Source of the DNA: Aphelidium insulamus | Lineage: Eukaryota; Aphelidiomycota; Aphelidea; Aphelidiaceae | Reading direction: 5' to 3' | NCBI GenBank assembly: GCA_036784855.1 | Contig: JAZDSV010000014.1 | Coordinates: forward strand, 186,001 to 250,000 | DNA length: 64,000 bases | Part shown: positions 1-64,000 of the stretch, piece by piece | Layout: each line of letters opens with the position of its first letter | Position numbering within the stretch: the first letter of the stretch is position 1 | Translations under genes and position numbers: made by a program | The notes under the pieces: generated by a model | Seen by the model: the letters and a program-made list of their open reading frames with translations, nothing else | What the model was told of the DNA's origin: nothing | The model's database searches: none

Positions 1-51
1 ATATGTATGTACGCTGAAACACACGGGCGCTAATTGCCAACGCGCACATAG

Positions 52-1176
52 ATGAAATGGCTTCGCGTAGTCGCCCTCTTGGCGCGCTTAATCGCTGTAT
101 TGGCTGCACCGCATCCGCATGGCAGACGTTCTCACCGGGTGTCACCCAAGGCTCATTCATTTGTGCAAGCTCCTCGTAATCATTGGCACCAGGGTGACGG
201 CGGTGCCGACTCACTTTGCGTAACAGCTGTACGGGCGGCCGCTGATTCCATTCCAAACTTGGCGCCTATTTCTCTTATTGGTCGCGGTCGTTACGGTGTG
301 GTGTTGCTGGTGCGGCGAAAACACGAAGGCTCACTGTGCGCGTTAAAAGTACTGCACCTCACGGACGACGAAGTGCTCAAGACGGTCGACGCGGAGATCA
401 ATGCCATCAAATTCAGTAGTACACATCCGTACATAGCGGCACCGACAGAAGTTTACCGGCGTGACGGCATGTGCATGCTGCTGCTCGACTTTAAGCGGCA
501 CGGCGACCTGGACACCATTCTGGCTAGGCGTAGCAGCCCCTTGTGCACAAATGTTGTCCGCCTGTATGCCGCTCAATTGATTCTCGCACTGCAACACATT
601 CATGATGCGGGTTTAGTGCACCGCGATGTGAAGCTTGAAAACATTCTGGTGGGCAGCGATGGGAACGTGGCGTTGGCGGATTTCGGATTGTGTCGAGTGG
701 GCGTGAACAAGGGACAGTTAATTGCTGGAACCCTTTGTGGCAGTCTGGAGTATACAGCTCCAGAGATCATCAACGGGGAGCCATATGGGCATGCCGTTGA
801 CTATTGGTCGCTGGGAGTGGCGCTGTACTACATGATGCGTCATCACTTTCCTCCCAGCTGCCATCTGTACTATCCTGACGGGTTTCCCGGTGACGCGGCC
901 AGTTTGATATCTGCACTGATGACTCGTGACCCTGCCGCAAGGTTTGGTAAAGATTATTCCGAGACTAGGGCACATCCATTTTTTCGCACGATAGTTTGGG
1001 ACGATATCTGTCAACGGGGCTACATACGTGGTGGATTCGTGGACTGTGAGCAAGTGGGTGGCGGAGAGCAGCCGTGTGACCATCACGCAGTTGCGGCACT
1101 GTTCGACACAACTGATGTGGCCGTGTCCATCGGTCAGTTCGCAGGATTCGATTCATTAGTAGATGGAGGTTGTTGA
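52..1176 (+). CDS. Secreted AGC-like Ser/Thr protein kinase (SK1)
   Basis: 374-aa intronless kinase. Residues 1-19 form a signal peptide (MKWLRVVALLARLIAVLAA), followed by about 60 low-complexity residues and a full kinase domain. Visible motifs are the glycine loop GRGRYG, the ATP lysine in ALKVL, HRDVKLEN, DFGLCR and APEII. The LCGS-x-EY-x-APE activation segment is typical of the AGC group (PKA/AKT/RSK-like). All catalytic residues are present, so it is probably active, but the signal peptide predicts action in the secretory pathway or outside the cell. It is the first of three same-strand intact-looking paralogues. Only 51 bp of upstream sequence is visible, so its promoter is cut off. Secretion is inferred from the N terminus alone. 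Confidence 0.85.
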   Translation: MKWLRVVALLARLIAVLAAPHPHGRRSHRVSPKAHSFVQAPRNHWHQGDGGADSLCVTAVRAAADSIPNLAPISLIGRGRYGVVLLVRRKHEGSLCALKVLHLTDDEVLKTVDAEINAIKFSSTHPYIAAPTEVYRRDGMCMLLLDFKRHGDLDTILARRSSPLCTNVVRLYAAQLILALQHIHDAGLVHRDVKLENILVGSDGNVALADFGLCRVGVNKGQLIAGTLCGSLEYTAPEIINGEPYGHAVDYWSLGVALYYMMRHHFPPSCHLYYPDGFPGDAASLISALMTRDPAARFGKDYSETRAHPFFRTIVWDDICQRGYIRGGFVDCEQVGGGEQPCDHHAVAALFDTTDVAVSIGQFAGFDSLVDGGC

Positions 1177-1251
1177 GATATCTGGTCCATCAATTGCGCC
1201 GTTGAGCTATTTATCATTAGCACGATTTTTCCCACCCGAACGATCCATCAG

Positions 1252-1256
1252 CCAAT
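1252..1256. promoter_or_regulatory. CCAAT box upstream of SK2
   Basis: CCAATCA about 100 bp before the SK2 ATG at 1353. The same heptamer recurs before many secreted-protein genes here. Confidence 0.4.
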
Positions 1257-1352
1257 CAACAACAATCCGCGCGATCCGATCTTCTGCATCGAAGCTGCAC
1301 TGATAGCCAATGCATCGCGCTGCAACTCACAATCTCCACTCACTCTTTCATC

Positions 1353-2552
1353 ATGCGAAACCTTCTAGCCGCATTTGTTGTACTGGTTCACATGCATATT
1401 ATATTAGGCTCTCCGCTGTGGCGTAAACTGTTTCACCGCGGAGGACAACCAGCACACAACGTGCGTTTGACATTGTTGTATTTAGCATACCTCTAATGAA
1501 AGCAGCGCGATCAGAGAAACGAAAATGAATGCGAAGATGCGGTCGTTCTCGAATTACTACAGTTGCTTGCGCCAAGTGGAATAGAAGGCGCCATCATGGA
1601 CTCGACACTATATCTTTCTGACATAAAAGTACTTGACTGGCTACAGAAAGGTTCTTTTGGCACAATGTACCGCGTCCAATATAATGACCCGGAGAGTTAC
1701 TACGATGAGGAGCTGGCAATGAAAGTGATCACGGCACAATCGGTGAAGAAAATCCAGCAGGAGCTATCTTGCTTAAAGCTGGAGCCCCATCCTTCAATCG
1801 TTCGGTTTCGAGGTGCCTTCCCCATCCCGTCGACAGAAACAACATGCATCATAATGGACTTTTACCCGGGTGGTGATTTGTCCGCGTTACATCAGAAGCG
1901 ATTCCTTACTGATAGACAAATCGTGCTCTATGCGGCCCAGATAGCCCAAGGCATAGAGCATTTGCACCAGCACGGTATCGCCCATCGAGACATTAAACCT
2001 GAGAATATTCTAATCAGGGCGGATGGATATGCAGTGATTACTGATATGGACAACTGTAAGGTGGGCATTCGCCAGAATAGCATGATGACAACATACTGCG
2101 GAACGGCGGATTACATGGCGCCAGAGGTTCATTCAGGAGATCCCTATGATCGCAGTGTGGACTGGTGGTCGCTTGGCGTTACGGTCTACGTGATGGTCAT
2201 GCGTGATTATCCGTTTGCCGTGGACGAGGAGAACGTAGACAAGCGCGTCATCCGCGATAATGTCGTCAATCGCAATTTCAAACACAGATGGCCGATAAAA
2301 GAGGTTTCGCGGGATATCCGCAATTTCATTGGAGCTCTGTTGCTTACAGACAGACAATCACGTTTGGGTGCCCGAGACGATGCTGATGTCATATCGCATG
2401 CAATGTTTGCAGGTCTACAGTGGGACAAACTTCTTCAGCGTCAAATTCCAATGGGGTTTACCCCTGAGCGATATTGCGGTAATACGCTTGAGGATAAAGA
2501 CCGCAAAATGTTTAAGGGATTCGGTTTCTCCACCTTGAAGCCCAGGAAATAA
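1353..2552 (+). CDS. Secreted AGC-like kinase with DMD in place of DFG (SK2)
   Basis: Two exons, 1353..1460 and 1506..2552, separated by a 45-nt phase-0 intron that contains an in-frame stop; the spliced product is 384 aa. Exon 1 is exactly 36 codons and encodes a signal peptide (MRNLLAAFVVLVHMHIILGS). The kinase domain shows a modified glycine loop (QKGSFG), lysine in AMKVI, HRDIKPEN, CGTADYMAPEV and an AGC-style C-terminal WDKLLQRQIPMGF segment. The metal-binding DFG is replaced by DMD, keeping the first Asp but losing the Gly, so activity may be altered. The start was chosen because it adds a signal peptide and the intron boundaries preserve frame. Starting within exon 2 would leave the kinase without a leader. 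Confidence 0.82.
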
Positions 2553-2725
2553 TTATAATAAAGTTTTCATGCAGAACAAAGGAGCCAAAGTTGAGGAGCC
2601 AAACCAGCTTGACCAGCTTCCAATACTAGCGTAATAAATGCAAGAAAATTACTGCCGTCAGCTTTCTAAGATTCTTACACAGATATTCCGCACATTCTCT
2701 TGGTCGGTCTCGATCCACGACAGAA

Positions 2726-3931
2726 ATGCGATTCTGTCTGCTCGTGGCGCTCGTGTTCTGCAGTGCACTTTATGGACGGGCAGCACCTCAAGGGCGCGAG
2801 GCGCTGCTAGAATGCACCGCGAGCCTCGGCACTGCATCACCCCGTCACAAGGAGCCTACTGCACCACAAGAGGAAATATGCGACGAGGATGAGCATGCGA
2901 CGGGTCATGTGGCTCGAGGCGAAAACGATTGCGATGATTATGGGCTAGATGGGCACTTGTCCGCCGACAAGAGTGCAAACGATAAATGCCATTCAGAACT
3001 TTCAGACTTGGAACCGGTATCACTACTGCGTCGCGGTGGCTTTGGCGCGGTGTACTTGGTGCGAGATGAACGAGACGCCTACAAGCGTCTACTGGCCCTC
3101 AAGTTGATGCATCTTAACGACGAGGTGGCGCTCAGCACCGCGCGTAACGAGATGAATGCCGTTAAAATCGACCCGCATCCGTTTATTCTAGCACCATTAA
3201 GGGCATTTTGCAGCAGCAGCAAGTCGGCCCTGTTATTGAACTTCAAATGCTACGGAGACCTTTACGACGTGGTTGAAAAGCGTGGCGTGCTCAGCGAAGA
3301 ATTCGTTCGCAAATGTGCCGCCCAGCTCATCCTGGCCATTGATCACATTCACGACGCCAGTATCATACACCGCGACATCAAACTGGAGAATGTTCTCATT
3401 GGTGATGACGGTTACGTTGTGCTGGCGGACTTTGGATTGTCAAAAGCTGGCGTAAATCGTGGCGAGCTAGTCCGCGGTACACTGTGTGGAAGCCAGAGCT
3501 ATATTGCTCCAGAGATGATGGCCAGAAGGTGCTATGGTCACATGGTGGACTTTTGGTCGCTGGGCGTTACGATATACACCATGCTGCAAGGTGGCTATCC
3601 AATTTACGACCAGAAGGATTTTCTTGATTTTGTGCGCCCTCAGATCAACTTTCCGCGCTACATATCATCGCGTGCCAAGTTGCTGATAGGAGACCTACTT
3701 CATCCAAATGCCGCTGAAAGATTCGGGTCGAACAGAGATACCATGCGACACCATCCATTCTTTAATGGGCTGGACTGGGAGGAATTGGCGCGACGCGAAA
3801 CCCCCATCGCGCTGCACTACGATCTTGGTGAATTCCATGGTAAATTGCTGAGCGATCAAGAGGCCGCCAATTTGCGGCAACAACTCAATGTGCTGGCTGC
3901 TGAGCATCGGAATGGTTTTCGGCCCTTCTAA
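2726..3931 (+). CDS. Secreted AGC-like Ser/Thr kinase (SK3)
   Basis: 401-aa intronless paralogue of SK1. The signal peptide is MRFCLLVALVFCSALYGRAA, followed by an acidic linker to about residue 90. The kinase domain has glycine loop RRGGFGAV, ALKLM lysine, HRDIKLENVL, DFGLSK, LCGSQSYIAPEM, and an AGC tail region (HPFFNGLDWEEL). All catalytic residues are present. It lies 173 bp after SK2 on the same strand. A polyadenylation-like AATAAA sits about 40 bp after the stop. Predicted to be secreted or secretory-pathway resident; substrates unknown. Confidence 0.85.
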   Translation: MRFCLLVALVFCSALYGRAAPQGREALLECTASLGTASPRHKEPTAPQEEICDEDEHATGHVARGENDCDDYGLDGHLSADKSANDKCHSELSDLEPVSLLRRGGFGAVYLVRDERDAYKRLLALKLMHLNDEVALSTARNEMNAVKIDPHPFILAPLRAFCSSSKSALLLNFKCYGDLYDVVEKRGVLSEEFVRKCAAQLILAIDHIHDASIIHRDIKLENVLIGDDGYVVLADFGLSKAGVNRGELVRGTLCGSQSYIAPEMMARRCYGHMVDFWSLGVTIYTMLQGGYPIYDQKDFLDFVRPQINFPRYISSRAKLLIGDLLHPNAAERFGSNRDTMRHHPFFNGLDWEELARRETPIALHYDLGEFHGKLLSDQEAANLRQQLNVLAAEHRNGFRPF

Positions 3932-4081
3932 GCATGCCACTCATACTTTCTTAAAGTATGTAAGGTAAACTGAAATAAAAACTTAAACCGGGACAAAAAA
4001 ACTGTTACTGGTTAGGGAAAATGAAGTCTGCTACATACGCTTGAATATGTCGTAACCAGGGGGTCACATCACTAATGGCGG

Positions 4082-4086
4082 ATTGG
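4082..4086. promoter_or_regulatory. ATTGG (CCAAT) box upstream of SK4
   Basis: GGATTGG about 50 bp before the SK4 ATG. Confidence 0.35.
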
Positions 4087-4134
4087 ATATCCCCCACCCC
4101 TGAAACAATCGTTTTTTCTTAATTTTTTTGCGCA

Positions 4135-5391
4135 ATGAGATTTTCGCCGGCCATTCTCGTACCTCTGCTGGCACCTATTGCCGCCACCTCTCCAGTCAAT
4201 TTGGATTCCAATGGGAAGATTCGAGATGATAGCTTGACAGAAGTATGTTACTGGGAAGGTCATAATGAGACTGATCCAACGGCAGGAAAATACTTTTGAA
4301 CGCGAGATGAAAACCCTGGAGACGGAAATCGACGCGCTTGCTAGGAACCTTGACAAAATTGCACTCGGCTCGCAGTTGTCAAATGCACAACGAGCGGAAA
4401 CTGCACCTGCGCAGGATGTGTTCATCGTGCGCGAGTCTCTAAACATTGATGACGAGTTTGGAGCGTCGATTACAAATCCGAATGATTTCCAGCGCAGGTG
4501 TCGTTTGCACAAGGGTGAGTTCGGGAGCATCGATCTAGTTGCATGCAATGGCCGCAATTATGTCATGAAAAGTATCTACAACAAAGGTGGCCTGGACGCG
4601 CAGAAAGCCCAGAATGCAGAACTATCCGCGCTGAAGAATCTGACACCTCATCCGTTTTTATCTGCTGCAAAGTGTGCCTTCGTTTACCCCAAGGATACTG
4701 TTCACCTAGTCATGGATTACAGACAAGCTGGAGATTTGATTACGCTACTGATCAACCGAAGGAATTCTTTCCCGATGGATACGGCGATGTTCTACGCGGC
4801 GCAGCTAGTATCGGCCTTGCAGCACATGCACAATTCCAACTTTGTCCACCGGGATGTCAAGCCGGATAACATGTTGCTACTTTCCATGGATATATAGCGC
4901 TGGGAGACTTTGGTTTTTGCAAGCAAGTCGAGTCCAAAGATGATACCCATCTTACAACTACATGTGGCACCGTTCCATATTGTGCTCCCGAGTTGCTTTT
5001 GCGAACGCCATACGGCCGCTCGGTGGACTGTTGGTCGTTGGGTGTTAGCGTGTATGGCATGACAACTTTGGGATTCCCATTTGACGCGCAAGAGGATCCG
5101 AATTCGGCAGCCGGGCGACGACTTCTGACCAGTCGGATTACGAGCGGCATGCGTCACGAATATCCCAAGAATTTTCTACCGGAAATAAGAAACTTGATAG
5201 ACGGACTGTTGAATCGAGACGTTGAAGGGAGATTGAGCTTCTTTGATAAGATTCGTCGTCACGCCGCATTTGCCAGCATTGACTGGGAAAAGTTGGAGCG
5301 GCAGGAGCTGGAGGCGCCTTGGATTCCGGCATCTGAGTCCGTAAACGTTGCCGAATCGCCAACTGGCTACTTGAAAGACTTTGATTCCTAG
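4135..5391 (+). CDS. Secreted AGC-like kinase, frameshifted (SK4)
   Basis: Exon 1 4135..4242 (36 codons, signal peptide MRFSPAILVPLLAPIAATS), a 43-nt phase-0 intron 4243..4285, then 4286..5391. Glycine loop HKGEFG, YVMKSI lysine, HRDVKPDNMLL, then, in another frame, GYIALGDFGFCK, CGTVPYCAPEL and the AGC tail IDWEKLERQELEAPW. The frame breaks at about 4880-4889, just after the catalytic loop; adding one base restores a 404-aa reading frame. The break is next to a TTT run, so a sequencing indel is as likely as a pseudogene. Exon 1 has the same length and phase as that of SK2. Confidence 0.75.
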
Positions 5392-5642
5392 AACCCAAAC
5401 GTCATCGAATAGATCAAATATTTAGTCCTTTGGCAATTCCCTTGATGTACATACAACGCACCCTGTACTAAGTACATATTTGTTTGCTCACGCTGAGACC
5501 ATAATGTGTTCCACGACGTGGCATAACACTAGTGCAAAGCCTTGAACCCGCAGAGTCTGACTGCAATTGAGTTGACTAATATCCAACACCAAAGCTACAT
5601 CGGTCAATCAACTTCTGCGGAAATTCGCATTCAGTATTTCCC

Positions 5643-8600
5643 ATGACGGCCGTCGCGCCCCCGAAAAAGGTTTGCGCGCCATTTTCGCCGCGGTGCATTG
5701 CGGTACACACATGAAAATGGCTGACACCCCGCGTAGACCGCCAAGCGCGATGCCCTGATCGACATTGAGGCCCGCATGCAGGGCTACTGGGAGTTGGAGC
5801 GCGTGTTCGAGGTGGACGCGCCGCCCGCCGACTCCCCGGACCGCTCCCAGCCCAAATACATGGTGTCGTTCCCGTTTCCGTACATGAACGGGCGCTTGCA
5901 TCTGGGGCACTCGTTCTCGCTGAGCAAGTGTGAGTTTGCCGCCGGCTATGAGCGTCTGAAGGGCAAGCGCGTCCTGTTCCCGTTTGGCTTCCATTGCACT
6001 GGCATGCCCATCAAGGTATGTCTACCACTTGTATATAATTTTAAGTAAGTCTATATATACTTATCATTGCAGGCATGCGCGGACAAACTTCGCCGTGAGA
6101 TCGAGCTGTACGGCAATCCACCCGTGTTCCCGTCGGATGGGTCTGCGGACGTTGAAGTGGAAGAGGTTGAGGAGGCCAATGGCGGTCATGCACCAGCAAC
6201 AGCAACAGCAACCTCGACCATCAAGAAGAAGGGCAAGGTGGTGGCCAAGAGCACCGGCAAAAAGTATCAGTGGCAGATAATGGAGAGCATGGGCGTCGAT
6301 CCTGCCGACATTGCCAACTTTGCAGACCCGCGCTACTGGCTGGTGTACTTTCCTCCCCGCGCTCAGGTGTGTTCATTGTATCTTATTCCACTATTCAAAT
6401 ATCTCCATTAAATAACATCATTTGTAGGCCGACTTGAAGCGCCTGGGCGTGAAGGTGGACTGGCGGCGCTCATTCATCACCACGGACGTTAATCCGTACT
6501 TTGACTCGTTTGTGCGATGGCAGTTCCGCCGCCTCAAGGCCGCCGACAAGATCAAGTTTGGCAAGCGGTACACCATCTACTCGCCGCTGGATGCGCAGCC
6601 GTGCATGGATCACGACCGGCAGACGGGCGAGGGTGTGGCGCCGCAAGAGTACACGCTGATCAAGCTGGAGCTGCAGCGGCCGTACCCTCCGTGCCTGCAG
6701 TCGCTTAACGGCGCAGATGGGCTGAAGGTCTATTTGACGGCCGCTACACTCCGTCCAGAGACGATGTACGGCCAGACCAATTGTTTTGTGGGGCCCGCGC
6801 TGCAGTACGGTGCCTACCGCGTATCCGACACCGAGGTGTTTGTGTGCACCGAGCGGTCGGCGCTTAACCTGGCCTACCAGGGCTACACTGCGCCAGGAAA
6901 GCAACTTGGCCAGACGGACAAGATGGCCGAGATCACTGGGCGTGAGCTGGTTGGCTGTAAGGTGAAGGCGCCGCTCTCCGCCTACCCATCCGTCTACGTT
7001 TTGCCCATGGATAGTGTGCTCGCCACCAAGGTGCGCTCATCATAAATACTTGCATTTAAATAGCTAACCGGAAATTCTTAGGGAACGGGCGTGGTTACGT
7101 CGGTACCGAGTGATTCTCCGGATGACTATGCCACACTGATGGACTTGAAGAAAAAGACGGCCTACTACCAGATCCAGGATGAGTGGGTGCAGCCATTCGA
7201 CCCGCTGCCCATCATCGACACGCCCACCTACGGCAACATGGCCGCGGTGACGGTGTGCCATGAAATGAAGATCAACTCGCCCAAAGACCGCAAACAACTC
7301 GACCTGGCCAAGGAGAAGGTGTACAAGGAGGGTTTCTACAGCGGCACCTTGATCGTGGGCGATTTCGCGGGCACCTCTGTGCAGGACGCCAAGCCGCTGA
7401 TCAGGCAGCAAATGATTGCCAGCGGTCAGGCGTGTCCCTACTGGGAGCCTGAGGGTCTGGTGATGTCGCGATCTGGCGACGAATGCGTCGTCTGTTTGAC
7501 TGACCAGTGGTACTTGAACTATGGCGAGGAGTCCTGGAAGGCGGACGCTTTCCGGTATGTATAAGGTGTGTGGGCGTGTGTGCAATGATTGCATTCAACT
7601 TTAGTGCACTGGACCGCATGAAATTGTACCACGACGAAGTGCGCAACTCGTTTGTCAAGTGCTTGGAGTGGCTGCGTGAGTGGGCCTGCTCGCGCTCATT
7701 TGGTCTCGGCTCCAGACTGCCGTGGGACGACCAGTGGCTAATTGAGTCACTGTCGGACTCGACCATCTACATGGCATACTACACGGTGTCACACTTTTTG
7801 CAGAGTTCGTAGGGACAGTAATTTTGATCAAGGTTTAATATATGTGCAGGCTCCCTGGACGGGTCGGTGGCGGGACTGGCGCATATTGACGCCAAACACC
7901 TCACGGACCAGGTGTGGGACTTTATCTTCACCGAGACAGCGCCGATGCCAAGCGACTCGCCGATTGCGCCAGAGACGCTGAAGCGCGTCCGCGACGAGTT
8001 CACCTACTTTTACCCGCTGGACCTGCGCGTGTCTGGCAAGGACCTGGTGAACAATCATCTCACATTCTTCATCTACAACCACATCGCTCTGTTTGGCGAG
8101 GACAAGTGGCCGCTCGGGATCCGCGCCAATGGCCACCTGCTGATCAATAGCGAGAAGATGTCCAAGAGCACCGGGAACTTTCTCACACTCAGCGAATCCA
8201 TCGACCAGTTCTCGGCGGACGGTACGCGGTTCGCACTGGCCGAGGCAGGTGACGGCGTGGAGGACGCCAATTTTGAATCCGACATTGCCAACAGCGCCAT
8301 TCTGCGTCTGTTCACGCTCAAGGAATGGATGGAGGAAACTATGGCCGATGCCAAGGCGGGCAAATTGCGCCAAGACACCGCTGACACATTCAACGATCTG
8401 GCCTTCCTCAACGACATCAACAATTTGATCCGCCTGGCTGACGGGGCGTATGCAGGGCAAGTGAATGTATCAAAGTATCAAACTAACCCCAACACAGAAT
8501 GCTCTACTATGAGGCGGTCAAGTACGCCTTCCACGAGCTGGTCAACGCCAAAGATCGCTACGTGTTTGTGTGCAGCACCACCGCGGTGCCCATGAAACGT

Positions 8601-9384
8601 GCAGTGGTGGAGCGATACATTCGCGTGCAAGCCTTGATGATGGCGCCAATCGTGCCGCACTTTTCCGAATATGTGTGGCGCGACGTGCTTGGCAATGTGA
8701 GTATCGTATACAACACTGTGTAGATTATAACACATGCCTTTTGCTGATCATTGTGTAGAATGACTCTGTGATGCGCGCACTGTGGCCCGCCGTCGAGAGT
8801 GAGGACCGCGCTGTACTGGAGGCCAAGAACTATGTGGACCGCGTACGTCGCGAGGCCGGTCTGGGACTCATCAACGAGACGCAGCCCAAGAAGAAGAAGA
8901 GCGGCAGCAAACCCGCTACACCTGCCGACAATAGCACGCCACCCGCGCCGAAGACAATGCACGTCTACATTGCCAGTGAGTTCCCGCCGTGGCAGTCCGC
9001 CGCCATCACACTCCTGCGGTCCGTCTATGACGCGACCACCGGTTCGTTCCCGGACTTCAAGGTCATCAGCCAGCTGGTGGCCAAGGACGCGGACATGAAA
9101 CCCCACATGAAGCAGAAGAAACTGATGCCGTCATGCGGGAGATCATGGACGCGGTGCTGGCGCGCGGCCCGGCAGCGTTTGACCGCACGTTGCAGTTCAG
9201 TGAGCGCCAGGTGCTGGAGACGAATGCAGAGCTGTTGCGCCTATGCTTGGGCATGGAGAAAATTGTCATTAAGGATGCCGCGCAGGCAATTGACTCTGAA
9301 GCTGCTACTGCCACTGACAAACTGAAACGGGTTGCAGACTTGGCCGAACCTGGCGTGCCGTCCTTTTACTTTGCCGCCGAGTAG
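5643..9384 (+). CDS. LARS1: Cytosolic leucyl-tRNA synthetase
   Basis: Charges tRNA-Leu in the cytosol. Nine exons: 5643..5669, 5737..6015, 6073..6366, 6428..7030, 7082..7554, 7605..7804, 7850..8447, 8498..8696, 8759..9384. All introns are GT-AG, 45-67 nt, and phases agree. About 1099 aa, slightly shorter at the C terminus than animal LARS1 (about 1176). The HIGH-type motif is HLGH after [10 protein letters not shown], and the KMSKS-type motif is KMSKS in exon 7 ([10 protein letters not shown]). The first exon is only nine codons; it was chosen because the next exon has an upstream in-frame stop and begins after an AG. The frame breaks at about 9127-9132; one inserted base restores it. An essential gene is unlikely to be truly broken, so this is probably a sequence error. 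Confidence 0.95.
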
Positions 9385-9447
9385 AGCGTCAAGTGTAGAC
9401 CTATCAACTAAAAGATTATATCCAGTGAAATAAGTGTGATGCTTGTA

Positions 9448-10623
9448 TTATGAAAGTAGTTCCTCAAATAGTCCCACATCCATGTCGGGAGCTGTTGACA
9501 ATGGCGGTTTCCACGGAGCTCCCAGTTCTTGACGCTCCAGTTTTGTCCAGTCAATATTCTCTAAGAAACGGTGGCTCTTTATATTGTTCACGAAAGCCAG
9601 TCTTGCTGCAACGTTTCGACTGAGCAGACCATTCATAAAGTCGATAGCTTCCGGCGAGATGCCTGTTCTGCACGGTTTTGGACGCTTGAAAAGTATATTT
9701 GAGCGCGTAACGCTAATGGTGCCATCCTCATTGCTAAAAGGAAGATCGGCGTGAAGCAAAGCGTATAAAACGACGCCAAGCGCCCACCAGTCAACAGCAT
9801 TGCCGTACGGTACCAGTCGAGCATTCAGCATATCTGGCGCCAGATCATCATCAGAGCCGCAGAGTTCTTGCAACACAAACACCTTTGGGAACGCCGTTTG
9901 TGCAACAGCCAAAGTCGGCCAATGTCACGTAACCATTTTGGTCCAGCAAGATATTTTCCGGCTTTACATCGCGATGTATGAATCCTAGGTTGTGTAGGTA
10001 ATCCAGTGCTAGCACAAGTTGTGCGATGATAAATCTCGCTTCATTTTCGGAGAACGCGTGGGCAGTCTCTCCAAATATCGCATCCCACAAGTCTCCGCCG
10101 CTCCTGTATTCCATCACCAGGTGGCAGGTGTCGGGAAAATCAAATGCCATCCGGGCGTTGCTCAAGAATGCGTTGGGAGGCAATTGAGTGGCCAGAATTT
10201 CCGCCTCTAGTGCTTTACTATGTTGACCGCTTATTCCTTTCTTCATTGTTTTGATGGCATAAACGCGGTCCTCAAGCTTGAGGCACTTCACTGTTCCAAA
10301 CGCACCTTCACCTATTGCAGTCCCCTGCTCCAGCTGATGAAGAACATCTGAAGCAGATACAAGAGCCGGGGGAGTGAACCCAGCCTGTTGATCTATTTCA
10401 AGCCGCGTATCTTGAGCATACGTTAATGATGGGTTTGACATTTGAAGTCCTTTGGGGGACGGCAGAGTCTATGTCACCACATTAGCTATTGTAACTAGGT
10501 ACATGAGACAACACAATTTACCGCATCATCACGAGGTAAACGATGCTTTAACAAGCCGGCAGGAGCAGCAGAAGCCTGTAACGTCAAAAAGCATAGCCAC
10601 GCCAGTTGCCACCCCAATTTCAT
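9448..10623 (-). CDS. Secreted AGC-like kinase, frameshifted (SK5)
   Basis: Minus-strand exons 10623..10522 and 10468..9448 with a 53-nt phase-0 intron. Exon 1 gives signal peptide [20 protein letters not shown]. The kinase domain has glycine loop [13 protein letters not shown] lysine, [11 protein letters not shown] and ADFGCC. The frame breaks near 9862-9866, just before the LCGS activation segment; restoring a CT dinucleotide joins it to DLAPDM...[13 protein letters not shown] and the AGC tail [15 protein letters not shown], giving 374 aa. The APE motif reads APD, so even a repaired protein may be less active. It faces LARS1 tail to tail with a 63-bp gap. Confidence 0.75.
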
Positions 10624-11087
10624 ATTGATCTTTTTGCAGTTACGAGCAGCCGGTAATCGCGAGATGCGCGAGATGTGCACGTGCGCGATCAATGCATCCT
10701 TGATCCAAGCGATCTTATTGGTCGCCTACAAAGACGGCATCTCATTGGATACCACGCGCGGCATCAAAATCAAATCAGTCACACTTCAACGAATAACAGC
10801 AGTAAATATTCCAAACACTGCTATGTACGTCGGCCTTGGTTATCAGTGTGTGAGTGAGTGTATATAACACGCCTATAACAGGCCTAAGTGTATATAACAC
10901 GCACGCTTGCTAAAACGTTCCACATGCATCCATGCAGCACATGTCAAATACAATACTTTCCACTCTGTTTTCGTGATGCCTACCGTTGTGCAAGGAAGCG
11001 AACGAAGCAGGATAACTCTATAGTTTAAATCAAGTGAAGTTTTTACACTGAACTGATCAGCGTCATCCTCGGATCACGATCGCGCGC
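10624..11087. other. Divergent intergenic region
   Basis: 464 bp between the starts of SK5 and the coiled-coil gene. It holds a CCAAT box and two copies of GTGTATATAACACGC about 30 bp apart near 10857 and 10889. I see no gene in it. Confidence 0.5.
10717..10721. promoter_or_regulatory. CCAAT/ATTGG box upstream of SK5
   Basis: ATTGG on the plus strand, about 95 bp before the minus-strand SK5 ATG. Confidence 0.3.
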
Positions 11088-12137
11088 ATGGCTCTCTCGG
11101 AGGACATGGACGAGATGTTTGCACGGCTAGAAGAGTTGGCAGAGCGTCAACGTCGCATCGCCACTGATCACTTTTGCGTGGACGAGCCGCCGCTACACAC
11201 GGAGCAAATGTACGTAACGGACCTCCGGCACTGCACGTTACTCGCACATATCTTACGTAAGCATGGCAGGATACTTGATGAGCTGGACGAGAATCAGCAA
11301 CCACAGCAGCCGGGTGCGGAAGATAGCCGCGCCCAATTCGCACGAAACGCCGAGATGTTCTCCAAGAAGGAGCAAGAGATGTCGGCCGTCCTCAGCAAGG
11401 TACTACTTTGTGTACTTAATATATATATATATATATGTATATAATATATAATATATAATTTATATTTTATTATATATAATATATATTGTACTTATGCGTC
11501 TGTAGTTGGAACATATAATATAATATATAATTTATATATAATATATATATATTGTACTTATGCGTCTGTAGTTGGAGCAGCTTGGAGAAGCAATGCAAGT
11601 TGCTGACACCTCGTATGATTATGATGGAATTATGTTATAATCGCCGTGTACAGCTCTGCGTTTGTGGACGAGAAGAGGCAACGACAACCCGAAGCCGGCG
11701 CCGCGGACCCGACCAGTCCGCCAGCTGCAACAAGCGCTTTGCCCACTTTGCACGCAAAACAAGTTGGCAGTACTGATTTGGCACACTTGAGACGTAGACT
11801 TCCCTCATATCAAGCTGGCGGCGCTGCATCAGCGATGTCACCGCCGCTGGCATCGGAGGATTTGGGACAGTACCCTGGTGGTTCAACGTCCGCGAGTCCG
11901 GCGCACTCCATCAAACCGTTGCGCAATGCCAGCTCTGAAGAGTCGCTGAACTCGCAGCATGCGTACGAAACTGCTGTGGACAAAGGTGGAGAGCATAGCG
12001 AGGCGGAGCTCAAGGGCCAGACTTCTCGTGGCACACCCCGCCATATCAGAACAAGAAGCAAGAGCGTACAGCACTTTGCTGCTATGGCGCCGGGCCTCTC
12101 GTCTGCTGCTACATATGATAATAACGCGGACTCATAG
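11088..12137 (+). CDS. Coiled-coil protein of unknown function
   Basis: Exons 11088..11399, 11572..11612 and 11654..12137 give 278 aa. The N-terminal part (residues about 1-115) is rich in charged heptads typical of a coiled coil (MFARLEELAERQRR). The rest is Ser/Ala/Pro-rich and probably disordered, with an LRRRLPSYQ patch near residue 150. The first intron (172 nt) is AT-rich and contains a duplicated 3' splice-site region. The second is 41 nt, phase 2. I do not recognise the family. Confidence 0.65.
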
Positions 12138-12323
12138 TCATATTTAACCTGTCCGCTTTGTCTATTCAATCGGATCACTGTCCAATGTGTCTACGGCATT
12201 CACTGCCCACTTGAGGCAGACGGCGGACAGACTGCACAACAATAATGGTTTCCACATTATCCACAGATTATTCGAGGACGTCGATTTTCCAGTACGCCTA
12301 CGGGGTTCCTCTAGCTCCTGTCG

Positions 12324-13390
12324 TTACAGTTTTACCCAGTCCGTTTTTTTGAAGAAACTGTGCGACTCGATTCTATTTGCAAATTCAAGTCTTCTCTGAA
12401 CGTCTCTGTTGAATACGCCTTCAAGAATATCCTGTGTAGCTGCGGTAAGACCGCGGGGAATGTTTCTTCGCCGGTTTGTCAGTATGGCATTAAAAATGGC
12501 ATTATCTGTACTGTCATAGTCGGAGAAGGGCGGGAAGCCAGCAATCATGTAATGCAGGGTCACGACAAATGACCACCAGTCCACTGATCGTCCATAATCT
12601 TTGTTTTCCAAGATTTCAGGAGCCATGTAGTCGGGCGTTCCTTCATGTTGATCTGGCGTGGTTTTGACAACTCCGTCTTCGCCGTCGATTCTTTTTGCGA
12701 ATCCGAAATCTGACAGCAATGCGTAACCGTTTGCGCAGAATGTTATTTAGCTTGACGTCGCAATGAAGAAAACCATGATTATGCATATGGTTCAGAGCCA
12801 TTATTATCTGAGCAGCATAAAAGACAATTTGCTCCATATCAAAAGGTCCTTCCCATGTCAATGAATCCCACAATGTGCCACGATATTTGAAGTCCATGAT
12901 CAATACGCATATATCGGCTCGATTGATTGCCATTCGTGCGCAGCACACGTTCGGATGCGAAGGCAGATTCATGAGCACATTAATCTCCGCATTGATACAG
13001 CGATACGCATCCTTTGCTTCCTCTTCGCTGAGGCCAGACTTAATATCGTTTTCAGAGCATACATAGACTCTCTATGGCCATACAAACCTACTGATCCTTG
13101 ACCACCATCTGCAATATGGCCAACGCGGGTGTATTCTTCGAGATCTGGACTTATATAATCGTTCGTTCCTGTTTTTCCAGCGGCGGATGAAAATAAATGT
13201 ACTGGCCTGCTATAACTTCCGAAATAGATATCATCCGCAGCGGGAGAAAGTTGCAAGGTCTTTCTCGGGACTAGGTAATGAGAAACATGTATTATAGTTC
13301 ACTGTAACATATACCTTTTCTTAAACGAAATGGAGCGGAAAAGGTTAAAGCAATAAGCATAGGTATCAAAGTAATCCATTGAGCTCGCAT
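12324..13390 (-). CDS. Secreted AGC-like kinase with HCD motif, two frameshifts (SK6)
   Basis: Exon 1 13390..13315 encodes signal peptide MRAQWITLIPMLIALTFSAP; a 44-nt phase-1 intron is followed by 13270..12324. Kinase pieces run in three frames. The first holds a degenerate glycine loop (ADGGQGSV) and YALKTI; the second LSEEEAKDAYR through VLIMDFKY to HCDVKLNNIL; the third LLSDFGFAKR, GTPDYMAPEI and FFKKTDWVKL. Breaks lie near 13046-13053 and 12727-12733, both beside A runs. The HRD arginine is Cys. This is the most eroded full-length member: either a pseudogene or a divergent kinase with two sequence errors. Confidence 0.65.
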
Positions 13391-13471
13391 CGGTCAAATT
13401 TTTTTTGGCAAAAATGAGTAGAAAGCTTGTTTCATGCTCGGATTCCGAGCTACAGCAGATCGTTGGCTCCG

Positions 13472-13476
13472 ATTGG
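13472..13476. promoter_or_regulatory. CCAAT/ATTGG box upstream of SK6
   Basis: ATTGG on the plus strand, 82 bp before the minus-strand SK6 ATG. Confidence 0.3.
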
Positions 13477-13638
13477 ACAAGAGTTCGCGCATCGCCTTTA
13501 GAATGCGCAATTTACGTCAAGCAGTGGTATAATGATTTTATTGCTGCTCATCTGATCATCGATATGCCGGGAAGAACTCTGACATCTCTTCGTTGCTTAG
13601 TTGACATGGTCCCAAATGTGCTTGATAGATCTGGCTTT

Positions 13639-14649
13639 CTAAATCTTCCCAGTTGTGTCTGTGAAGAAAGGATGCTCTTCAATGTGATTGGCGAATTCAT
13701 CCCTAATTTGTGGGTCTTGACACAGTAATCCGTCCAGAAATGAGGTTAGTTGTTCAGGACTACTTTTGGGATAATCTTTTCGCTTTCCCTCCAACACATT
13801 GAGCAGCACCTGGCTTACCCCCGTACATTGATTTGTTATAAACGGGTGATATCTCAAGCGCATGAGGTGCGCAGTGACCCCGAGTGACCACCAATCCACT
13901 GGGTATCCATATTTGTTGTGTTTCAAGACTTCTGGTGCGGAATATATTGGTGTCCCGTGATATACCGTGGGATCGATCAGTTCGATTTGCGACGAATGGC
14001 CGAAATCACCAACTGTTATCAAACCTCGCTGATCAAGAAATATGTTTTCAGGTTTAATATCTCGATGCACAAATCCATGTTTGTGAATGTGCCGAACGGC
14101 TAGCACAAGTTGACCCACATACCGTACACAAGTTTCGCTGTCGAATTCCCGTCCTCGTTGTTCTAAAAGCTGCGCTAGATTTCCGCCACTTTTAAAGTCC
14201 ATAATGAATACGCACATATCAGTTCGGTCAAACGCAACATGTGCACAGCACAAGCTAGGGTGGGATGGGATCTTTGAGAGTACATTCAGTTCCGCCTTGA
14301 TCGATTCCAAACCTCTTCCTTTTTTCAATATCATTTTCAACGCGTACATTTGTGTTCGAACTCTGCAGACGTAAACTTTTCCTTCAGCGCCTTCTCCAAT
14401 TAATTTTCCACGTTCGTAATTCTCTTGTTGTAAACAAGCTGCCATTCTGTCCGATTTGAAGTATGTTGCGAGAGGGGGGCTGTCTGACTCGCAGGACTGC
14501 TCCTCTCGCACTTTGTGGTGCTCGCGCAAAACTTTAAGCAATCGGTTCAGACCTGCGATAAACACATCGCCAGGACTTTGGAGCCGGAGCGGAGCGGAAT
14601 GGCTCGCGCTAATCAATGTGACCAACGAAAGTATCCAGAGAGTTTTCAT
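13639..14649 (-). CDS. Secreted AGC-like Ser/Thr kinase (SK7)
   Basis: Intronless, 336 aa from the internal ATG at 14649, chosen because it exposes signal peptide MKTLWILSLVTLISASHSAP; the open frame extends 27 codons further upstream across the CCAAT box. The kinase domain has GEGAEGKV glycine loop, ALKMI lysine, HRDIKPENIFL, GDFGHSS, GTPIYSAPEV and VDWWSLGV. All catalytic residues are present. It ends soon after HPFF, so the AGC tail is shorter than in SK4 and SK5. Confidence 0.85.
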   Translation of the reverse strand: MKTLWILSLVTLISASHSAPLRLQSPGDVFIAGLNRLLKVLREHHKVREEQSCESDSPPLATYFKSDRMAACLQQENYERGKLIGEGAEGKVYVCRVRTQMYALKMILKKGRGLESIKAELNVLSKIPSHPSLCCAHVAFDRTDMCVFIMDFKSGGNLAQLLEQRGREFDSETCVRYVGQLVLAVRHIHKHGFVHRDIKPENIFLDQRGLITVGDFGHSSQIELIDPTVYHGTPIYSAPEVLKHNKYGYPVDWWSLGVTAHLMRLRYHPFITNQCTGVSQVLLNVLEGKRKDYPKSSPEQLTSFLDGLLCQDPQIRDEFANHIEEHPFFTDTTGKI

Positions 14650-14712
14650 CTTTTGGAGTGTGAGTGCAGCCGACTGATGAAGCGATCGCTGCATCCGAGA
14701 TTCGCAGAGCAT

Positions 14713-14717
14713 CCAAT
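14713..14717. promoter_or_regulatory. CCAAT box upstream of SK7
   Basis: CCAATCA on the plus strand (TGATTGG in the gene's sense), about 65 bp before the ATG at 14649. Confidence 0.4.
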
Positions 14718-14832
14718 CAGAAGCATGCATGGCTAGGGCGGTTTTTACCTCACTCTCCTCTCTACTAAGATCTCTACTAAGATAACAGAGTAACTACAAC
14801 AATAAATGACAAGTGTTTATAGGTTTTTTTGG

Positions 14833-15151
14833 CTAGGGAGACGGCTTCCACGGAGCATCGACTTCTTGACGCAGCAACCCCATTTTCCCAATCGTAACAA
14901 AAATGATCTTTAATGGAATCGACAAATGCAAGTCGGTAGCAATATTTGGTTCCAATAAACCTTCAACAAGCTTTCTTATAGGTTTTGGCAGTTTCTCGAT
15001 ATCTTTTTTCTCGTCATAGTTCATTGCTCCATCTAGTCCGTGATTGAATGGAAAATCCCTGAGCGCTATTGCATGTTGTTATCAGTCCGACAGGTACTGC
15101 AGTTGCACCAGGTGCTAGAAGGCATGGCATCATCAACAGCGAAAATCTCAT
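14833..15151 (-). pseudogene. Internally deleted secreted-kinase relic (SK8)
   Basis: Starts with signal peptide MRFSLLMMPCLLAPGATA, closely similar to the SK4 leader. After about 30 codons the sequence jumps, in another frame, to the C-terminal kinase lobe: RDFPF (compare RDYPF in SK2), PIRKLVEGLL and the tail VDAPWKPSP. The glycine loop, lysine, HRD, DFG and APE are all missing. A single internal deletion keeping both ends explains it. It still has a CCAAT box 55 bp upstream. Confidence 0.7.
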
Positions 15152-15205
15152 TACGCGTGCAGAAAAAAATGTTAAAGGAGATATGACCACGTGATCTATC
15201 GTTAA

Positions 15206-15210
15206 CCAAT
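15206..15210. promoter_or_regulatory. CCAAT box upstream of the SK8 relic
   Basis: CCAAT on the plus strand, 55 bp before the relic's ATG. Confidence 0.3.
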
Positions 15211-15232
15211 AGCGCAGACGATTGCAATGTCT

Positions 15233-18200
15233 CTATGCAAAAGATTTAAGAGCGACCGTTTGACGGCCAAGAAGCTGCAGCGCGTCCGACATCACTCTGT
15301 GGGAATCGCGCGACCGTGCGTTGAAGGGATACGATTTCACTGTGAAGAGCAGAAATTCGCGGACCGACGCATCCGTGCAACCTTTTCTGGCAACTACGAT
15401 ACAGTAATCACAGCATAGCGCCAGCGTTTCTTGCTCATCGTCGCCACAATCCGAGCATCGTGCAATCATTTCTCGACATATTGATTCCGCGGTGTTGAGG
15501 TCGCCATGGGCTAGCGCAGCGTCGATAATGAATCCCAAGCTTGAACAAAGCAGGTGTCTGCTTTCCTCCGTGCAGTCGGCATGATCTTGGACAGCTCGCA
15601 GAATTCCCGGAGAGTACAAGAGTCCGGCGCATAGAGAGAGAACTGCCATTTTCTTCTTGAACAAATTATTGGAGCGTTTGCAGATCAGTTCACGAATAAT
15701 CGCCAGTCTATCGTTCGATAGTCGGATTTGAATCGGTACCAGTATATCATCAACGTCGCGGTCGGAATTGTAGTGTTCGCAACATTCGGCACAACAACGA
15801 ATAAATTCCAATTCTCGGCGCACCTTGGCAACTGACTCCGCGGAGAGTTTACGCTGTGGAACCACCGTCAGGCACTCCAACGCCAGCTGCATGTTTGGGT
15901 CATCTAGCGATCCCGATTCGGCATTGTCAAGAAAACTGGTAGAGGCGTTGATAAAAAGGGCAACGATTTCGTCAGACGGTAGCGAAACCAATGGGGTGGC
16001 GTTCGACCCGGCACCAAATGCCAGCTCCGCAACAGTTGTGAATTCCCTCGTTTCACTAAGGGCATTCGAGATTATTTCGGCTTGTGTTTTTTTGGAATCT
16101 ATCAGCGGACAGCACAGTCGTCGAACACCCTCTGTAGTGACGAGAAGCTCCTGTACTGAAATTAATGAGTAACTGGTTTCAGTTCCGAACTGCATCCGCA
16201 AGCATCGGCGAAGAAAACGAGATTGTCCGTCTACATCACCGTCAAGCGCTCGGAGGGCTGCAGGTGAGGGTGCGTCCATAAATGTCGAAACCATCTCGGA
16301 GATTGTAAACAAATCTGAAAGCTGCTTGACGTGCTGGCTGCTAAACGATTTTGCGTTCATTGCATTGATTTTGCGAACGGTGTCGGCAATTATAGCTATC
16401 GAGCTGGTGTCCGGAGCAGAGGCTGTAAAGATTAACTCAAAGAGACAAACGTTGTTGGTTCACCTGTTAATATGCAGTCCATGATTGTGGACGCCAATGT
16501 ATTCAGCAATTCGGGCATTTCTTCCAGCGCAGTCAACAGCAAATAGGCGAAAGCTAACTGGTCAGCACTAAACGCCGCAAAAACTTCTTTCCACAATCCG
16601 GTATCCGCGATCAAAGTAGTGTCTGACTGCTTCCACTGCAAGGCTGGTATCACAAAATCTCTGAATTTGAAAGCAAAGTTTGATAAATCGCGACCGTTTC
16701 TCCGCCACTCCAAAACGTCCGACGTGCACAGCATTTCACCAGATCGGAAGCTGATTTGCTCATTAGGTCCGCCAGCGTCAAATCTATAAAGGCGCTGTTT
16801 GAATCGTACAAAATCGCTGCTAGCACCTTGAAGCCATGTTGTAGATCATGCAAGCCCGGCACATTGTTCCTAATCCCGATTTCAATCACCTGAGATGCGA
16901 TACTTGACTGCATGGATTTGCGATCGATAACTAGCGACCGGGCCAAGTACCACTCGGAAACTTTTGATGCCGCACATGGGTACTCCACTGTCGGTAATGC
17001 AGATGTAGTATCTTTGGACAGCGGAAGCTGACTGGTTATGCAATCAGTTTCAACCCAGTCTCGTACTCGCCAAGGTTTTTCAGTGTGTTCCATTTCCAAA
17101 TCACCTGCCGTGTTAGAAGGTAAAAGTGCTTCTAACTAACTAACTAACATTATTACCTGATATATGGACTGAACTAAGTAAATCTGCGTATTGATCCGGT
17201 TCAGCAACCTCGCTAATCTGATCTAGAATGTAAAATCGATGCCTTACAATTTGATCCGCGTGATGCAAGAACAGAAGGCGTAGTTGTTGAAACTGTCCAG
17301 TCCTAGCATAAATCACTGCTTGCTGCGGTAACTTGACGTCCCGAAATTTAGTGAAAGCCTGCTGAAAAATCGTGCGACCAGCATGTGATGCCACCTTGAA
17401 CTGAGCATCAGATTCCTCCGGAGACCATGTGCGCATTATTTCGCGACATGTCTGCAGCCGGTCCATGCACTGCAGAATTTGATATCGCATGTACGCCGTG
17501 CTGGCCTGTGACTCATCCAGCACTACATTCTTTAATCGTAGGTCCCAGTCGTCTGCGCTGCCACTCTGGCCGGCGAGCCGATCCAAAATATTGGTTAGAT
17601 TGAGACCGTACTCATATAGCAACTGCTGCGTTTCCTTATCGGCACACACTCGGTTCAAGCAAAAGTTGAGCTTCCACTTCCAGTCAGATATTTTGTCAAA
17701 ATATTCCGCCACAGTTTGGGCCGAAATCTCGGCCGCAGAGTCCAGCCACTGCGCTTTGAGAATATAATCGCTATCAAGTGAGTATCGCTCGGCAATTTCG
17801 GCAGCTTCATCATAGAGCCGACTTGAAATCTTGCTAAACATCAGGTCGAGTGGGCTTGTACGTTCAAATTCCCACAGCTGAAACCGTCGAAGCGGCACTG
17901 AGAATCCTTGACGTCGCTGCAGCGCCGAATCCTCGTCCTCAAAGTGCCACAGGAACGCATCTGTCAGCAGTGTGAAAGGCTTCATAAGGATGCTATTGAT
18001 AAAGAGCCGCTTGAGCAGTATCTGCTTCTGCTCTTTAGTGTGAGCCATCTTTGGTGCTGCAGAGTGCCATGATATTCCACCGTCAATCCGTTGCTTGCAG
18101 TCCACCTCGGCAATGGTACACGACAGTACCGTCAAGTGGTCCGCGCCTGAAGTCTTTGAAATGATGGCGGAGTCGGCAAATACTTCATTGGCATCCAAGT

Positions 18201-19629
18201 ACTCGCGACACGCCGGAGTGGTCAACTTGGCTATTGTCACGGCACCGTCGTCAAACAAGAGAACTGCGCTGGCTGGATCGTCGCGCCACCATGTGGCGAC
18301 AGAGAGTCGGCCTAACTGATCCTCCCTGCCGTCCAATATGGCATTGGACGGCCATGATTGCAGCAGCCGTTCGTCAGCCACAAAGGGTAAATCACCATGC
18401 TGGCGCTGCTGCTGTCCCGCCGACCAGAGCGCCATTCCTCCATCAGCCGTAACCGATAGGAGCTGAGATCCATCTTGGGACAGTGAAAGGCCGGTAATCA
18501 AATCACGGTGCCGCGATTTGCCCTCGCTGCGGCGAAACGACAACCATTGACGTATGCGCAGTGGCACGCGGTCCGCCAGTGAGTCGAGAAAACCTTTGGG
18601 ACATTCTGTCGCCTGCAGGCCGTTCAAACCCCTGTCCAAGCAATGATAATACGGAGGGTTCGGCGTGAGTTTCCACGTTGATATGCCAGACGCTTGAAAC
18701 GTGGAAATCGTGCCATCGCTGTTGGTGCACTGCATTAGCTTGCCCATACCACCCACCGCAAATGTGTGCGAGTGGCTGTCATACACGGCCGACGTAACCA
18801 TCAACATGTTGGGAAACTGAAAGGCGTGATCCATTTCAATTTCACAATCGCCGCTTGTGATGTCGGCCGATATTGGGGACTTGCATGAGATGAAGAAGCT
18901 GCGCAGAGAGCCGCTATATGATATGGACACAAGTTCGTAGTCTGGGGGACGGTCAGCTCCATCGGCATATCCTCGCCCCGCGGCTTTCGGGTCGGTGAAG
19001 AACAGAGCGGCAGACGGATCAAGTTCATCTTCGCCACACTCTTGCGCCTTCGGCACAGTGGCAATGCACTGACGGCTTCCGACGTTCACAATACTTATAG
19101 CACCGCTGCTGTGTGCGACGGCCAGCAATTTGGAGTCGAGCGACCAAGCTATGGAGCGCCACGACGGTGCAACATCGTCTCCAACGATAACGGCCGCATT
19201 CGGACGGTCCATGAGCAGGTCGTACTTGCCAGGCACTGCCGCTGTGTCAGCTGCATTCCCGCCGCCACCCGGTCCCTGCGTGCAGACCACCACACTGTCG
19301 TCCATCAGTAGTGCGACACACGAACCATCCGGCGCAGTCTGACACTGCCACGTCAGACGCTTAGTCCGACCAGCAAGCCCGCGGAGCAGTGACTCCAGAG
19401 AGCGCAACTCGGTGCCGAATCGCACTCCGTCGCCCCGAACACGGCGAGTGATGTGCGCGTGCACCAGCGCCGCGGCATCGGGAACGGCGCCGCCACCCGC
19501 GCCATTGACCATCAGTCCGCGCTGTGCCGATATCAAGTAGGAGCTGAGGAAATCCAGCTGGCGCTTGTCCGGCAGCCACTCGGCCACGAATTCCCGGCGG
19601 CACAGCATGCGCTCGCCGTCGTCCGACAT
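15233..19629 (-). CDS. NBAS: NBAS-like subunit of the NRZ/Dsl1 ER tethering complex
   Basis: Exons 19629..17157, 17104..16464, 16422..15233 with introns of 52 and 41 nt, both phase 1; about 1434 aa, shorter than human NBAS (about 2370). The N-terminal half is a WD40-like propeller (WSLDSKLLAVAHSSG). The middle holds the NBAS/Sec39 signature: AERYSLDSDYILKAQW, YQILQCMDRL and the FRDV...QAVIYARTGQFQQL block, continuing to IGIRNNVPGLHDL. Known NBAS links ZW10/RINT1 to ER SNAREs for Golgi-to-ER vesicle tethering. A one-base frame break at about 16733-16737 (GAAATG; one more A restores frame) is probably a sequence error. The start at MSDDGERML is preferred; an in-frame ATG lies 39 bp upstream. 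Confidence 0.8.
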
Positions 19630-20701
19630 TCTGTTCTGCCCTGTGAGACCTTTTATAAGTGGGTACATATATCATTGAAGATCGCCTCACCTTGCCTCTG
19701 AGCAGGCTTCACTTGAACTGGTTCTTACGCTGCGTGGCGATAATGCCTTAAATAATTACAGTGGCATAATGTTTAATACACCACAGGCCATCTATTAAAG
19801 GTTGAATTGGACAGCCACTTTGCTGTTGTCCCACTTGGCTGTCCTGAATATCCGTCCAGCTAACATGTAATTACTAGTCAACAAAAGATTCTATAATTTC
19901 ATATCACACACCGGAGTCGCCACGCCATTGTTGGTTAACCATACACTTCATTACTCAACTCGCGTCAGAACGTGCTCCGGCAACGTATACAGTTCGCGCG
20001 TGGCCAACTGCATTTATATCATTTTTGGGGTAACCGTTCCTTGCGGTACAAACGAAAGTATCCGGCAAGTAAAATTGTCGGGAAACCGTTCCTTGGGTAC
20101 AAACGAAAGTATCCGGCAAGTAAAATTGTCTAAATATTCCCGGTGACAAGAGTCGATGGCACTTGGCAGTTTCATCCACAACGCTGCTATACCGAAAATA
20201 CGGTGCGGGCGGCTTAAATTATATTGATGAATGAGTGATCACTTATCTTTCTGTTGGAGGAAGCGCGCTCCGGCAATTAACCGACCATCGAATTATGACG
20301 CAATAGTGCGCACTGCCCCCAGCCCACAATCAGTGACCTTAACCGATAACCTGGTTTTTTTTTGCAAGCACGAGCGCAATTCTCACTGCGCATTCACCTC
20401 ACACTAAAGCGCATATTATATGTGCATATGTGCATGCTGTTTACACATGCACACATGTATATACGCACTGGATATGATGATCACAAACCCAGCTCTTCGA
20501 TGTCACTCCCGGGCGTGTTGCACAGCAGCTGCCCGGTTCAACGCTTCAAATTGTGACCATGAGACTGAAAAAGTGCTGATCCCAGTACATTTTTGTAGAT
20601 AGCGTGCCTCTTGCTTGCTGTGTGTGCCTACATGTATGTCCAGTACCTACATACGCCATTATTATAGCTAGTATGAACATATATAAGGCTATGAAGCATA
20701 T
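19630..20701. other. Intergenic region between NBAS-like and tail-anchored genes
   Basis: About 1.07 kb. It contains a two-copy 52-bp tandem duplication (listed separately) and a TTTTATA run near 19650 just upstream of the NBAS-like gene. I see no convincing gene. Confidence 0.5.
20033..20136. repeat. 52-bp tandem duplication, two copies
   Basis: Units start at 20033 and 20085 with ACCGTTCCTTG and share ACGAAAGTATCCGGCAAG and the TAAAATTGTC end; a small indel follows the first CCTTG. Nearly identical, so recent. Confidence 0.8.
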
Positions 20702-21730
20702 TCATTTGGAGAGTGTCAGGGCAGCTGCCACGGCCATTGCCACCAGCAGCACCGACACTAAAACGAGTGACCAGCGCGGCATCCTCGGCTCGCCGTCGCC
20801 GTGTTTCCGCGATAGTGTGATAGAACTTCCGCTTGCAACTTCTTGTTGCTGTTGTTTTTCATGTGGCGACACTGCCGGCGATGCAGCAGTTAGCGGCGTG
20901 GTGGACAGTGTGCTGTCTGCGGTGCCGGCACTGCGCTGTCGATGCCGGGACTGCAGTATGGCCGCCGTCTCATCCGTTTCCGAGTCGTCGGGTGAGGTGG
21001 CGGTGCAGGCGGCCGGTTGTCGCGTTAAATGCTGGCTGGCTGCCGGGGTGCTGGAAGCCCCGGGTGCACTGCTTATCAGTAGTGGTTCGACGGGTGTCAC
21101 TGTGGCCACAGTTTGGGGTGCGGCGCGCTGCGACGCCGCCGCTTGCTGCTTGTGCCGCGCCATAAATTGTTCGCGCCGTAAGGATGCAGCGGTGGTTGTG
21201 CCGCCTGTTCCCGCAGACGCCGCAGACCTGGCCAGCTTGAATGTGCGCCCCAGTTCGGCCATGCGGTGCTGCAGCTGCTGTGAGCCGTACACCGCCTCCT
21301 TGAACGCCTTGGACAGTTGCATTTCGGCGCGCTTCCGGGCCACCAGCTCGGGCGCCACGCCCACGTCCATGGTGCGCGTCCGGTCCAGCTGGTTTGCGGC
21401 CCGCACGTCCAGCCCGAGCGCCTGGTCGATCTGCTGCGCCAGCTGTATCACGTCGACACTGGTGCGGGTGATGAGCTGCACCGTGTCGCGTGACAGTCGG
21501 TCCGCGCGCTGTCTGGTGGCGTGGCTGTCGGTGGGGGTGCCGTACACTGCCAGCAGTGCCTCCAGGGAGGCGTCCGTGCTGGCAATGAGTCGCAGCTGTT
21601 CCTGGCAGCGCGTGTGCAACGCGTCCCACTCGTCCGCGTGGAACGCTGCCGGCTGCTGATTCCCTGCCACGTCGGCGGGCGCCGTAGGGACCACGCTGGA
21701 TGTCTCTAGTGCCGTGTCGGGGTCCACCAT
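20702..21730 (-). CDS. Tail-anchored coiled-coil membrane protein
   Basis: 342 aa, intronless. The cytosolic part has a helical region at residues about 30-170 (ELVARKRAEMQLSKAFKEAV), then a long Ala/Thr/Ser/Gln-rich linker. The C terminus is a single hydrophobic helix (WSLVLVSVLLVAMAVAAAL) with only three residues after it, a tail anchor. The layout resembles a SNARE or SNARE-associated protein, but I see no clear SNARE motif. It is divergent from the nucleotide kinase gene, with 140 bp between start codons. Confidence 0.65.
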   Translation of the reverse strand: MVDPDTALETSSVVPTAPADVAGNQQPAAFHADEWDALHTRCQEQLRLIASTDASLEALLAVYGTPTDSHATRQRADRLSRDTVQLITRTSVDVIQLAQQIDQALGLDVRAANQLDRTRTMDVGVAPELVARKRAEMQLSKAFKEAVYGSQQLQHRMAELGRTFKLARSAASAGTGGTTTAASLRREQFMARHKQQAAASQRAAPQTVATVTPVEPLLISSAPGASSTPAASQHLTRQPAACTATSPDDSETDETAAILQSRHRQRSAGTADSTLSTTPLTAASPAVSPHEKQQQQEVASGSSITLSRKHGDGEPRMPRWSLVLVSVLLVAMAVAAALTLSK

Positions 21731-21870
21731 GTCGGGACTGCGCTATATACTCACACGCACGCACACGCACACCGATGCCAAGGTCTATGTACGTGGGCTG
21801 ACACTCCTTGGCACACCTTGGCACACACAGACACACACACACAAACACAGCCGGCGCCCCCACAACCACA

Positions 21871-23065
<1,195 letters not shown>

Positions 23066-23254
23066 CAAGTTCTTTGGAGTTAAGCAGCGGCTATAAGGTA
23101 ATAATATAAACTGCTTGCACAGCAAATATGACATATATACTGGATGCCTTTACTGCTCTGCCTTAATGTAATACTGCTCTGTCGACCTTTCTTTGCTCGT
23201 TTGGTCGCTATTTTGCCTTTCTTGCCCTTTGGTCGCTATCGAACGATTCACATT

Positions 23255-24435
23255 TTATGCAAGAGTAATTCGTGTTCCGTGCGCTACCCGTCGGTCCCAT
23301 GTTGATCCTCCAGCGATCATAGAACGGCCATCCGATGACTCCTGGGCTTCCAAGCGTTTGCTGAACTCATCCAGAGCTTTAACAGGATCACCGTCTATCG
23401 ATGCGGAAATCCTTGCATAAGCAGAGGGAGTTGTGATACCGACACCGTAATTTGCGGTTTGCTCTGACTGTTTTTGCAACTGAGTATCTATAGTCTCTTT
23501 ACTGGACGTAGTCACGGATAATGGACTCGGTGAAAAGTTCCAGTCTTTATCGGAATGCGCCTTCCGATCTCGACGTAGTTTGTCCTCGTACAATTTGGCA
23601 GCTTCTTCGTCGGTATACGCTTTGGTTCGCCCAATCTGTTTCCGTGCCTTATAAGCATCGATAGTAATTCCTAATTTTTTTGCGCCTATTTTGTCTGCAT
23701 ACCGTTGTTTTTGCTCCAAAAGTTTGCGATATTTTTCCGCTTTCTGGGCAACGGTCAACTTCTCCTTCCGGTGTACCGAGCGACCACCGGAAAGCTCCGC
23801 ATTATCCGCTGTAGATACGCCAGCAGCATGATGACTACACGGCTGCGGTGCGGCCACGCCGTTGTTACGCAACATTGTATCAGCCTGTGCAATTTCTCGA
23901 CTATCATAATTTCCAGGAAACGCCATCCCATTGCCACCGGTACATTTGATCCATACTATTTTTGTACGCTTGGAAGTTAAAGCGCCCGGAACATCTGTCA
24001 TGAAGGATTCTTGAGGCACTGAAGCAGCTTTATTGACACCACCTTTCCGTTTTCCACGAAGGTGGGACATATATAATTCGCAGCTTTTTCATCAGTATAC
24101 CTTTTGTATGGCGTTCTCTTTTTTCGTTCTTGATATGTATGATATATGGCATTGCGCTTGTCTTCGTTGTATCGCCTGACCTCCGCACGCTTACGAAATA
24201 GCGCTGCTAACTGCGCAGTGGTCAAACCTTCTGCCTCGTGCGGACGAAATCTTCTCCATGTTTCTCTACTATCTTCTACGGGAACTTCGGGAGCAACCGG
24301 TATATTGAATTCCACGTGTTGAGAGTTGGTGGACGCAACGTCTCTTGCCACAACTTCAACTACCGGAGGCCCACGTTCAACATGCTTAGATCCGTGTGTG
24401 GAAATGTCAGATGCTGTAGCCTGCAACCCCACCAA
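23255..24435 (-). CDS. Module-repeat protein, N-terminally truncated paralogue, frameshifted
   Basis: Two overlapping frames (24435..about 24070 and onward to 23255) join if an extra AT in the run at 24068-24075 is removed, giving about 392 aa. The first 50 residues match the middle of the neighbouring 24757..26079 protein (PPVVEVVARDV; VAPEVPVEDS). There are two copies of a roughly 60-residue basic module: LTTAQLAALFRKR...YTDEKAANYMSHLRGKRK and LTVAQKAEKYRK...YTDEEAAKLYEDKLRR. No signal peptide is visible upstream, unlike its paralogue, so the 5' end may be lost or lie on an exon I did not find. Confidence 0.6.
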
Positions 24436-24436
24436 T
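24432..24436. promoter_or_regulatory. CCAAT box at the start of the truncated module gene
   Basis: CCAATCA at the apparent 5' end of the minus-strand 23255..24435 frame, which fits a start further downstream or a lost leader. Confidence 0.25.
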
Positions 24437-24756
24437 CAGATTGGCGTCCAGAGTTTCCTGCTGATGCGTTGTATAAGTACTCAGCACTCAGCGGCTATCT
24501 ACATATTGTGACTTACGGGCCGCTTCACGGCGTAATAATTTTTGTATGGTGGAACGTCTATTGCTTGCCGGGCTCTGAATCAGTCAATTGCCATGTGCAC
24601 CATTTGGAATTCACATTTGCCATTCATTTGCAAGTAATATAGTCATAGAGACTCGGACCTTTGTTTGATGCGAACTGTTTCGGCATATTAAGTGGTTATA
24701 CCTGTACCTCACGAAATGCTGCAGCTTTTTCTTCTTTTTTCTTTTTTCTTTTGGAG

Positions 24757-26079
24757 TCATATCGAGTTTTGCGGCTCCCTTTTCAGCGCGCGACGCTTTA
24801 TCTGTCCTAAGCGCATCTTGAGATATTTCACAGCGGCTTCCTCATTAGAGATTTGGTCCCATTTTGCCCGCGATTTTCCTGCTACTCTACGCTCATCGAT
24901 GCTCTTGCCGGCTTTCGCAGCAACCCGCTTCTTCGCAGATTTATTTCGTTTTGCGTAATGTTGGCGATATTTGTTAGCAAGCTCATCGATGTTCCAGTTA
25001 GTGCACCATGCAACGTGATGTTTGGCACCAATTTTTCTGATTTTTTCCTTGAGGTCCTCTATTGCGCGGCAGGCTGATTCACTATATATGAGGGGGTCTT
25101 CTAGACTGCTCTCCACAATGGCCAACAGTTCCTCCCCGGACGGTTGCAAATTTTTGGAAAGTTCTCCGCTACTTTCGACAAGAACATTTGCAGCAATCGG
25201 TATATAGATATCCATCATGTGGGCGTTAGTGGCCGCAGCTTCATTTAATGTAGGTCTACATTCGATATCACGATCAGAACACAGTGCAGGCATGGTTGCG
25301 CCACATCGGAGTGAAGATTCCCACGGATTAATCGTATCAGATTCCGTATCGCCGGCAAGAAATTTATCACCAAACTCATCTGGTGTTCTACCAACAGTGA
25401 ACGACTCGTCACCAAACAGCGATCCCGCAATTCCGAGATATCCCTTTGCTGCCTCATCAACTGCCAATAGCAGTTCTTCGTACGATGGAAAATTTCCGGA
25501 GTGCTTCCCACTATCTTCCACAGGAATTTTTGGCACATTCGGTATATCGAATTCATAACTCTGCTGGGAGTTGACCTCAACGTCTCTGGCCGCAAAATCG
25601 AATACTGGAGGTTCACTTTCGATATCGGAGCACAGAGCGGGCACGTTTGCGCCAGATTCGTATCGAGGACCACACGGGTAACTCGTTTCAGATAATTCCG
25701 TATTGGTATTGGAATTGGGAAACATTTCAGCAACCTCGGCGGCGGTGAACAACTCGTCGCCAAAAAGCAAGCTTGTTGCTCCCAAATCGTCATCTGAGCC
25801 CCATACAGGCACGGCTCTGTCAAACATGGACAGAAATTGCTGCGGGTCATCATTCAATCTGTCCTGAATGTCATCAACACGTTCAGTCGATGCGTCGCCG
25901 TACAACAAACTGTAAGCATTGCCCCCTCGCGCATGCTCCTCACCCCCATGCTGACGAGCGTAAAATCCATAATTTTTATGGCCTGTAGTAGATGAATCCA
26001 CCTTCGCTGATGGCAGCACCATTGCATGGCCGCACAACGCCGTGCTCGCTAGCAGCAAATGTGCCAAAACTTTTTTCAT
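24757..26079 (-). CDS. Secreted repeat protein with basic C-terminal modules
   Basis: 440 aa, intronless. Residues 1-19 are a signal peptide (MKKVLAHLLLASTALCGHA). Two tandem repeats of about 100 residues lie at 103-207 and 219-321, each with an L-F-G-D-E-x-F-T start, a PALCSD centre and an IP-x-x-x-x-VE-S-x-G block. The C-terminal 75 residues are basic: ANKYRQHYAK...RVAAKAGKSIDERRVAGK (the RYAxKxG module) and NEEAAVKYLKMRLGQIKRR (the EEAA motif). The domain order is leader, acidic repeats, basic tail. I do not recognise a known family. Parts of it are shared with the adjacent 23255..24435 gene. Confidence 0.75.
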   Translation of the reverse strand: MKKVLAHLLLASTALCGHAMVLPSAKVDSSTTGHKNYGFYARQHGGEEHARGGNAYSLLYGDASTERVDDIQDRLNDDPQQFLSMFDRAVPVWGSDDDLGATSLLFGDELFTAAEVAEMFPNSNTNTELSETSYPCGPRYESGANVPALCSDIESEPPVFDFAARDVEVNSQQSYEFDIPNVPKIPVEDSGKHSGNFPSYEELLLAVDEAAKGYLGIAGSLFGDESFTVGRTPDEFGDKFLAGDTESDTINPWESSLRCGATMPALCSDRDIECRPTLNEAAATNAHMMDIYIPIAANVLVESSGELSKNLQPSGEELLAIVESSLEDPLIYSESACRAIEDLKEKIRKIGAKHHVAWCTNWNIDELANKYRQHYAKRNKSAKKRVAAKAGKSIDERRVAGKSRAKWDQISNEEAAVKYLKMRLGQIKRRALKREPQNSI

Positions 26080-26684
26080 CTTTTGGGATCGTTTGGAGAA
26101 AATGCGCCCGCCGTTGAGCCAATCATGAGCATTAAGGAGACCTCCTGACTATATGGTTGCTGCATCTCTGCAAGTAATAGACTTGCGCTTGAACAACAAT
26201 GTATTTCTCTGCGTATTAATTATTACTTCACGGTTTGGGGTATTTCGTACAACAACTCATGATGTATGTATTGCTATTTGTGTGGCTCCACACTGCAATA
26301 GATTTTTGACACTGGACGCAAACGTTTACCAGACACCCTCTACCCTATGCGGTAATGCAGTCATGGGGATGTATGCTTCCCTTATCTTGATGTACTGAAC
26401 ATCTCGGCATCTCGGCAACTTACTAGGTTACATACTAACTATTTCTAAATAATGCATCTCCAACTTGTTTTCAAAAGGATATCTGCGATTACGCGGCAAT
26501 GCGATATTTACGGGAGACGGCGTTGACTCGGGGTCATTTCCCGCCACTGGAGGGTTTTCTCGGGATGCAGACGTCGTAGTAGTGTAAACAGAGTCGGAAT
26601 TAACTCTTTTCAAAAGGAGAATTCATCTCCAACAGGCTTATTCGTATTAATAATCAGAGCACTGCATACAATTGTATCAACGAC
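26080..26684. other. Divergent intergenic region upstream of SEC11
   Basis: 605 bp between two divergent starts. It includes the CCAAT box at 26119. Otherwise I see no gene or repeat. Confidence 0.5.
26119..26123. promoter_or_regulatory. CCAAT box upstream of the secreted repeat protein
   Basis: CCAATCA, 40 bp before the minus-strand ATG at 26079. Confidence 0.4.
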
Positions 26685-27498
26685 ATGCTGCTGCCAAAGG
26701 GAATGTCGCTGCGACAGGTTTGTGGCATACTCAGTGCCCTACATGCACAACACCCCTCACGCACACTCACTCTATCTCATTCGCACGCAGAGCCTGCGGC
26801 AGGGACTGAACCTGTGCCTGGTGGTGGCATCGGCGTGGATCATGTGGCGCGCCATGGGCCTCTACCTCAACACCGAGAGCCCCATCGTGGTTGTGCTCAG
26901 GTGCGTATGCATACATCACTGTGCACACAGTTGCGCTTTATATCTCCAAATCACAGTGAGTCGATGGAGCCGCTGGTGCAACGCGGTGACCTGTTGCTGC
27001 TGTCGCTGGCCGACGACCGGATCAATGTGGGCGATATATGCGTATTCAAGCTCAATGGGCGCGACATTCCCATCGTGCACCGCGTAATCAAAGTGCATGA
27101 CGAGTGAGTTGGCACACAAGTATATATCTGTATATGTGGGTGTTGACGGCCAGGGATGCTACGGGCAAGCAGTACATACTCACAAAGGGCGACAACAATG
27201 AGGCGGACGATCGGGGTCTGTACAATCGGGGTCAGCAGTGGATTCACCGTGACAACATCATGGGCCGTGTCATTGGGTGGGTGGCTGCACACACATTATT
27301 AGCAGCAGTGGTGTGGTGCCTATTTATATACATTTATACGTGTACATATAAAATATACATCTGTATGATATTCACCATACATGCAGCCACTTTCCACAGA
27401 TGGGCATGCTGACAATTGTGATGAATGACTATCCGATGGTGCGCAACGTGCTGCTGGGCGCCATGGGAATATTTACGTTGACGTCGCGCGAGCAGTAA
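26685..27498 (+). CDS. SEC11: Signal peptidase complex catalytic subunit SEC11
   Basis: Exons 26685..26717, 26791..26900, 26957..27103, 27154..27280, 27400..27498; 171 aa, the usual size. It removes signal peptides from proteins entering the ER. An N-terminal membrane helix (LCLVVASAWIMWRAMGLYL) is followed by ESPIVVVLSESMEP, where the catalytic Ser precedes Met; the usual SGSMEP reads SESMEP here. The eukaryotic catalytic His is in DIPIVHRVI, then GDNNEADDRGLY and the C-terminal TIVMNDYP block. The enzyme would process the many secreted proteins encoded nearby. Confidence 0.93.
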
Positions 27499-27555
27499 TA
27501 GCACACCGTTGTGCATGATGTTAATACAGCGCTCCTTGAGCCACGATGGATGATA

Positions 27556-27705
27556 TTTGTGGGACCATACTCCTATATATATGCAGTATATATATATATA
27601 TAGCGTATATGACGTTTATGTGGCAGTTTATTTGTGGGACCATACTCCTATATATATGCAGTATATATATATATATATATATATAGACGTTTATTGTGGC
27701 AGTTT
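27556..27705. repeat. 75-bp tandem duplication with AT microsatellites
   Basis: Units start at 27556 and 27631 with TTTGTGGGACCATACTCC and end in GTGGCAGTTTA. They differ mainly in (TA)n length. Between SEC11 and PHF5A. Confidence 0.75.
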
Positions 27706-27794
27706 ACAATAAGATGGCGGCGCAGAGGGCCGATGGTGGCAGCGCGGGACAATGAGCCAGCGGCCACCAGTAGCACAGAGCACCGCGGCCAGTG

Positions 27795-28238
27795 TCACCC
27801 AGCTTTCTGACCGTACTTTTTCCGCTCATAGAACAGGTCTGTGCGCGCCGAACCCAGATTCACAATCTTTGGACACCCATCACGATCCTTCTCCAGCACC
27901 GTGCACTCTTTGCAGTAGTACGCGTCGCTGATGCCCGGCCCGCCGCAGATGGTGCACCGGCCCTGCGCGTTGCCGTAGTTGCACTCGTCGCAGATGCGCA
28001 CCAGTGTGCACGGGCGCACGTACGAGTCGCAGATGACGCACTTGCCGTCGCATTTGTCGCACAGGCGCCCGATGGCGATGCCGGCCTGTTTGCGGCACCT
28101 TGGCTCGTTACATTAGCATTTGTCAGCGTGGGTATGCACAGTGTGCACACGCGTATAATATACATGCACCTAGACACATATGCAGCGGGGATGTGGCAAG
28201 CGCACGTACATGATCAGATCGGGGTGGTGCTTGGCCAT
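27795..28238 (-). CDS. PHF5A: PHF5A/Rds3 splicing factor SF3b subunit
   Basis: Exons 28238..28210 and 28098..27795 (111-nt intron, phase 2) give 110 aa, exactly the family length. It begins [16 protein letters not shown] and has the characteristic repeated CxxC zinc-finger knot ([39 protein letters not shown]) and ends [12 protein letters not shown]. It is part of SF3b in the U2 snRNP and helps branch-point adenosine recognition, consistent with the many introns here. Confidence 0.96.
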
Positions 28239-28432
28239 TATTAGTGTCTTTAATATAATAATATGGAGAGTGTAAGCGCGTTGATTGATTGTGTTAATCA
28301 ACAAGCTTGCTTCCATCATACAACTGGCTGTATGCTTCTTGATACATATTTACACAGTGTTCCTTGACTATAGGCATCATGTGCATGTTAGCTATATGTA
28401 TGGCACTTGTATGCACTTCCAGCCCTGTTATT

Positions 28433-28464
<32 letters not shown>

Positions 28465-28703
28465 TTCTCTCAATTAAGCTAGACGGTTTGTTAAACAAAC
28501 TTTGTTGTAAGTTCCACGATCACGTATGTCCATATGTACGCTGATAAAAGTATTGCAAGACACACTCTAAATGGGATCAGCATTCCGCCATTACACGTGG
28601 CGAACCGGTCGGCCGTCACCGCATACCGTTACACTGAGCCATCGTAGTCATAGGTGGAATACAGACATGCATAAATGTATTGAGACGCGATTACGCTTGA
28701 CTG
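28239..28703. other. Divergent intergenic region
   Basis: 465 bp between the PHF5A and PC-esterase starts. It holds a CTT microsatellite; otherwise nothing recognised. Confidence 0.5.
28432..28469. repeat. CTT/TTC trinucleotide microsatellite
   Basis: About 38 bp of (TTC)n with one interruption. Confidence 0.85.
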
Positions 28704-29934
28704 ATGCAAATGTCACGTGCGGCCGTCTCTACTAGCAGGCGGTCTACCCACATCGCTCTGCTGGCCGTGCTGTGCTGCTGGTCATTCCTGTCGCTGTGGC
28801 TGGTGGACTGGGGTGCCACCACAGCATATATGCGCCGTCGCCATCGGCATCGCGGCATTACCACTGTTTCCTCCGCCGCCGACCTGCGACAGAGGCGTGC
28901 CGACAGTCTGCATCGATATCTGGACTGTGTGTCCGCCACTGGGCGCTGGGTGCTGGATCGCACTCTCAAACCGATGTATGTTGACACCAATGTCACCGAG
29001 GAGGCACTTGCCGATCCAACACCCTCGTCGGTATTCTGGTGGCAAACTAGTGACGAGTGTCCACTGCAACAGTGGGACGTTGAACAGTTTTGTCGCGCGC
29101 TGGCCGGCAGGAACTTGATGCTTCTCGGGGACTCGCTCAGGTGCGCTTGTTAATATATATGAATATATATATATATATTAGTTAATGTCTTATTGCAGTG
29201 GTCAGTTCCATTCCAAGTTGAATGCAGCGCTGAATGGTCGTCGCGACAATCAGCTATGTCCAGGTGACGGTGTGCAGATGTGCAGCCAGTTTGCAGACAA
29301 TGTTAAGCCCGCCTGTTCATATCACATCCGGAACGATAGATTGTCGTTGCGGAATGACACGGCCATCGACAAGGTGGGGAATTTCTACGAGTATCCGTGG
29401 CTGCGGCAACTGGCCACGCGCGACATCGGCATTCTCATACTGAACAAGGGCGCGCACTATGAGCCAGATGATGTGTACATGCGACGGTTGCGTGAGACTG
29501 TCGACTACCTCATAGCCAACACTCCGCCCACGATGCTCAAGATTTGGCGCAACACTGTTCCCGGTGGGATCCTTTTTATATGATACTTTAATTTTATTCT
29601 TATACTTTATTCTTATACTTTATTCCATCTGATGTTCGATTTAGGCCATAAAGATTGCGGCAACTATTCGGCGCCAATTGAACATCGACAGACCGGCACC
29701 CTGCCATTCAACTGGGCCGAGTTCCCGCGGCAGAACAGGCTAGCAGAGGAACTGATACGGAAACAGGGCAGGCATGGTTTCGTCACGATGGACGTGGAGA
29801 CCATGACTGTGCTGCGGCCCGATCACCACGCCACCCCGCCACGTGACTGTCTACACTATGCACCGCGTAGGATCCCGAGCCCAGTCGACTTTTGGGTCCT
29901 TTTATTTCACAACATTCTGCTCCATGAGTCATGA
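28704..29934 (+). CDS. PC-esterase / TBL-like type II membrane acyl-transferase or esterase
   Basis: Exons 28704..29140, 29199..29563, 29645..29934; 363 aa. A short basic N terminus and one hydrophobic helix (THIALLAVLCCWSFLSLWLV) make it a type II membrane protein, probably Golgi. The lumenal domain has LLGDSLSGQ (the GDS serine-hydrolase motif) and a C-terminal DCLHY, the paired D..H signature of the PC-esterase/TBL (trichome birefringence-like) family. Relatives add or remove acetyl groups on extracellular polysaccharides or glycans. The substrate here is unknown. Confidence 0.8.
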
Positions 29935-30021
29935 CCATGATATCATTAAAAAATTGCATGCATTGAAATGATCGTAATGTATATAAATCAATTAGTTTGA
30001 CTGTCGATCCAACATTCAATT

Positions 30022-30485
30022 CTATAGCCGGCGCCCACCGAGTGCATGACCCTTTCCATTACCGTCATCCACTGCCCACGGAGAATCGTGCATATATTTG
30101 AGCAACTGTCTAACATGGGGATCCGTTGGTCGCATCGGTTTTGGGCGTACTAAAGCTGGTCCATTTGGAAATGCTACCAAACCTCTACACTGCTCACAGT
30201 TCGTGGATGCAGTAGACGAGCGCTTGTTGGGTGCAGCTTTGATATCCATGTGAGCGTTATTACTTGACAACAGGTGTCGCTTCCCGTCCTCGAGCCATCG
30301 ATCAGTGGCTGTTGTCGAGTAATTAGTCGAGCAGTATGCACTGGCACTACAATACCTTGCAATAAAGCCTGCAAATCCCCTAGATCACCTAGAGGCGCAG
30401 ATTGATGCATTGGGGCGCCATCAGATATGCAAATCCCAGAGAGAACTGCCAGTGCGAATGGTAGCACGATATTGCTAGTGTGCAT
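30022..30485 (-). CDS. Small secreted protein of unknown function
   Basis: Exons 30485..30356 and 30308..30022, 47-nt phase-1 intron, 138 aa. Signal peptide MHTSNIVLPFALAVLSGICI, then DGAPMHQSAPLGDL. The mature part is rich in Pro, Lys and Arg with a CEQC pair. No known domain. The ATG was chosen because the leader follows at once and a CCAAT box lies 77 bp upstream. Confidence 0.65.
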
Positions 30486-30561
30486 ACTAAATAAAATACT
30501 AAATACTGCTACGAAGTAAAAAACGCGACATGCGCGTTGCATGCCGCTTGCATCTCAATGA

Positions 30562-30566
30562 CCAAT
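30562..30566. promoter_or_regulatory. CCAAT box upstream of the 30022..30485 secreted gene
   Basis: CCAATCA, 77 bp before the minus-strand ATG at 30485. Confidence 0.4.
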
Positions 30567-30675
30567 CAAAACGCGTGCTCTGTGCCCCTCGCGTTAGAAC
30601 TTTGTCAGATTAACTTATGCCAAGCATGCAAGGTCATTTTATATATTAATACCGGATGTAGTGTAGTATTGATAG

Positions 30676-31336
30676 TTAATTGTTTGATAAGGTCAGCTTC
30701 CACAATGCCTTCGCTGCTTGTTCTTCGGTAACTTTGACATGGCCACGGCCACTGGTCGCTACGCTGTCAGGTTCTTCACCGTAAAACTGTGCTACTATAT
30801 CTGGAATGGGTCGTTTGGGCTTCGGAATTCTGATCTTTGGTCTTTTCTCGTGCGAAGCAGATCGCTTGTGTCGAGTGACTTTCTTGTACGGTCGCAGTGG
30901 CTTTCCCTGTTTCTTTCTTCCTTGACGGCGACCATCAACAGCCTTGGCGCTGCCATAGTTTTGAGTCACTATCGGAAGTCGGGGTTGGGGCTGTGTTGCA
31001 GGATGCATGAATTGCGGCATTGCACTATATCTGCGGTATTGTTGATTATAGAGCTGTGCCATGTATGCATGAATATGTTGCTGATACAGGTGTTGATAAT
31101 ACACCTCCTCCAGGCTAGCTTCTGCAACCATTCTGTCAATACTGATATATATACCGTAGATAATATGTTAACTTACGTTCCCAGGCCTCTATCAGTCCCG
31201 CATAATGTTGATAAGGAGCGGCAACACTTGGCGGTTGCGTACAGGGATCTGTAGGCATAGCAACAACCATGCTAATGCTATGCAGACCAGCTTGTACCGC
31301 CAGAACAGATGCTCTGAGAATGGTGGCGGAGCGCAT
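30676..31336 (-). CDS. Secreted basic protein with EEQAA motif and RPYKK patch
   Basis: Exons 31336..31177 and 31121..30676, 55-nt phase-1 intron, 201 aa. The leader is MRSATILRASVLAVQAGLHS. The mature part has a Tyr/Gln/His-rich stretch, then a strongly basic run (GRRQGRKKQGKPLRPYKK) that could act as a nuclear localisation signal, and ends TEEQAAKALWKLTLSNN. The RPYKK and EEQAA pieces recur in other secreted proteins in this window. Function unknown. Confidence 0.7.
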
Positions 31337-31428
31337 GAAGATTTCAGAAATTGATGAAGTTTGAAAGGAAGAGCACGCGCATAAATTTCGCACTATATCC
31401 GCGTGCGCGCTCTCCTGACAATTTGCGG

Positions 31429-31433
31429 CCAAT
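31429..31433. promoter_or_regulatory. CCAAT box upstream of the 30676..31336 secreted gene
   Basis: CCAATCA, about 93 bp before the minus-strand ATG. Confidence 0.4.
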
Positions 31434-31485
31434 CAAATCAATTCAGATAATCTACTTTTCTACGCCACAGAGTATTGCAAAGTGG

Positions 31486-32109
31486 TTATTTGTTACCATA
31501 ACGGCGTCTTCTTTTCTGCTCCGATTTTAGCATTAGCATTGCATATGCTGCAGCATCATCTTTTTTTTCTCTTTCGTGCTTTCGCCTAGAAGCAGCAGAG
31601 GGCGCGCGTCTACCAGGTGATTGCGATACGTGGTGTAGTTTATCGCCATCTTTAGATGCCTAACATATGGGCATAATTTTACTGAATAAAGCAGACAATA
31701 TATCATCATATCGACATACCGCTAAGGAATCCTCCGCAGTAATCGTCGTTTGATAAGCAGGGAAAGGAGGAAGGTGAAAAAACGTGCAGCCAACTGGACA
31801 ATCGAGGCGGTGATGGTTGACAAGCTCACCAGGCGGCACCATATCATAAATCCTGTGCAACGGTAAAAAGCCCGAGTAACGATCGCCAGATGGACCTGCA
31901 TATACGGAATCCGTGGAAATTTCGTTCGCTGGATCCCATGGACCGTCCGCGACACGATGCCTTTCGGATAATTCACCGTCAGGCACATCGGAATCATATA
32001 GTTGCTGCGTGATATCAGAAGCAGGAGCACTGGACTTGGTCGTTCTTGCAGCCATTAGGCAAGAGCTACAGCAGGCCAGGATAGCAGCTGCTGTGCTCGC
32101 GGTGCGCAT
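31486..32109 (-). CDS. Secreted protein with basic C terminus (DDAAA motif, KRRRR)
   Basis: Exons 32109..31720 and 31659..31486 with a 60-nt phase-0 intron; 187 aa. Leader MRTASTAAAILACCSSCLMA. The second exon, too short to show as a long open frame alone, encodes SRRKHEREKKDDAAAYAMLM and then KSEQKRRRRYGNK, a monopartite-type nuclear localisation signal. The acidic part DSDVPDG is shared with the 56010..56795 protein (DSDMPDG). A weak CCAAT-like TCAATCA is 25-30 bp upstream. Confidence 0.7.
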
Positions 32110-32224
32110 TTTTGACACGTTTTCGTTCACCAGGTCAATCAGATATTAATGTATCTCTATTAATGTCCATGAAGTTGCGGACAGGCGTGAACTGCACAGA
32201 GGATTTAATATTTGCAAACATAAA

Positions 32225-34396
32225 TTATGAAGATGTACACGACTTGCCGCGCATGGGAGCGCTGACAGGCTCCGTGTTACCGGCAGTGACCTTGTGTGGC
32301 TGGCCTTGGAATAAGTATTCAACTAGAAGCACACGGCGCCTTCTCCTGTCCCATGGACACGGGTCGTAGAAGCCGGGTAGGTCGGCCTACACAGTGAATA
32401 TTGTGTCGATAAATGACAATCAAGGCAAACCTTGCTGATGACACCCGGAAAAACCAGCTGTGTGTTGTGGACCATCATTTGCACCGGCACTGTCACATCT
32501 ATCATTGCCACTGCAGCATCCTCGCTCTCCAAAATCGTGCCACTAGCGTCCAGGCAGCCGTAAATGGCTGACACTATCACCAGGCCGTTCGATGCTTGCT
32601 CGGCGGCCACCCGCTTATCGTATGACTCCTTGACCAGCGCCACATAGTCGGCGGATTGTTGTCGCTGCTCTTGCACTTGCTCTCGGAGTTGCTCGCGGAC
32701 CTCTATCGCCCGTCTGGTAGGAAGGTTACAATAAGATAGTACAGTATACTTTGCATGACACATACTGCTGCTGGCGTAGTCGACGCCGGGGTGCCAGAAT
32801 CAGCGACTCGGCGGTATAGCCTAGCAGCAGCGGGACTGCGGCTGTGAGCAACAGGAAGCGCGGCGTCCACTCCTCGGCAATAACCACCGGCACCGACAGT
32901 GTCTGGGTGTACCGGCTGGCACGCAGTTTGACCAGCACCGGGCCACTGGCCATAACCTGCAGCGCCATCCCGATCCGATTGTGTCGCGAGAACAGTGTGC
33001 GACTGGCACCCGCGGTAACTGATGCTCCCGACGCGGTGCTGGCCTCGGCGGACATCTGCAGTGAGACGCGCTTGCTGGGTCGGTGGGTGTGAGATAGGGA
33101 GACGGCAGACTCGGCTGAGCCGGCCTGCACTGACGCCTCGGTGGTGGACCGCTGCGCCATGTGCCGCACGCCCAGAGTGAGCGAATCCTCTGCGAGCGCG
33201 GGCCATCGATAATTATCATCGCCACTGCCCATTTGCCACTCGCCGGTGCTGTACGTCATCCAGCCCGCGATGCTGGGTCCAAGAACACGCTCCACAGTCA
33301 TTTCCAGTGCGGGAGGCTGGGTGAGCGAGCTGAATGTGGCCGAGACATTTGCCGACGCTCTGTCACTGATCCGCCCGCCGGCCTTCAGCGCCAGAAAATT
33401 CGTCACACCCGCTGCCACATCGACCTCGGTCCAAAACGCGGGCGACACAGCTCGCCGACACGTGGCCAACACATACCCACGTCCTTGGCCGTTGCTGGAG
33501 AGCATAGCCCCGCCCACTGTGGCCTGCGTGGTATCCGTGATAGACAACTTGTCATAAGTCAGTTATGTATGCAGATGCCATATATATACACACCTCTGTG
33601 GATTGTGAGAGGCTTAGTGATGCAATTTCGGGCAGCAGCACCTCGGCAAGCCCAACCAGCCCGCCACTGTCACGCAGCCGATGCTTCTCGGCCCGTACAA
33701 ATGGATCAAACAACGTCTGGGCATCCAACTTGACCTCCAGCTTGCCCTGCGTGGCACGCACAGTCTGCTCCACTGCCAGCCGTTTCCGTCGCAGCTTGCC
33801 GCGCTCAAACTCGGCGCGTATCTGCGGACATTATTATAACTGCAGTTGAGATATGTAAATCTAGATGTCACGAACCTCTGCGGGAGTGGCCAGGCGCGGT
33901 CCAACCTGCCAGTCGGACGCCATTGTTGTCAACCCTTCATGCCCATACAGATCGTACACGGCGCGCTTTGTCGGGTCAGACAGTACTGCCCAGCCGTGTC
34001 AGTACACGTTATATCATTGTATGTACAAGAAGAAGGATTACCTTCGTAGGCCTCGTTGATCAGATGGAAGCGTCGCTCGGCAGCTGTCTTCAGTGACGCG
34101 TCCGGGTGCTTGTCCGGGTGGAATAGCATAGACAGGCGGCGATAGGCGGCCTTGAGCTCGTCGTCGGATGCCTGCACGAGTCACTCATGCGCGACAGGCA
34201 CCACCACAAAATTTTCACCCACGTCTCGTCCACATGCCAGCACCGCGTAGTAGTCGTCAGCACGGACACCCGTTACCTCACCGCCGTCCTCATGGGCGTC
34301 ACTGTCGGCATCATCTTCACCCTGTGCCTGCGCGCCTTGCTCCTCCTCTTGCTGGCGGTCTAACCGGGGAAAGTCGCGCTCTGTCGCGTTTCTCAT
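32225..34396 (-). CDS. DNAJC11: DNAJC11-like mitochondrial J-domain protein
   Basis: Seven exons: 34396..34223, 34171..34042, 33985..33876, 33821..33594, 33547..32766, 32713..32431, 32386..32225; 622 aa, close to animal DNAJC11 (about 560). The J domain has [29 protein letters not shown] (HPD present) and [21 protein letters not shown] beta-rich DUF3395-type middle and the C-terminal VIDVTVP-like (MIDVTVPVQ) and LPGFYDPC blocks identify the family. DNAJC11 associates with MICOS/SAM at mitochondrial cristae. The last exon was located from the LPGFYDPC motif and phase. Confidence 0.92.
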
Positions 34397-35257
34397 GGGC
34401 TTTGTATTAAACGGCAATGGTTGCAGGGATTCAAGTCCCTTTCATACATATGTATTAATGGCGGACATGTTTGCTGGAGTAAACTACTAAATAAGCCGTG
34501 GAAGCGGGAAGGTGACATGGCCATTCATAGTGTTGAACATCGTCAACAACGAAAATCTCTGATGCCCCAAGGTGTACTGTAGTTGCCCGCTGGACACTGG
34601 GAGGCAAAATGCTGCACTATATTGCCTCGTGCTCCGGTACCGCTCTGGTCACCTACTATTCAGACAGTGAGTGCACTCACGAATCTCAAATCAGCGAGTG
34701 GTTGTTGCCGGGCATTAGCCAGATCACGACAGCGGGCTGTGTGTCTGACGGCACCTTTGGCATGACTAAAGAGTGTGTGAAGGGTCCAGTTACGGGGACA
34801 TTGTAAACAGGTTGGCCTGTCTGTCTGTTCTAGTACTTAGTACGCCGGTCAATAGTCAAATATAATTTGGTCAATGCAATTAATTTGTCAGTTCAATAAT
34901 GTATACTGCTTGACTGCTTGTGTACGTTGTTGCAACGCATCCCTATTTCATAGTGCAGTGTTTATGTGTACTGTATGTTGAGCCAGATGAAAGGGTCTTA
35001 AATTAAGACTTCTAATACATATTATACATACAACAGCACAATAATCTGTGACAATTGTGAATGTTCGTCTTCTCATGATAGCATTCCTTTCTTGCGCGGC
35101 CGTCAAAAGCCTAGCAAAGTAACATTATATGCAGTAATAGGAGCGTTCTGCATCCAGCTCTTATCTGGCACAGTGACATCACTAGGTGCGCACAGATCCA
35201 TCACATCAACACTGATGACGTGTGCGCCGCCCTCGCACTAGACAAGCCAGAAGAGTT
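34397..35257. other. Intergenic region with one weak small open frame
   Basis: About 860 bp between DNAJC11 and the duplicated unit. The only candidate is the 65-codon Cys-containing frame at 34609; otherwise AT-rich sequence with nothing recognised. Confidence 0.5.
34609..34806 (+). CDS. Possible small Cys-rich protein or terminal exon
   Basis: 65 codons starting MLHYIASCSG, with five Cys in the body and no leader of its own. It could be the last exon of a small extracellular protein, or chance. I found no donor exon upstream. Confidence 0.2.
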   Translation: MLHYIASCSGTALVTYYSDSECTHESQISEWLLPGISQITTAGCVSDGTFGMTKECVKGPVTGTL

Positions 35258-35582
35258 GCTTGTGTGAGAAGTCTACTAGTCCTACTCGCCGTGACGGACG
35301 ACAGGGGGCCACCATAGAGTGCTGACACTGTGCTTGTGGGAATGTAATGCCGCCACCTGTTACAACATCTGTGCACACTGTAGCGGCCCTGTCAGATGGC
35401 GCAGCACCCACAGGCAGCTGTAAACACAACGCACACCGTCCACACCATTCCACACCTTTGCAGAGTGAGGGGCTTGTTTGTCGGCAAATCCGCGGACCCA
35501 ACCCCCGACACGTCAACACCGCGGCACCGATAACGGGCAAGAGTCATCCCGCAGCGCCACCAACAAACAAGCAGCTGGCGGC

Positions 35583-35589
35583 TATAAAA
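35583..35589 (+). promoter_or_regulatory. TATA box of the duplicated gene, copy A
   Basis: TATAAAA followed by GGCGGG, 148 bp before the ATG; conserved in copy B. The intervening leader is pyrimidine-rich. Confidence 0.7.
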
Positions 35590-35736
35590 GGCGGGTTTGC
35601 GTGCCGGCTCGCCTTTCTCTCCTTCATACAGCAACTTGCTTGCTGTTCTTACCGCCTCGTCTGTCTGTCTGCGCTCTCTCGCCCCTCCCCCTTCGTTCCC
35701 CCGCTATTCGTACCCTCGGGTACTTCTCTCTTTGTG

Positions 35737-36506
35737 ATGCGAAAGAAGAAGCGCTCTGTGGCGCCTCCTCCTTTGGCTCTGGACCTAGGCGCCTGCCTAG
35801 TAGAAGTAAGTGGAGGTAAGTGCGTGCGTCGTTCTCGTAGACTGCTGAAGGGCGGTGAGGTGGTGGTCATCCCGCAAGAGGTGGCTGCTCCTCACGTCCC
35901 TGAGGTGGTGACTAACCCTGATGTCGTAGCTGTCGAGGTGCCCCTAACTAACACTGTAGCAAGGTATGTGTCTGCGTCTGTCGGTGTACTTCGACTCTAT
36001 CTCACATACTGTGCAGCGAACCATACAAGTTGAAGCTCCGGGTATTCGAGTCGGGCCAGTTCAAGAGCCGCGAGGTGAAGATATGCGACATGCAGCAATT
36101 TCGGAACAAGGGCGCCATCGACGACGACAACCGACCCGTTCCGTTCCCGAGTTACGTCACCGACTTTGGACCGGAGCTCTGCACCGACCGGCACCTGCGC
36201 GGCTTCTACGAGGCGAAATTTCGATCAGCAATCAACAAGAAGGTTCGACGAAATGTGGCAGTCAGGGAAGAGCGACACCGACGCAAGATGGAGTGGCGAG
36301 CCGAGCGCGACCCCGCCAAGAAGGAACGACTGCACCGCGACTGGGGGTGGACTTGCTGGGGTCCGATCGATGTGGAAGCCGAACGTGTCCAGCTCGATGA
36401 CAAACCGATTCGAGGAAGAGCGGAAAGAAGCATGTCAAGGACGGCCATCAACATGTTGCGTACCCGTGCCGAGCGGGCCAAAAGGTGTTTGCTAGATGCA
36501 GTATAG
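35737..36506 (+). CDS. Duplicated basic protein of unknown function, copy A
   Basis: Exons 35737..35963 and 36017..36506, 53-nt phase-2 intron, 238 aa. It starts MRKKKRSVAPPP and has no leader. The middle is Val/Pro-rich. The C-terminal half is highly charged with Trp-rich DWGWTCWGPIDVE and a basic end (TRAERAKRCLLDAV). It may be a nuclear nucleic-acid-binding protein, judging only from charge. An AATAAA lies at about 36632. Other longer frames through the leader exist, but the TATA position and conservation support this ATG. Confidence 0.7.
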
Positions 36507-37093
36507 ATGTATGTCTGCAATTGTACACATGTATGCTTACTGTGTATGGCATACTCGGTGTATTCTGCTGTTTGTCCGTGTGTGCGCGTATTGAATGGTG
36601 ACTGTCTTGATTTGTATGTGTGTACTGACAATAAAGGCTCTCTCATGTCTGGTGTCTCTCCTCATGTCATGTAAACAAAAAATGGTGTTTTTAAACACCG
36701 CCCCACAATGTGCTTGCGCATTGTGGCTATTGTGAAGAGTGTATTTGACACACATGTGTGTGATGTAAATAAGCGCCATGAATGCCTACGATACTTAGCA
36801 TTAGAGACTTTGCAGACCTTACTCAATAGATATTCGCTGGACATTATATTGTAATACGCTGACATCTGCCACACATTACGCACAACCTCGACAATTAAGC
36901 AGCCGTGTTGAAGGACATCCATGAAGGGCAAAATGTGGCAAAGGTTCCCACGAGAAGGAGCGCCGCATTTGAGCGTTCTCCTTCTTTGCAAGTGTCTACT
37001 CGAATATCGATCGGTCGGCCGGCAATTTGTTCGCGGGCACTGTAGAAGTTCTTATCGGTCCAGGCAGTCATTCCACGCACCACACTGAATGCC
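36507..37093. other. 3' region of copy A and spacer to the ArfGAP gene
   Basis: It contains the AATAAA site, two hairpins and, on the minus strand at about 36662-36730, a short frame ending MRKHIVGRCLKTPF that matches the BED-finger-like fragment next to copy B. The rest is unassigned. Confidence 0.5.
36684..36726. repeat. Two adjacent hairpins at the inner edge of copy A
   Basis: GGTGTTT-TT-AAACACC (7-bp arms) at 36684-36699 and CCACAATG...CATTGTGG (8-bp arms, 8-nt loop) at 36703-36726. Both also occur at the inner edge of copy B, where similarity ends. Confidence 0.75.
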
Positions 37094-38853
37094 ATGGCCG
37101 CCACTATCGGCCAGCACCAACCACAGCAGACTGTCCATCACTCCCCTGCTGATCGGTCCCCTATCGAGCGTCTGCTAGCATGGCGCGACAATGCCGCCAT
37201 GCACAACAACATCTGCGCCGATTGCGGTGTTGCCGGTGGGTCATGCAAATATGTAGCCACACATAGCGATGCTTGGCGTACATTACTCACCACGCGCCGT
37301 GCAGATCCTGAATGGGCCAGCATATCGATTGGCGTGTTCATCTGCGTGCAGTGCTCCGGCGTGCATCGCCACTTGGGCACGCATGTGTCGCGCGTGCGGT
37401 CCGTGAAGCTGGATGACTGGTCGGCGGACGCGGTGGCTGTGCGTCGATATTGCTTGCAGTGTACTACATCTCAGTATGCTGATCTAATCGTAGACCATGG
37501 AGAGCCGCGGCAACCGGAAATGCAACGAGTACTACTTGAAGAACTTGCCGACAGCGTGGCGTCGCATAATGTCTGCATCGGATGCGCAATACGTACGTGA
37601 CGAGTGGATTCGGGCCAAATACCTACGCAAAGAGTTTACTCCCGACAAATCCGTGCACAGTATGTTGTATTGTATATAGTATGTATATAGTATAGTATAT
37701 GTATAGAGTATGTTGTGGATTATTTTTTTAAGTGTTAGACTTTGTGCCCGTAAAGGGCGGATTTCTATTCAAGAAGGGCAAGAATGGCAACAAGTGGGCG
37801 CAGCGTTTCTTTGTCTTGTCTGGCCAACAGCTGGTCTACTACAAGAACCAGAATGTATGTCAATGGAATCTTGAAATACTCCAATTGCTACATATAATTA
37901 TTAATAGGAAATTACTGCACCATTGGGTATAATCGACATTGATACCGCGCGCATGTTCTTGGTGGACTACAAGACGGATCGGCCATTCTCGCTGCAGCTG
38001 ATTGCTGACGGCGGTCGACACAACCCGGATCGGTCATACTTTTTGGCCGGCGAATCCGCTGCCGATATCATCCACTGGCTCAATGTTCTGCGACTAGCCA
38101 AAGCGCAAAGTATGTAATTTGTGGTCTACGTGTATATTAATCTAATAACTCGCAGGACTTGATCTGAATAATGAAGAGTGTCTGCGCAGGAACGGACTGC
38201 TTCCATCGCACACCACGCACAACCCGCACTTTGAGCGCGAGCTTGGCTGTGAAGTGCAGCGTGAAGGATGGGCCTTCAAACTGTGCGATCCGTCGATTCC
38301 TATATTGCCCGTGTCGCCCACATCACGGTTGGGACGATCTTCTGCGTGGTCTGCGCTATTGCCCAGCTGGCGCAATGGCATCAATAATGGTTGTAGCAAT
38401 AGTGCTGTGGGCTCCCAAACTGTTGGCGGTAAAGGGAGCGGTGGTGGTCACACGCCAAAATGGCTGCGGCTGTGGGTCTCATTGGACCACGACCGCCTGA
38501 TGTTGTACCGCGACCCAATGAACCCGTTCCCACTTGGTTCGATTGCCTTCAGTCGCGATGCTCACGCGCAGATATACACCGAGCGAGAGTTGCGTGTGGC
38601 ACCAGAGTTTGACACGGCGTACCGCATGGCCAAACAGGGTGACTGCAGCAGCTGTGTGTTGGTGGTCGAGGTGGCGGAACACCATCTGAACATGATGGCG
38701 TACACGAACCAGTTATCTCGCAAGGCCGACAACGCCAACACTAGTCCCACATCGGCGCTGGCGCCCACCACAATGCAGCTCTATCTGAAGTTTAGTTGTT
38801 CACAGGAGGCATCCGCCTGGGCTGATAGTTTCCACGCCGCGTTAATGAATTGA
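37094..38853 (+). CDS. ADAP: ArfGAP with dual PH domains (ADAP/centaurin-alpha type)
   Basis: Six exons: 37094..37235, 37305..37432, 37494..37659, 37739..37854, 37908..38110, 38157..38853; 483 aa. The ArfGAP zinc finger is CADC...CVQCSGVHRHLG with the arginine finger region VRSVKLDDW and GNRKCNEYY. PH domain 1 (GGFLFKKGKNGNKWAQRFFV) and PH domain 2 (residues about 300-480, ending ASAWADSFHAAL) follow. ArfGAP-PH-PH is the ADAP architecture: phosphoinositide-guided GTP hydrolysis on Arf6. Human ADAP1 is about 374 aa; the extra length is a Ser/Gly-rich insert in PH2. Confidence 0.9.
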
Positions 38854-39140
38854 TAAATAGTTTTGCATGCACTTGAAGATATGTTCTACGGTGACATTCA
38901 TGAGCATTGTAGCTAACGACGACATTGGGGATACGTTTGATTGCAGCGCATGGTTGCATATCATATCTGTTGTGAGCGTCCATCTGTTGTCGATTTTGCG
39001 TTGAGCAGGACCGCGAAAAAAAGTAGCACAAGTTATGGAGAAGACATGGCGACAAAGTGTCAACTTTACTGGTGTATTACCATATTTATTTTGGTACGTT
39101 TAATATCTGGTGCATTACCATTTCTGTTTTCTGTTCGTCG

Positions 39141-40082
39141 TCAACGAAACAAATATCCAAAAGATTCGTGATATTTGCTACAAACAGCGTTGCAATTTAA
39201 CAGGCAGCCATCACCCACATTACTAGATTGCGCTCTTCCAGTAACAATGAATCCCGCCTTTCGATGTACTTCTGCGACCAGAATTTTGCTTGCTGCTTTT
39301 TTTTGCTCCTTCACCATCGCTCGTAAATTTGCAAAGTAGCAGCTATGGTTCCCAAGCGTCCCTGAACCGTCATTAACAGCGTTTGGTCGGAATTTTCTGC
39401 GCAGCCCAGATTTTCGCTTTTTATACGGCCTTTTGAATTTTGGCAGCCACCACTTTTGCCGATGTCTATGCCTTTCAGCATCCAGACAATCCATAGCTTC
39501 CAGTTTTCGTTCTCCGGACAATTGTTTCCAGCTTGATATAAAAGGGGCATATCGTTTTTCTAACGCTTTTGGGCCGACTGGAGTAGGGATTATCCGACCG
39601 GCAGCAACTTCTTGCCGGTATTGTGGAAGGTTCATGCCCAATTTTCCTGCATAATAACGATGACGATCATCCTCTAAAAACATCCTAAATTTGCGAGCAT
39701 CCGCTTTAATTCTGTCTCTCTCCCAGGCATCTTTCGGATATGTCCATGGTTCATCGTCACTAGTGCCATGTGGATCAGTCATTGGTTTGTCAACTTCACT
39801 CATTAATTCTGTCATGCCACGCGCACACAGAGCGGGGACCATTTCTCGGTCATCATCCGTGCCGCATGGTGAATCTCCACTCAGATCAGCGAATGAGGCG
39901 GCGAACACATCCCACCATTCATGATCAGCTTCCTGGGCAACATCGCACCACAAATTGAGACCATCCTCTGCGACATTGACTTCATCAAGCTGTACCCGTG
40001 TCACCATTGCCAGCGACCTTTTTATTGGCACCGCGACCATAGCTGCCAACCTGAGCCAAGCGTTCACTTTTTTCAACTGCAT
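39141..40082 (-). CDS. Secreted RYAxKxG-module protein (paralogue 1)
   Basis: 313 aa from the ATG at 40082; the open frame extends further but a CCAAT box at 40149 lies inside that extension. Leader-like MQLKKVNAWLRLAAMVAVPI is less hydrophobic than others. The protein has an acidic part with VPALCARG, then the module ARKFRMFLEDDRHRYYAGKL with GMNLPQYRQEVAAG, then RKLEAMDCLDAERHRH, and a basic run FKRPYKKRKSGLRRK. It is clearly paralogous to 42179..43009 over about 150 residues; a transposon sits between the two. Function unknown; may enter nuclei given its basic runs. Confidence 0.7.
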   Translation of the reverse strand: MQLKKVNAWLRLAAMVAVPIKRSLAMVTRVQLDEVNVAEDGLNLWCDVAQEADHEWWDVFAASFADLSGDSPCGTDDDREMVPALCARGMTELMSEVDKPMTDPHGTSDDEPWTYPKDAWERDRIKADARKFRMFLEDDRHRYYAGKLGMNLPQYRQEVAAGRIIPTPVGPKALEKRYAPFISSWKQLSGERKLEAMDCLDAERHRHRQKWWLPKFKRPYKKRKSGLRRKFRPNAVNDGSGTLGNHSCYFANLRAMVKEQKKAASKILVAEVHRKAGFIVTGRAQSSNVGDGCLLNCNAVCSKYHESFGYLFR

Positions 40083-40415
40083 TTTGAGAGCGAGAGAAAT
40101 ATTGCGGCATACTCCTGTATCCTGTGGCGCAAAAATCGAGTCTGTCGACCAATCATCTTGAGCAAATTTTATAACTTCATTGGCTGTCATGGTTCAATAC
40201 ACGGGTGTATTAATAAGACAAATTGCCAACCTACCTTCGAACTTGTATTACCTTTGTTGATGAAGCAATCACATTTAACATATCCAACACTCGGTACTGT
40301 CATAACTGGTCACTCGGTTCGCTTCTAGCCGTTATGAAGTGTGAACAAATGTTTGATTTTCACAACCCTCTGGTGCTACCACCCATTGTAAAGATGAAGA
40401 AAGTTTATATTTGTA
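40083..40415. other. Upstream region of module paralogue 1
   Basis: About 330 bp up to the transposon's left end. It holds the CCAAT box at 40149; otherwise nothing recognised. Confidence 0.45.
40149..40153. promoter_or_regulatory. CCAAT box upstream of module paralogue 1
   Basis: CCAATCA, 67 bp before the minus-strand ATG. Confidence 0.4.
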
Positions 40416-42034
40416 AGAGCATCTCCACCGCTAGGTCTATTTGCTGTTCTATTCTATTTCAAACAGAAAAATAGAACAAAACCTGCTCCACCGCGCCGTT
40501 CTATTTGCTGTTCTATTTAAAACAGGCCCAATCTCGTTCTATTTTGTACCGACACTCACTGTCCAGGAGGGCGTATGAGTCAGCGACACAATGCAGTTCG
40601 GGATGAATTATTGCTGTTGGCAAAGCGAGCTCGAATTCCGTGCAGCACAGAGGCGCAGCACATTATTCCTGGCAGCAATGAGCGACCTGCAGATGTTTTG
40701 CTGCACGGATGGGATAATGGCCGCAACATGTGCGTTGATGTCTCAATTGTGTCGTCATTTCAGCAGTTGCACAATGCATCAAACTGGGGTGGCTGGAATG
40801 CCAAAAAAGCCGAGGAACTAAAAAGCAAAAAATACCTGGAGCGATGCTTAGCGCGTCGAGTTGATTTTCTCCCTTTCATTATCGAATCTCTAGGAGCATT
40901 TGGTACTCGAACTATTTCTGTTGTCCGACGTATTGGCCGAGCCCTGGCAGACGTGGACAACCTTGCGGCTTCTGTCAGCATTCAGCGAGTGTGGCAACGA
41001 CTCTCTTTTATTGTGGCGCATGAGACGGCTATGGCACTGGCCGCGCGGCAGTAATTGACTCACTTTAATAAACCCCCATAATACTGAAAAAAAATTTGTA
41101 CCGATTAGAACGAGATCTATTTCTGATCTATTTCGCCGCCGCCATATACTACGCCGTCACACGTGGCCGTCTATGCCTCCTCCGTTGCTCCTGCTGCCCC
41201 CAACACTCGCCCTGATGCCCCTGGCAGATACATTATGACAGTGGTGCCCCGTATTGGTGCAGCCGCTGCAGCAGACGGCCACACAGTGATATCAGAGCAT
41301 CTCCACATTGGCTTCCACGGGAACAGTCACTGACTTTGCGGACGGTACAGCCAGTCACCCTTGAGGCAACAGGTATGGTGTCTCGGCCGCTGCCATGCAG
41401 CTTGCTTACCTCTAATAGCAGCAGTTACACCAGCAAGAGTGGCAATCTATTGGCAGCCTCTCCGCCCCAGCACTGGCAAGTTGCGCATGACTGGGCCCGC
41501 TTACTGCAACGAAGCCAGCACCAAGTAAGAATGCCTATCGCTCTGCCCAGGTCAAGCGTTCATGGCAGACATAGCTACACCCACGGCCCAGGAGCTGGGA
41601 AGCTGTACTGCAAAAGAGGCATCGAGACAGTGCCGTTGCGTGTCGTCAAGCACGGTCCATAAGTCATTACGGTCCCGTCGCGTCGTACTTGCACATGAAG
41701 ATGGGTGGCAGTGGCGGCAGACTAAACCGACTTGGTTGGCACTGGTTGCTGTGACGTCCGCAACAGAGAGTGACGGCCAATTTCACACCCAGCTATGATA
41801 CGTCGGCACAAGCTCCTGCAGTGGCCCCAGGGACAAGCATAAAGGCGCAGCCCCAGCACGCTTATATTCAGCAATAATAAGCACTAGAAATTATATAATT
41901 ATAATATAGTTGTATATGGCAGTCAAGCATTTTCTGTTTGAAATAGAACACAGCGGTGGAGCATTTTGGTTGTTTTGTTCTATTAACTAGAACAAAAAGT
42001 CAGTTTGAAATAGATCTAGCGGTGGAGATGCTCT
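40416..42034. mobile_element. 1.6-kb DNA transposon with terminal inverted repeats
   Basis: The left end AGAGCATCTCCACCGCTAG is matched perfectly, inverted, at the right end (CTAGCGGTGGAGATGCTCT). Sub-terminal TTCTATT/AATAGAAC motifs also mirror each other. The flanks TAA (left) and TAT (right), taking GAGCATC as the terminus, hint at a PIF/Harbinger-like TWA target site that has mutated, but this is weak. Inside is a 159-codon frame but no recognisable DDE transposase. A partial internal copy of the terminus (AGAGCATCTCCAC) lies near 41299, suggesting a nested or rearranged element. Confidence 0.75.
40575..41054 (+). CDS. Endonuclease-like protein resembling a retrotransposon C-terminal domain
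   Basis: 159 aa inside the TIR element. The order RHNAVRDELL, PGSNERPADVLL, W-D-N-G, CVDVSIVSS, AEELKSKKY and FIIESLGAFG resembles the restriction-endonuclease-like region found at the C terminus of some non-LTR reverse transcriptases (from memory of the pattern, not a search). The D...D pair (PADVLL and VDVSI) would be the metal-binding core of a PD-(D/E)XK-type fold. No reverse transcriptase domain is present. AATAAA follows at about 41067. Confidence 0.55.
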   Translation: MSQRHNAVRDELLLLAKRARIPCSTEAQHIIPGSNERPADVLLHGWDNGRNMCVDVSIVSSFQQLHNASNWGGWNAKKAEELKSKKYLERCLARRVDFLPFIIESLGAFGTRTISVVRRIGRALADVDNLAASVSIQRVWQRLSFIVAHETAMALAARQ

Positions 42035-42178
42035 ATATCCACCGCTAGCATTTGAAGCCACAGGCTATAATGCTCAATGTCATCGAGCATTTTATTAGCT
42101 GCCACGCCTGAAGCTAGCATAACATGTCATCATGCATAGTGGATTGGCGGACGACTTTGAAAGAAACGAATAGCTGTA

Positions 42179-43009
42179 CTATCCATGTCGCCTGAAGCGG
42201 TAGATTGCCGCATTGCTCCCTATTGGATATGTGGGCTGCGGCACAAGAAGTTTGTTCAATGCACATTCTTGTTTAGCCAACATCGCCTTCAAGTTCTTGA
42301 ATCCAGCTTTTGATTTGTAAGGCCGCTTGAGTTGTGGAGGTCGCTTGCACTTGCATCTCTGAGCGTCCAGACAATCCATGGCCTCAAGCTTGCGCTCCTG
42401 TGACATGCGTTCCCAGCCTGATATGTATGGCGAATACCGGTTATCTATACTACTTTGCCAAATAGGTGGCAGCTGGATGTTGCCAGCCGCCAATTCTCGG
42501 CGATATTGCAATGGTTTCATGCCACACTTGTGAGCGTAATATCGCAGGCGATCATCTTCCATACGCTTTCTATACATTTGGGCCCGCTCTTGAATAATTT
42601 TCTTTTCGCGCGAGCTTGACGGATATGTCCATTTGCCGCTATCTTGAGTGGTGCCAGGAGGGTTCTCATCATCGCCAGTAGAATCGCGCAACTCCCGGGA
42701 TCCAGACAGCGATTCAGTGCTGCCGGACGTTGCGCACACTGCAGCGCTCGACTCCTGGCCATCCTCGACATCGACTTGACTTCCACCATTAAGATCATTG
42801 AGCGCGGCGGAGAATTCTTGCCACCATTCCGTCGCGTCGCTGGCCTCGATGTCGACACCAAGTACCTCGACGATACACTTGCCGGGCTGACACACATGCG
42901 ATGCTGCTGATGGCGCGACTATCGGCGACGAGGAACGCCCATGTGGCACCACAACGGCGGCCGAGAACCTCGCCCAAATTTGCAGCAAGGCAAAAATGGA
43001 AATCAGCAT
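42179..43009 (-). CDS. Secreted RYAxKxG-module protein (paralogue 2)
   Basis: 276 aa, intronless. Leader MLISIFALLQIWARFSAAVV from the ATG at 43009. An acidic Ser/Thr-rich part is followed by the module AQMYRKRMEDDRLRYYAHKC with GMKPLQYRRELAAG, the near-identical ERKLEAMDCLDAQR, and LKRPYKSKAGFKNLKAML. It shares the whole C-terminal 150 residues with 39141..40082. No CCAAT was found in the first 110 bp upstream, unlike most relatives. Function unknown. Confidence 0.75.
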   Translation of the reverse strand: MLISIFALLQIWARFSAAVVVPHGRSSSPIVAPSAASHVCQPGKCIVEVLGVDIEASDATEWWQEFSAALNDLNGGSQVDVEDGQESSAAVCATSGSTESLSGSRELRDSTGDDENPPGTTQDSGKWTYPSSSREKKIIQERAQMYRKRMEDDRLRYYAHKCGMKPLQYRRELAAGNIQLPPIWQSSIDNRYSPYISGWERMSQERKLEAMDCLDAQRCKCKRPPQLKRPYKSKAGFKNLKAMLAKQECALNKLLVPQPTYPIGSNAAIYRFRRHG

Positions 43010-43203
43010 TTTGACACAGACGCGTTCTGCAGTGTTCACACTGTTCACGGTCCATGTCTAACCGCAAGAGCAAGTCAAACGATACAAGGATATGGCGTAC
43101 AAGTAGTGTACATAATCAACTTCTACGATTTGTACCAGCTCGTCATCTATGTATGTACATATGTACAAGCAGCTGTTATTTCAGTACAATATGCAGGTGC
43201 AAG

Positions 43204-43791
43204 TCACTGCCGCCACATGATCTCGGGCGACTGCAGCGCGTCCAACTCGGCCATGCGGCTGCCGGCCGACATCAGCTTGAGCTGGTTCTTGCGGTCTTGA
43301 GCCTCTTCCGCGGCCTCGTCGATCTCGCGGCTGAGTTTGCGCACGAATTCTTGAGGGCTTCCAGCACCGTTCACAGATGCAGCCGGTGCCTGGTCCATGG
43401 GTGATTCCGAGATTAGTGCGGCCGATGTTTCAATGTCACGCCACGGGTCATAGTGCAGCAGGCGGTCTACTTGGGTCTGGCCGCGGCGACACGTGTGGAT
43501 GTAGTCTTCGTACACGGCGCGGATGGGCGCGTGGTGCACGGCGCGATGCCCTGGTTGAGTGCCGGCCAGACGGTGTGGCTGTTGCTCTTGTCCGAGTGAC
43601 TGCGGGGTGCTCTGCGTGCGGCGTAGTGGGAGTTGTTGTGATGAGGACTTGCCGGTATCTGGTGGTCGATGTGCCGCCGGCTTTATCTGGTGCTTTACGG
43701 CCACCAATGGATGCAACTGTCGGGGAGCAGCAGCCTCCTTCTCTGCCTGCCGTATCTTGTAGTCGATATCGGATATGGCGGTGCTGAGCAT
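43204..43791 (-). CDS. Protein of unknown function
   Basis: 195 aa from ATG 43791 (MLSTAISDIDYKIRQAEKEA). Charged helical ends with a Gln/Pro/Arg/His-rich middle and a C-terminal helix SREIDEAAEEAQDRKNQLKL. The longer upstream frame is microsatellite-derived (YIYIYIY) and was not used. No family recognised. Confidence 0.5.
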   Translation of the reverse strand: MLSTAISDIDYKIRQAEKEAAAPRQLHPLVAVKHQIKPAAHRPPDTGKSSSQQLPLRRTQSTPQSLGQEQQPHRLAGTQPGHRAVHHAPIRAVYEDYIHTCRRGQTQVDRLLHYDPWRDIETSAALISESPMDQAPAASVNGAGSPQEFVRKLSREIDEAAEEAQDRKNQLKLMSAGSRMAELDALQSPEIMWRQ

Positions 43792-43948
43792 AATATCCTT
43801 GTATATGTAAATGTATATATATGTAAATGTATGTAAGTAACGTGAATGTGGTGTCAAGTTGTTGTTGACACAACTATGAGTCACAATGGCGTGTTCCAGA
43901 GTATTCCACTATACTATTAGTTATTTAGCATTCAACGCGTCATGCAAT

Positions 43949-45363
43949 CTATTTCACGCTGGCCATGAAGCCATCAACAACTTTTTGGTAGAGCAGATCG
44001 TTGATGGCACGCAGCTGCTCCATCTCGGCCTCCGTGGTACTGGTGGCACTTGATACGGACATTTGTGTCGCTTCGGCTGGCACTGCGGCATGACTGGCAC
44101 ATACAGTTCGTCGTTTAACATCATAAATTAATTTGTGGACCGGCGTGTCTGTGAGGAGACAGGTGTTGAATGATGTGGAACCTGGGTGCTGGTCTGATGC
44201 AACTATGGCCTTCAGCTGCTCGGCCACGGGCATATCCCTGTCCAACCGCTGTCCGAATATGGCCACTGTGGCCAGATTCAAGTTGCCAGCAGCGCCAGGC
44301 ACCGGACCCGCCGAGCGGAATAACTGGCCAGATCGAACGTCCCAGTAGTTGAGCATTCCATCCGCGTGGCACGTCACCAAATACCGCTCTGATGGGCACA
44401 TTTGCATACCAGTCAGTGGGCTTCATATGTTAACCATGAATGTGTGCATGTTACATAAATACCTGGAATAGTGCATTGAGCGCTTGTCGGTAGCGTCCAC
44501 CATTTCATGGTCACGCACACTGCGTGGATTGCTGCTATCTGCCACGCCGCTCATGTCAAACCTGTACACCGTGCTGTTGGCGCCGACCACAAATATCGTC
44601 GTCTGGCTGCGGTTCATGGAGACGAATTCGGCGGGTGCCGGTACCATCAGCGTCATCAAGCACTCGCCGCTGCTAATTTCCCACACCTTGCACGTGCCAT
44701 CACGAGATGTGGTCAGTGCCCGTCCCCCAATGCCCACATCAGCGGCCACCGTGTGTATATCGGTCACTGGCAGTGAGTGCTCGGACCACGTGTGCACGGG
44801 GTGTGCCGGCATTGTCCCGTCCAGGAGGCTGCGGTACTCCAGTGTTAACAGATTACTTATTTACGCACCAACAACTACTTACTCCATTACAGACCACACG
44901 TGGACAATGGCATCGTCGCCGCCAGTTAGTAGGAACTGGTCGTTGCATGCATAGCGCATGACCGTGATGGCCTTGAAGTGGGCCTCGCATCGCCGCAATA
45001 GATCACCTGTGGCCACGTCCCAAATGAGAAGAACGCCTTCCGCAGTGCCGCCAGCCAGGAAATCATCGCCGCCAGACACGGCCACACTCTGCAACCGGAC
45101 ACTGCAAGGAAGTTTTCGACACGACGTGTCCTACATATGCGCGTTATGTGAAGAAAGGGAGATCAATGTCAACGCACCCTCCGGTAATCGAAAACGTGCA
45201 CGAGAGCCTTGTCGGCCTGCGCGGCAAAGATATGGTTGCGGCCGTACGCGATGCCGTGCCGGGCACAGGTAACACCCTTGTACGCGCCCAAGTGCACGCC
45301 ATTCGACGCGTCATACGCGTATATGGAGCGGTCGGTGGCGGAGCTGGCAAATGCCTTGATCAT
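43949..45363 (-). CDS. WDR18: WDR18/Ipi3-like WD40 protein (ribosome biogenesis)
   Basis: Exons 45363..45178, 45088..44883, 44828..44463, 44420..43949; 409 aa, close to WDR18 (about 430). WD40 blades include GVLLIWDVATGDLLRRCEAH, GGDDAIVHVWSVM, TTSRDGTCKVWEISSGECL and HADGMLNYWDVRSGQL. The C-terminal helix AEMEQLRAINDLLYQKVVD matches the dimerising helix of WDR18/Ipi3. In known organisms it works in the Rix1/PELP1-TEX10-WDR18 complex during 60S maturation. Family assignment rests on order and the C-terminal helix. Confidence 0.72.
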
Positions 45364-45475
45364 TTGTGTCTTTTGTTGTTGACTACGAGATTGATAGCCT
45401 GCACGAAATATCTTGTGCAATGCATCACCGTGAATAAGAGAACAGCAGGTGTTTACTAAGACTTTAATATCCATG

Positions 45476-45751
45476 TCAAAATTCCACAATCACAACACCG
45501 CGGAAGCCCAGTGCAAAGTACAGCGGCATCTTGAGGCCGGCAAACTCGCGCACAATCTCTTTGTCGGCAACTGTTGCCGCCATCGTCCCCGCCCACAAAG
45601 AATATCGTGCTTCCTTCTCCACTACCGCCACTGCCGCTACTGCTTCCACCACCACCACTACTACTACTTGAACCTCCATCATCTCATTCAGTGGGGCACT
45701 CCAAGAAGCTCGCGTCAAAGCAATGCCGATCAATGCTGCAAGGATAAACAT
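45476..45751 (-). pseudogene. Deletion relic of a secreted/membrane SPRY gene
   Basis: It begins with a signal peptide (MFILAALIGIALTRASWSAP) followed by PLNE, as PLNG in the 47534 gene. The Gly/Ser-rich segment is present but out of frame (the open frame reads poly-Val). The end reads IVREFAGLKMPLYFALGFRG, the last 30 residues of the SPRY protein. The membrane helix and most of the SPRY domain are missing. Ends retained, middle lost, as for SK8. Confidence 0.65.
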
Positions 45752-45991
45752 TTCGAAGATTTGACAGTAGCCGGATTGTACTGACTAAAAGGGGGATACA
45801 TATGTACATTGCAGAGAGATGTGCAGTAGCAAAATATAATATACTATAAATGAACTGCAACCACTCATCTTAAGTGAAAGTATGCGGCACAATTTGTGTA
45901 AACGTGACAAGTTTCTGAATGATACCGCACGTCATTATATTAACCGTCCGTCCCAGGCCAACCCTGACCGAAACTGTTGATTCGCACAGAA

Positions 45992-47362
45992 ATGGCAGAC
46001 TCGGCGGGCGGACAGCAGGCACAGCAACAGCAGCAGCAGTCCTCCTCGCAGTCCGGACAGCAGCACCTGGGCGGCGGCGATGACAAGAATATCGAGATGT
46101 GGAAGATCAAGCGGCTGATCAAGTCGCTGGAGGCGGCGCGCGGCAACGGCACCTCCATGATCTCGCTCATCACCCCGCCCAAGGACCAAATATCGCGCAT
46201 CTCCAAAATGCTGGCAGACGAGTACGGCACCGCGTCCAACATTAAGTCACGCGTCAACCGGCTCTCGGTGCTGGCGGCCATTACGTCGGCGCAGCAGAGG
46301 TTAAAGCTGTACAGCCGCGTGCCAAACAACGGTCTGGTGCTGTACACGGGCACCATCGTCACCGACGAGGGTAAGGAGAAGAAAGTCAGCATTGACTTTG
46401 AACCGTTCAAGCCCATCAACACGTCACTGTACCTGTGCGACAACAAGTTTCACACGGAGGCGCTGCAGGAGCTGCTGGACGATGACGCGCGATTCGGCTT
46501 CATCGTGATGGACGGTAACGGTACGCTGTTCGGCGCCGTGTCGGGGAACACGCGTGAAGTCCTGCACAAGTTCGAGGTGGACCTGCCAAAGAAGCACGGG
46601 CGTGGTGGTCAGTCGGCGCTGCGTTTCGCGCGGCTGCGCACGGAGAAGCGGCACAACTATGTGCGCAAGGTGGCCGAGCTGGCCGTCCAGTTCTTCATCA
46701 CCAACGATCGTCCGAATGTGACGGGGTTGATACTGGCTGGTTCGGCAGATTTCAAGACGGAGCTGTCGCTGTCGGACATGTTTGACAACCGTCTGCAGGC
46801 CGTCATACTCAAGGTGGTTGATGTGTCGTACGGCGGTGAGAACGGGTTCAACCAGGCCATTGAACTGTCGGCCGAGTGCCTGGCCAATGTTAAGTTTGTC
46901 CAGGAGAAGAAGCTGATCCAGAAATACTTTGACGAGATCTCCACGGACAGCGGCAAGTACTGCTTTGGCGTGGACGACACCTTTAAGGCGCTGGACATGG
47001 GCGCTGTGGACACGCTGATTGTGTACGAGAATCTGGACGTGTCACGGTACGAGCTAAAGAACCCACAAACCGAAGAGGTCAAGATAATGTACTTGCGGCC
47101 CGACCAGGAGAAGGATCAGACGTTCCAGCGAGATGCCGACACCAATGTCGAGCTGGAGGTGGTCAGCAAGCAGCTGCTGCTCGAGTGGTTCGCCGAAAAC
47201 ATAAAGCAATTTGGCGCCAACTTGGAGTTCATCACCAACAAGTCGCAGGAGGGCTCGCAGTTTGTTCGCGGTTTTGGTGGCATTGGTGCTCTGCTACGCT
47301 ACCGAGTGGACTTTGAGGTGCTCAACATGTACGATGAGGAAGACTTTTGGGAAGAGGAGTGA
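45992..47362 (+). CDS. ETF1: Eukaryotic peptide-chain release factor 1 (eRF1)
   Basis: 456 aa, intronless. The N terminus is Gln/Ser-rich, then the standard eRF1: TASNIKS at residues 80-86 and the YxCxxxF pattern (YLCDNKF), which together fit recognition of all three standard stop codons; the catalytic GGQ is in [10 protein letters not shown]; the C domain ends [15 protein letters not shown]. It terminates translation in the A site with eRF3. The ATG at 45992 (MADS) matches the family; an upstream in-frame ATG adds five residues. Confidence 0.97.
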
Positions 47363-47487
47363 AGGAGGCATTTATATGGCCAGTGCGGCCCTCAACAGCA
47401 AAATAAACATCGCTACACATATTATCGGCGTGATTATGTTGTATACCGTAATGTAAGGCGGTTAAAGCGGACAGTTGTGGAAAATTT

Positions 47488-47492
47488 ATTGG
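47488..47492. promoter_or_regulatory. ATTGG (CCAAT) box upstream of the SPRY membrane gene
   Basis: ATTGG, 45 bp before the ATG at 47534. Confidence 0.3.
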
Positions 47493-47533
47493 CGGCTAAT
47501 TGTGACGGTGGTTGCAACGAATTATCCGAAATA

Positions 47534-48486
47534 ATGAACGCGTTGCTTGCTGCGCTGGTCAACATTGTTTTGGCAACTGTATCTTTGGCTATCCCACTAA
47601 ATGGAGGAGGTGGAAGTGTAAGCAGTGGTGGCGGGGGTGGAAGTAGCAGTAGCGGTGGAAGCTTCGGTAGTGGTGGCGGAAGCAGTGGCGGATTTGGACC
47701 AGGAACTTCAATAATCTACGTGGACGGTAACAATGGCAAATATGGCTCACAATCGGGCGGCGACTTGACTAAGTTGTGGGTGCTCTTGGGAACTTGTGGT
47801 GGTATATTTCTAATCGCTGGTGCTGCTGTCATGTACTTGAATGGATTGTGCTGCCTTCCATGCAAGAAGAAGAGAAATGCCGCTCCAATTCCCAACGATG
47901 TACTCCCGACGGCAGAGTACCACCGCGCGGTCCTCTGGTGCAGTGCAAATCGGTTATCACCACGTACTCGGACCAGTGTCTTGCAGATTGCAAAAGTAAT
48001 CCATTCGATACAATACTCCAGCCAGACATTAAATCCGTGGATGGGATGCGCTTGATGTCCACGGTGTCACAGTCACAAGTTGCCACAGTCATGCAGACAT
48101 TTCCAATGGATCCAAATCGGAGCACACACCAGTTCACGGTGCGAATAATTGAATTGCCGCAACCAGGCGTGGACATATTGGCGGTGGGAATATGTGCCCG
48201 GCCGTACCCACAATTCCGCTTGCCTGGCTGGCACCGATACTCTATTGGAGTGCACTCGGACGATGGCAACATGTTCATTGATGATCCACGCGCTGGAGAA
48301 CCATATGCACGAGCATTTAAAGTCGGAGACCGCATTAGCGTCACCCTGGAGACAGACAGCGGCCGTGTGTTCTACGCCATCAATGATGAGAAGTTGCCGA
48401 CAAAGATTGTGCGCGAGTTTGCCGGCCTCAAGGCGCCATTATACTTTGCACTGGGCTTCCGCGGTGCTGTGGTGGTGGAATTTTGA
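47534..48486 (+). CDS. Single-pass membrane protein with C-terminal SPRY domain, frameshifted
   Basis: Leader MNALLAALVNIVLATVSLAI, a Gly/Ser-rich outer segment of about 50 residues, a membrane helix (LWVLLGTCGGIFLIAGAAVM), a CCLPCKKKR palmitoylation-like juxtamembrane motif, then a SPRY domain (GVDILAVGICARPYPQ...YSIGVHSDDGNMF...FKVGDRISVTLETDSGRVFY...LYFALGFRG). The frame breaks at 47921-47926; one extra C gives 317 aa. This would be a type I protein with SPRY in the cytosol. The layout is not one I know. A relic lies 1.8 kb upstream on the other strand. Confidence 0.65.
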
Positions 48487-48619
48487 CGGAGATATTTTGC
48501 CGTGAATGCGCAGAGTATTTACAAGCAGTGGCAATAGAGCTTAAATAGCAGCATTATTAAAAGACCTCCATTGTTCCAGTAATATTTAATACACAAATAC
48601 ACTTCACCTGCTAACTGTA

Positions 48620-49431
48620 ATGGCCGCATCTGCTTCCCACCCCGTCCCATCCAGCGGCAATGCTGCAGACAAGTCAGTCACCAAGAGGTATGTCATATGC
48701 TGCATGCTATTGCTGCTCCCTGACACGCACGCAAAGGTTGCAGAATGAACTCATGACACTCATGGTGAGAGCGAGTCTAACCTTGTTCTGCATACAAGCT
48801 CTGTCTTACACCATACACACCGCCTAGATGTCGGCGACGCAAGGCATCTCGGCCTTTCCCGACTCTGACAACATAACCAGCTGGATCGGGACTATTGAGG
48901 GGCCTGCCGATACGGTATTCAAGGTCCCCAGCACAGTGATGTCATTGTAAAACATCCAGGTGTATGCCGGCCTGGTGTACAAACTCTCTCTGCGCTTCCC
49001 CAGCAACTACCCGTATGCTCCACCCGTGGTCAAGTTTGAGACAAAATGCTTCCACCCGAACGTGGACCAGAGCGGCAACATTTGCCTGGACATCCTGAAG
49101 GTGACTCTGATGGTCGGTGTAGATCAAGACAACTTCTTATATAGCGCAATCTACATAGGACAAATGGTCTGCCATATACAATGTGCAGACTATACTGCTA
49201 TCAATACAGTCTCTACTGGGAGGCGAGTGCACTTGGCTGGTACCTCGTGTCTAACATTGATGTACCGCAGAACCCAACAATGACAGCCCATTGAATGCGC
49301 AGGCAGCACAGCTCTGGGACGATCAGACAGGTAGTGGCTGCCAATACATGGAGATAGTGTGCAGCTGACATATATCTGCTGCAGAATACAAGAAGCTCTT
49401 ACTAAAGTCGTACAAGGACGCGACGCGCTGA
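48620..49431 (+). CDS. UBE2C: Ubiquitin-conjugating enzyme E2 C
   Basis: Seven short exons: 48620..48687, 48737..48764, 48828..48914, 48960..49100, 49159..49222, 49271..49330, 49385..49431; 164 aa. The UBC fold includes [25 protein letters not shown]-like [37 protein letters not shown] (active-site Cys), [20 protein letters not shown] and [16 protein letters not shown].  The long N-terminal extension and ISAFPDSDN match the UBE2C/UbcH10 group that works with the APC/C in mitosis. The intron after exon 5 (49223..49270) starts with GC, not GT. Confidence 0.92.
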
Positions 49432-49513
49432 GCAGTGATGTTGATGATGATATCGGGACACTTTGTATTATATGTGGACACCAACAGCCATACAACAACA
49501 ATGTTCTCTTTCT

Positions 49514-50155
49514 CTACTTTCCTCTACAGTCTTCAACATGTTCGCTGTCAGTGCCTTCGCTGTCTTGGCCTTGTTCACTGCCGCCGTCCGTGTCGTTGTC
49601 AGGCTCGCTGTTAGACTGGTCAGACAGCCACGGCTTGGCCTCCCACTGCTCCATCCATTGCAGTATGCGCGCCAGGTTGTCGTCGGCATCTGCCGCGGTG
49701 TTGCTGTCCAGCGGCACCACGATCTCCTTCGCGTAAGACTCCGCAGCCTCTTCCAGCACCACGCGCATAATCTCGCACTCGACATTCTCTGATATCTTGT
49801 TCTGTGCATAGCCGCGCTCCTCCAGCCGCCCATACAGCACCGCGTTGTCACACTGCAGCACCACCACCAGGTCGAACCAGCGCTCCGGGAAGAATGCACA
49901 CGTGTGAAAGTCAACGACGCAGCCACCGGCCGCCATCATGGGCTCCAGGGCATCGCATATCGCGTCCTCGTCCATGATGAACGCGTCGAATTCCGCGTCC
50001 TTGCCGCTGTGCAAGCCCTGCTTCCTGACCATGTCGCCCACATTCACGTGGCGCATTGTGCCAGCATTGCGGGTGGCGGCAACAATGCGCGCTGCCAGCG
50101 ATGTCTTGCCCGTTCCCGGCGTCCCCGTCACCAATATATTTGGCCTGGCGCGCAT
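49514..50155 (-). CDS. AK6: Adenylate kinase isoenzyme 6 (Fap7/hCINAP)
   Basis: 213 aa, intronless. P-loop GTPGTGKTSL, then NVGDMVRKQGLHSGKD, GGCVVDFHTCAFFPERWFDLVVVL and RLEERGYAQNKISENVECEI, all AK6 signatures. Known AK6/Fap7 is a nuclear ATPase/nucleotide kinase needed for 18S rRNA 3' processing with uS11. The C-terminal acidic tail (residues about 175-213) extends past the family core. Tail-to-tail with UBE2C, 82 bp apart. Confidence 0.93.
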   Translation of the reverse strand: MRARPNILVTGTPGTGKTSLAARIVAATRNAGTMRHVNVGDMVRKQGLHSGKDAEFDAFIMDEDAICDALEPMMAAGGCVVDFHTCAFFPERWFDLVVVLQCDNAVLYGRLEERGYAQNKISENVECEIMRVVLEEAAESYAKEIVVPLDSNTAADADDNLARILQWMEQWEAKPWLSDQSNSEPDNDTDGGSEQGQDSEGTDSEHVEDCRGK

Positions 50156-50442
50156 TGTGATACTTTTCGCAGCTGCAGTATTTGTTTATCATCCAGCTAC
50201 AGTGAACATTCGTCGCAGAGCTTTTGTGCTTCTTGGAACTACATAGCTACTTGCTCCTCCAAATACTTGTGGGACTACATATACATACGGCCCTCAGTTG
50301 TATATACAGTGGTATAGATACCACCCATGATCACAAGCTGGTCATACTATAGGACCCGACAAATATATATTGACCGCTACACCGGCACCACTGTACCCAC
50401 AGTAGGCACCGTGACACCCATGCAGCAGCCGGTTGCATCCAT

Positions 50443-50859
50443 CTAAAAGTCGGTGATGGCCTGGGTCTGCAGGCCCTTGTACGAGGTGACCGGTACGTGG
50501 GTGATCAGCGTGTACAGCTTCTCCTTGGCCTGCTCGGCCTCATTGCGACGACGGCTCAGGCGCACGCGGATGCGGTGCTGCACGTTCTTCACGCCGTGCG
50601 ACCAGATGGCCTCGTTGAGTGATGGGTCCACGCGGATATCCTTGGTGCCCATTGCCTTCTCGGCAAACTTGCGGATCTCCTTGACGGCGTGCGGCGCGCG
50701 CTTCTTGAATGATCTGCCAATAGGTGCAATGTCAGACTACAGCTGCACGTGCAGTCATTATTTTGCGTACCGGCCGTGCACCAGCTTGTGCAGGTGGATG
50801 GTGTACTCGCGAGTGATCACGTCCTGGGTGGCGGCACGTCTGGTCTTTTCCTTTGCCAT
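50443..50859 (-). CDS. RPL31: Ribosomal protein eL31
   Basis: Exons 50859..50771 and 50713..50443, 57-nt phase-2 intron; 119 aa, family length. It has [60 protein letters not shown] and ends [16 protein letters not shown]. 60S subunit protein near the exit tunnel. Confidence 0.96.
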
Positions 50860-51143
50860 TTCGTATGTATGTGGATGTGTGCACTGTACGCATGCCATCA
50901 GTATGTGTGCGTAGGTACATGTGTGCGTCAAAGTGCATACCTGCGCGCGTGGTGTTTAGCTGTGTGGGCAGGTGGATGGAGCGGCGCGGGACAGGGATGC
51001 GGGCAGTGTGGTGGCCAGATTGGTTGCTACTCTGTGATTGGTCCACTCTTATATATGGCCAGATGAGAGGTTGGACGTTTCTAACAGTCTGACAGGAAAT
51101 GAAGTTGTCTATTCTAGTATATCTCTATAATGTACATCAGATA

Positions 51144-53132
51144 TCAGCATATCGGTGCATCCAGTTGGTCGACAGTTGGTGCTGTTGAGTGCACATTCAA
51201 TTGGATGGCATGATCGCCTTTCTCGCGCGAAGACTCCAACTTGGCGGACCTGGCACCAAACTGAATTGCCCGTTTCGGCAACACCGCACACTCTTTCAGC
51301 CCCAGCATTGTGGAGGCGTACAGTCGCAGCCAGATCTTTTCGCCAATACCTCGCGGCACCGACTCATCCAGCACACACTTCCACTCGACGGGAATGCGAG
51401 TGGCCACGAATGAGACGAACTGTTCTTGCAGGAATGGGTAACGCACTTCCTTGCCCAGCGAAGCTATAACACGGTCATCCCGAGCCAGATTTCTGTGTGG
51501 CAGGGCATCCAAATCGTGCTGTAGTGCATTGATGAGTGACTGCCTGGGAGAGAGTCCGGCGGATGGATTGACATACGCAGTGCGATGCCGAGAGTACCCG
51601 CCAAACAATTCATCCGCGCCCAGACCTGACAGGAGACAGCGCGCCTTGCTCTTGTACTGCACTGATTTTGAATGGAAGTTATTATCATCACCATTAGGAA
51701 CTTGTTGAGTAATACGCCCGGCGCCACGTGCAGCAAACCAAAATGCAGCTGCAATGCTCAGATCCATGACAGTATGGCTGGGATGGATCAGGCGGGCAAT
51801 GTGCGGCTTGTGCGCCAGATACTCTTCTAGCGGCACGTCAATTGCCACAAAGTTCCACTGCCGTTCTGGGAACAGCCTTTTCAGCTCTTTTAGGGACCCC
51901 AGTCCAGTACCACGATCGGGCACCATCTTATTATTACTCATCGTCGTACTGCGCACGGACCTCCCACTAGACTGCAACTGCCGCGGATTTTCGAACGCAA
52001 CATTCAGCAAGTCAATGGGTTCCGAGAGTGGCAGAAAGTGAGATGCCAGTGCCGCGAGAATAGTGCAGTCCAGCCCGCCAGAGAACAATATCGCCAGGCG
52101 TGCAGTGCCATCCCTATTGCCAGGAATTGTGGCGACCCGCTGTCGGACAGACTCTTTCAATATAGAATTAAACTCTGTCATAAGGGGTTGCATTGAAGGC
52201 GAAATCGCAGGCAGTGAACCATCGGAGCTGCAGTTAAGCTGGAAATCGACGCTCTTATCGCAGCAGAGCTGAACGCTGTAACCACACCGCTGCCATGAAT
52301 TAGCGTAAATGATAATTGTCTCACATGCGCGCACCATTGACGAAACAGATGAAATGCTTTGATCATCGTTGTACATCCAGCGAGTAGGCGGCGCATCGTC
52401 TAGCAGAGATGTTTCCGCAGTGGCCAACAATATTTGGCTGGCAGGCAGCGAATACATTCCGTGAGTGGGAACTTCACGCCACTGCATTCTCGGAGAACTG
52501 GCACTACCAGAAGTAGCGTAGCCAGTAGACGCCACAATCATCTCTACGGCGGAAGAGCCACTAACACGGCGCACGGAATACACCAACGACCGACGGCCAA
52601 GGAAATCGCGGCCAAAGTGAATGGTGGACGCGTTCAAGTCTACGGCAACAAACGCCCACGGGCCCTCAGCCGCGGAAAATGCGCTGACCAGACGCTCTTT
52701 CAACGATGCCTGAATATCACTGGCTTCCTCAAAAAGCCGGTGCCGCAGCATCGCGGTATCGCTCTCCCTGCTCGGAGCGCCTTCGCCAATGTCGTTGAAC
52801 ACTTCACCATTCCACGCAAACAATTCCGTGCCAATATCCGCCGCCACGGGCTGCCTGGCCATTACATCACCACGCATATGCAGCACACTCGCCACGATAT
52901 CCCACTCGATGCGGAGTCCAGTTGTGTGACATGTGGTTACTCGCCGCTCGTGGCCTTGCCAGTCTGGGCCGCGTGCGTGGTTTTGCTCCAGCAGCTCTGT
53001 CCACTCTGCCTGTTGATCATCTATGCCGCAAGTAGCAGCACTTTCAGCACCGCCATAATCGAGCGGCTTTGACGACGGCGGCAAAGAAGAAATCGGCGCA
53101 TTGACGCGCACGCGCAGCAAGATTCCACACAT
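51144..53132 (-). CDS. ASNSD1: Asparagine synthetase domain-containing protein (ASNSD1-like)
   Basis: 662 aa, intronless; human ASNSD1 is about 643. It begins MCGILLRV, with the class-II glutamine amidotransferase nucleophile Cys at position 2. The N domain has HMRG, ELFAWNGEVFND and ESDTAML. The synthetase domain has the PP-loop LAILFSGGLDCTILA and CLLSGLGADELFGGYSRH, then EVRYPFLQEQFVSF. Unlike true asparagine synthetase, the protein is longer and follows the ASNSD1 order. Its exact reaction is not established. It shares a 27-bp divergent start region with PPWD1. Confidence 0.88.
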   Translation of the reverse strand: MCGILLRVRVNAPISSLPPSSKPLDYGGAESAATCGIDDQQAEWTELLEQNHARGPDWQGHERRVTTCHTTGLRIEWDIVASVLHMRGDVMARQPVAADIGTELFAWNGEVFNDIGEGAPSRESDTAMLRHRLFEEASDIQASLKERLVSAFSAAEGPWAFVAVDLNASTIHFGRDFLGRRSLVYSVRRVSGSSAVEMIVASTGYATSGSASSPRMQWREVPTHGMYSLPASQILLATAETSLLDDAPPTRWMYNDDQSISSVSSMVRACETIIIYANSWQRCGYSVQLCCDKSVDFQLNCSSDGSLPAISPSMQPLMTEFNSILKESVRQRVATIPGNRDGTARLAILFSGGLDCTILAALASHFLPLSEPIDLLNVAFENPRQLQSSGRSVRSTTMSNNKMVPDRGTGLGSLKELKRLFPERQWNFVAIDVPLEEYLAHKPHIARLIHPSHTVMDLSIAAAFWFAARGAGRITQQVPNGDDNNFHSKSVQYKSKARCLLSGLGADELFGGYSRHRTAYVNPSAGLSPRQSLINALQHDLDALPHRNLARDDRVIASLGKEVRYPFLQEQFVSFVATRIPVEWKCVLDESVPRGIGEKIWLRLYASTMLGLKECAVLPKRAIQFGARSAKLESSREKGDHAIQLNVHSTAPTVDQLDAPIC

Positions 53133-53159
53133 TCACAATCAACGCACGCAATCAACAAC

Positions 53160-55869
53160 ATGACGGCGGAGAAGCGAGCCGCGCCTGAAGAACGCGTGGA
53201 TGGAGATTCCGCCGACGCCACGCCGCCCGTACACCACGCTTCCAGTCAGGATGCCGCGGACGCTGAAGAGGAAGATATTGGACCGATGCCTGCGCCGGCA
53301 GCGCCCGCTCCGCGAACAAAAAAACGTAAAGGTAGGCTCCTCCACGCATTGGCTGTACGCTAATGCAGGCCATGGCACTAACACGCTCACAGAACTGGCG
53401 CATGAAGAAACCTTTTTGGAGCAGCTGCCTTGCGCCGAGATGTACGAGCGCAGTTTCATGCATCGCGACGTCATGTTTGGCGTGGTGACCACTTGCACCG
53501 ACTTCATCATCACCGCGTCAATGGACGGCCACGTAAAGTTCTGGAAGAAGACGGAGCGTGGCGTGGAGTTTGTAAAGAATTATCGCGCGCATTTGGGCGC
53601 CATCAGCGGCATGGCGGTCTCTCATAATGGCCTGCTGTATGTATGTATGTATGTATGTATGTATGTATGTATGTATGTATGTATGTATGTATGTATGTAT
53701 GTATGTATGTATGTATGTATGTATGTATGTATGTATGTATGTATGTATGTATGTATGTATGTGTGTATGTATGTATGTATGTATGTATGTATGTATGTAT
53801 GTATGTATGTATGTATGTATGTATGTATGTATGTATGTATGTATGTATGCATGTGTATGTATGTATGTATGTGTGTATGTATGTATGTATATATGTATGT
53901 ATGTCTATAGTTGGATGTGTGTGTATGTATGTATGTATGTATGTATGTATATATATATATATGTGTATGTATGTATGTAGGGTGTGTGTGTGTATGTATG
54001 TATGTATGTATGTATGTATGTTTGTATGTAATTGTGTATGTATGTATATGTGTGTGTCTAATATCAATGACTTAAACCTCTCAGATATGATAAATATCGT
54101 GCAATTGAATTTTGAGCCGGCTGCCGTGTGCTGGATGGGCAGGCAGGAAATGACTGCGCAAGCTTTAGTTGCCGTGTCTGACGCAGCTTCGCCAGCGATA
54201 AAAGTATATGACGGCAAAGACTCTTCATCAGATGCAGTGCGAGTCATTGATAGCATGCATGCGCATCCGGTCCACTTACTGCAGTACAACGTCAAATACA
54301 ACTGCATGGTGTCTTGCGACATGCGCGGCATGCTGGAATGCTGGTCTGCGGATGAAGCGGATGAGCTGCGTCTGCCAGACACACTTAATTGGCAGTTCAA
54401 ATCTGACACTGACCTGTACGAGTACGCCAAACCGAGTGCCTGCCCCACGTCGCTGCAATTCTCGCCGAATATGGAAAATTTCGTAACATACAGCCAGCAA
54501 GACCAACAGGTGCGGATATTCCGAATTACTGACGGCAAGATGATTCGCAAGTACGACGAGTCAACCGAAACGCTCACAACATCGTATCAATCCGGCACTG
54601 GACAATCTGTAGCTCACCTGGACAGCATGGAGTTTGGGCGGCGAGTGGCGCTCCAAAAGGAACTGGACGCAAGTTCGCAATGCGCCTCTATCAATGCCGT
54701 TTTTGACGAGAGCGGCAATTTTGTGCTCTACCCGACCCTAGTCGGCATAAAGGTTGTTAACATTGTCTCAAACAAAGTTTCACGCCTCATTGGCCGTGGG
54801 GAGAACATACGATTTCTAAATATTGCCCTCTACCAGGGCACTCCCAAAAAGAAGGTCGCCGTTACCTTGGTATGTTCTCGATGAAAGTATTTAAATTATG
54901 GTGCTCATTTAAAACAGGCAATGGCGGCGTCAGAAAATCCAGCGCTGCAAAAGCTGGATACAGTTGACCCAATTCTAGTGTGCACAGCATTCAAGAAGAA
55001 TCGTTTCTATCTCTTTACCACACGAGAACCGGAAACGTGAGACGCCTACAAATATCTTGTTCACATCCCTCTTACGTTTGAGTAGTGACCAGAGCGCAAG
55101 CTCGCGAGACGTCTTCAATGAGAAACCGTCCAGAGAAGAGCAAGCAGTTGCCACTCAGCCAGGAAAGGCCGCACTGGGCAGTGTGGCGATACTGCGCACT
55201 ACTGTCGGGGACATTGTGTTGAAATTGTATCCGGAGCAGACGCCAAAAACGGTGGAAAATTTTGTCACTCATGCCAGAAATAATTATTACGCTGGCCATA
55301 TCTTTCATCGCGTCATTCGTGGTTTCATGTAAGTTGAACGTAATTGAGTGGCACTGATTAGTTCAGGATTCAAACGGGAGACCCGAATGGAAACGGTACC
55401 GGAGGAGAGAGCATCTGGGGCCACGAATTCGAGGATGAGTTCCACAAGGATCTGCGTCACGACAAACCGTACACACTATCCATGGCTAACGCCGGTCCGA
55501 ATACCAATGGCTCGCAGTTCTTTATCACCACGGTGCCCACGGTATGTACTTACATGTGCGACGATGATATATTGTTGTTTGCCTCGATGATGTGACCATA
55601 ATGGACGGGAGTTGCACACTATCGATGTGCATCAATGACCGTTCCAAACGCTAATTTTCTCGCTGAGAGGATGAATTGCATATGTGTGAATAGCGTTTGC
55701 ACAGATGTATGATTGACAAAATATGTAGCCATGGCTGGACAACAAGCATACGGTGTTTGGCAGGGTGACTGGCGGCATCGATGTGGTACAGCGAATTGAA
55801 CATACGCGGTGTTCAAAGATTGACAAGCCAGTGGAAGACATCAAAATCATCAACATTGAAATTCGATGA
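53160..55869 (+). CDS. PPWD1: PPWD1-like WD40-cyclophilin of the spliceosome
   Basis: Exons 53160..53331, 53393..53636, 54085..54869, 54918..55036, 55086..55328, 55367..55541, 55729..55869. WD40 region: [74 protein letters not shown]-terminal cyclophilin: [50 protein letters not shown] and [15 protein letters not shown]; the FFIT and HRVI active-site residues are present. Exon 2 ends in phase 2 while exon 3 needs phase 1, and about 20 WD40 residues expected between them are missing; the intervening intron is filled by an ATGT repeat. An exon is therefore hidden or lost. Confidence 0.88.
53637..54055. repeat. Large (ATGT)n microsatellite inside a PPWD1 intron
   Basis: About 420 bp of TGTA/ATGT repeats, almost pure to 53760 and more interrupted afterwards (GTGT, ATAT, one CATG). 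It produces long spurious open frames of YVCM or YIHT on both strands. Confidence 0.95.
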
Positions 55870-55975
55870 ACGAAAGGATAATCAAACTTTAAGATATTTG
55901 TGCATACATGAAATTTATTCATTAATGTATTACGGGGTTTGCGAGGGGTTCTGGACGAGTCATAGCGTGTCGCTG

Positions 55976-55980
55976 ATTGG
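55976..55980. promoter_or_regulatory. TGATTGG (CCAAT) box upstream of the 56010 secreted gene
   Basis: TGATTGG about 32 bp before the ATG at 56010. Confidence 0.4.
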
Positions 55981-56009
55981 CTTCTGTGCCAATTCTGGAC
56001 TTCACCGCA

Positions 56010-56795
56010 ATGAAGAAATTATACGCCGCTGCGCTCGTAATTGCCTGTCACATTTACATAGCCGCCTCTGGTCCCGTAACTAATCATCCTGGTGCTGATT
56101 TGAGCACGAAAAGCGATGATGATGCGCGATGGTCGCAGTTCTTAGTCGAGGACGACACCACCGTGCATAAGCCACGCGACTTGGACGCCGCGTTAGCTGC
56201 AATTATGCAATCGTTACAATTCGAACAACATTTGCCAATAGTGGACAGCGATATGCCCGACGGACCTATTGTTGACGAACTTTTCGGTGCCTTTCGAGAA
56301 GATCCTCTTGAGAGACAAGATGGAGATCTCCTCGATATGCCCATGACCGATAGTATCGTGACGCCTGAATACGAGAAACGCAAATACGTGTATGCCAAAG
56401 ATATCGTTCCAGCTAATACTAAGGACAATGATAATCCCGTGCGGCGAGGTAGAGCCACGCGAAAGAAAGTACCGTACATGTCGTCCGTTGATCGCATGCG
56501 GCTAGATGCAATGCGGTATCGCAAATACAGGCGCTGGGTCAACTTGAAAAAGTACGCCAAAGACAACAACCTCGACGTGGATTATTGCAAACAGTTTGAA
56601 GCAGCGGGTGAAGTGAACTTTAATGGAGCGTCGCAGGCAGCAAAAGATAAGAAATATCGCAAGAAATGTGGGGCGGCCAAGTGGCTCGGGATGTCAGGTG
56701 AGGCAAAGCAATTTGAGCGCGACTTCCAGGATGCCGTAAAATGGTCGACCAGGACCAGCAAAAGCAATGCATGGCTCCTCAAACTCCGGCAATAA
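56010..56795 (+). CDS. Secreted protein with RYAxKxG-like module
   Basis: 261 aa, intronless, from ATG 56010. Leader MKKLYAAALVIACHIYIAAS. An acidic middle has DSDMPDG, shared with the 31486..32109 protein. The C-terminal third is basic with RYRKYRRWVNLKKYAKDNNL followed by DVDYCKQFEAAGEV, aligning with RYYAGKLGMNLPQYRQEVAAG of paralogue 1. There is no C-terminal EEAA motif. Function unknown. Confidence 0.72.
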   Translation: MKKLYAAALVIACHIYIAASGPVTNHPGADLSTKSDDDARWSQFLVEDDTTVHKPRDLDAALAAIMQSLQFEQHLPIVDSDMPDGPIVDELFGAFREDPLERQDGDLLDMPMTDSIVTPEYEKRKYVYAKDIVPANTKDNDNPVRRGRATRKKVPYMSSVDRMRLDAMRYRKYRRWVNLKKYAKDNNLDVDYCKQFEAAGEVNFNGASQAAKDKKYRKKCGAAKWLGMSGEAKQFERDFQDAVKWSTRTSKSNAWLLKLRQ

Positions 56796-56914
56796 AAGCT
56801 TTTGAACTTTACTGTTTCCGCCGTGCGCATGTTTTATGCATGGACTGAGGCGGTAAAGAGTGAGAACGATATCCACAACCTCCAGTATAGTACGATAACA
56901 ACGCAATTGGCTCG

Positions 56915-59900
56915 ATGGCGCTTGTTGTGCGCGCCGCCGAGGCATTGTTGGCCGCGCGCTCTGGCAGCACATTGCTCCTGTTTCCCGATGCACATGGCAG
57001 GCTGGCACTCTTGCTAGCGGTGGTGGAGTGCGCCGTGCTGCAATCTGCTGCACCTGGTAGTCTGGCAGTTGTGGTGTTGTCGCGTGAGCCGACAGCCCTA
57101 TGCCGATGGCTGCAGCGACACTCGGCTCTCCGTATAGCCGTGCGCATGGGAGAGGATGGTTATGCTGGCGATATTCTACAGGAGGTGGACGTGGTAGTGT
57201 CGAGTTTGGCTCTGGCAGCATCGCTCGTTACGCCTCCAACGCCGCTCATCATCGTGGATGGCCACATGGAACCTGTGCCGTGCGTGCTTCAGGCAGACAC
57301 CAAGCTCCTGTACTTGGCCTCTGATGGCTTCTCCATACCGGCTGCCTTGAAGCATCGCTCCACGGCGCGGCGCAATTATATCTGCTGTCAGCCGGCACCG
57401 ATCTATCGCCGCACCCCGCACGCCATAACATTCCACGAGTACGACAAGGTTCAGACCGGCGCGACCAACAGTGCACAGTCTGCAACAACGCCCGCCCATC
57501 TCTACTACGAACACTATTTGTCGGCGCTGACCAAGGAGCAGTCTGATAAAGCCGATGCGGTGCGTGTTGCACGGCTCATGCAAGCAATCCAAATTACCCG
57601 CGCCGAAGTTGGTGTCTGGGCCGCCGGCAGAGTTGCTGAATTGGGCCATCAAAGTCTCCAAGAGTCCAAACCAGCACCCGGCACTGGTGAGTAGACAGTT
57701 ATAGAGGTATTACCTTGTATATGTAACATAATAATCTGTCTTAGATGGCAAGGATGAATGGCTTGCTGCACCTCAAGTTGACGACATTCAAGCGCTTGAT
57801 ATGAGTGCGAAAGTGTGGCTTCTGCTGGACATTATTGCCGATAACGGTTTGGATAATGTGCCGATTGTCGTGTATGTCAGTTCAAGAGCGATTGCCAAGG
57901 GTTTGGAGTCTTCGCTTCGTCTGTTTTGTACGAAACGCTTTGCTGCCGTCACCGCCATTCAAATCATATCCGACCGCGAGCAAATCATACCTGGATGCGC
58001 CATTTCTATTGTTGTGCCCAGCTCAAAGTCTTCTACATTCGTGTACGTGTTATACTGATTACTAGATATTGTATCTGATTCTGGCAGCTGCCCGGAAGAA
58101 TGCATATGTATATATTTTAATGAGGCTTCCTCGAGAACAAAATTTGTCGGCGAGGGTCCGCGAAAGATTGTCAAGATGGTGGAGAAATCGGTTTCCAGAG
58201 AATCTCCGCTTCTCTGCCACGCCGATCGCTGTGGCTTACTGGATCGGCTGTGGTGCGATTTCGTTGTGACTGAAGCGCATAACGATGATGTTTTCGTATT
58301 ACAGCATTCAGACGCAGGGATGACATACAACCGTCCCGAGTATACGCGGACACTTCTGGGCGCCCAAGATGAAGTTGGAATTAAAACAGCCGACGGAACT
58401 TCGGTCAAAGTGAGCGGCTTACTGGCGTTGCAGATACTTGAAAATCTGTGTAAGGCGAATGGTATTGCAATGGAAGTCATACATTCGCACGCGTCTGCAC
58501 CGTTGATGGTCAAATCGTCGATATACGTGCGTCCCCTCCTTCCGTCCGTAGTGGAGGGTGCTTGCAGACTCACCGAAACACTGGCGCTTCGTTGCGCTGC
58601 CATCAAGGCGGCACAGATGTTGCATGAAATGTCACTGCTTCCCGACGACAAGCTTCTGGACGCGGTTGGCGCCGGTGATTTGGCCACCACCGTCTCCACT
58701 GTTGTGGCTGAAGCAGAGCCACGCCGACAGAAGGCGGCGACGTATCGAAGCAAACATACACCGCTTGTTGCGTCGGCACTGCGTCGTGAACTGTGGCGCT
58801 CACTGCAAACTGTTGGTGGAGACGTGGAATTATCCCGCGTATTAAGGTGGAGTCTCAGCGACAGATCGTCACTTGGTCAGACGCTGTACGACTTCCTCTT
58901 TCAGCAAGCGCCGCCAGTCCTGCTAACATCATCGGTTCGTCTATTCGGACGTATTATTACCTTTGTGGACTTTTCAGTTCCAGCCGCTGGCGAGCATTAT
59001 ACTGGCCGTGGAATGCTGTTTCTCACGCCGAGCCCGCTGCCCAGGTTACCGGGTTTTCTCATTCTGACCGAAGCGTCTGCCACTTGCACGGTGTCCTTTA
59101 CGCCTTGGCCGAACGACGACAACGAGTGTGTTGAATTGACTCTCAATCAGTGGGACATGACCCGCTCGTTCCAAACAAAATTGTTTTCTTTGATGCTGCG
59201 CAAGCCTGAATCTACGGTAGATTTGCCTGAGCGAGGCCCAGACAACGAGTCATTGATCATGTATCGCGTGCTGCCGATGGCTGTGGCTGCACCAGGGTGG
59301 GAAATCGACTGGAAGTTTGTCAGTGACATCATGGAATTTAACCAATCTGCTCCCAAGTTGTCTAGTTTCGTCGCTGACAATACTTGGAATGGTATGTCTT
59401 TGCATTATGTCAAAACAATCATTATCACTTATTTAATAGGCGCTGTGCCACTGGGCAAGTCAGTTGTGATTACCCAGCATAATAACACAAAGTATTTTGC
59501 ACAAGGTGTATCGGATGACCTCACGTTGGATTCAGTGTTTCCTGGCGCAACCGATGACCTCAGCTCGCCCCAAACCTACCGCGACTACTATCGCAGTGCT
59601 CATGGCATCGAGCTGAGCGCCGATTGCGTGGCCATGCTGGAGGCAAAGCACGCTCCCAGCATTAAGAATTGTCTGCTCACCGGAAAGTCACATCATAAAA
59701 CTCGTCGTCGCGGAAATAGTGATGCCCGCGACCAGTCCTCAAGTAGTATAATGGAAGAGTCAAAAATCTGCCTGCCGTTAGAATTGTGCTGGCAACTGCC
59801 ATTCGATCAGGATGACTTTGAATTTTTCTCGCGCTTCCCGGCCATTGTGCACCGGATGGAAACACTACTGATCATGGCGGATCTTCGCAATCACCTTGGA

Positions 59901-61215
59901 ATTCCCGGTGTATCTCTTGATATGCTACTGCGCGCCTCATGCTGCATCAGTGCGAACGAACCATTTAATAATGATTTGATGGAGACGCTGGGTGACTCGT
60001 TGTTAAAGTACGCCGTCAGCGGTGATATGTACTTGAAGTTTGACACGATGGACGAGGGCACGCTTTCTACCGCGCGCTCAATGGTGGTGCGCAACAACAA
60101 TCTGTGTGCCATCGCAATGCGCCTGGGCCTTGGCAAGTATCTGATATGCCGGCCCTTTCAGGCCAGACACTGGCGGCCTCCTGAAATTGCAACAGCCGCC
60201 GGTATTGACTTTGAATCATCCTTTTCCGACACCGCAGCCACGCCGATAACCAACAAGATGCTAGCCGACTATGTCGAAGCACTTATTGCGGCGTACTTTT
60301 TAGACACTGGACTTCCGGGAGCTCTTGAATTTATGCGCAAGCTGGGGCTGCTGAGCCAGGGATTTGTGGACGCAGTGCCTGATGCTTCGATTGTCAGGGA
60401 TAGTCGATTGCCGCAAACGGAGTTGGAGCAATGTATTGGCTATGCATTTCGTGATATCTCCCTAGCCGAACAGGCGTTCACGCACAACAGTCGAGCCGGC
60501 ACACGACAGGCGTCCTACCAGCGACTGGAGTACTTGGGCGATGCCGCACTCGATTGGCTTATCACGAAGCATCTCTATGCCGAATATCCTGACACCTCTG
60601 CCGGCACACTGACGGATTTGCGCCAGGCTGCGGTCAATAACGAGTCCTTTGGACGGTTGGTTGTGCACAACCGCTTGTATCGATTTGTGCTGCACCAGTC
60701 GCCGGCCTTACAACAGGAAATCGATCGCTACCTGCAGTGGTACACCACCGGCAATCATTATGATGACGCGCCCAGTGAGCTGGAACTGGAAGGCCCGAAA
60801 GTACTCGGCGATGTGTTTGAGAGTCTGGCCGGTGCGGTGCTGGTGGACGCGGGATTCAACGTGGATGTGTTGTGGAAAGTAGTGTCTCCTATTGTGCTGC
60901 CGTACATTAGGAAACACTGCCGCCCAGATACACTGACACGGAATCCCGTGCGCACGTTTATTGAGGCGTTGCACAAGCTGGGGCTCGCGGAGAACCAGCT
61001 GGCGTTTCGGTGAGTTAGAGTCACCGAGAGATATCGAGTATGATTTAATCATCTGCAGAATTGAAGAGCGGCCCGAGTGCGGTGATGCAGAGTGCCATGT
61101 GTATGTGCAAGAGCGGCTTCTTGCGTCTGCAGTTGGCAACACTGCCACTATTGCCAAGCGGCTGGCGTGTACCGCTGCACGGAAGGCTCTGTCGAAAACT
61201 AATGTACAGCCGTAA
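56915..61215 (+). CDS. DCL: Dicer-like RNase III with degenerate helicase domain
   Basis: Exons 56915..57686, 57745..58042, 58088..59391, 59440..61009, 61059..61215; 1366 aa. Cuts double-stranded RNA into small RNAs. The helicase-like N terminus (1-360) lacks the P-loop (SGSTLLLF at 16-23), has VDGH (114-117) where DECH is expected, and lacks motif VI. A Dicer dimerisation-type region follows near 520, then a platform/PAZ-like region near 795 (KSVVITQHNNTKYFAQG). RNase IIIa: ETLGDSLLK (about 970) and DYVEAL (about 1067). RNase IIIb: YQRLEYLGDAALD (about 1151) and LGDVFESLAGA (about 1247). A short C-terminal dsRNA-binding piece ends it. All four acidic catalytic sites look intact. Intron 59392..59439 is 48 nt with no stop, so its retention would add 16 residues in frame. 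Confidence 0.88.
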
Positions 61216-61278
61216 TATACATATGTGGTACAGCATTCATGCAATACAATCTGTGAGGCCAAAACGGCGTGTTGTACA

Positions 61279-61396
61279 TGATTGCACATACTGCAAACTG
61301 CAATTTAAAAGCGATTCCACATCTAGTTCAGTAGCCACAATGCGCAAGCACATTGTGGGGCGGTGTTTAAAAACACCATTTTGGTTGTTTACATGA
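61279..61396 (+). pseudogene. BED-type zinc-finger fragment
   Basis: Reads HDCTYCKLQFKSD, then TMRKHIVGRCLKTPFW. C-x2-C ... H-x4-C with the preceding aromatic fits the C-terminal part of a BED finger, common in transposases and derived genes. A shorter match (MRKHIVGRCLKTPF) lies antisense beside copy A. No longer gene context. Confidence 0.45.
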
Positions 61397-61557
61397 CACA
61401 AGGAGAGACACCAGACATGAGAGAGCCTTTATTGTCAGCACATACATACAAATCATGACAGTCACTGTTCATTTACACGCACACACGGACAAACAGCAGA
61501 ATACACCGAGTATACCATACACAGTAAGCATTCATGTGTACAATGACAGACATACAT

Positions 61558-62327
61558 CTATACTGCATCTAGCAAACACCTTTTGGCCCGCTCGGCACGG
61601 GTGCGCAACATGTTGATGGCCGTCCTTGACATGCTTCTTTCCGCTCTTCCTCGAATCGGTTTGTCATCGAGCTGGACACGTTCGGCTTCCACATCGATCG
61701 GACCCCAGCAAGTCCACCCCCAGTCGCGGTGCAGTCGTTCCTTCTTGGCGGGGTCGCGCTCGGCTCGCCACTCCATCTTGCGTCGGTGTCGCTCTTCCCT
61801 GACTGCCACATTTCGTCGAACCTTCTTGTTGATTGCTGATCGAAATTTCGCCTCGTAGAAGCCGCGCAGGTGCCGGTCGGTGCACAGCTCGGGTCCAAAG
61901 TCGGTGACGTAACTCGGAAACGGAACGGGTCGGTTGTCGTCGTCGATGGCGCCCTTGTTCCGAAATTGCTGCATGTCGCATATCTTCACCTCGCGGCTCT
62001 TGAACTGGCCCGACTCGAATACCCGGAGCTTCAGCTTGTACGGTTCGCTGCACAGTGTGTGAGATAGAGTCGAAGTACACCGACAGTCACAGACACATAC
62101 CTTGCTACAGTGTTAGTTAGGGGCACCTCGACAGCTACGACATCAGGGTTAGTAACCACCTCAGGGACGTGAGGAGCAGCCACCTCTTGCGGGATGACCA
62201 CCACCTCACCGCCCTTCAGCAGTCTACGAGAACGACGCACGCACTTACCTCCACTTACCTCTACTAGGCAGGCGCCTAGGTCCAGAGCCAAAGGAGGAGG
62301 CGCCACAGAGCGCTTCTTTTTTCGCAT
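61558..62327 (-). CDS. Duplicated basic protein of unknown function, copy B
   Basis: Exons 62327..62101 and 62047..61558, with the same coordinates mirrored as copy A; 238 aa. Exon 2 protein is identical from MKICDMQQFRNKG to the end. It has the same TATA box and AATAAA. Both copies look intact, suggesting a recent duplication or gene conversion. Confidence 0.7.
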
Positions 62328-62476
62328 CACAAAGAGAGAAGTACCCGAGGGTACGAATAGCGGGGGGAGCGAAGGGAGAGGGGAGAGAGAGCGCAGGCAG
62401 ACAGAGAAGGCGGGGAAGAACAGCAAGCAAGTTGCTGTATGAAGGAGAGAAAGGCGAGCCGGCACGCAAACCCGCC

Positions 62477-62483
62477 TTTTATA
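62477..62483 (-). promoter_or_regulatory. TATA box of the duplicated gene, copy B
   Basis: TATAAAA on the minus strand, 150 bp before the ATG, matching copy A. Confidence 0.65.
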
Positions 62484-62790
62484 GCCGCCAGCTGCTTGTT
62501 TGTTGGTGGCGCTGCGGGATGACTCTTGCCCGTTATCGGTGCCGCGGTGTTGACGTGTCGGGGGTTGGGTCCGCGGATTTGCCGACAAACAAGCCCCTCA
62601 CTCTACAAAGGTGTGCAATGGGCGGTGCGGTGTGCGGTGTGCGCGTGGTGTGTATAGCTGCCTGTGGGTGCTGCGCCATCTGACAGGGCCGCTACAGTGT
62701 GCACAGTTGTTGTAATAGGTGGCGGCGTTACATTCCCACGAGCACAGTGCCAGCCGGCCGGTGTCCACCTCTCCTCACAGCGAATGAGGC

Positions 62791-63123
62791 TACTCACACA
62801 AGAATGTTAGTGGCCAGTGAGTGCATATTGAACAGGTCATCGGGGTGATATCGATGATGTCGCCACTCTCGATGAATCTGTACTACTACTATACTTCTCA
62901 GCGACAGAGCGCATCTTATGAGGTAGCACTCACACCAACAACTGCACATTAAAAGTGTCTTCACTCGGTACCCAGTCCAAGAAATAGTCAATGTATAGAT
63001 GTATAGTATAACTTACCATTCTCTTCATATTCAAAATCTTCATTCAAAAGTGCAATGAACACCTATGTTCTGGCAGTCAGAGTATTGTTGAAACTGAAGC
63101 TGCAAAAATATCCTACAGTACAT

Positions 63124-63166
<43 letters not shown>

Positions 63167-63419
63167 AATACTCCCTATTGGTTATGTGCATATGAAGCAC
63201 CTGTAAGTAGTTGAACAGAATGACAATACATACGTCATGCCAGCAAGGAACCATTACTGCCCGCTTTAGCGTCTTAATGTGCTACTAGCCAAAGTCACTA
63301 TATGGAGCATTGGAAAGCATGAGAGAGAAGTATGTAGCTACCTACATATGTATCTTTCAGTGATAATATGTCAATACATCCAAAAATATATCACAATTAC
63401 CCAGCTGCCCAGGCCCCGC
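62791..63419. other. Intergenic region
   Basis: About 630 bp between copy B and the partial gene. It contains an AT dinucleotide repeat; otherwise nothing recognised. Confidence 0.5.
63127..63163. repeat. (AT)n microsatellite
   Basis: About 37 bp of pure AT dinucleotides. Confidence 0.9.
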
Positions 63420-63987
63420 ATGGACGACGGGCGGCGGCTGCTGGATGTCACGGCCAATGCGCTGCTGCACCTGTCGCGCCTGGACACTGAGGACGGCAAG
63501 CTTCCACTGCACCTTCTCCCACCCAGGCTGCGTCCACGCGACACAGAGTGCCCGCCACTTGGCGAGTCGTTCGAGTGCCTGCTGGTGCTGCCGCTGGACG
63601 AGAAGCGCTTCCCTGGCGCCGTCACAACGCACGCCGACCCCTCTCTCCACTCACTGCTGCTGACATCCCATGGGAATCCGGATGAGCAGGGGGAGGAACA
63701 GGAAGATGCCGTCGTGACACGCCCGCTAACCGCCGACACCATCACTGCTGCATTCATCACTGGCGTGGCCACTGGCCGCGCTCCCGTCCCCGATGTATGT
63801 ACCGTAGCTGTGTGTGTGTGTGTGTGCAGTCCATAGCTGACCACTGCACCCGCCATAGTTTGACATGTCGGTGTTTGAGGGCGGCGGGCAGTCGCGCTGG
63901 CCATCGACCGCCACCAGTGCACAATCCCCGCTCAAACTGCGCATTAATCTCGGGGCGCTGCAGGAGGCACAGCGAAAGAGTGCCAGC
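63420..63987 (+). CDS. 5' part of an unknown gene, cut by the window end
   Basis: Exon 1 63420..63794 starts MDDGRRLLDVTANALLHLSR; after a GT-AG intron 63795..63858, exon 2 begins FDMSVFEGGG and runs to about 63987, where a likely GTACGT donor follows. About 168 residues are visible. No family recognised from this portion. Confidence 0.55.
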
Positions 63988-64000
63988 GTACGTGCTCCAC

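What the first reader, a model, noticed from the sequence alone, without database searches (positions are those of the whole stretch)
52..15151. Cluster of AGC-like kinases that carry signal peptides
Eight kinase loci (SK1-SK8) in 15 kb each begin with a hydrophobic leader directly fused to an AGC-type catalytic domain. AGC kinases are normally cytosolic, and known secreted kinases (FAM20C-like, parasite rhoptry kinases) belong to other groups. At least SK1, SK3 and SK7 keep every catalytic motif. This looks like a lineage-specific expansion of exported kinases that could act on host, extracellular or secretory-pathway proteins.
Basis: partly seen in the sequence, partly recalled or inferred. 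Interest (0 to 1): 0.88.

Follow-up and report, generated by a model that had tools for sequence, protein, structure and literature searches.

The report
Secreted kinase family in fungal relative
A little-known fungus-like microbe seems to have turned one ordinary cell-signalling kinase into a large family of kinases tagged for export, probably to act on the cells it lives in.

Summary
Seven of the eight loci carry an AGC-type Ser/Thr kinase domain behind a signal-peptide-like leader; the eighth (SK8) is a relic with leader and C-terminal tail but no catalytic core. In SK2, SK4, SK5 and SK6 the leader sits on its own exon before a 42-53 base intron. SK4-SK7 have frame breaks, but so does the leucyl-tRNA synthetase gene inside the cluster, so these may be assembly errors. 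The cluster runs on upstream (five more loci), and 28 such loci were counted on seven contigs. A passing leader precedes 21 of the 28, against 2 of 16 other kinases of the genome and 18% of random stretches. Twenty members tested form one clan. Best matches are Akt, SGK, RSK, S6K and PKC. N-glycosylation sequons are depleted in the mature proteins (11 against 26 expected) but not in the genome's other kinases. The genome looks like that of a zoosporic fungus or fungal relative without close named kin in the search. Best reading: one AGC kinase gained a signal peptide and radiated into an exported, probably host-directed family. Entry into the secretory pathway is well supported by sequence; host and target are inferred.

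The parts
52..1176 (+). SK1, single exon, open: leader MKWLRVVALLARLIAVLA|AP, AGC-type kinase domain with all catalytic motifs, shortened between subdomains IX and XI
1353..1460 (+). SK2 exon 1: leader (36 codons)
1503..2552 (+). SK2 exon 2: kinase domain (DFG reads DMD; first loop glycine absent), tail ending in a hydrophobic-motif-like FKGFGFST; intron 1461-1502
2726..3931 (+). SK3, single exon, open: leader MRFCLLVALVFCSALYGRA|AP, kinase domain (first loop glycine absent), AGC-like tail; modelled
4135..4242 (+). SK4 exon 1: leader (36 codons); intron 4243-4285
4286..5391 (+). SK4 exon 2: kinase domain in two overlapping frames (to 4897 and from 4870); frame break between the HRD and DFG motifs
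5737..9384 (+). leucyl-tRNA synthetase gene lying inside the kinase cluster; used as control for frame breaks (one-base break near 9080)
9448..10468 (-). SK5 exon 2: kinase domain in two frames (10468-9851 and 9924-9448); frame break in the activation segment; APE reads APD
10522..10623 (-). SK5 exon 1: leader (34 codons); intron 10521-10469
12324..13270 (-). SK6 exon 2: kinase domain in three overlapping frames (two frame breaks); HRD reads HCD
13315..13390 (-). SK6 exon 1: leader (25 codons); intron 13314-13271
13639..14649 (-). SK7, single exon: leader and complete catalytic domain; frame break after the domain
14833..15151 (-). SK8 relic: leader plus remnant of a kinase C-terminal tail, no catalytic core

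Best explanation
These genes are part of a probably single-origin, lineage-specific family of at least 28 AGC-type Ser/Thr kinase loci in a zoosporic fungus or fungal relative. An ordinary AGC kinase gained an N-terminal signal peptide, in part as a separate leader exon, and then multiplied by local and dispersed duplication. The leader sends each protein into the ER, where it is cleaved (often at an A|AP-like site), leaving a linker and an otherwise ordinary AGC catalytic domain. The kinases then leave the cell and most likely act on proteins of the organism the parasite lives in or on. Shown from sequence: kinase domains, motifs, leaders, leader exons, clan, sequon depletion. Inferred: cleavage, secretion, activity, host target, and a parasitic way of life.
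Against: No SignalP-type program, transcript or proteome was available. The leader rule and the sequon test were devised after seeing the sequences. In the domain alone the contrast with other kinases is weak (7 of 5874 residues against 18 of 5955, Fisher p 0.043), and the C-terminal tails show no depletion (3 against 2.0). The N-glycosylation enzyme STT3 was not found by profile or motif, nor OST48 (whose control was empty), while an ALG7-type match was, so the reason for the depletion is open. Seven of 28 loci have no passing leader, and in a few leaders the rule's cleavage site lies implausibly far out (U2, C109b). Several members vary in HRD, DFG or APE and may be weak or inactive. Host and life style are unknown. 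Clan support is moderate, branches are long, and the clan's place among AGC kinases is unresolved.
Confidence: 0.6

Rival explanations
1. Kinases of the organism's own secretory pathway or surface: they enter the ER by the same leaders but stay in ER, Golgi or cell wall and phosphorylate the organism's own secreted proteins, as FAM20C does in animals.
For: Leaders and sequon depletion fit any route through the ER. Cys content of the domains is 2.47%, against 1.91% in the genome's other kinases examined and 0.99% in 120 AGC hits.
Against: At least 28 diverged copies, many in local clusters and with a relic, look more like a host-facing family than a housekeeping enzyme (inference). No FAM20 family among Pfam hits of five members, though function could be alike without kinship.
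Confidence: 0.2
2. The leaders are uncleaved N-terminal membrane anchors and the kinase domain faces the cytosol; the family is an expansion of membrane-tethered signalling kinases.
For: The AGC kinases of Thecamonas trahens and of a EukProt entry labelled Amastigsp, among the best hits, begin with a hydrophobic segment followed by Arg residues (P0020, P0115). Seven of 26 leaders have a 19-residue hydropathy mean of 2.0 or more.
Against: 19 of 26 leaders have a 19-residue mean under 2.0, and 16 of 26 have, by eye, a Pro close behind small residues. A cytosolic kinase would not be expected to lose sequons.
Confidence: 0.12
3. A decaying family: much of the cluster consists of pseudogenes, and the exported kinases matter little today.
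For: SK8 lacks the catalytic core; frame breaks in SK4, SK5, SK6 and SK7; upstream U1 lacks the N-lobe in its frame and U3 breaks off late.
Against: SK1, SK2, SK3 and upstream U2, U4, U5 are open throughout with Lys, Glu, catalytic Asp, Asn and DFG-Asp kept; the pieces of SK4 and SK5 keep their motifs on both sides of the break, save APD in SK5; the leucyl-tRNA synthetase gene is broken in the same way.
Confidence: 0.08

Closest known systems
FIKK kinases of Plasmodium falciparum
   Same: Lineage-specific family of exported Ser/Thr kinases said to descend from one non-exported kinase that gained an export element (PMC12137140, PMC7116245: start of abstracts in search listing).
   Different: Different kinase lineage (recalled: FIKK motif in subdomain II; here ALK, AMK, AVK and the like); PEXEL-type export in an apicomplexan (recalled) versus plain signal peptides in a fungal relative.
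Rhoptry kinases (ROPK) of coccidia
   Same: Expanded, lineage-specific family of secreted kinases and pseudokinases (PMC3682881: start of abstract).
   Different: The Kinase-like model PF14531 (recalled as built around rhoptry kinases) gives 22.7-33.5 bits in five members, at or over its cut-off of 25 in four, against 153-172 for PF00069.
Secreted kinase family of Plasmodiophora brassicae
   Same: A 20-member kinase family in the predicted secretome, absent from the oomycete and three fungi compared, Synchytrium endobioticum among them (PMC12503489: passages and section 7).
   Different: Rhizarian plant parasite (recalled); kinase group not stated in the parts I read; not compared by sequence.
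Kinase families among predicted host-exposed proteins of two microsporidia
   Same: Expanded kinase families among proteins predicted to meet the host, in relatives of fungi (PMC5423893: passages and section 10).
   Different: Species and kinase group not given in the parts I read; not compared by sequence.
CRN8 of Phytophthora infestans
   Same: Host-translocated effector with kinase activity (PMC3426532: start of abstract).
   Different: CRN family protein; no Crinkler match among Pfam hits of five members, and one match (29.4 bits, cut-off 24.6) in the whole genome.
FAM20C and other secretory-pathway kinases
   Same: Kinases in the secretory pathway (PMC5865150, PMC7948968: start of abstracts).
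   Different: Atypical kinases; the members here are canonical AGC-type by profile and fold.

Membership tests
AGC protein kinases | Catalytic domain closest to AGC kinases by sequence | tested here: met
   60 of 60 PDB sequences shown (of 2029) are Akt, SGK, RSK/MSK, S6K or PKC for the 15-member profile; 60 of 60 shown (of 2593) for SK3 alone are AGC
AGC protein kinases | Fold with AGC C-terminal tail over the N-lobe | tested here: met
   SK3 model only: the 50 entries shown are AGC; alignment runs to Akt1 residue 474, the hydrophobic-motif end
AGC protein kinases | Activation segment T-x-C-G-T..APE | tested here: inconclusive
   CGT or CGS in 11 of 25 members with that site (SK1-SK5, U2-U5, C110, C160a); the others lack the Cys
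AGC protein kinases | Pkinase_C domain (PF00433) | tested here: inconclusive
   Not found in 5 of 5 members at E up to 10; but AGC hits such as P0001 and P0020 lack it too
AGC protein kinases | Placement inside the AGC clade | tested here: inconclusive
   The clan lies between AGC references and the non-AGC kinases; neighbouring nodes 49 and 31
Secreted proteins with cleavable signal peptide | n-region, hydrophobic core, small residues at -3/-1 | tested here: met
   Own simple rule met before 21 of 28 loci and by 21 of 26 leaders. SignalP not available, so cleavage itself is not shown
Rhoptry kinases | Best match to the rhoptry-related model PF14531 | tested here: not met
   PF14531 far below PF00069 in five of five tested
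FIKK kinases | Phe-Ile-Lys-Lys in subdomain II (recalled) | tested here: not met
   Reads ALK, AMK, AVK, AIK, VMK or SMK where aligned
FAM20C family | Match to a FAM20C model | tested here: not met
   No such family among hits at E up to 10 for five members; HMMER's filters drop most weak matches
Crinkler (CRN) effectors | Crinkler N-terminal domain PF20147 | tested here: not met
   Not among hits of five members
Host-translocated effector kinases (functional class) | Delivery into host cells and kinase activity | not testable with these tools
   Needs proteomics, imaging and assay

The most novel reading that the evidence does not exclude
In an uncharacterised zoosporic lineage near the root of fungi, a single Akt/SGK/RSK-like kinase was turned into a secreted enzyme by gaining a signal peptide, and radiated into some 28 exported kinases largely purged of N-glycosylation sites: an independent fungal counterpart of the malaria FIKK and coccidian rhoptry kinase families, built from AGC kinases, a class that hosts use for growth and survival signalling.
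Probability: 0.5. Interest if true: 0.78.

Novelty: new variant of a known kind. Interest (0 to 1): 0.62.

Why it matters
Secreted kinase families are on record in apicomplexans, a plasmodiophorid, an oomycete and microsporidia. A family made from AGC kinases in a zoosporic fungal relative would add another origin, and would show that a kinase class built for the cytosol can be exported wholesale. The members are compact, many are single-exon, and activity and secretion can be tested directly. Loss of glycosylation sites offers a simple sequence test for other suspected exported kinases.

Tried and rejected
Close relatives: three protein searches. SK3 gave 257 proteins, best 120 listed, top 39% identity. 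The 15-member profile gave 426, best 120 listed; those rows are named mainly as generic AGC or Aurora kinases or unnamed, and I did not check their N-termini for leaders. eRF1 gave no close named kin in the best 120; closest by identity is an unnamed environmental protein at 85%. So spread of the family beyond this genome is untested.

Organism: EF-1a bears the insertion that I recall as typical of opisthokonts; chitin synthase matches are many (20 exon-level) and an IFT57 match is over its cut-off. eRF1 groups with six unnamed environmental proteins apart from the named fungi and animals (about 49 of the 120 listed hits used, node supports 88 and 69, midpoint root). I read this as a zoosporic fungus or fungal kin and could not name it. 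The small-subunit rRNA search never got an answer. ATP/ADP translocase: nothing, control empty. Crinkler: one match.

Mis-called starts: held unlikely. Rhoptry or FAM20 kinases: not met; their absence from the fold list alone shows nothing.

Literature: in the rows listed by searches I saw no secreted AGC kinase family in fungi. These lists were capped (15 of 23, 20 of 152, 20 of 58, 12 of 60, 12 of 452). One search (secreted, AGC kinases, signal peptide, fungi, lineage-specific) returned no paper, nor did (Ascetosporea). The library lacks most subscription papers. Passages of PMC10406608 gave nothing on this.

Cysteine enrichment looked large against the AGC hits (2.47 against 0.99%) but the genome's other kinases have 1.91%, so little weight is put on it. 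The 120 AGC hits show a sequon excess (330 against 230.4), but many of them are closely related to each other. In the tree two rows were dropped as too gappy (secreted member C160b, one other kinase); U1, SK4, SK5, SK6, C96a, C96c and C160a2 were not put in.
Full report
What is there. The first 15 kb of the window hold seven Ser/Thr kinase loci and one relic. The window is C42:186001-250000 of an 18 Mb, 169-contig genome. Pfam PF00069 is hit by 10 of 10 kinase frames given. SK1, SK3 and SK7 are single-exon genes; SK2, SK4, SK5 and SK6 carry the leader on a first exon of 36, 36, 34 and 25 codons, followed by GT-AG introns of 42, 43, 53 and 44 bases, with phase kept (introns read from sequence, no transcripts). 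SK8 is a leader plus a tail remnant like that of SK5. SK4, SK5 and SK6 are broken within the domain and SK7 after it. A leucyl-tRNA synthetase gene sits between SK4 and SK5 and has a one-base break of the same kind, so assembly error cannot be told from decay here.

The family beyond the window. Upstream on C42 five more loci show the same plan (about 163, 172.0, 181.7, 183.0 and 184.6 kb). Scans of fetched stretches around the best kinase matches add loci on C96, C109, C110, C120, C122 and C160. I count 28 loci with a kinase domain or part of one, SK8 apart. This is a lower bound: the kinase search scored 121 of 401 candidates, and I fetched only part of the places it listed.

Leaders. A simple rule (nine-residue hydropathy of at least 2.2 near the start, net charge before it not negative, no acidic residue up to the core's end, small residues at -3/-1) is met by 21 of 26 leaders against 55 of 1072 ATG-started stop-free 33-mers of the window (this null includes the window's leaders). 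Because those leaders were picked by eye, I repeated the test on any ATG within 600 bases upstream of the domain. 21 of 28 family loci, 2 of 16 other kinases, 367 of 2000 random stretches pass. The failures are U1, C122a, C122c, C96a, C160a2, C160b and C160c. By eye, 16 of 26 leaders have a Pro just behind small residues (AAP, SAP, TSP and the like). The first exons of intron-split controls may lie outside the 600 bases, which favours the contrast.

Topology. If the mature kinase enters the ER, asparagine sequons matter; if it stays in the cytosol they do not. In 21 single-frame members the mature parts hold 11 sequons where shuffling gives 26.0 (sd 4.7), and none of 5000 shuffles was as low. 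Look-alike patterns are at expectation (S/T-x-N 29 against 25.8; N-x-A/G 36 against 36.4; Q-x-S/T 26 against 25.1; D-x-S/T 60 against 54.2). The genome's other kinases show 40 against 45.8, with 1025 of 5000 shuffles as low. By part: linkers 1 against 4.6 (222 of 5000), tails 3 against 2.0, so the tails show none. In the domains the figures are 7 against 18.7 (1 of 2000), other kinases 18 against 22.2 (397 of 2000), pieces of broken members 1 against 5.0 (64 of 2000). Five other leader-bearing frames of the window have 2 against 6.8 (125 of 5000), so avoidance may be common in this secretome. A caveat: STT3 was not found by profile or by its WWDYGYQ motif, OST48 was not found but its control was empty, and a Glycos_transf_4 (ALG7-type) match was. 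The assembly may lack genes, introns may hide the motif, or the pathway may be reduced.

Activity. The beta-3 Lys, alpha-C Glu, catalytic Asp, Asn and DFG-Asp are invariant in the 15-row alignment. The rest of the motifs varies: DMD, DMG, DFN or DFD for DFG, IYNDLK or IHGDVK for HRD, APR for APE, and a missing first glycine in the loop of SK2, SK3 and U5. SK1 and SK7 keep every motif. Some members may be weak kinases or pseudokinases.

The organism. EF-1a with an opisthokont-type insertion (signature recalled), many chitin synthase matches and an IFT57 match point to a zoosporic fungus or fungal kin. Its eRF1 joins unnamed environmental proteins apart from named fungi and animals. A parasitic life is suggested by the small genome and the leader-rich families but is not shown.

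How it most likely works. The leader directs the nascent kinase to the ER; signal peptidase removes it; the protein is secreted and phosphorylates proteins of the organism it infects. A cytosolic AGC kinase brought into the ER would gain unwanted glycans, and loss of sequons is what one would expect. The spread of FIKK kinases from one ancestor that gained an export element (abstract start, PMC12137140) is the nearest parallel in process, without known common descent.

Known or new. Secreted kinase families are known in other lineages, including 20 members in P. brassicae (PMC12503489, section 7) and two microsporidia (PMC5423893, section 10). In the rows listed by my searches I saw no paper on a secreted AGC family in fungi. 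I class it as a new variant of a known kind.

Noticed in passing
window 39144-40193 (-) and 42182-43057 (-): Two paralogous ORFs (35% identity over 306 aa) with signal-peptide-like leaders and no Pfam match; with 24001-24435/24760-26148 (-), another related pair (43% over 49 aa), they suggest a secretome-rich locus.
   Followed up: partly
window 35326-36785 and 61371-62806: Inverted duplicate of about 1.4 kb, many frames 90-100% identical, no Pfam match in three frames tried; perhaps a mobile element.
   Followed up: no
L045, L046, L048, L052, L053 (contigs C86, C105, C150): By eye, receptor-like proteins: Ser/Thr-rich or Kelch-like outer part, one membrane span, and a TKL-like kinase domain; several copies.
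   Followed up: no
window 58059-61013 (+): Single ORF of 984 aa with PAZ and RNase III domains (Dicer-like).
   Followed up: no
window 15233-19671 (-): NBAS-like gene (Sec39 and Nbas_N matches in two frames), next to the kinase cluster.
   Followed up: no
whole genome: STT3 not found by profile or motif although an ALG7-type match is present.
   Followed up: partly
P0020, P0115: AGC kinases of Thecamonas and of an entry labelled Amastigsp with an N-terminal hydrophobic segment, possibly membrane-tethered AGC kinases.
   Followed up: no
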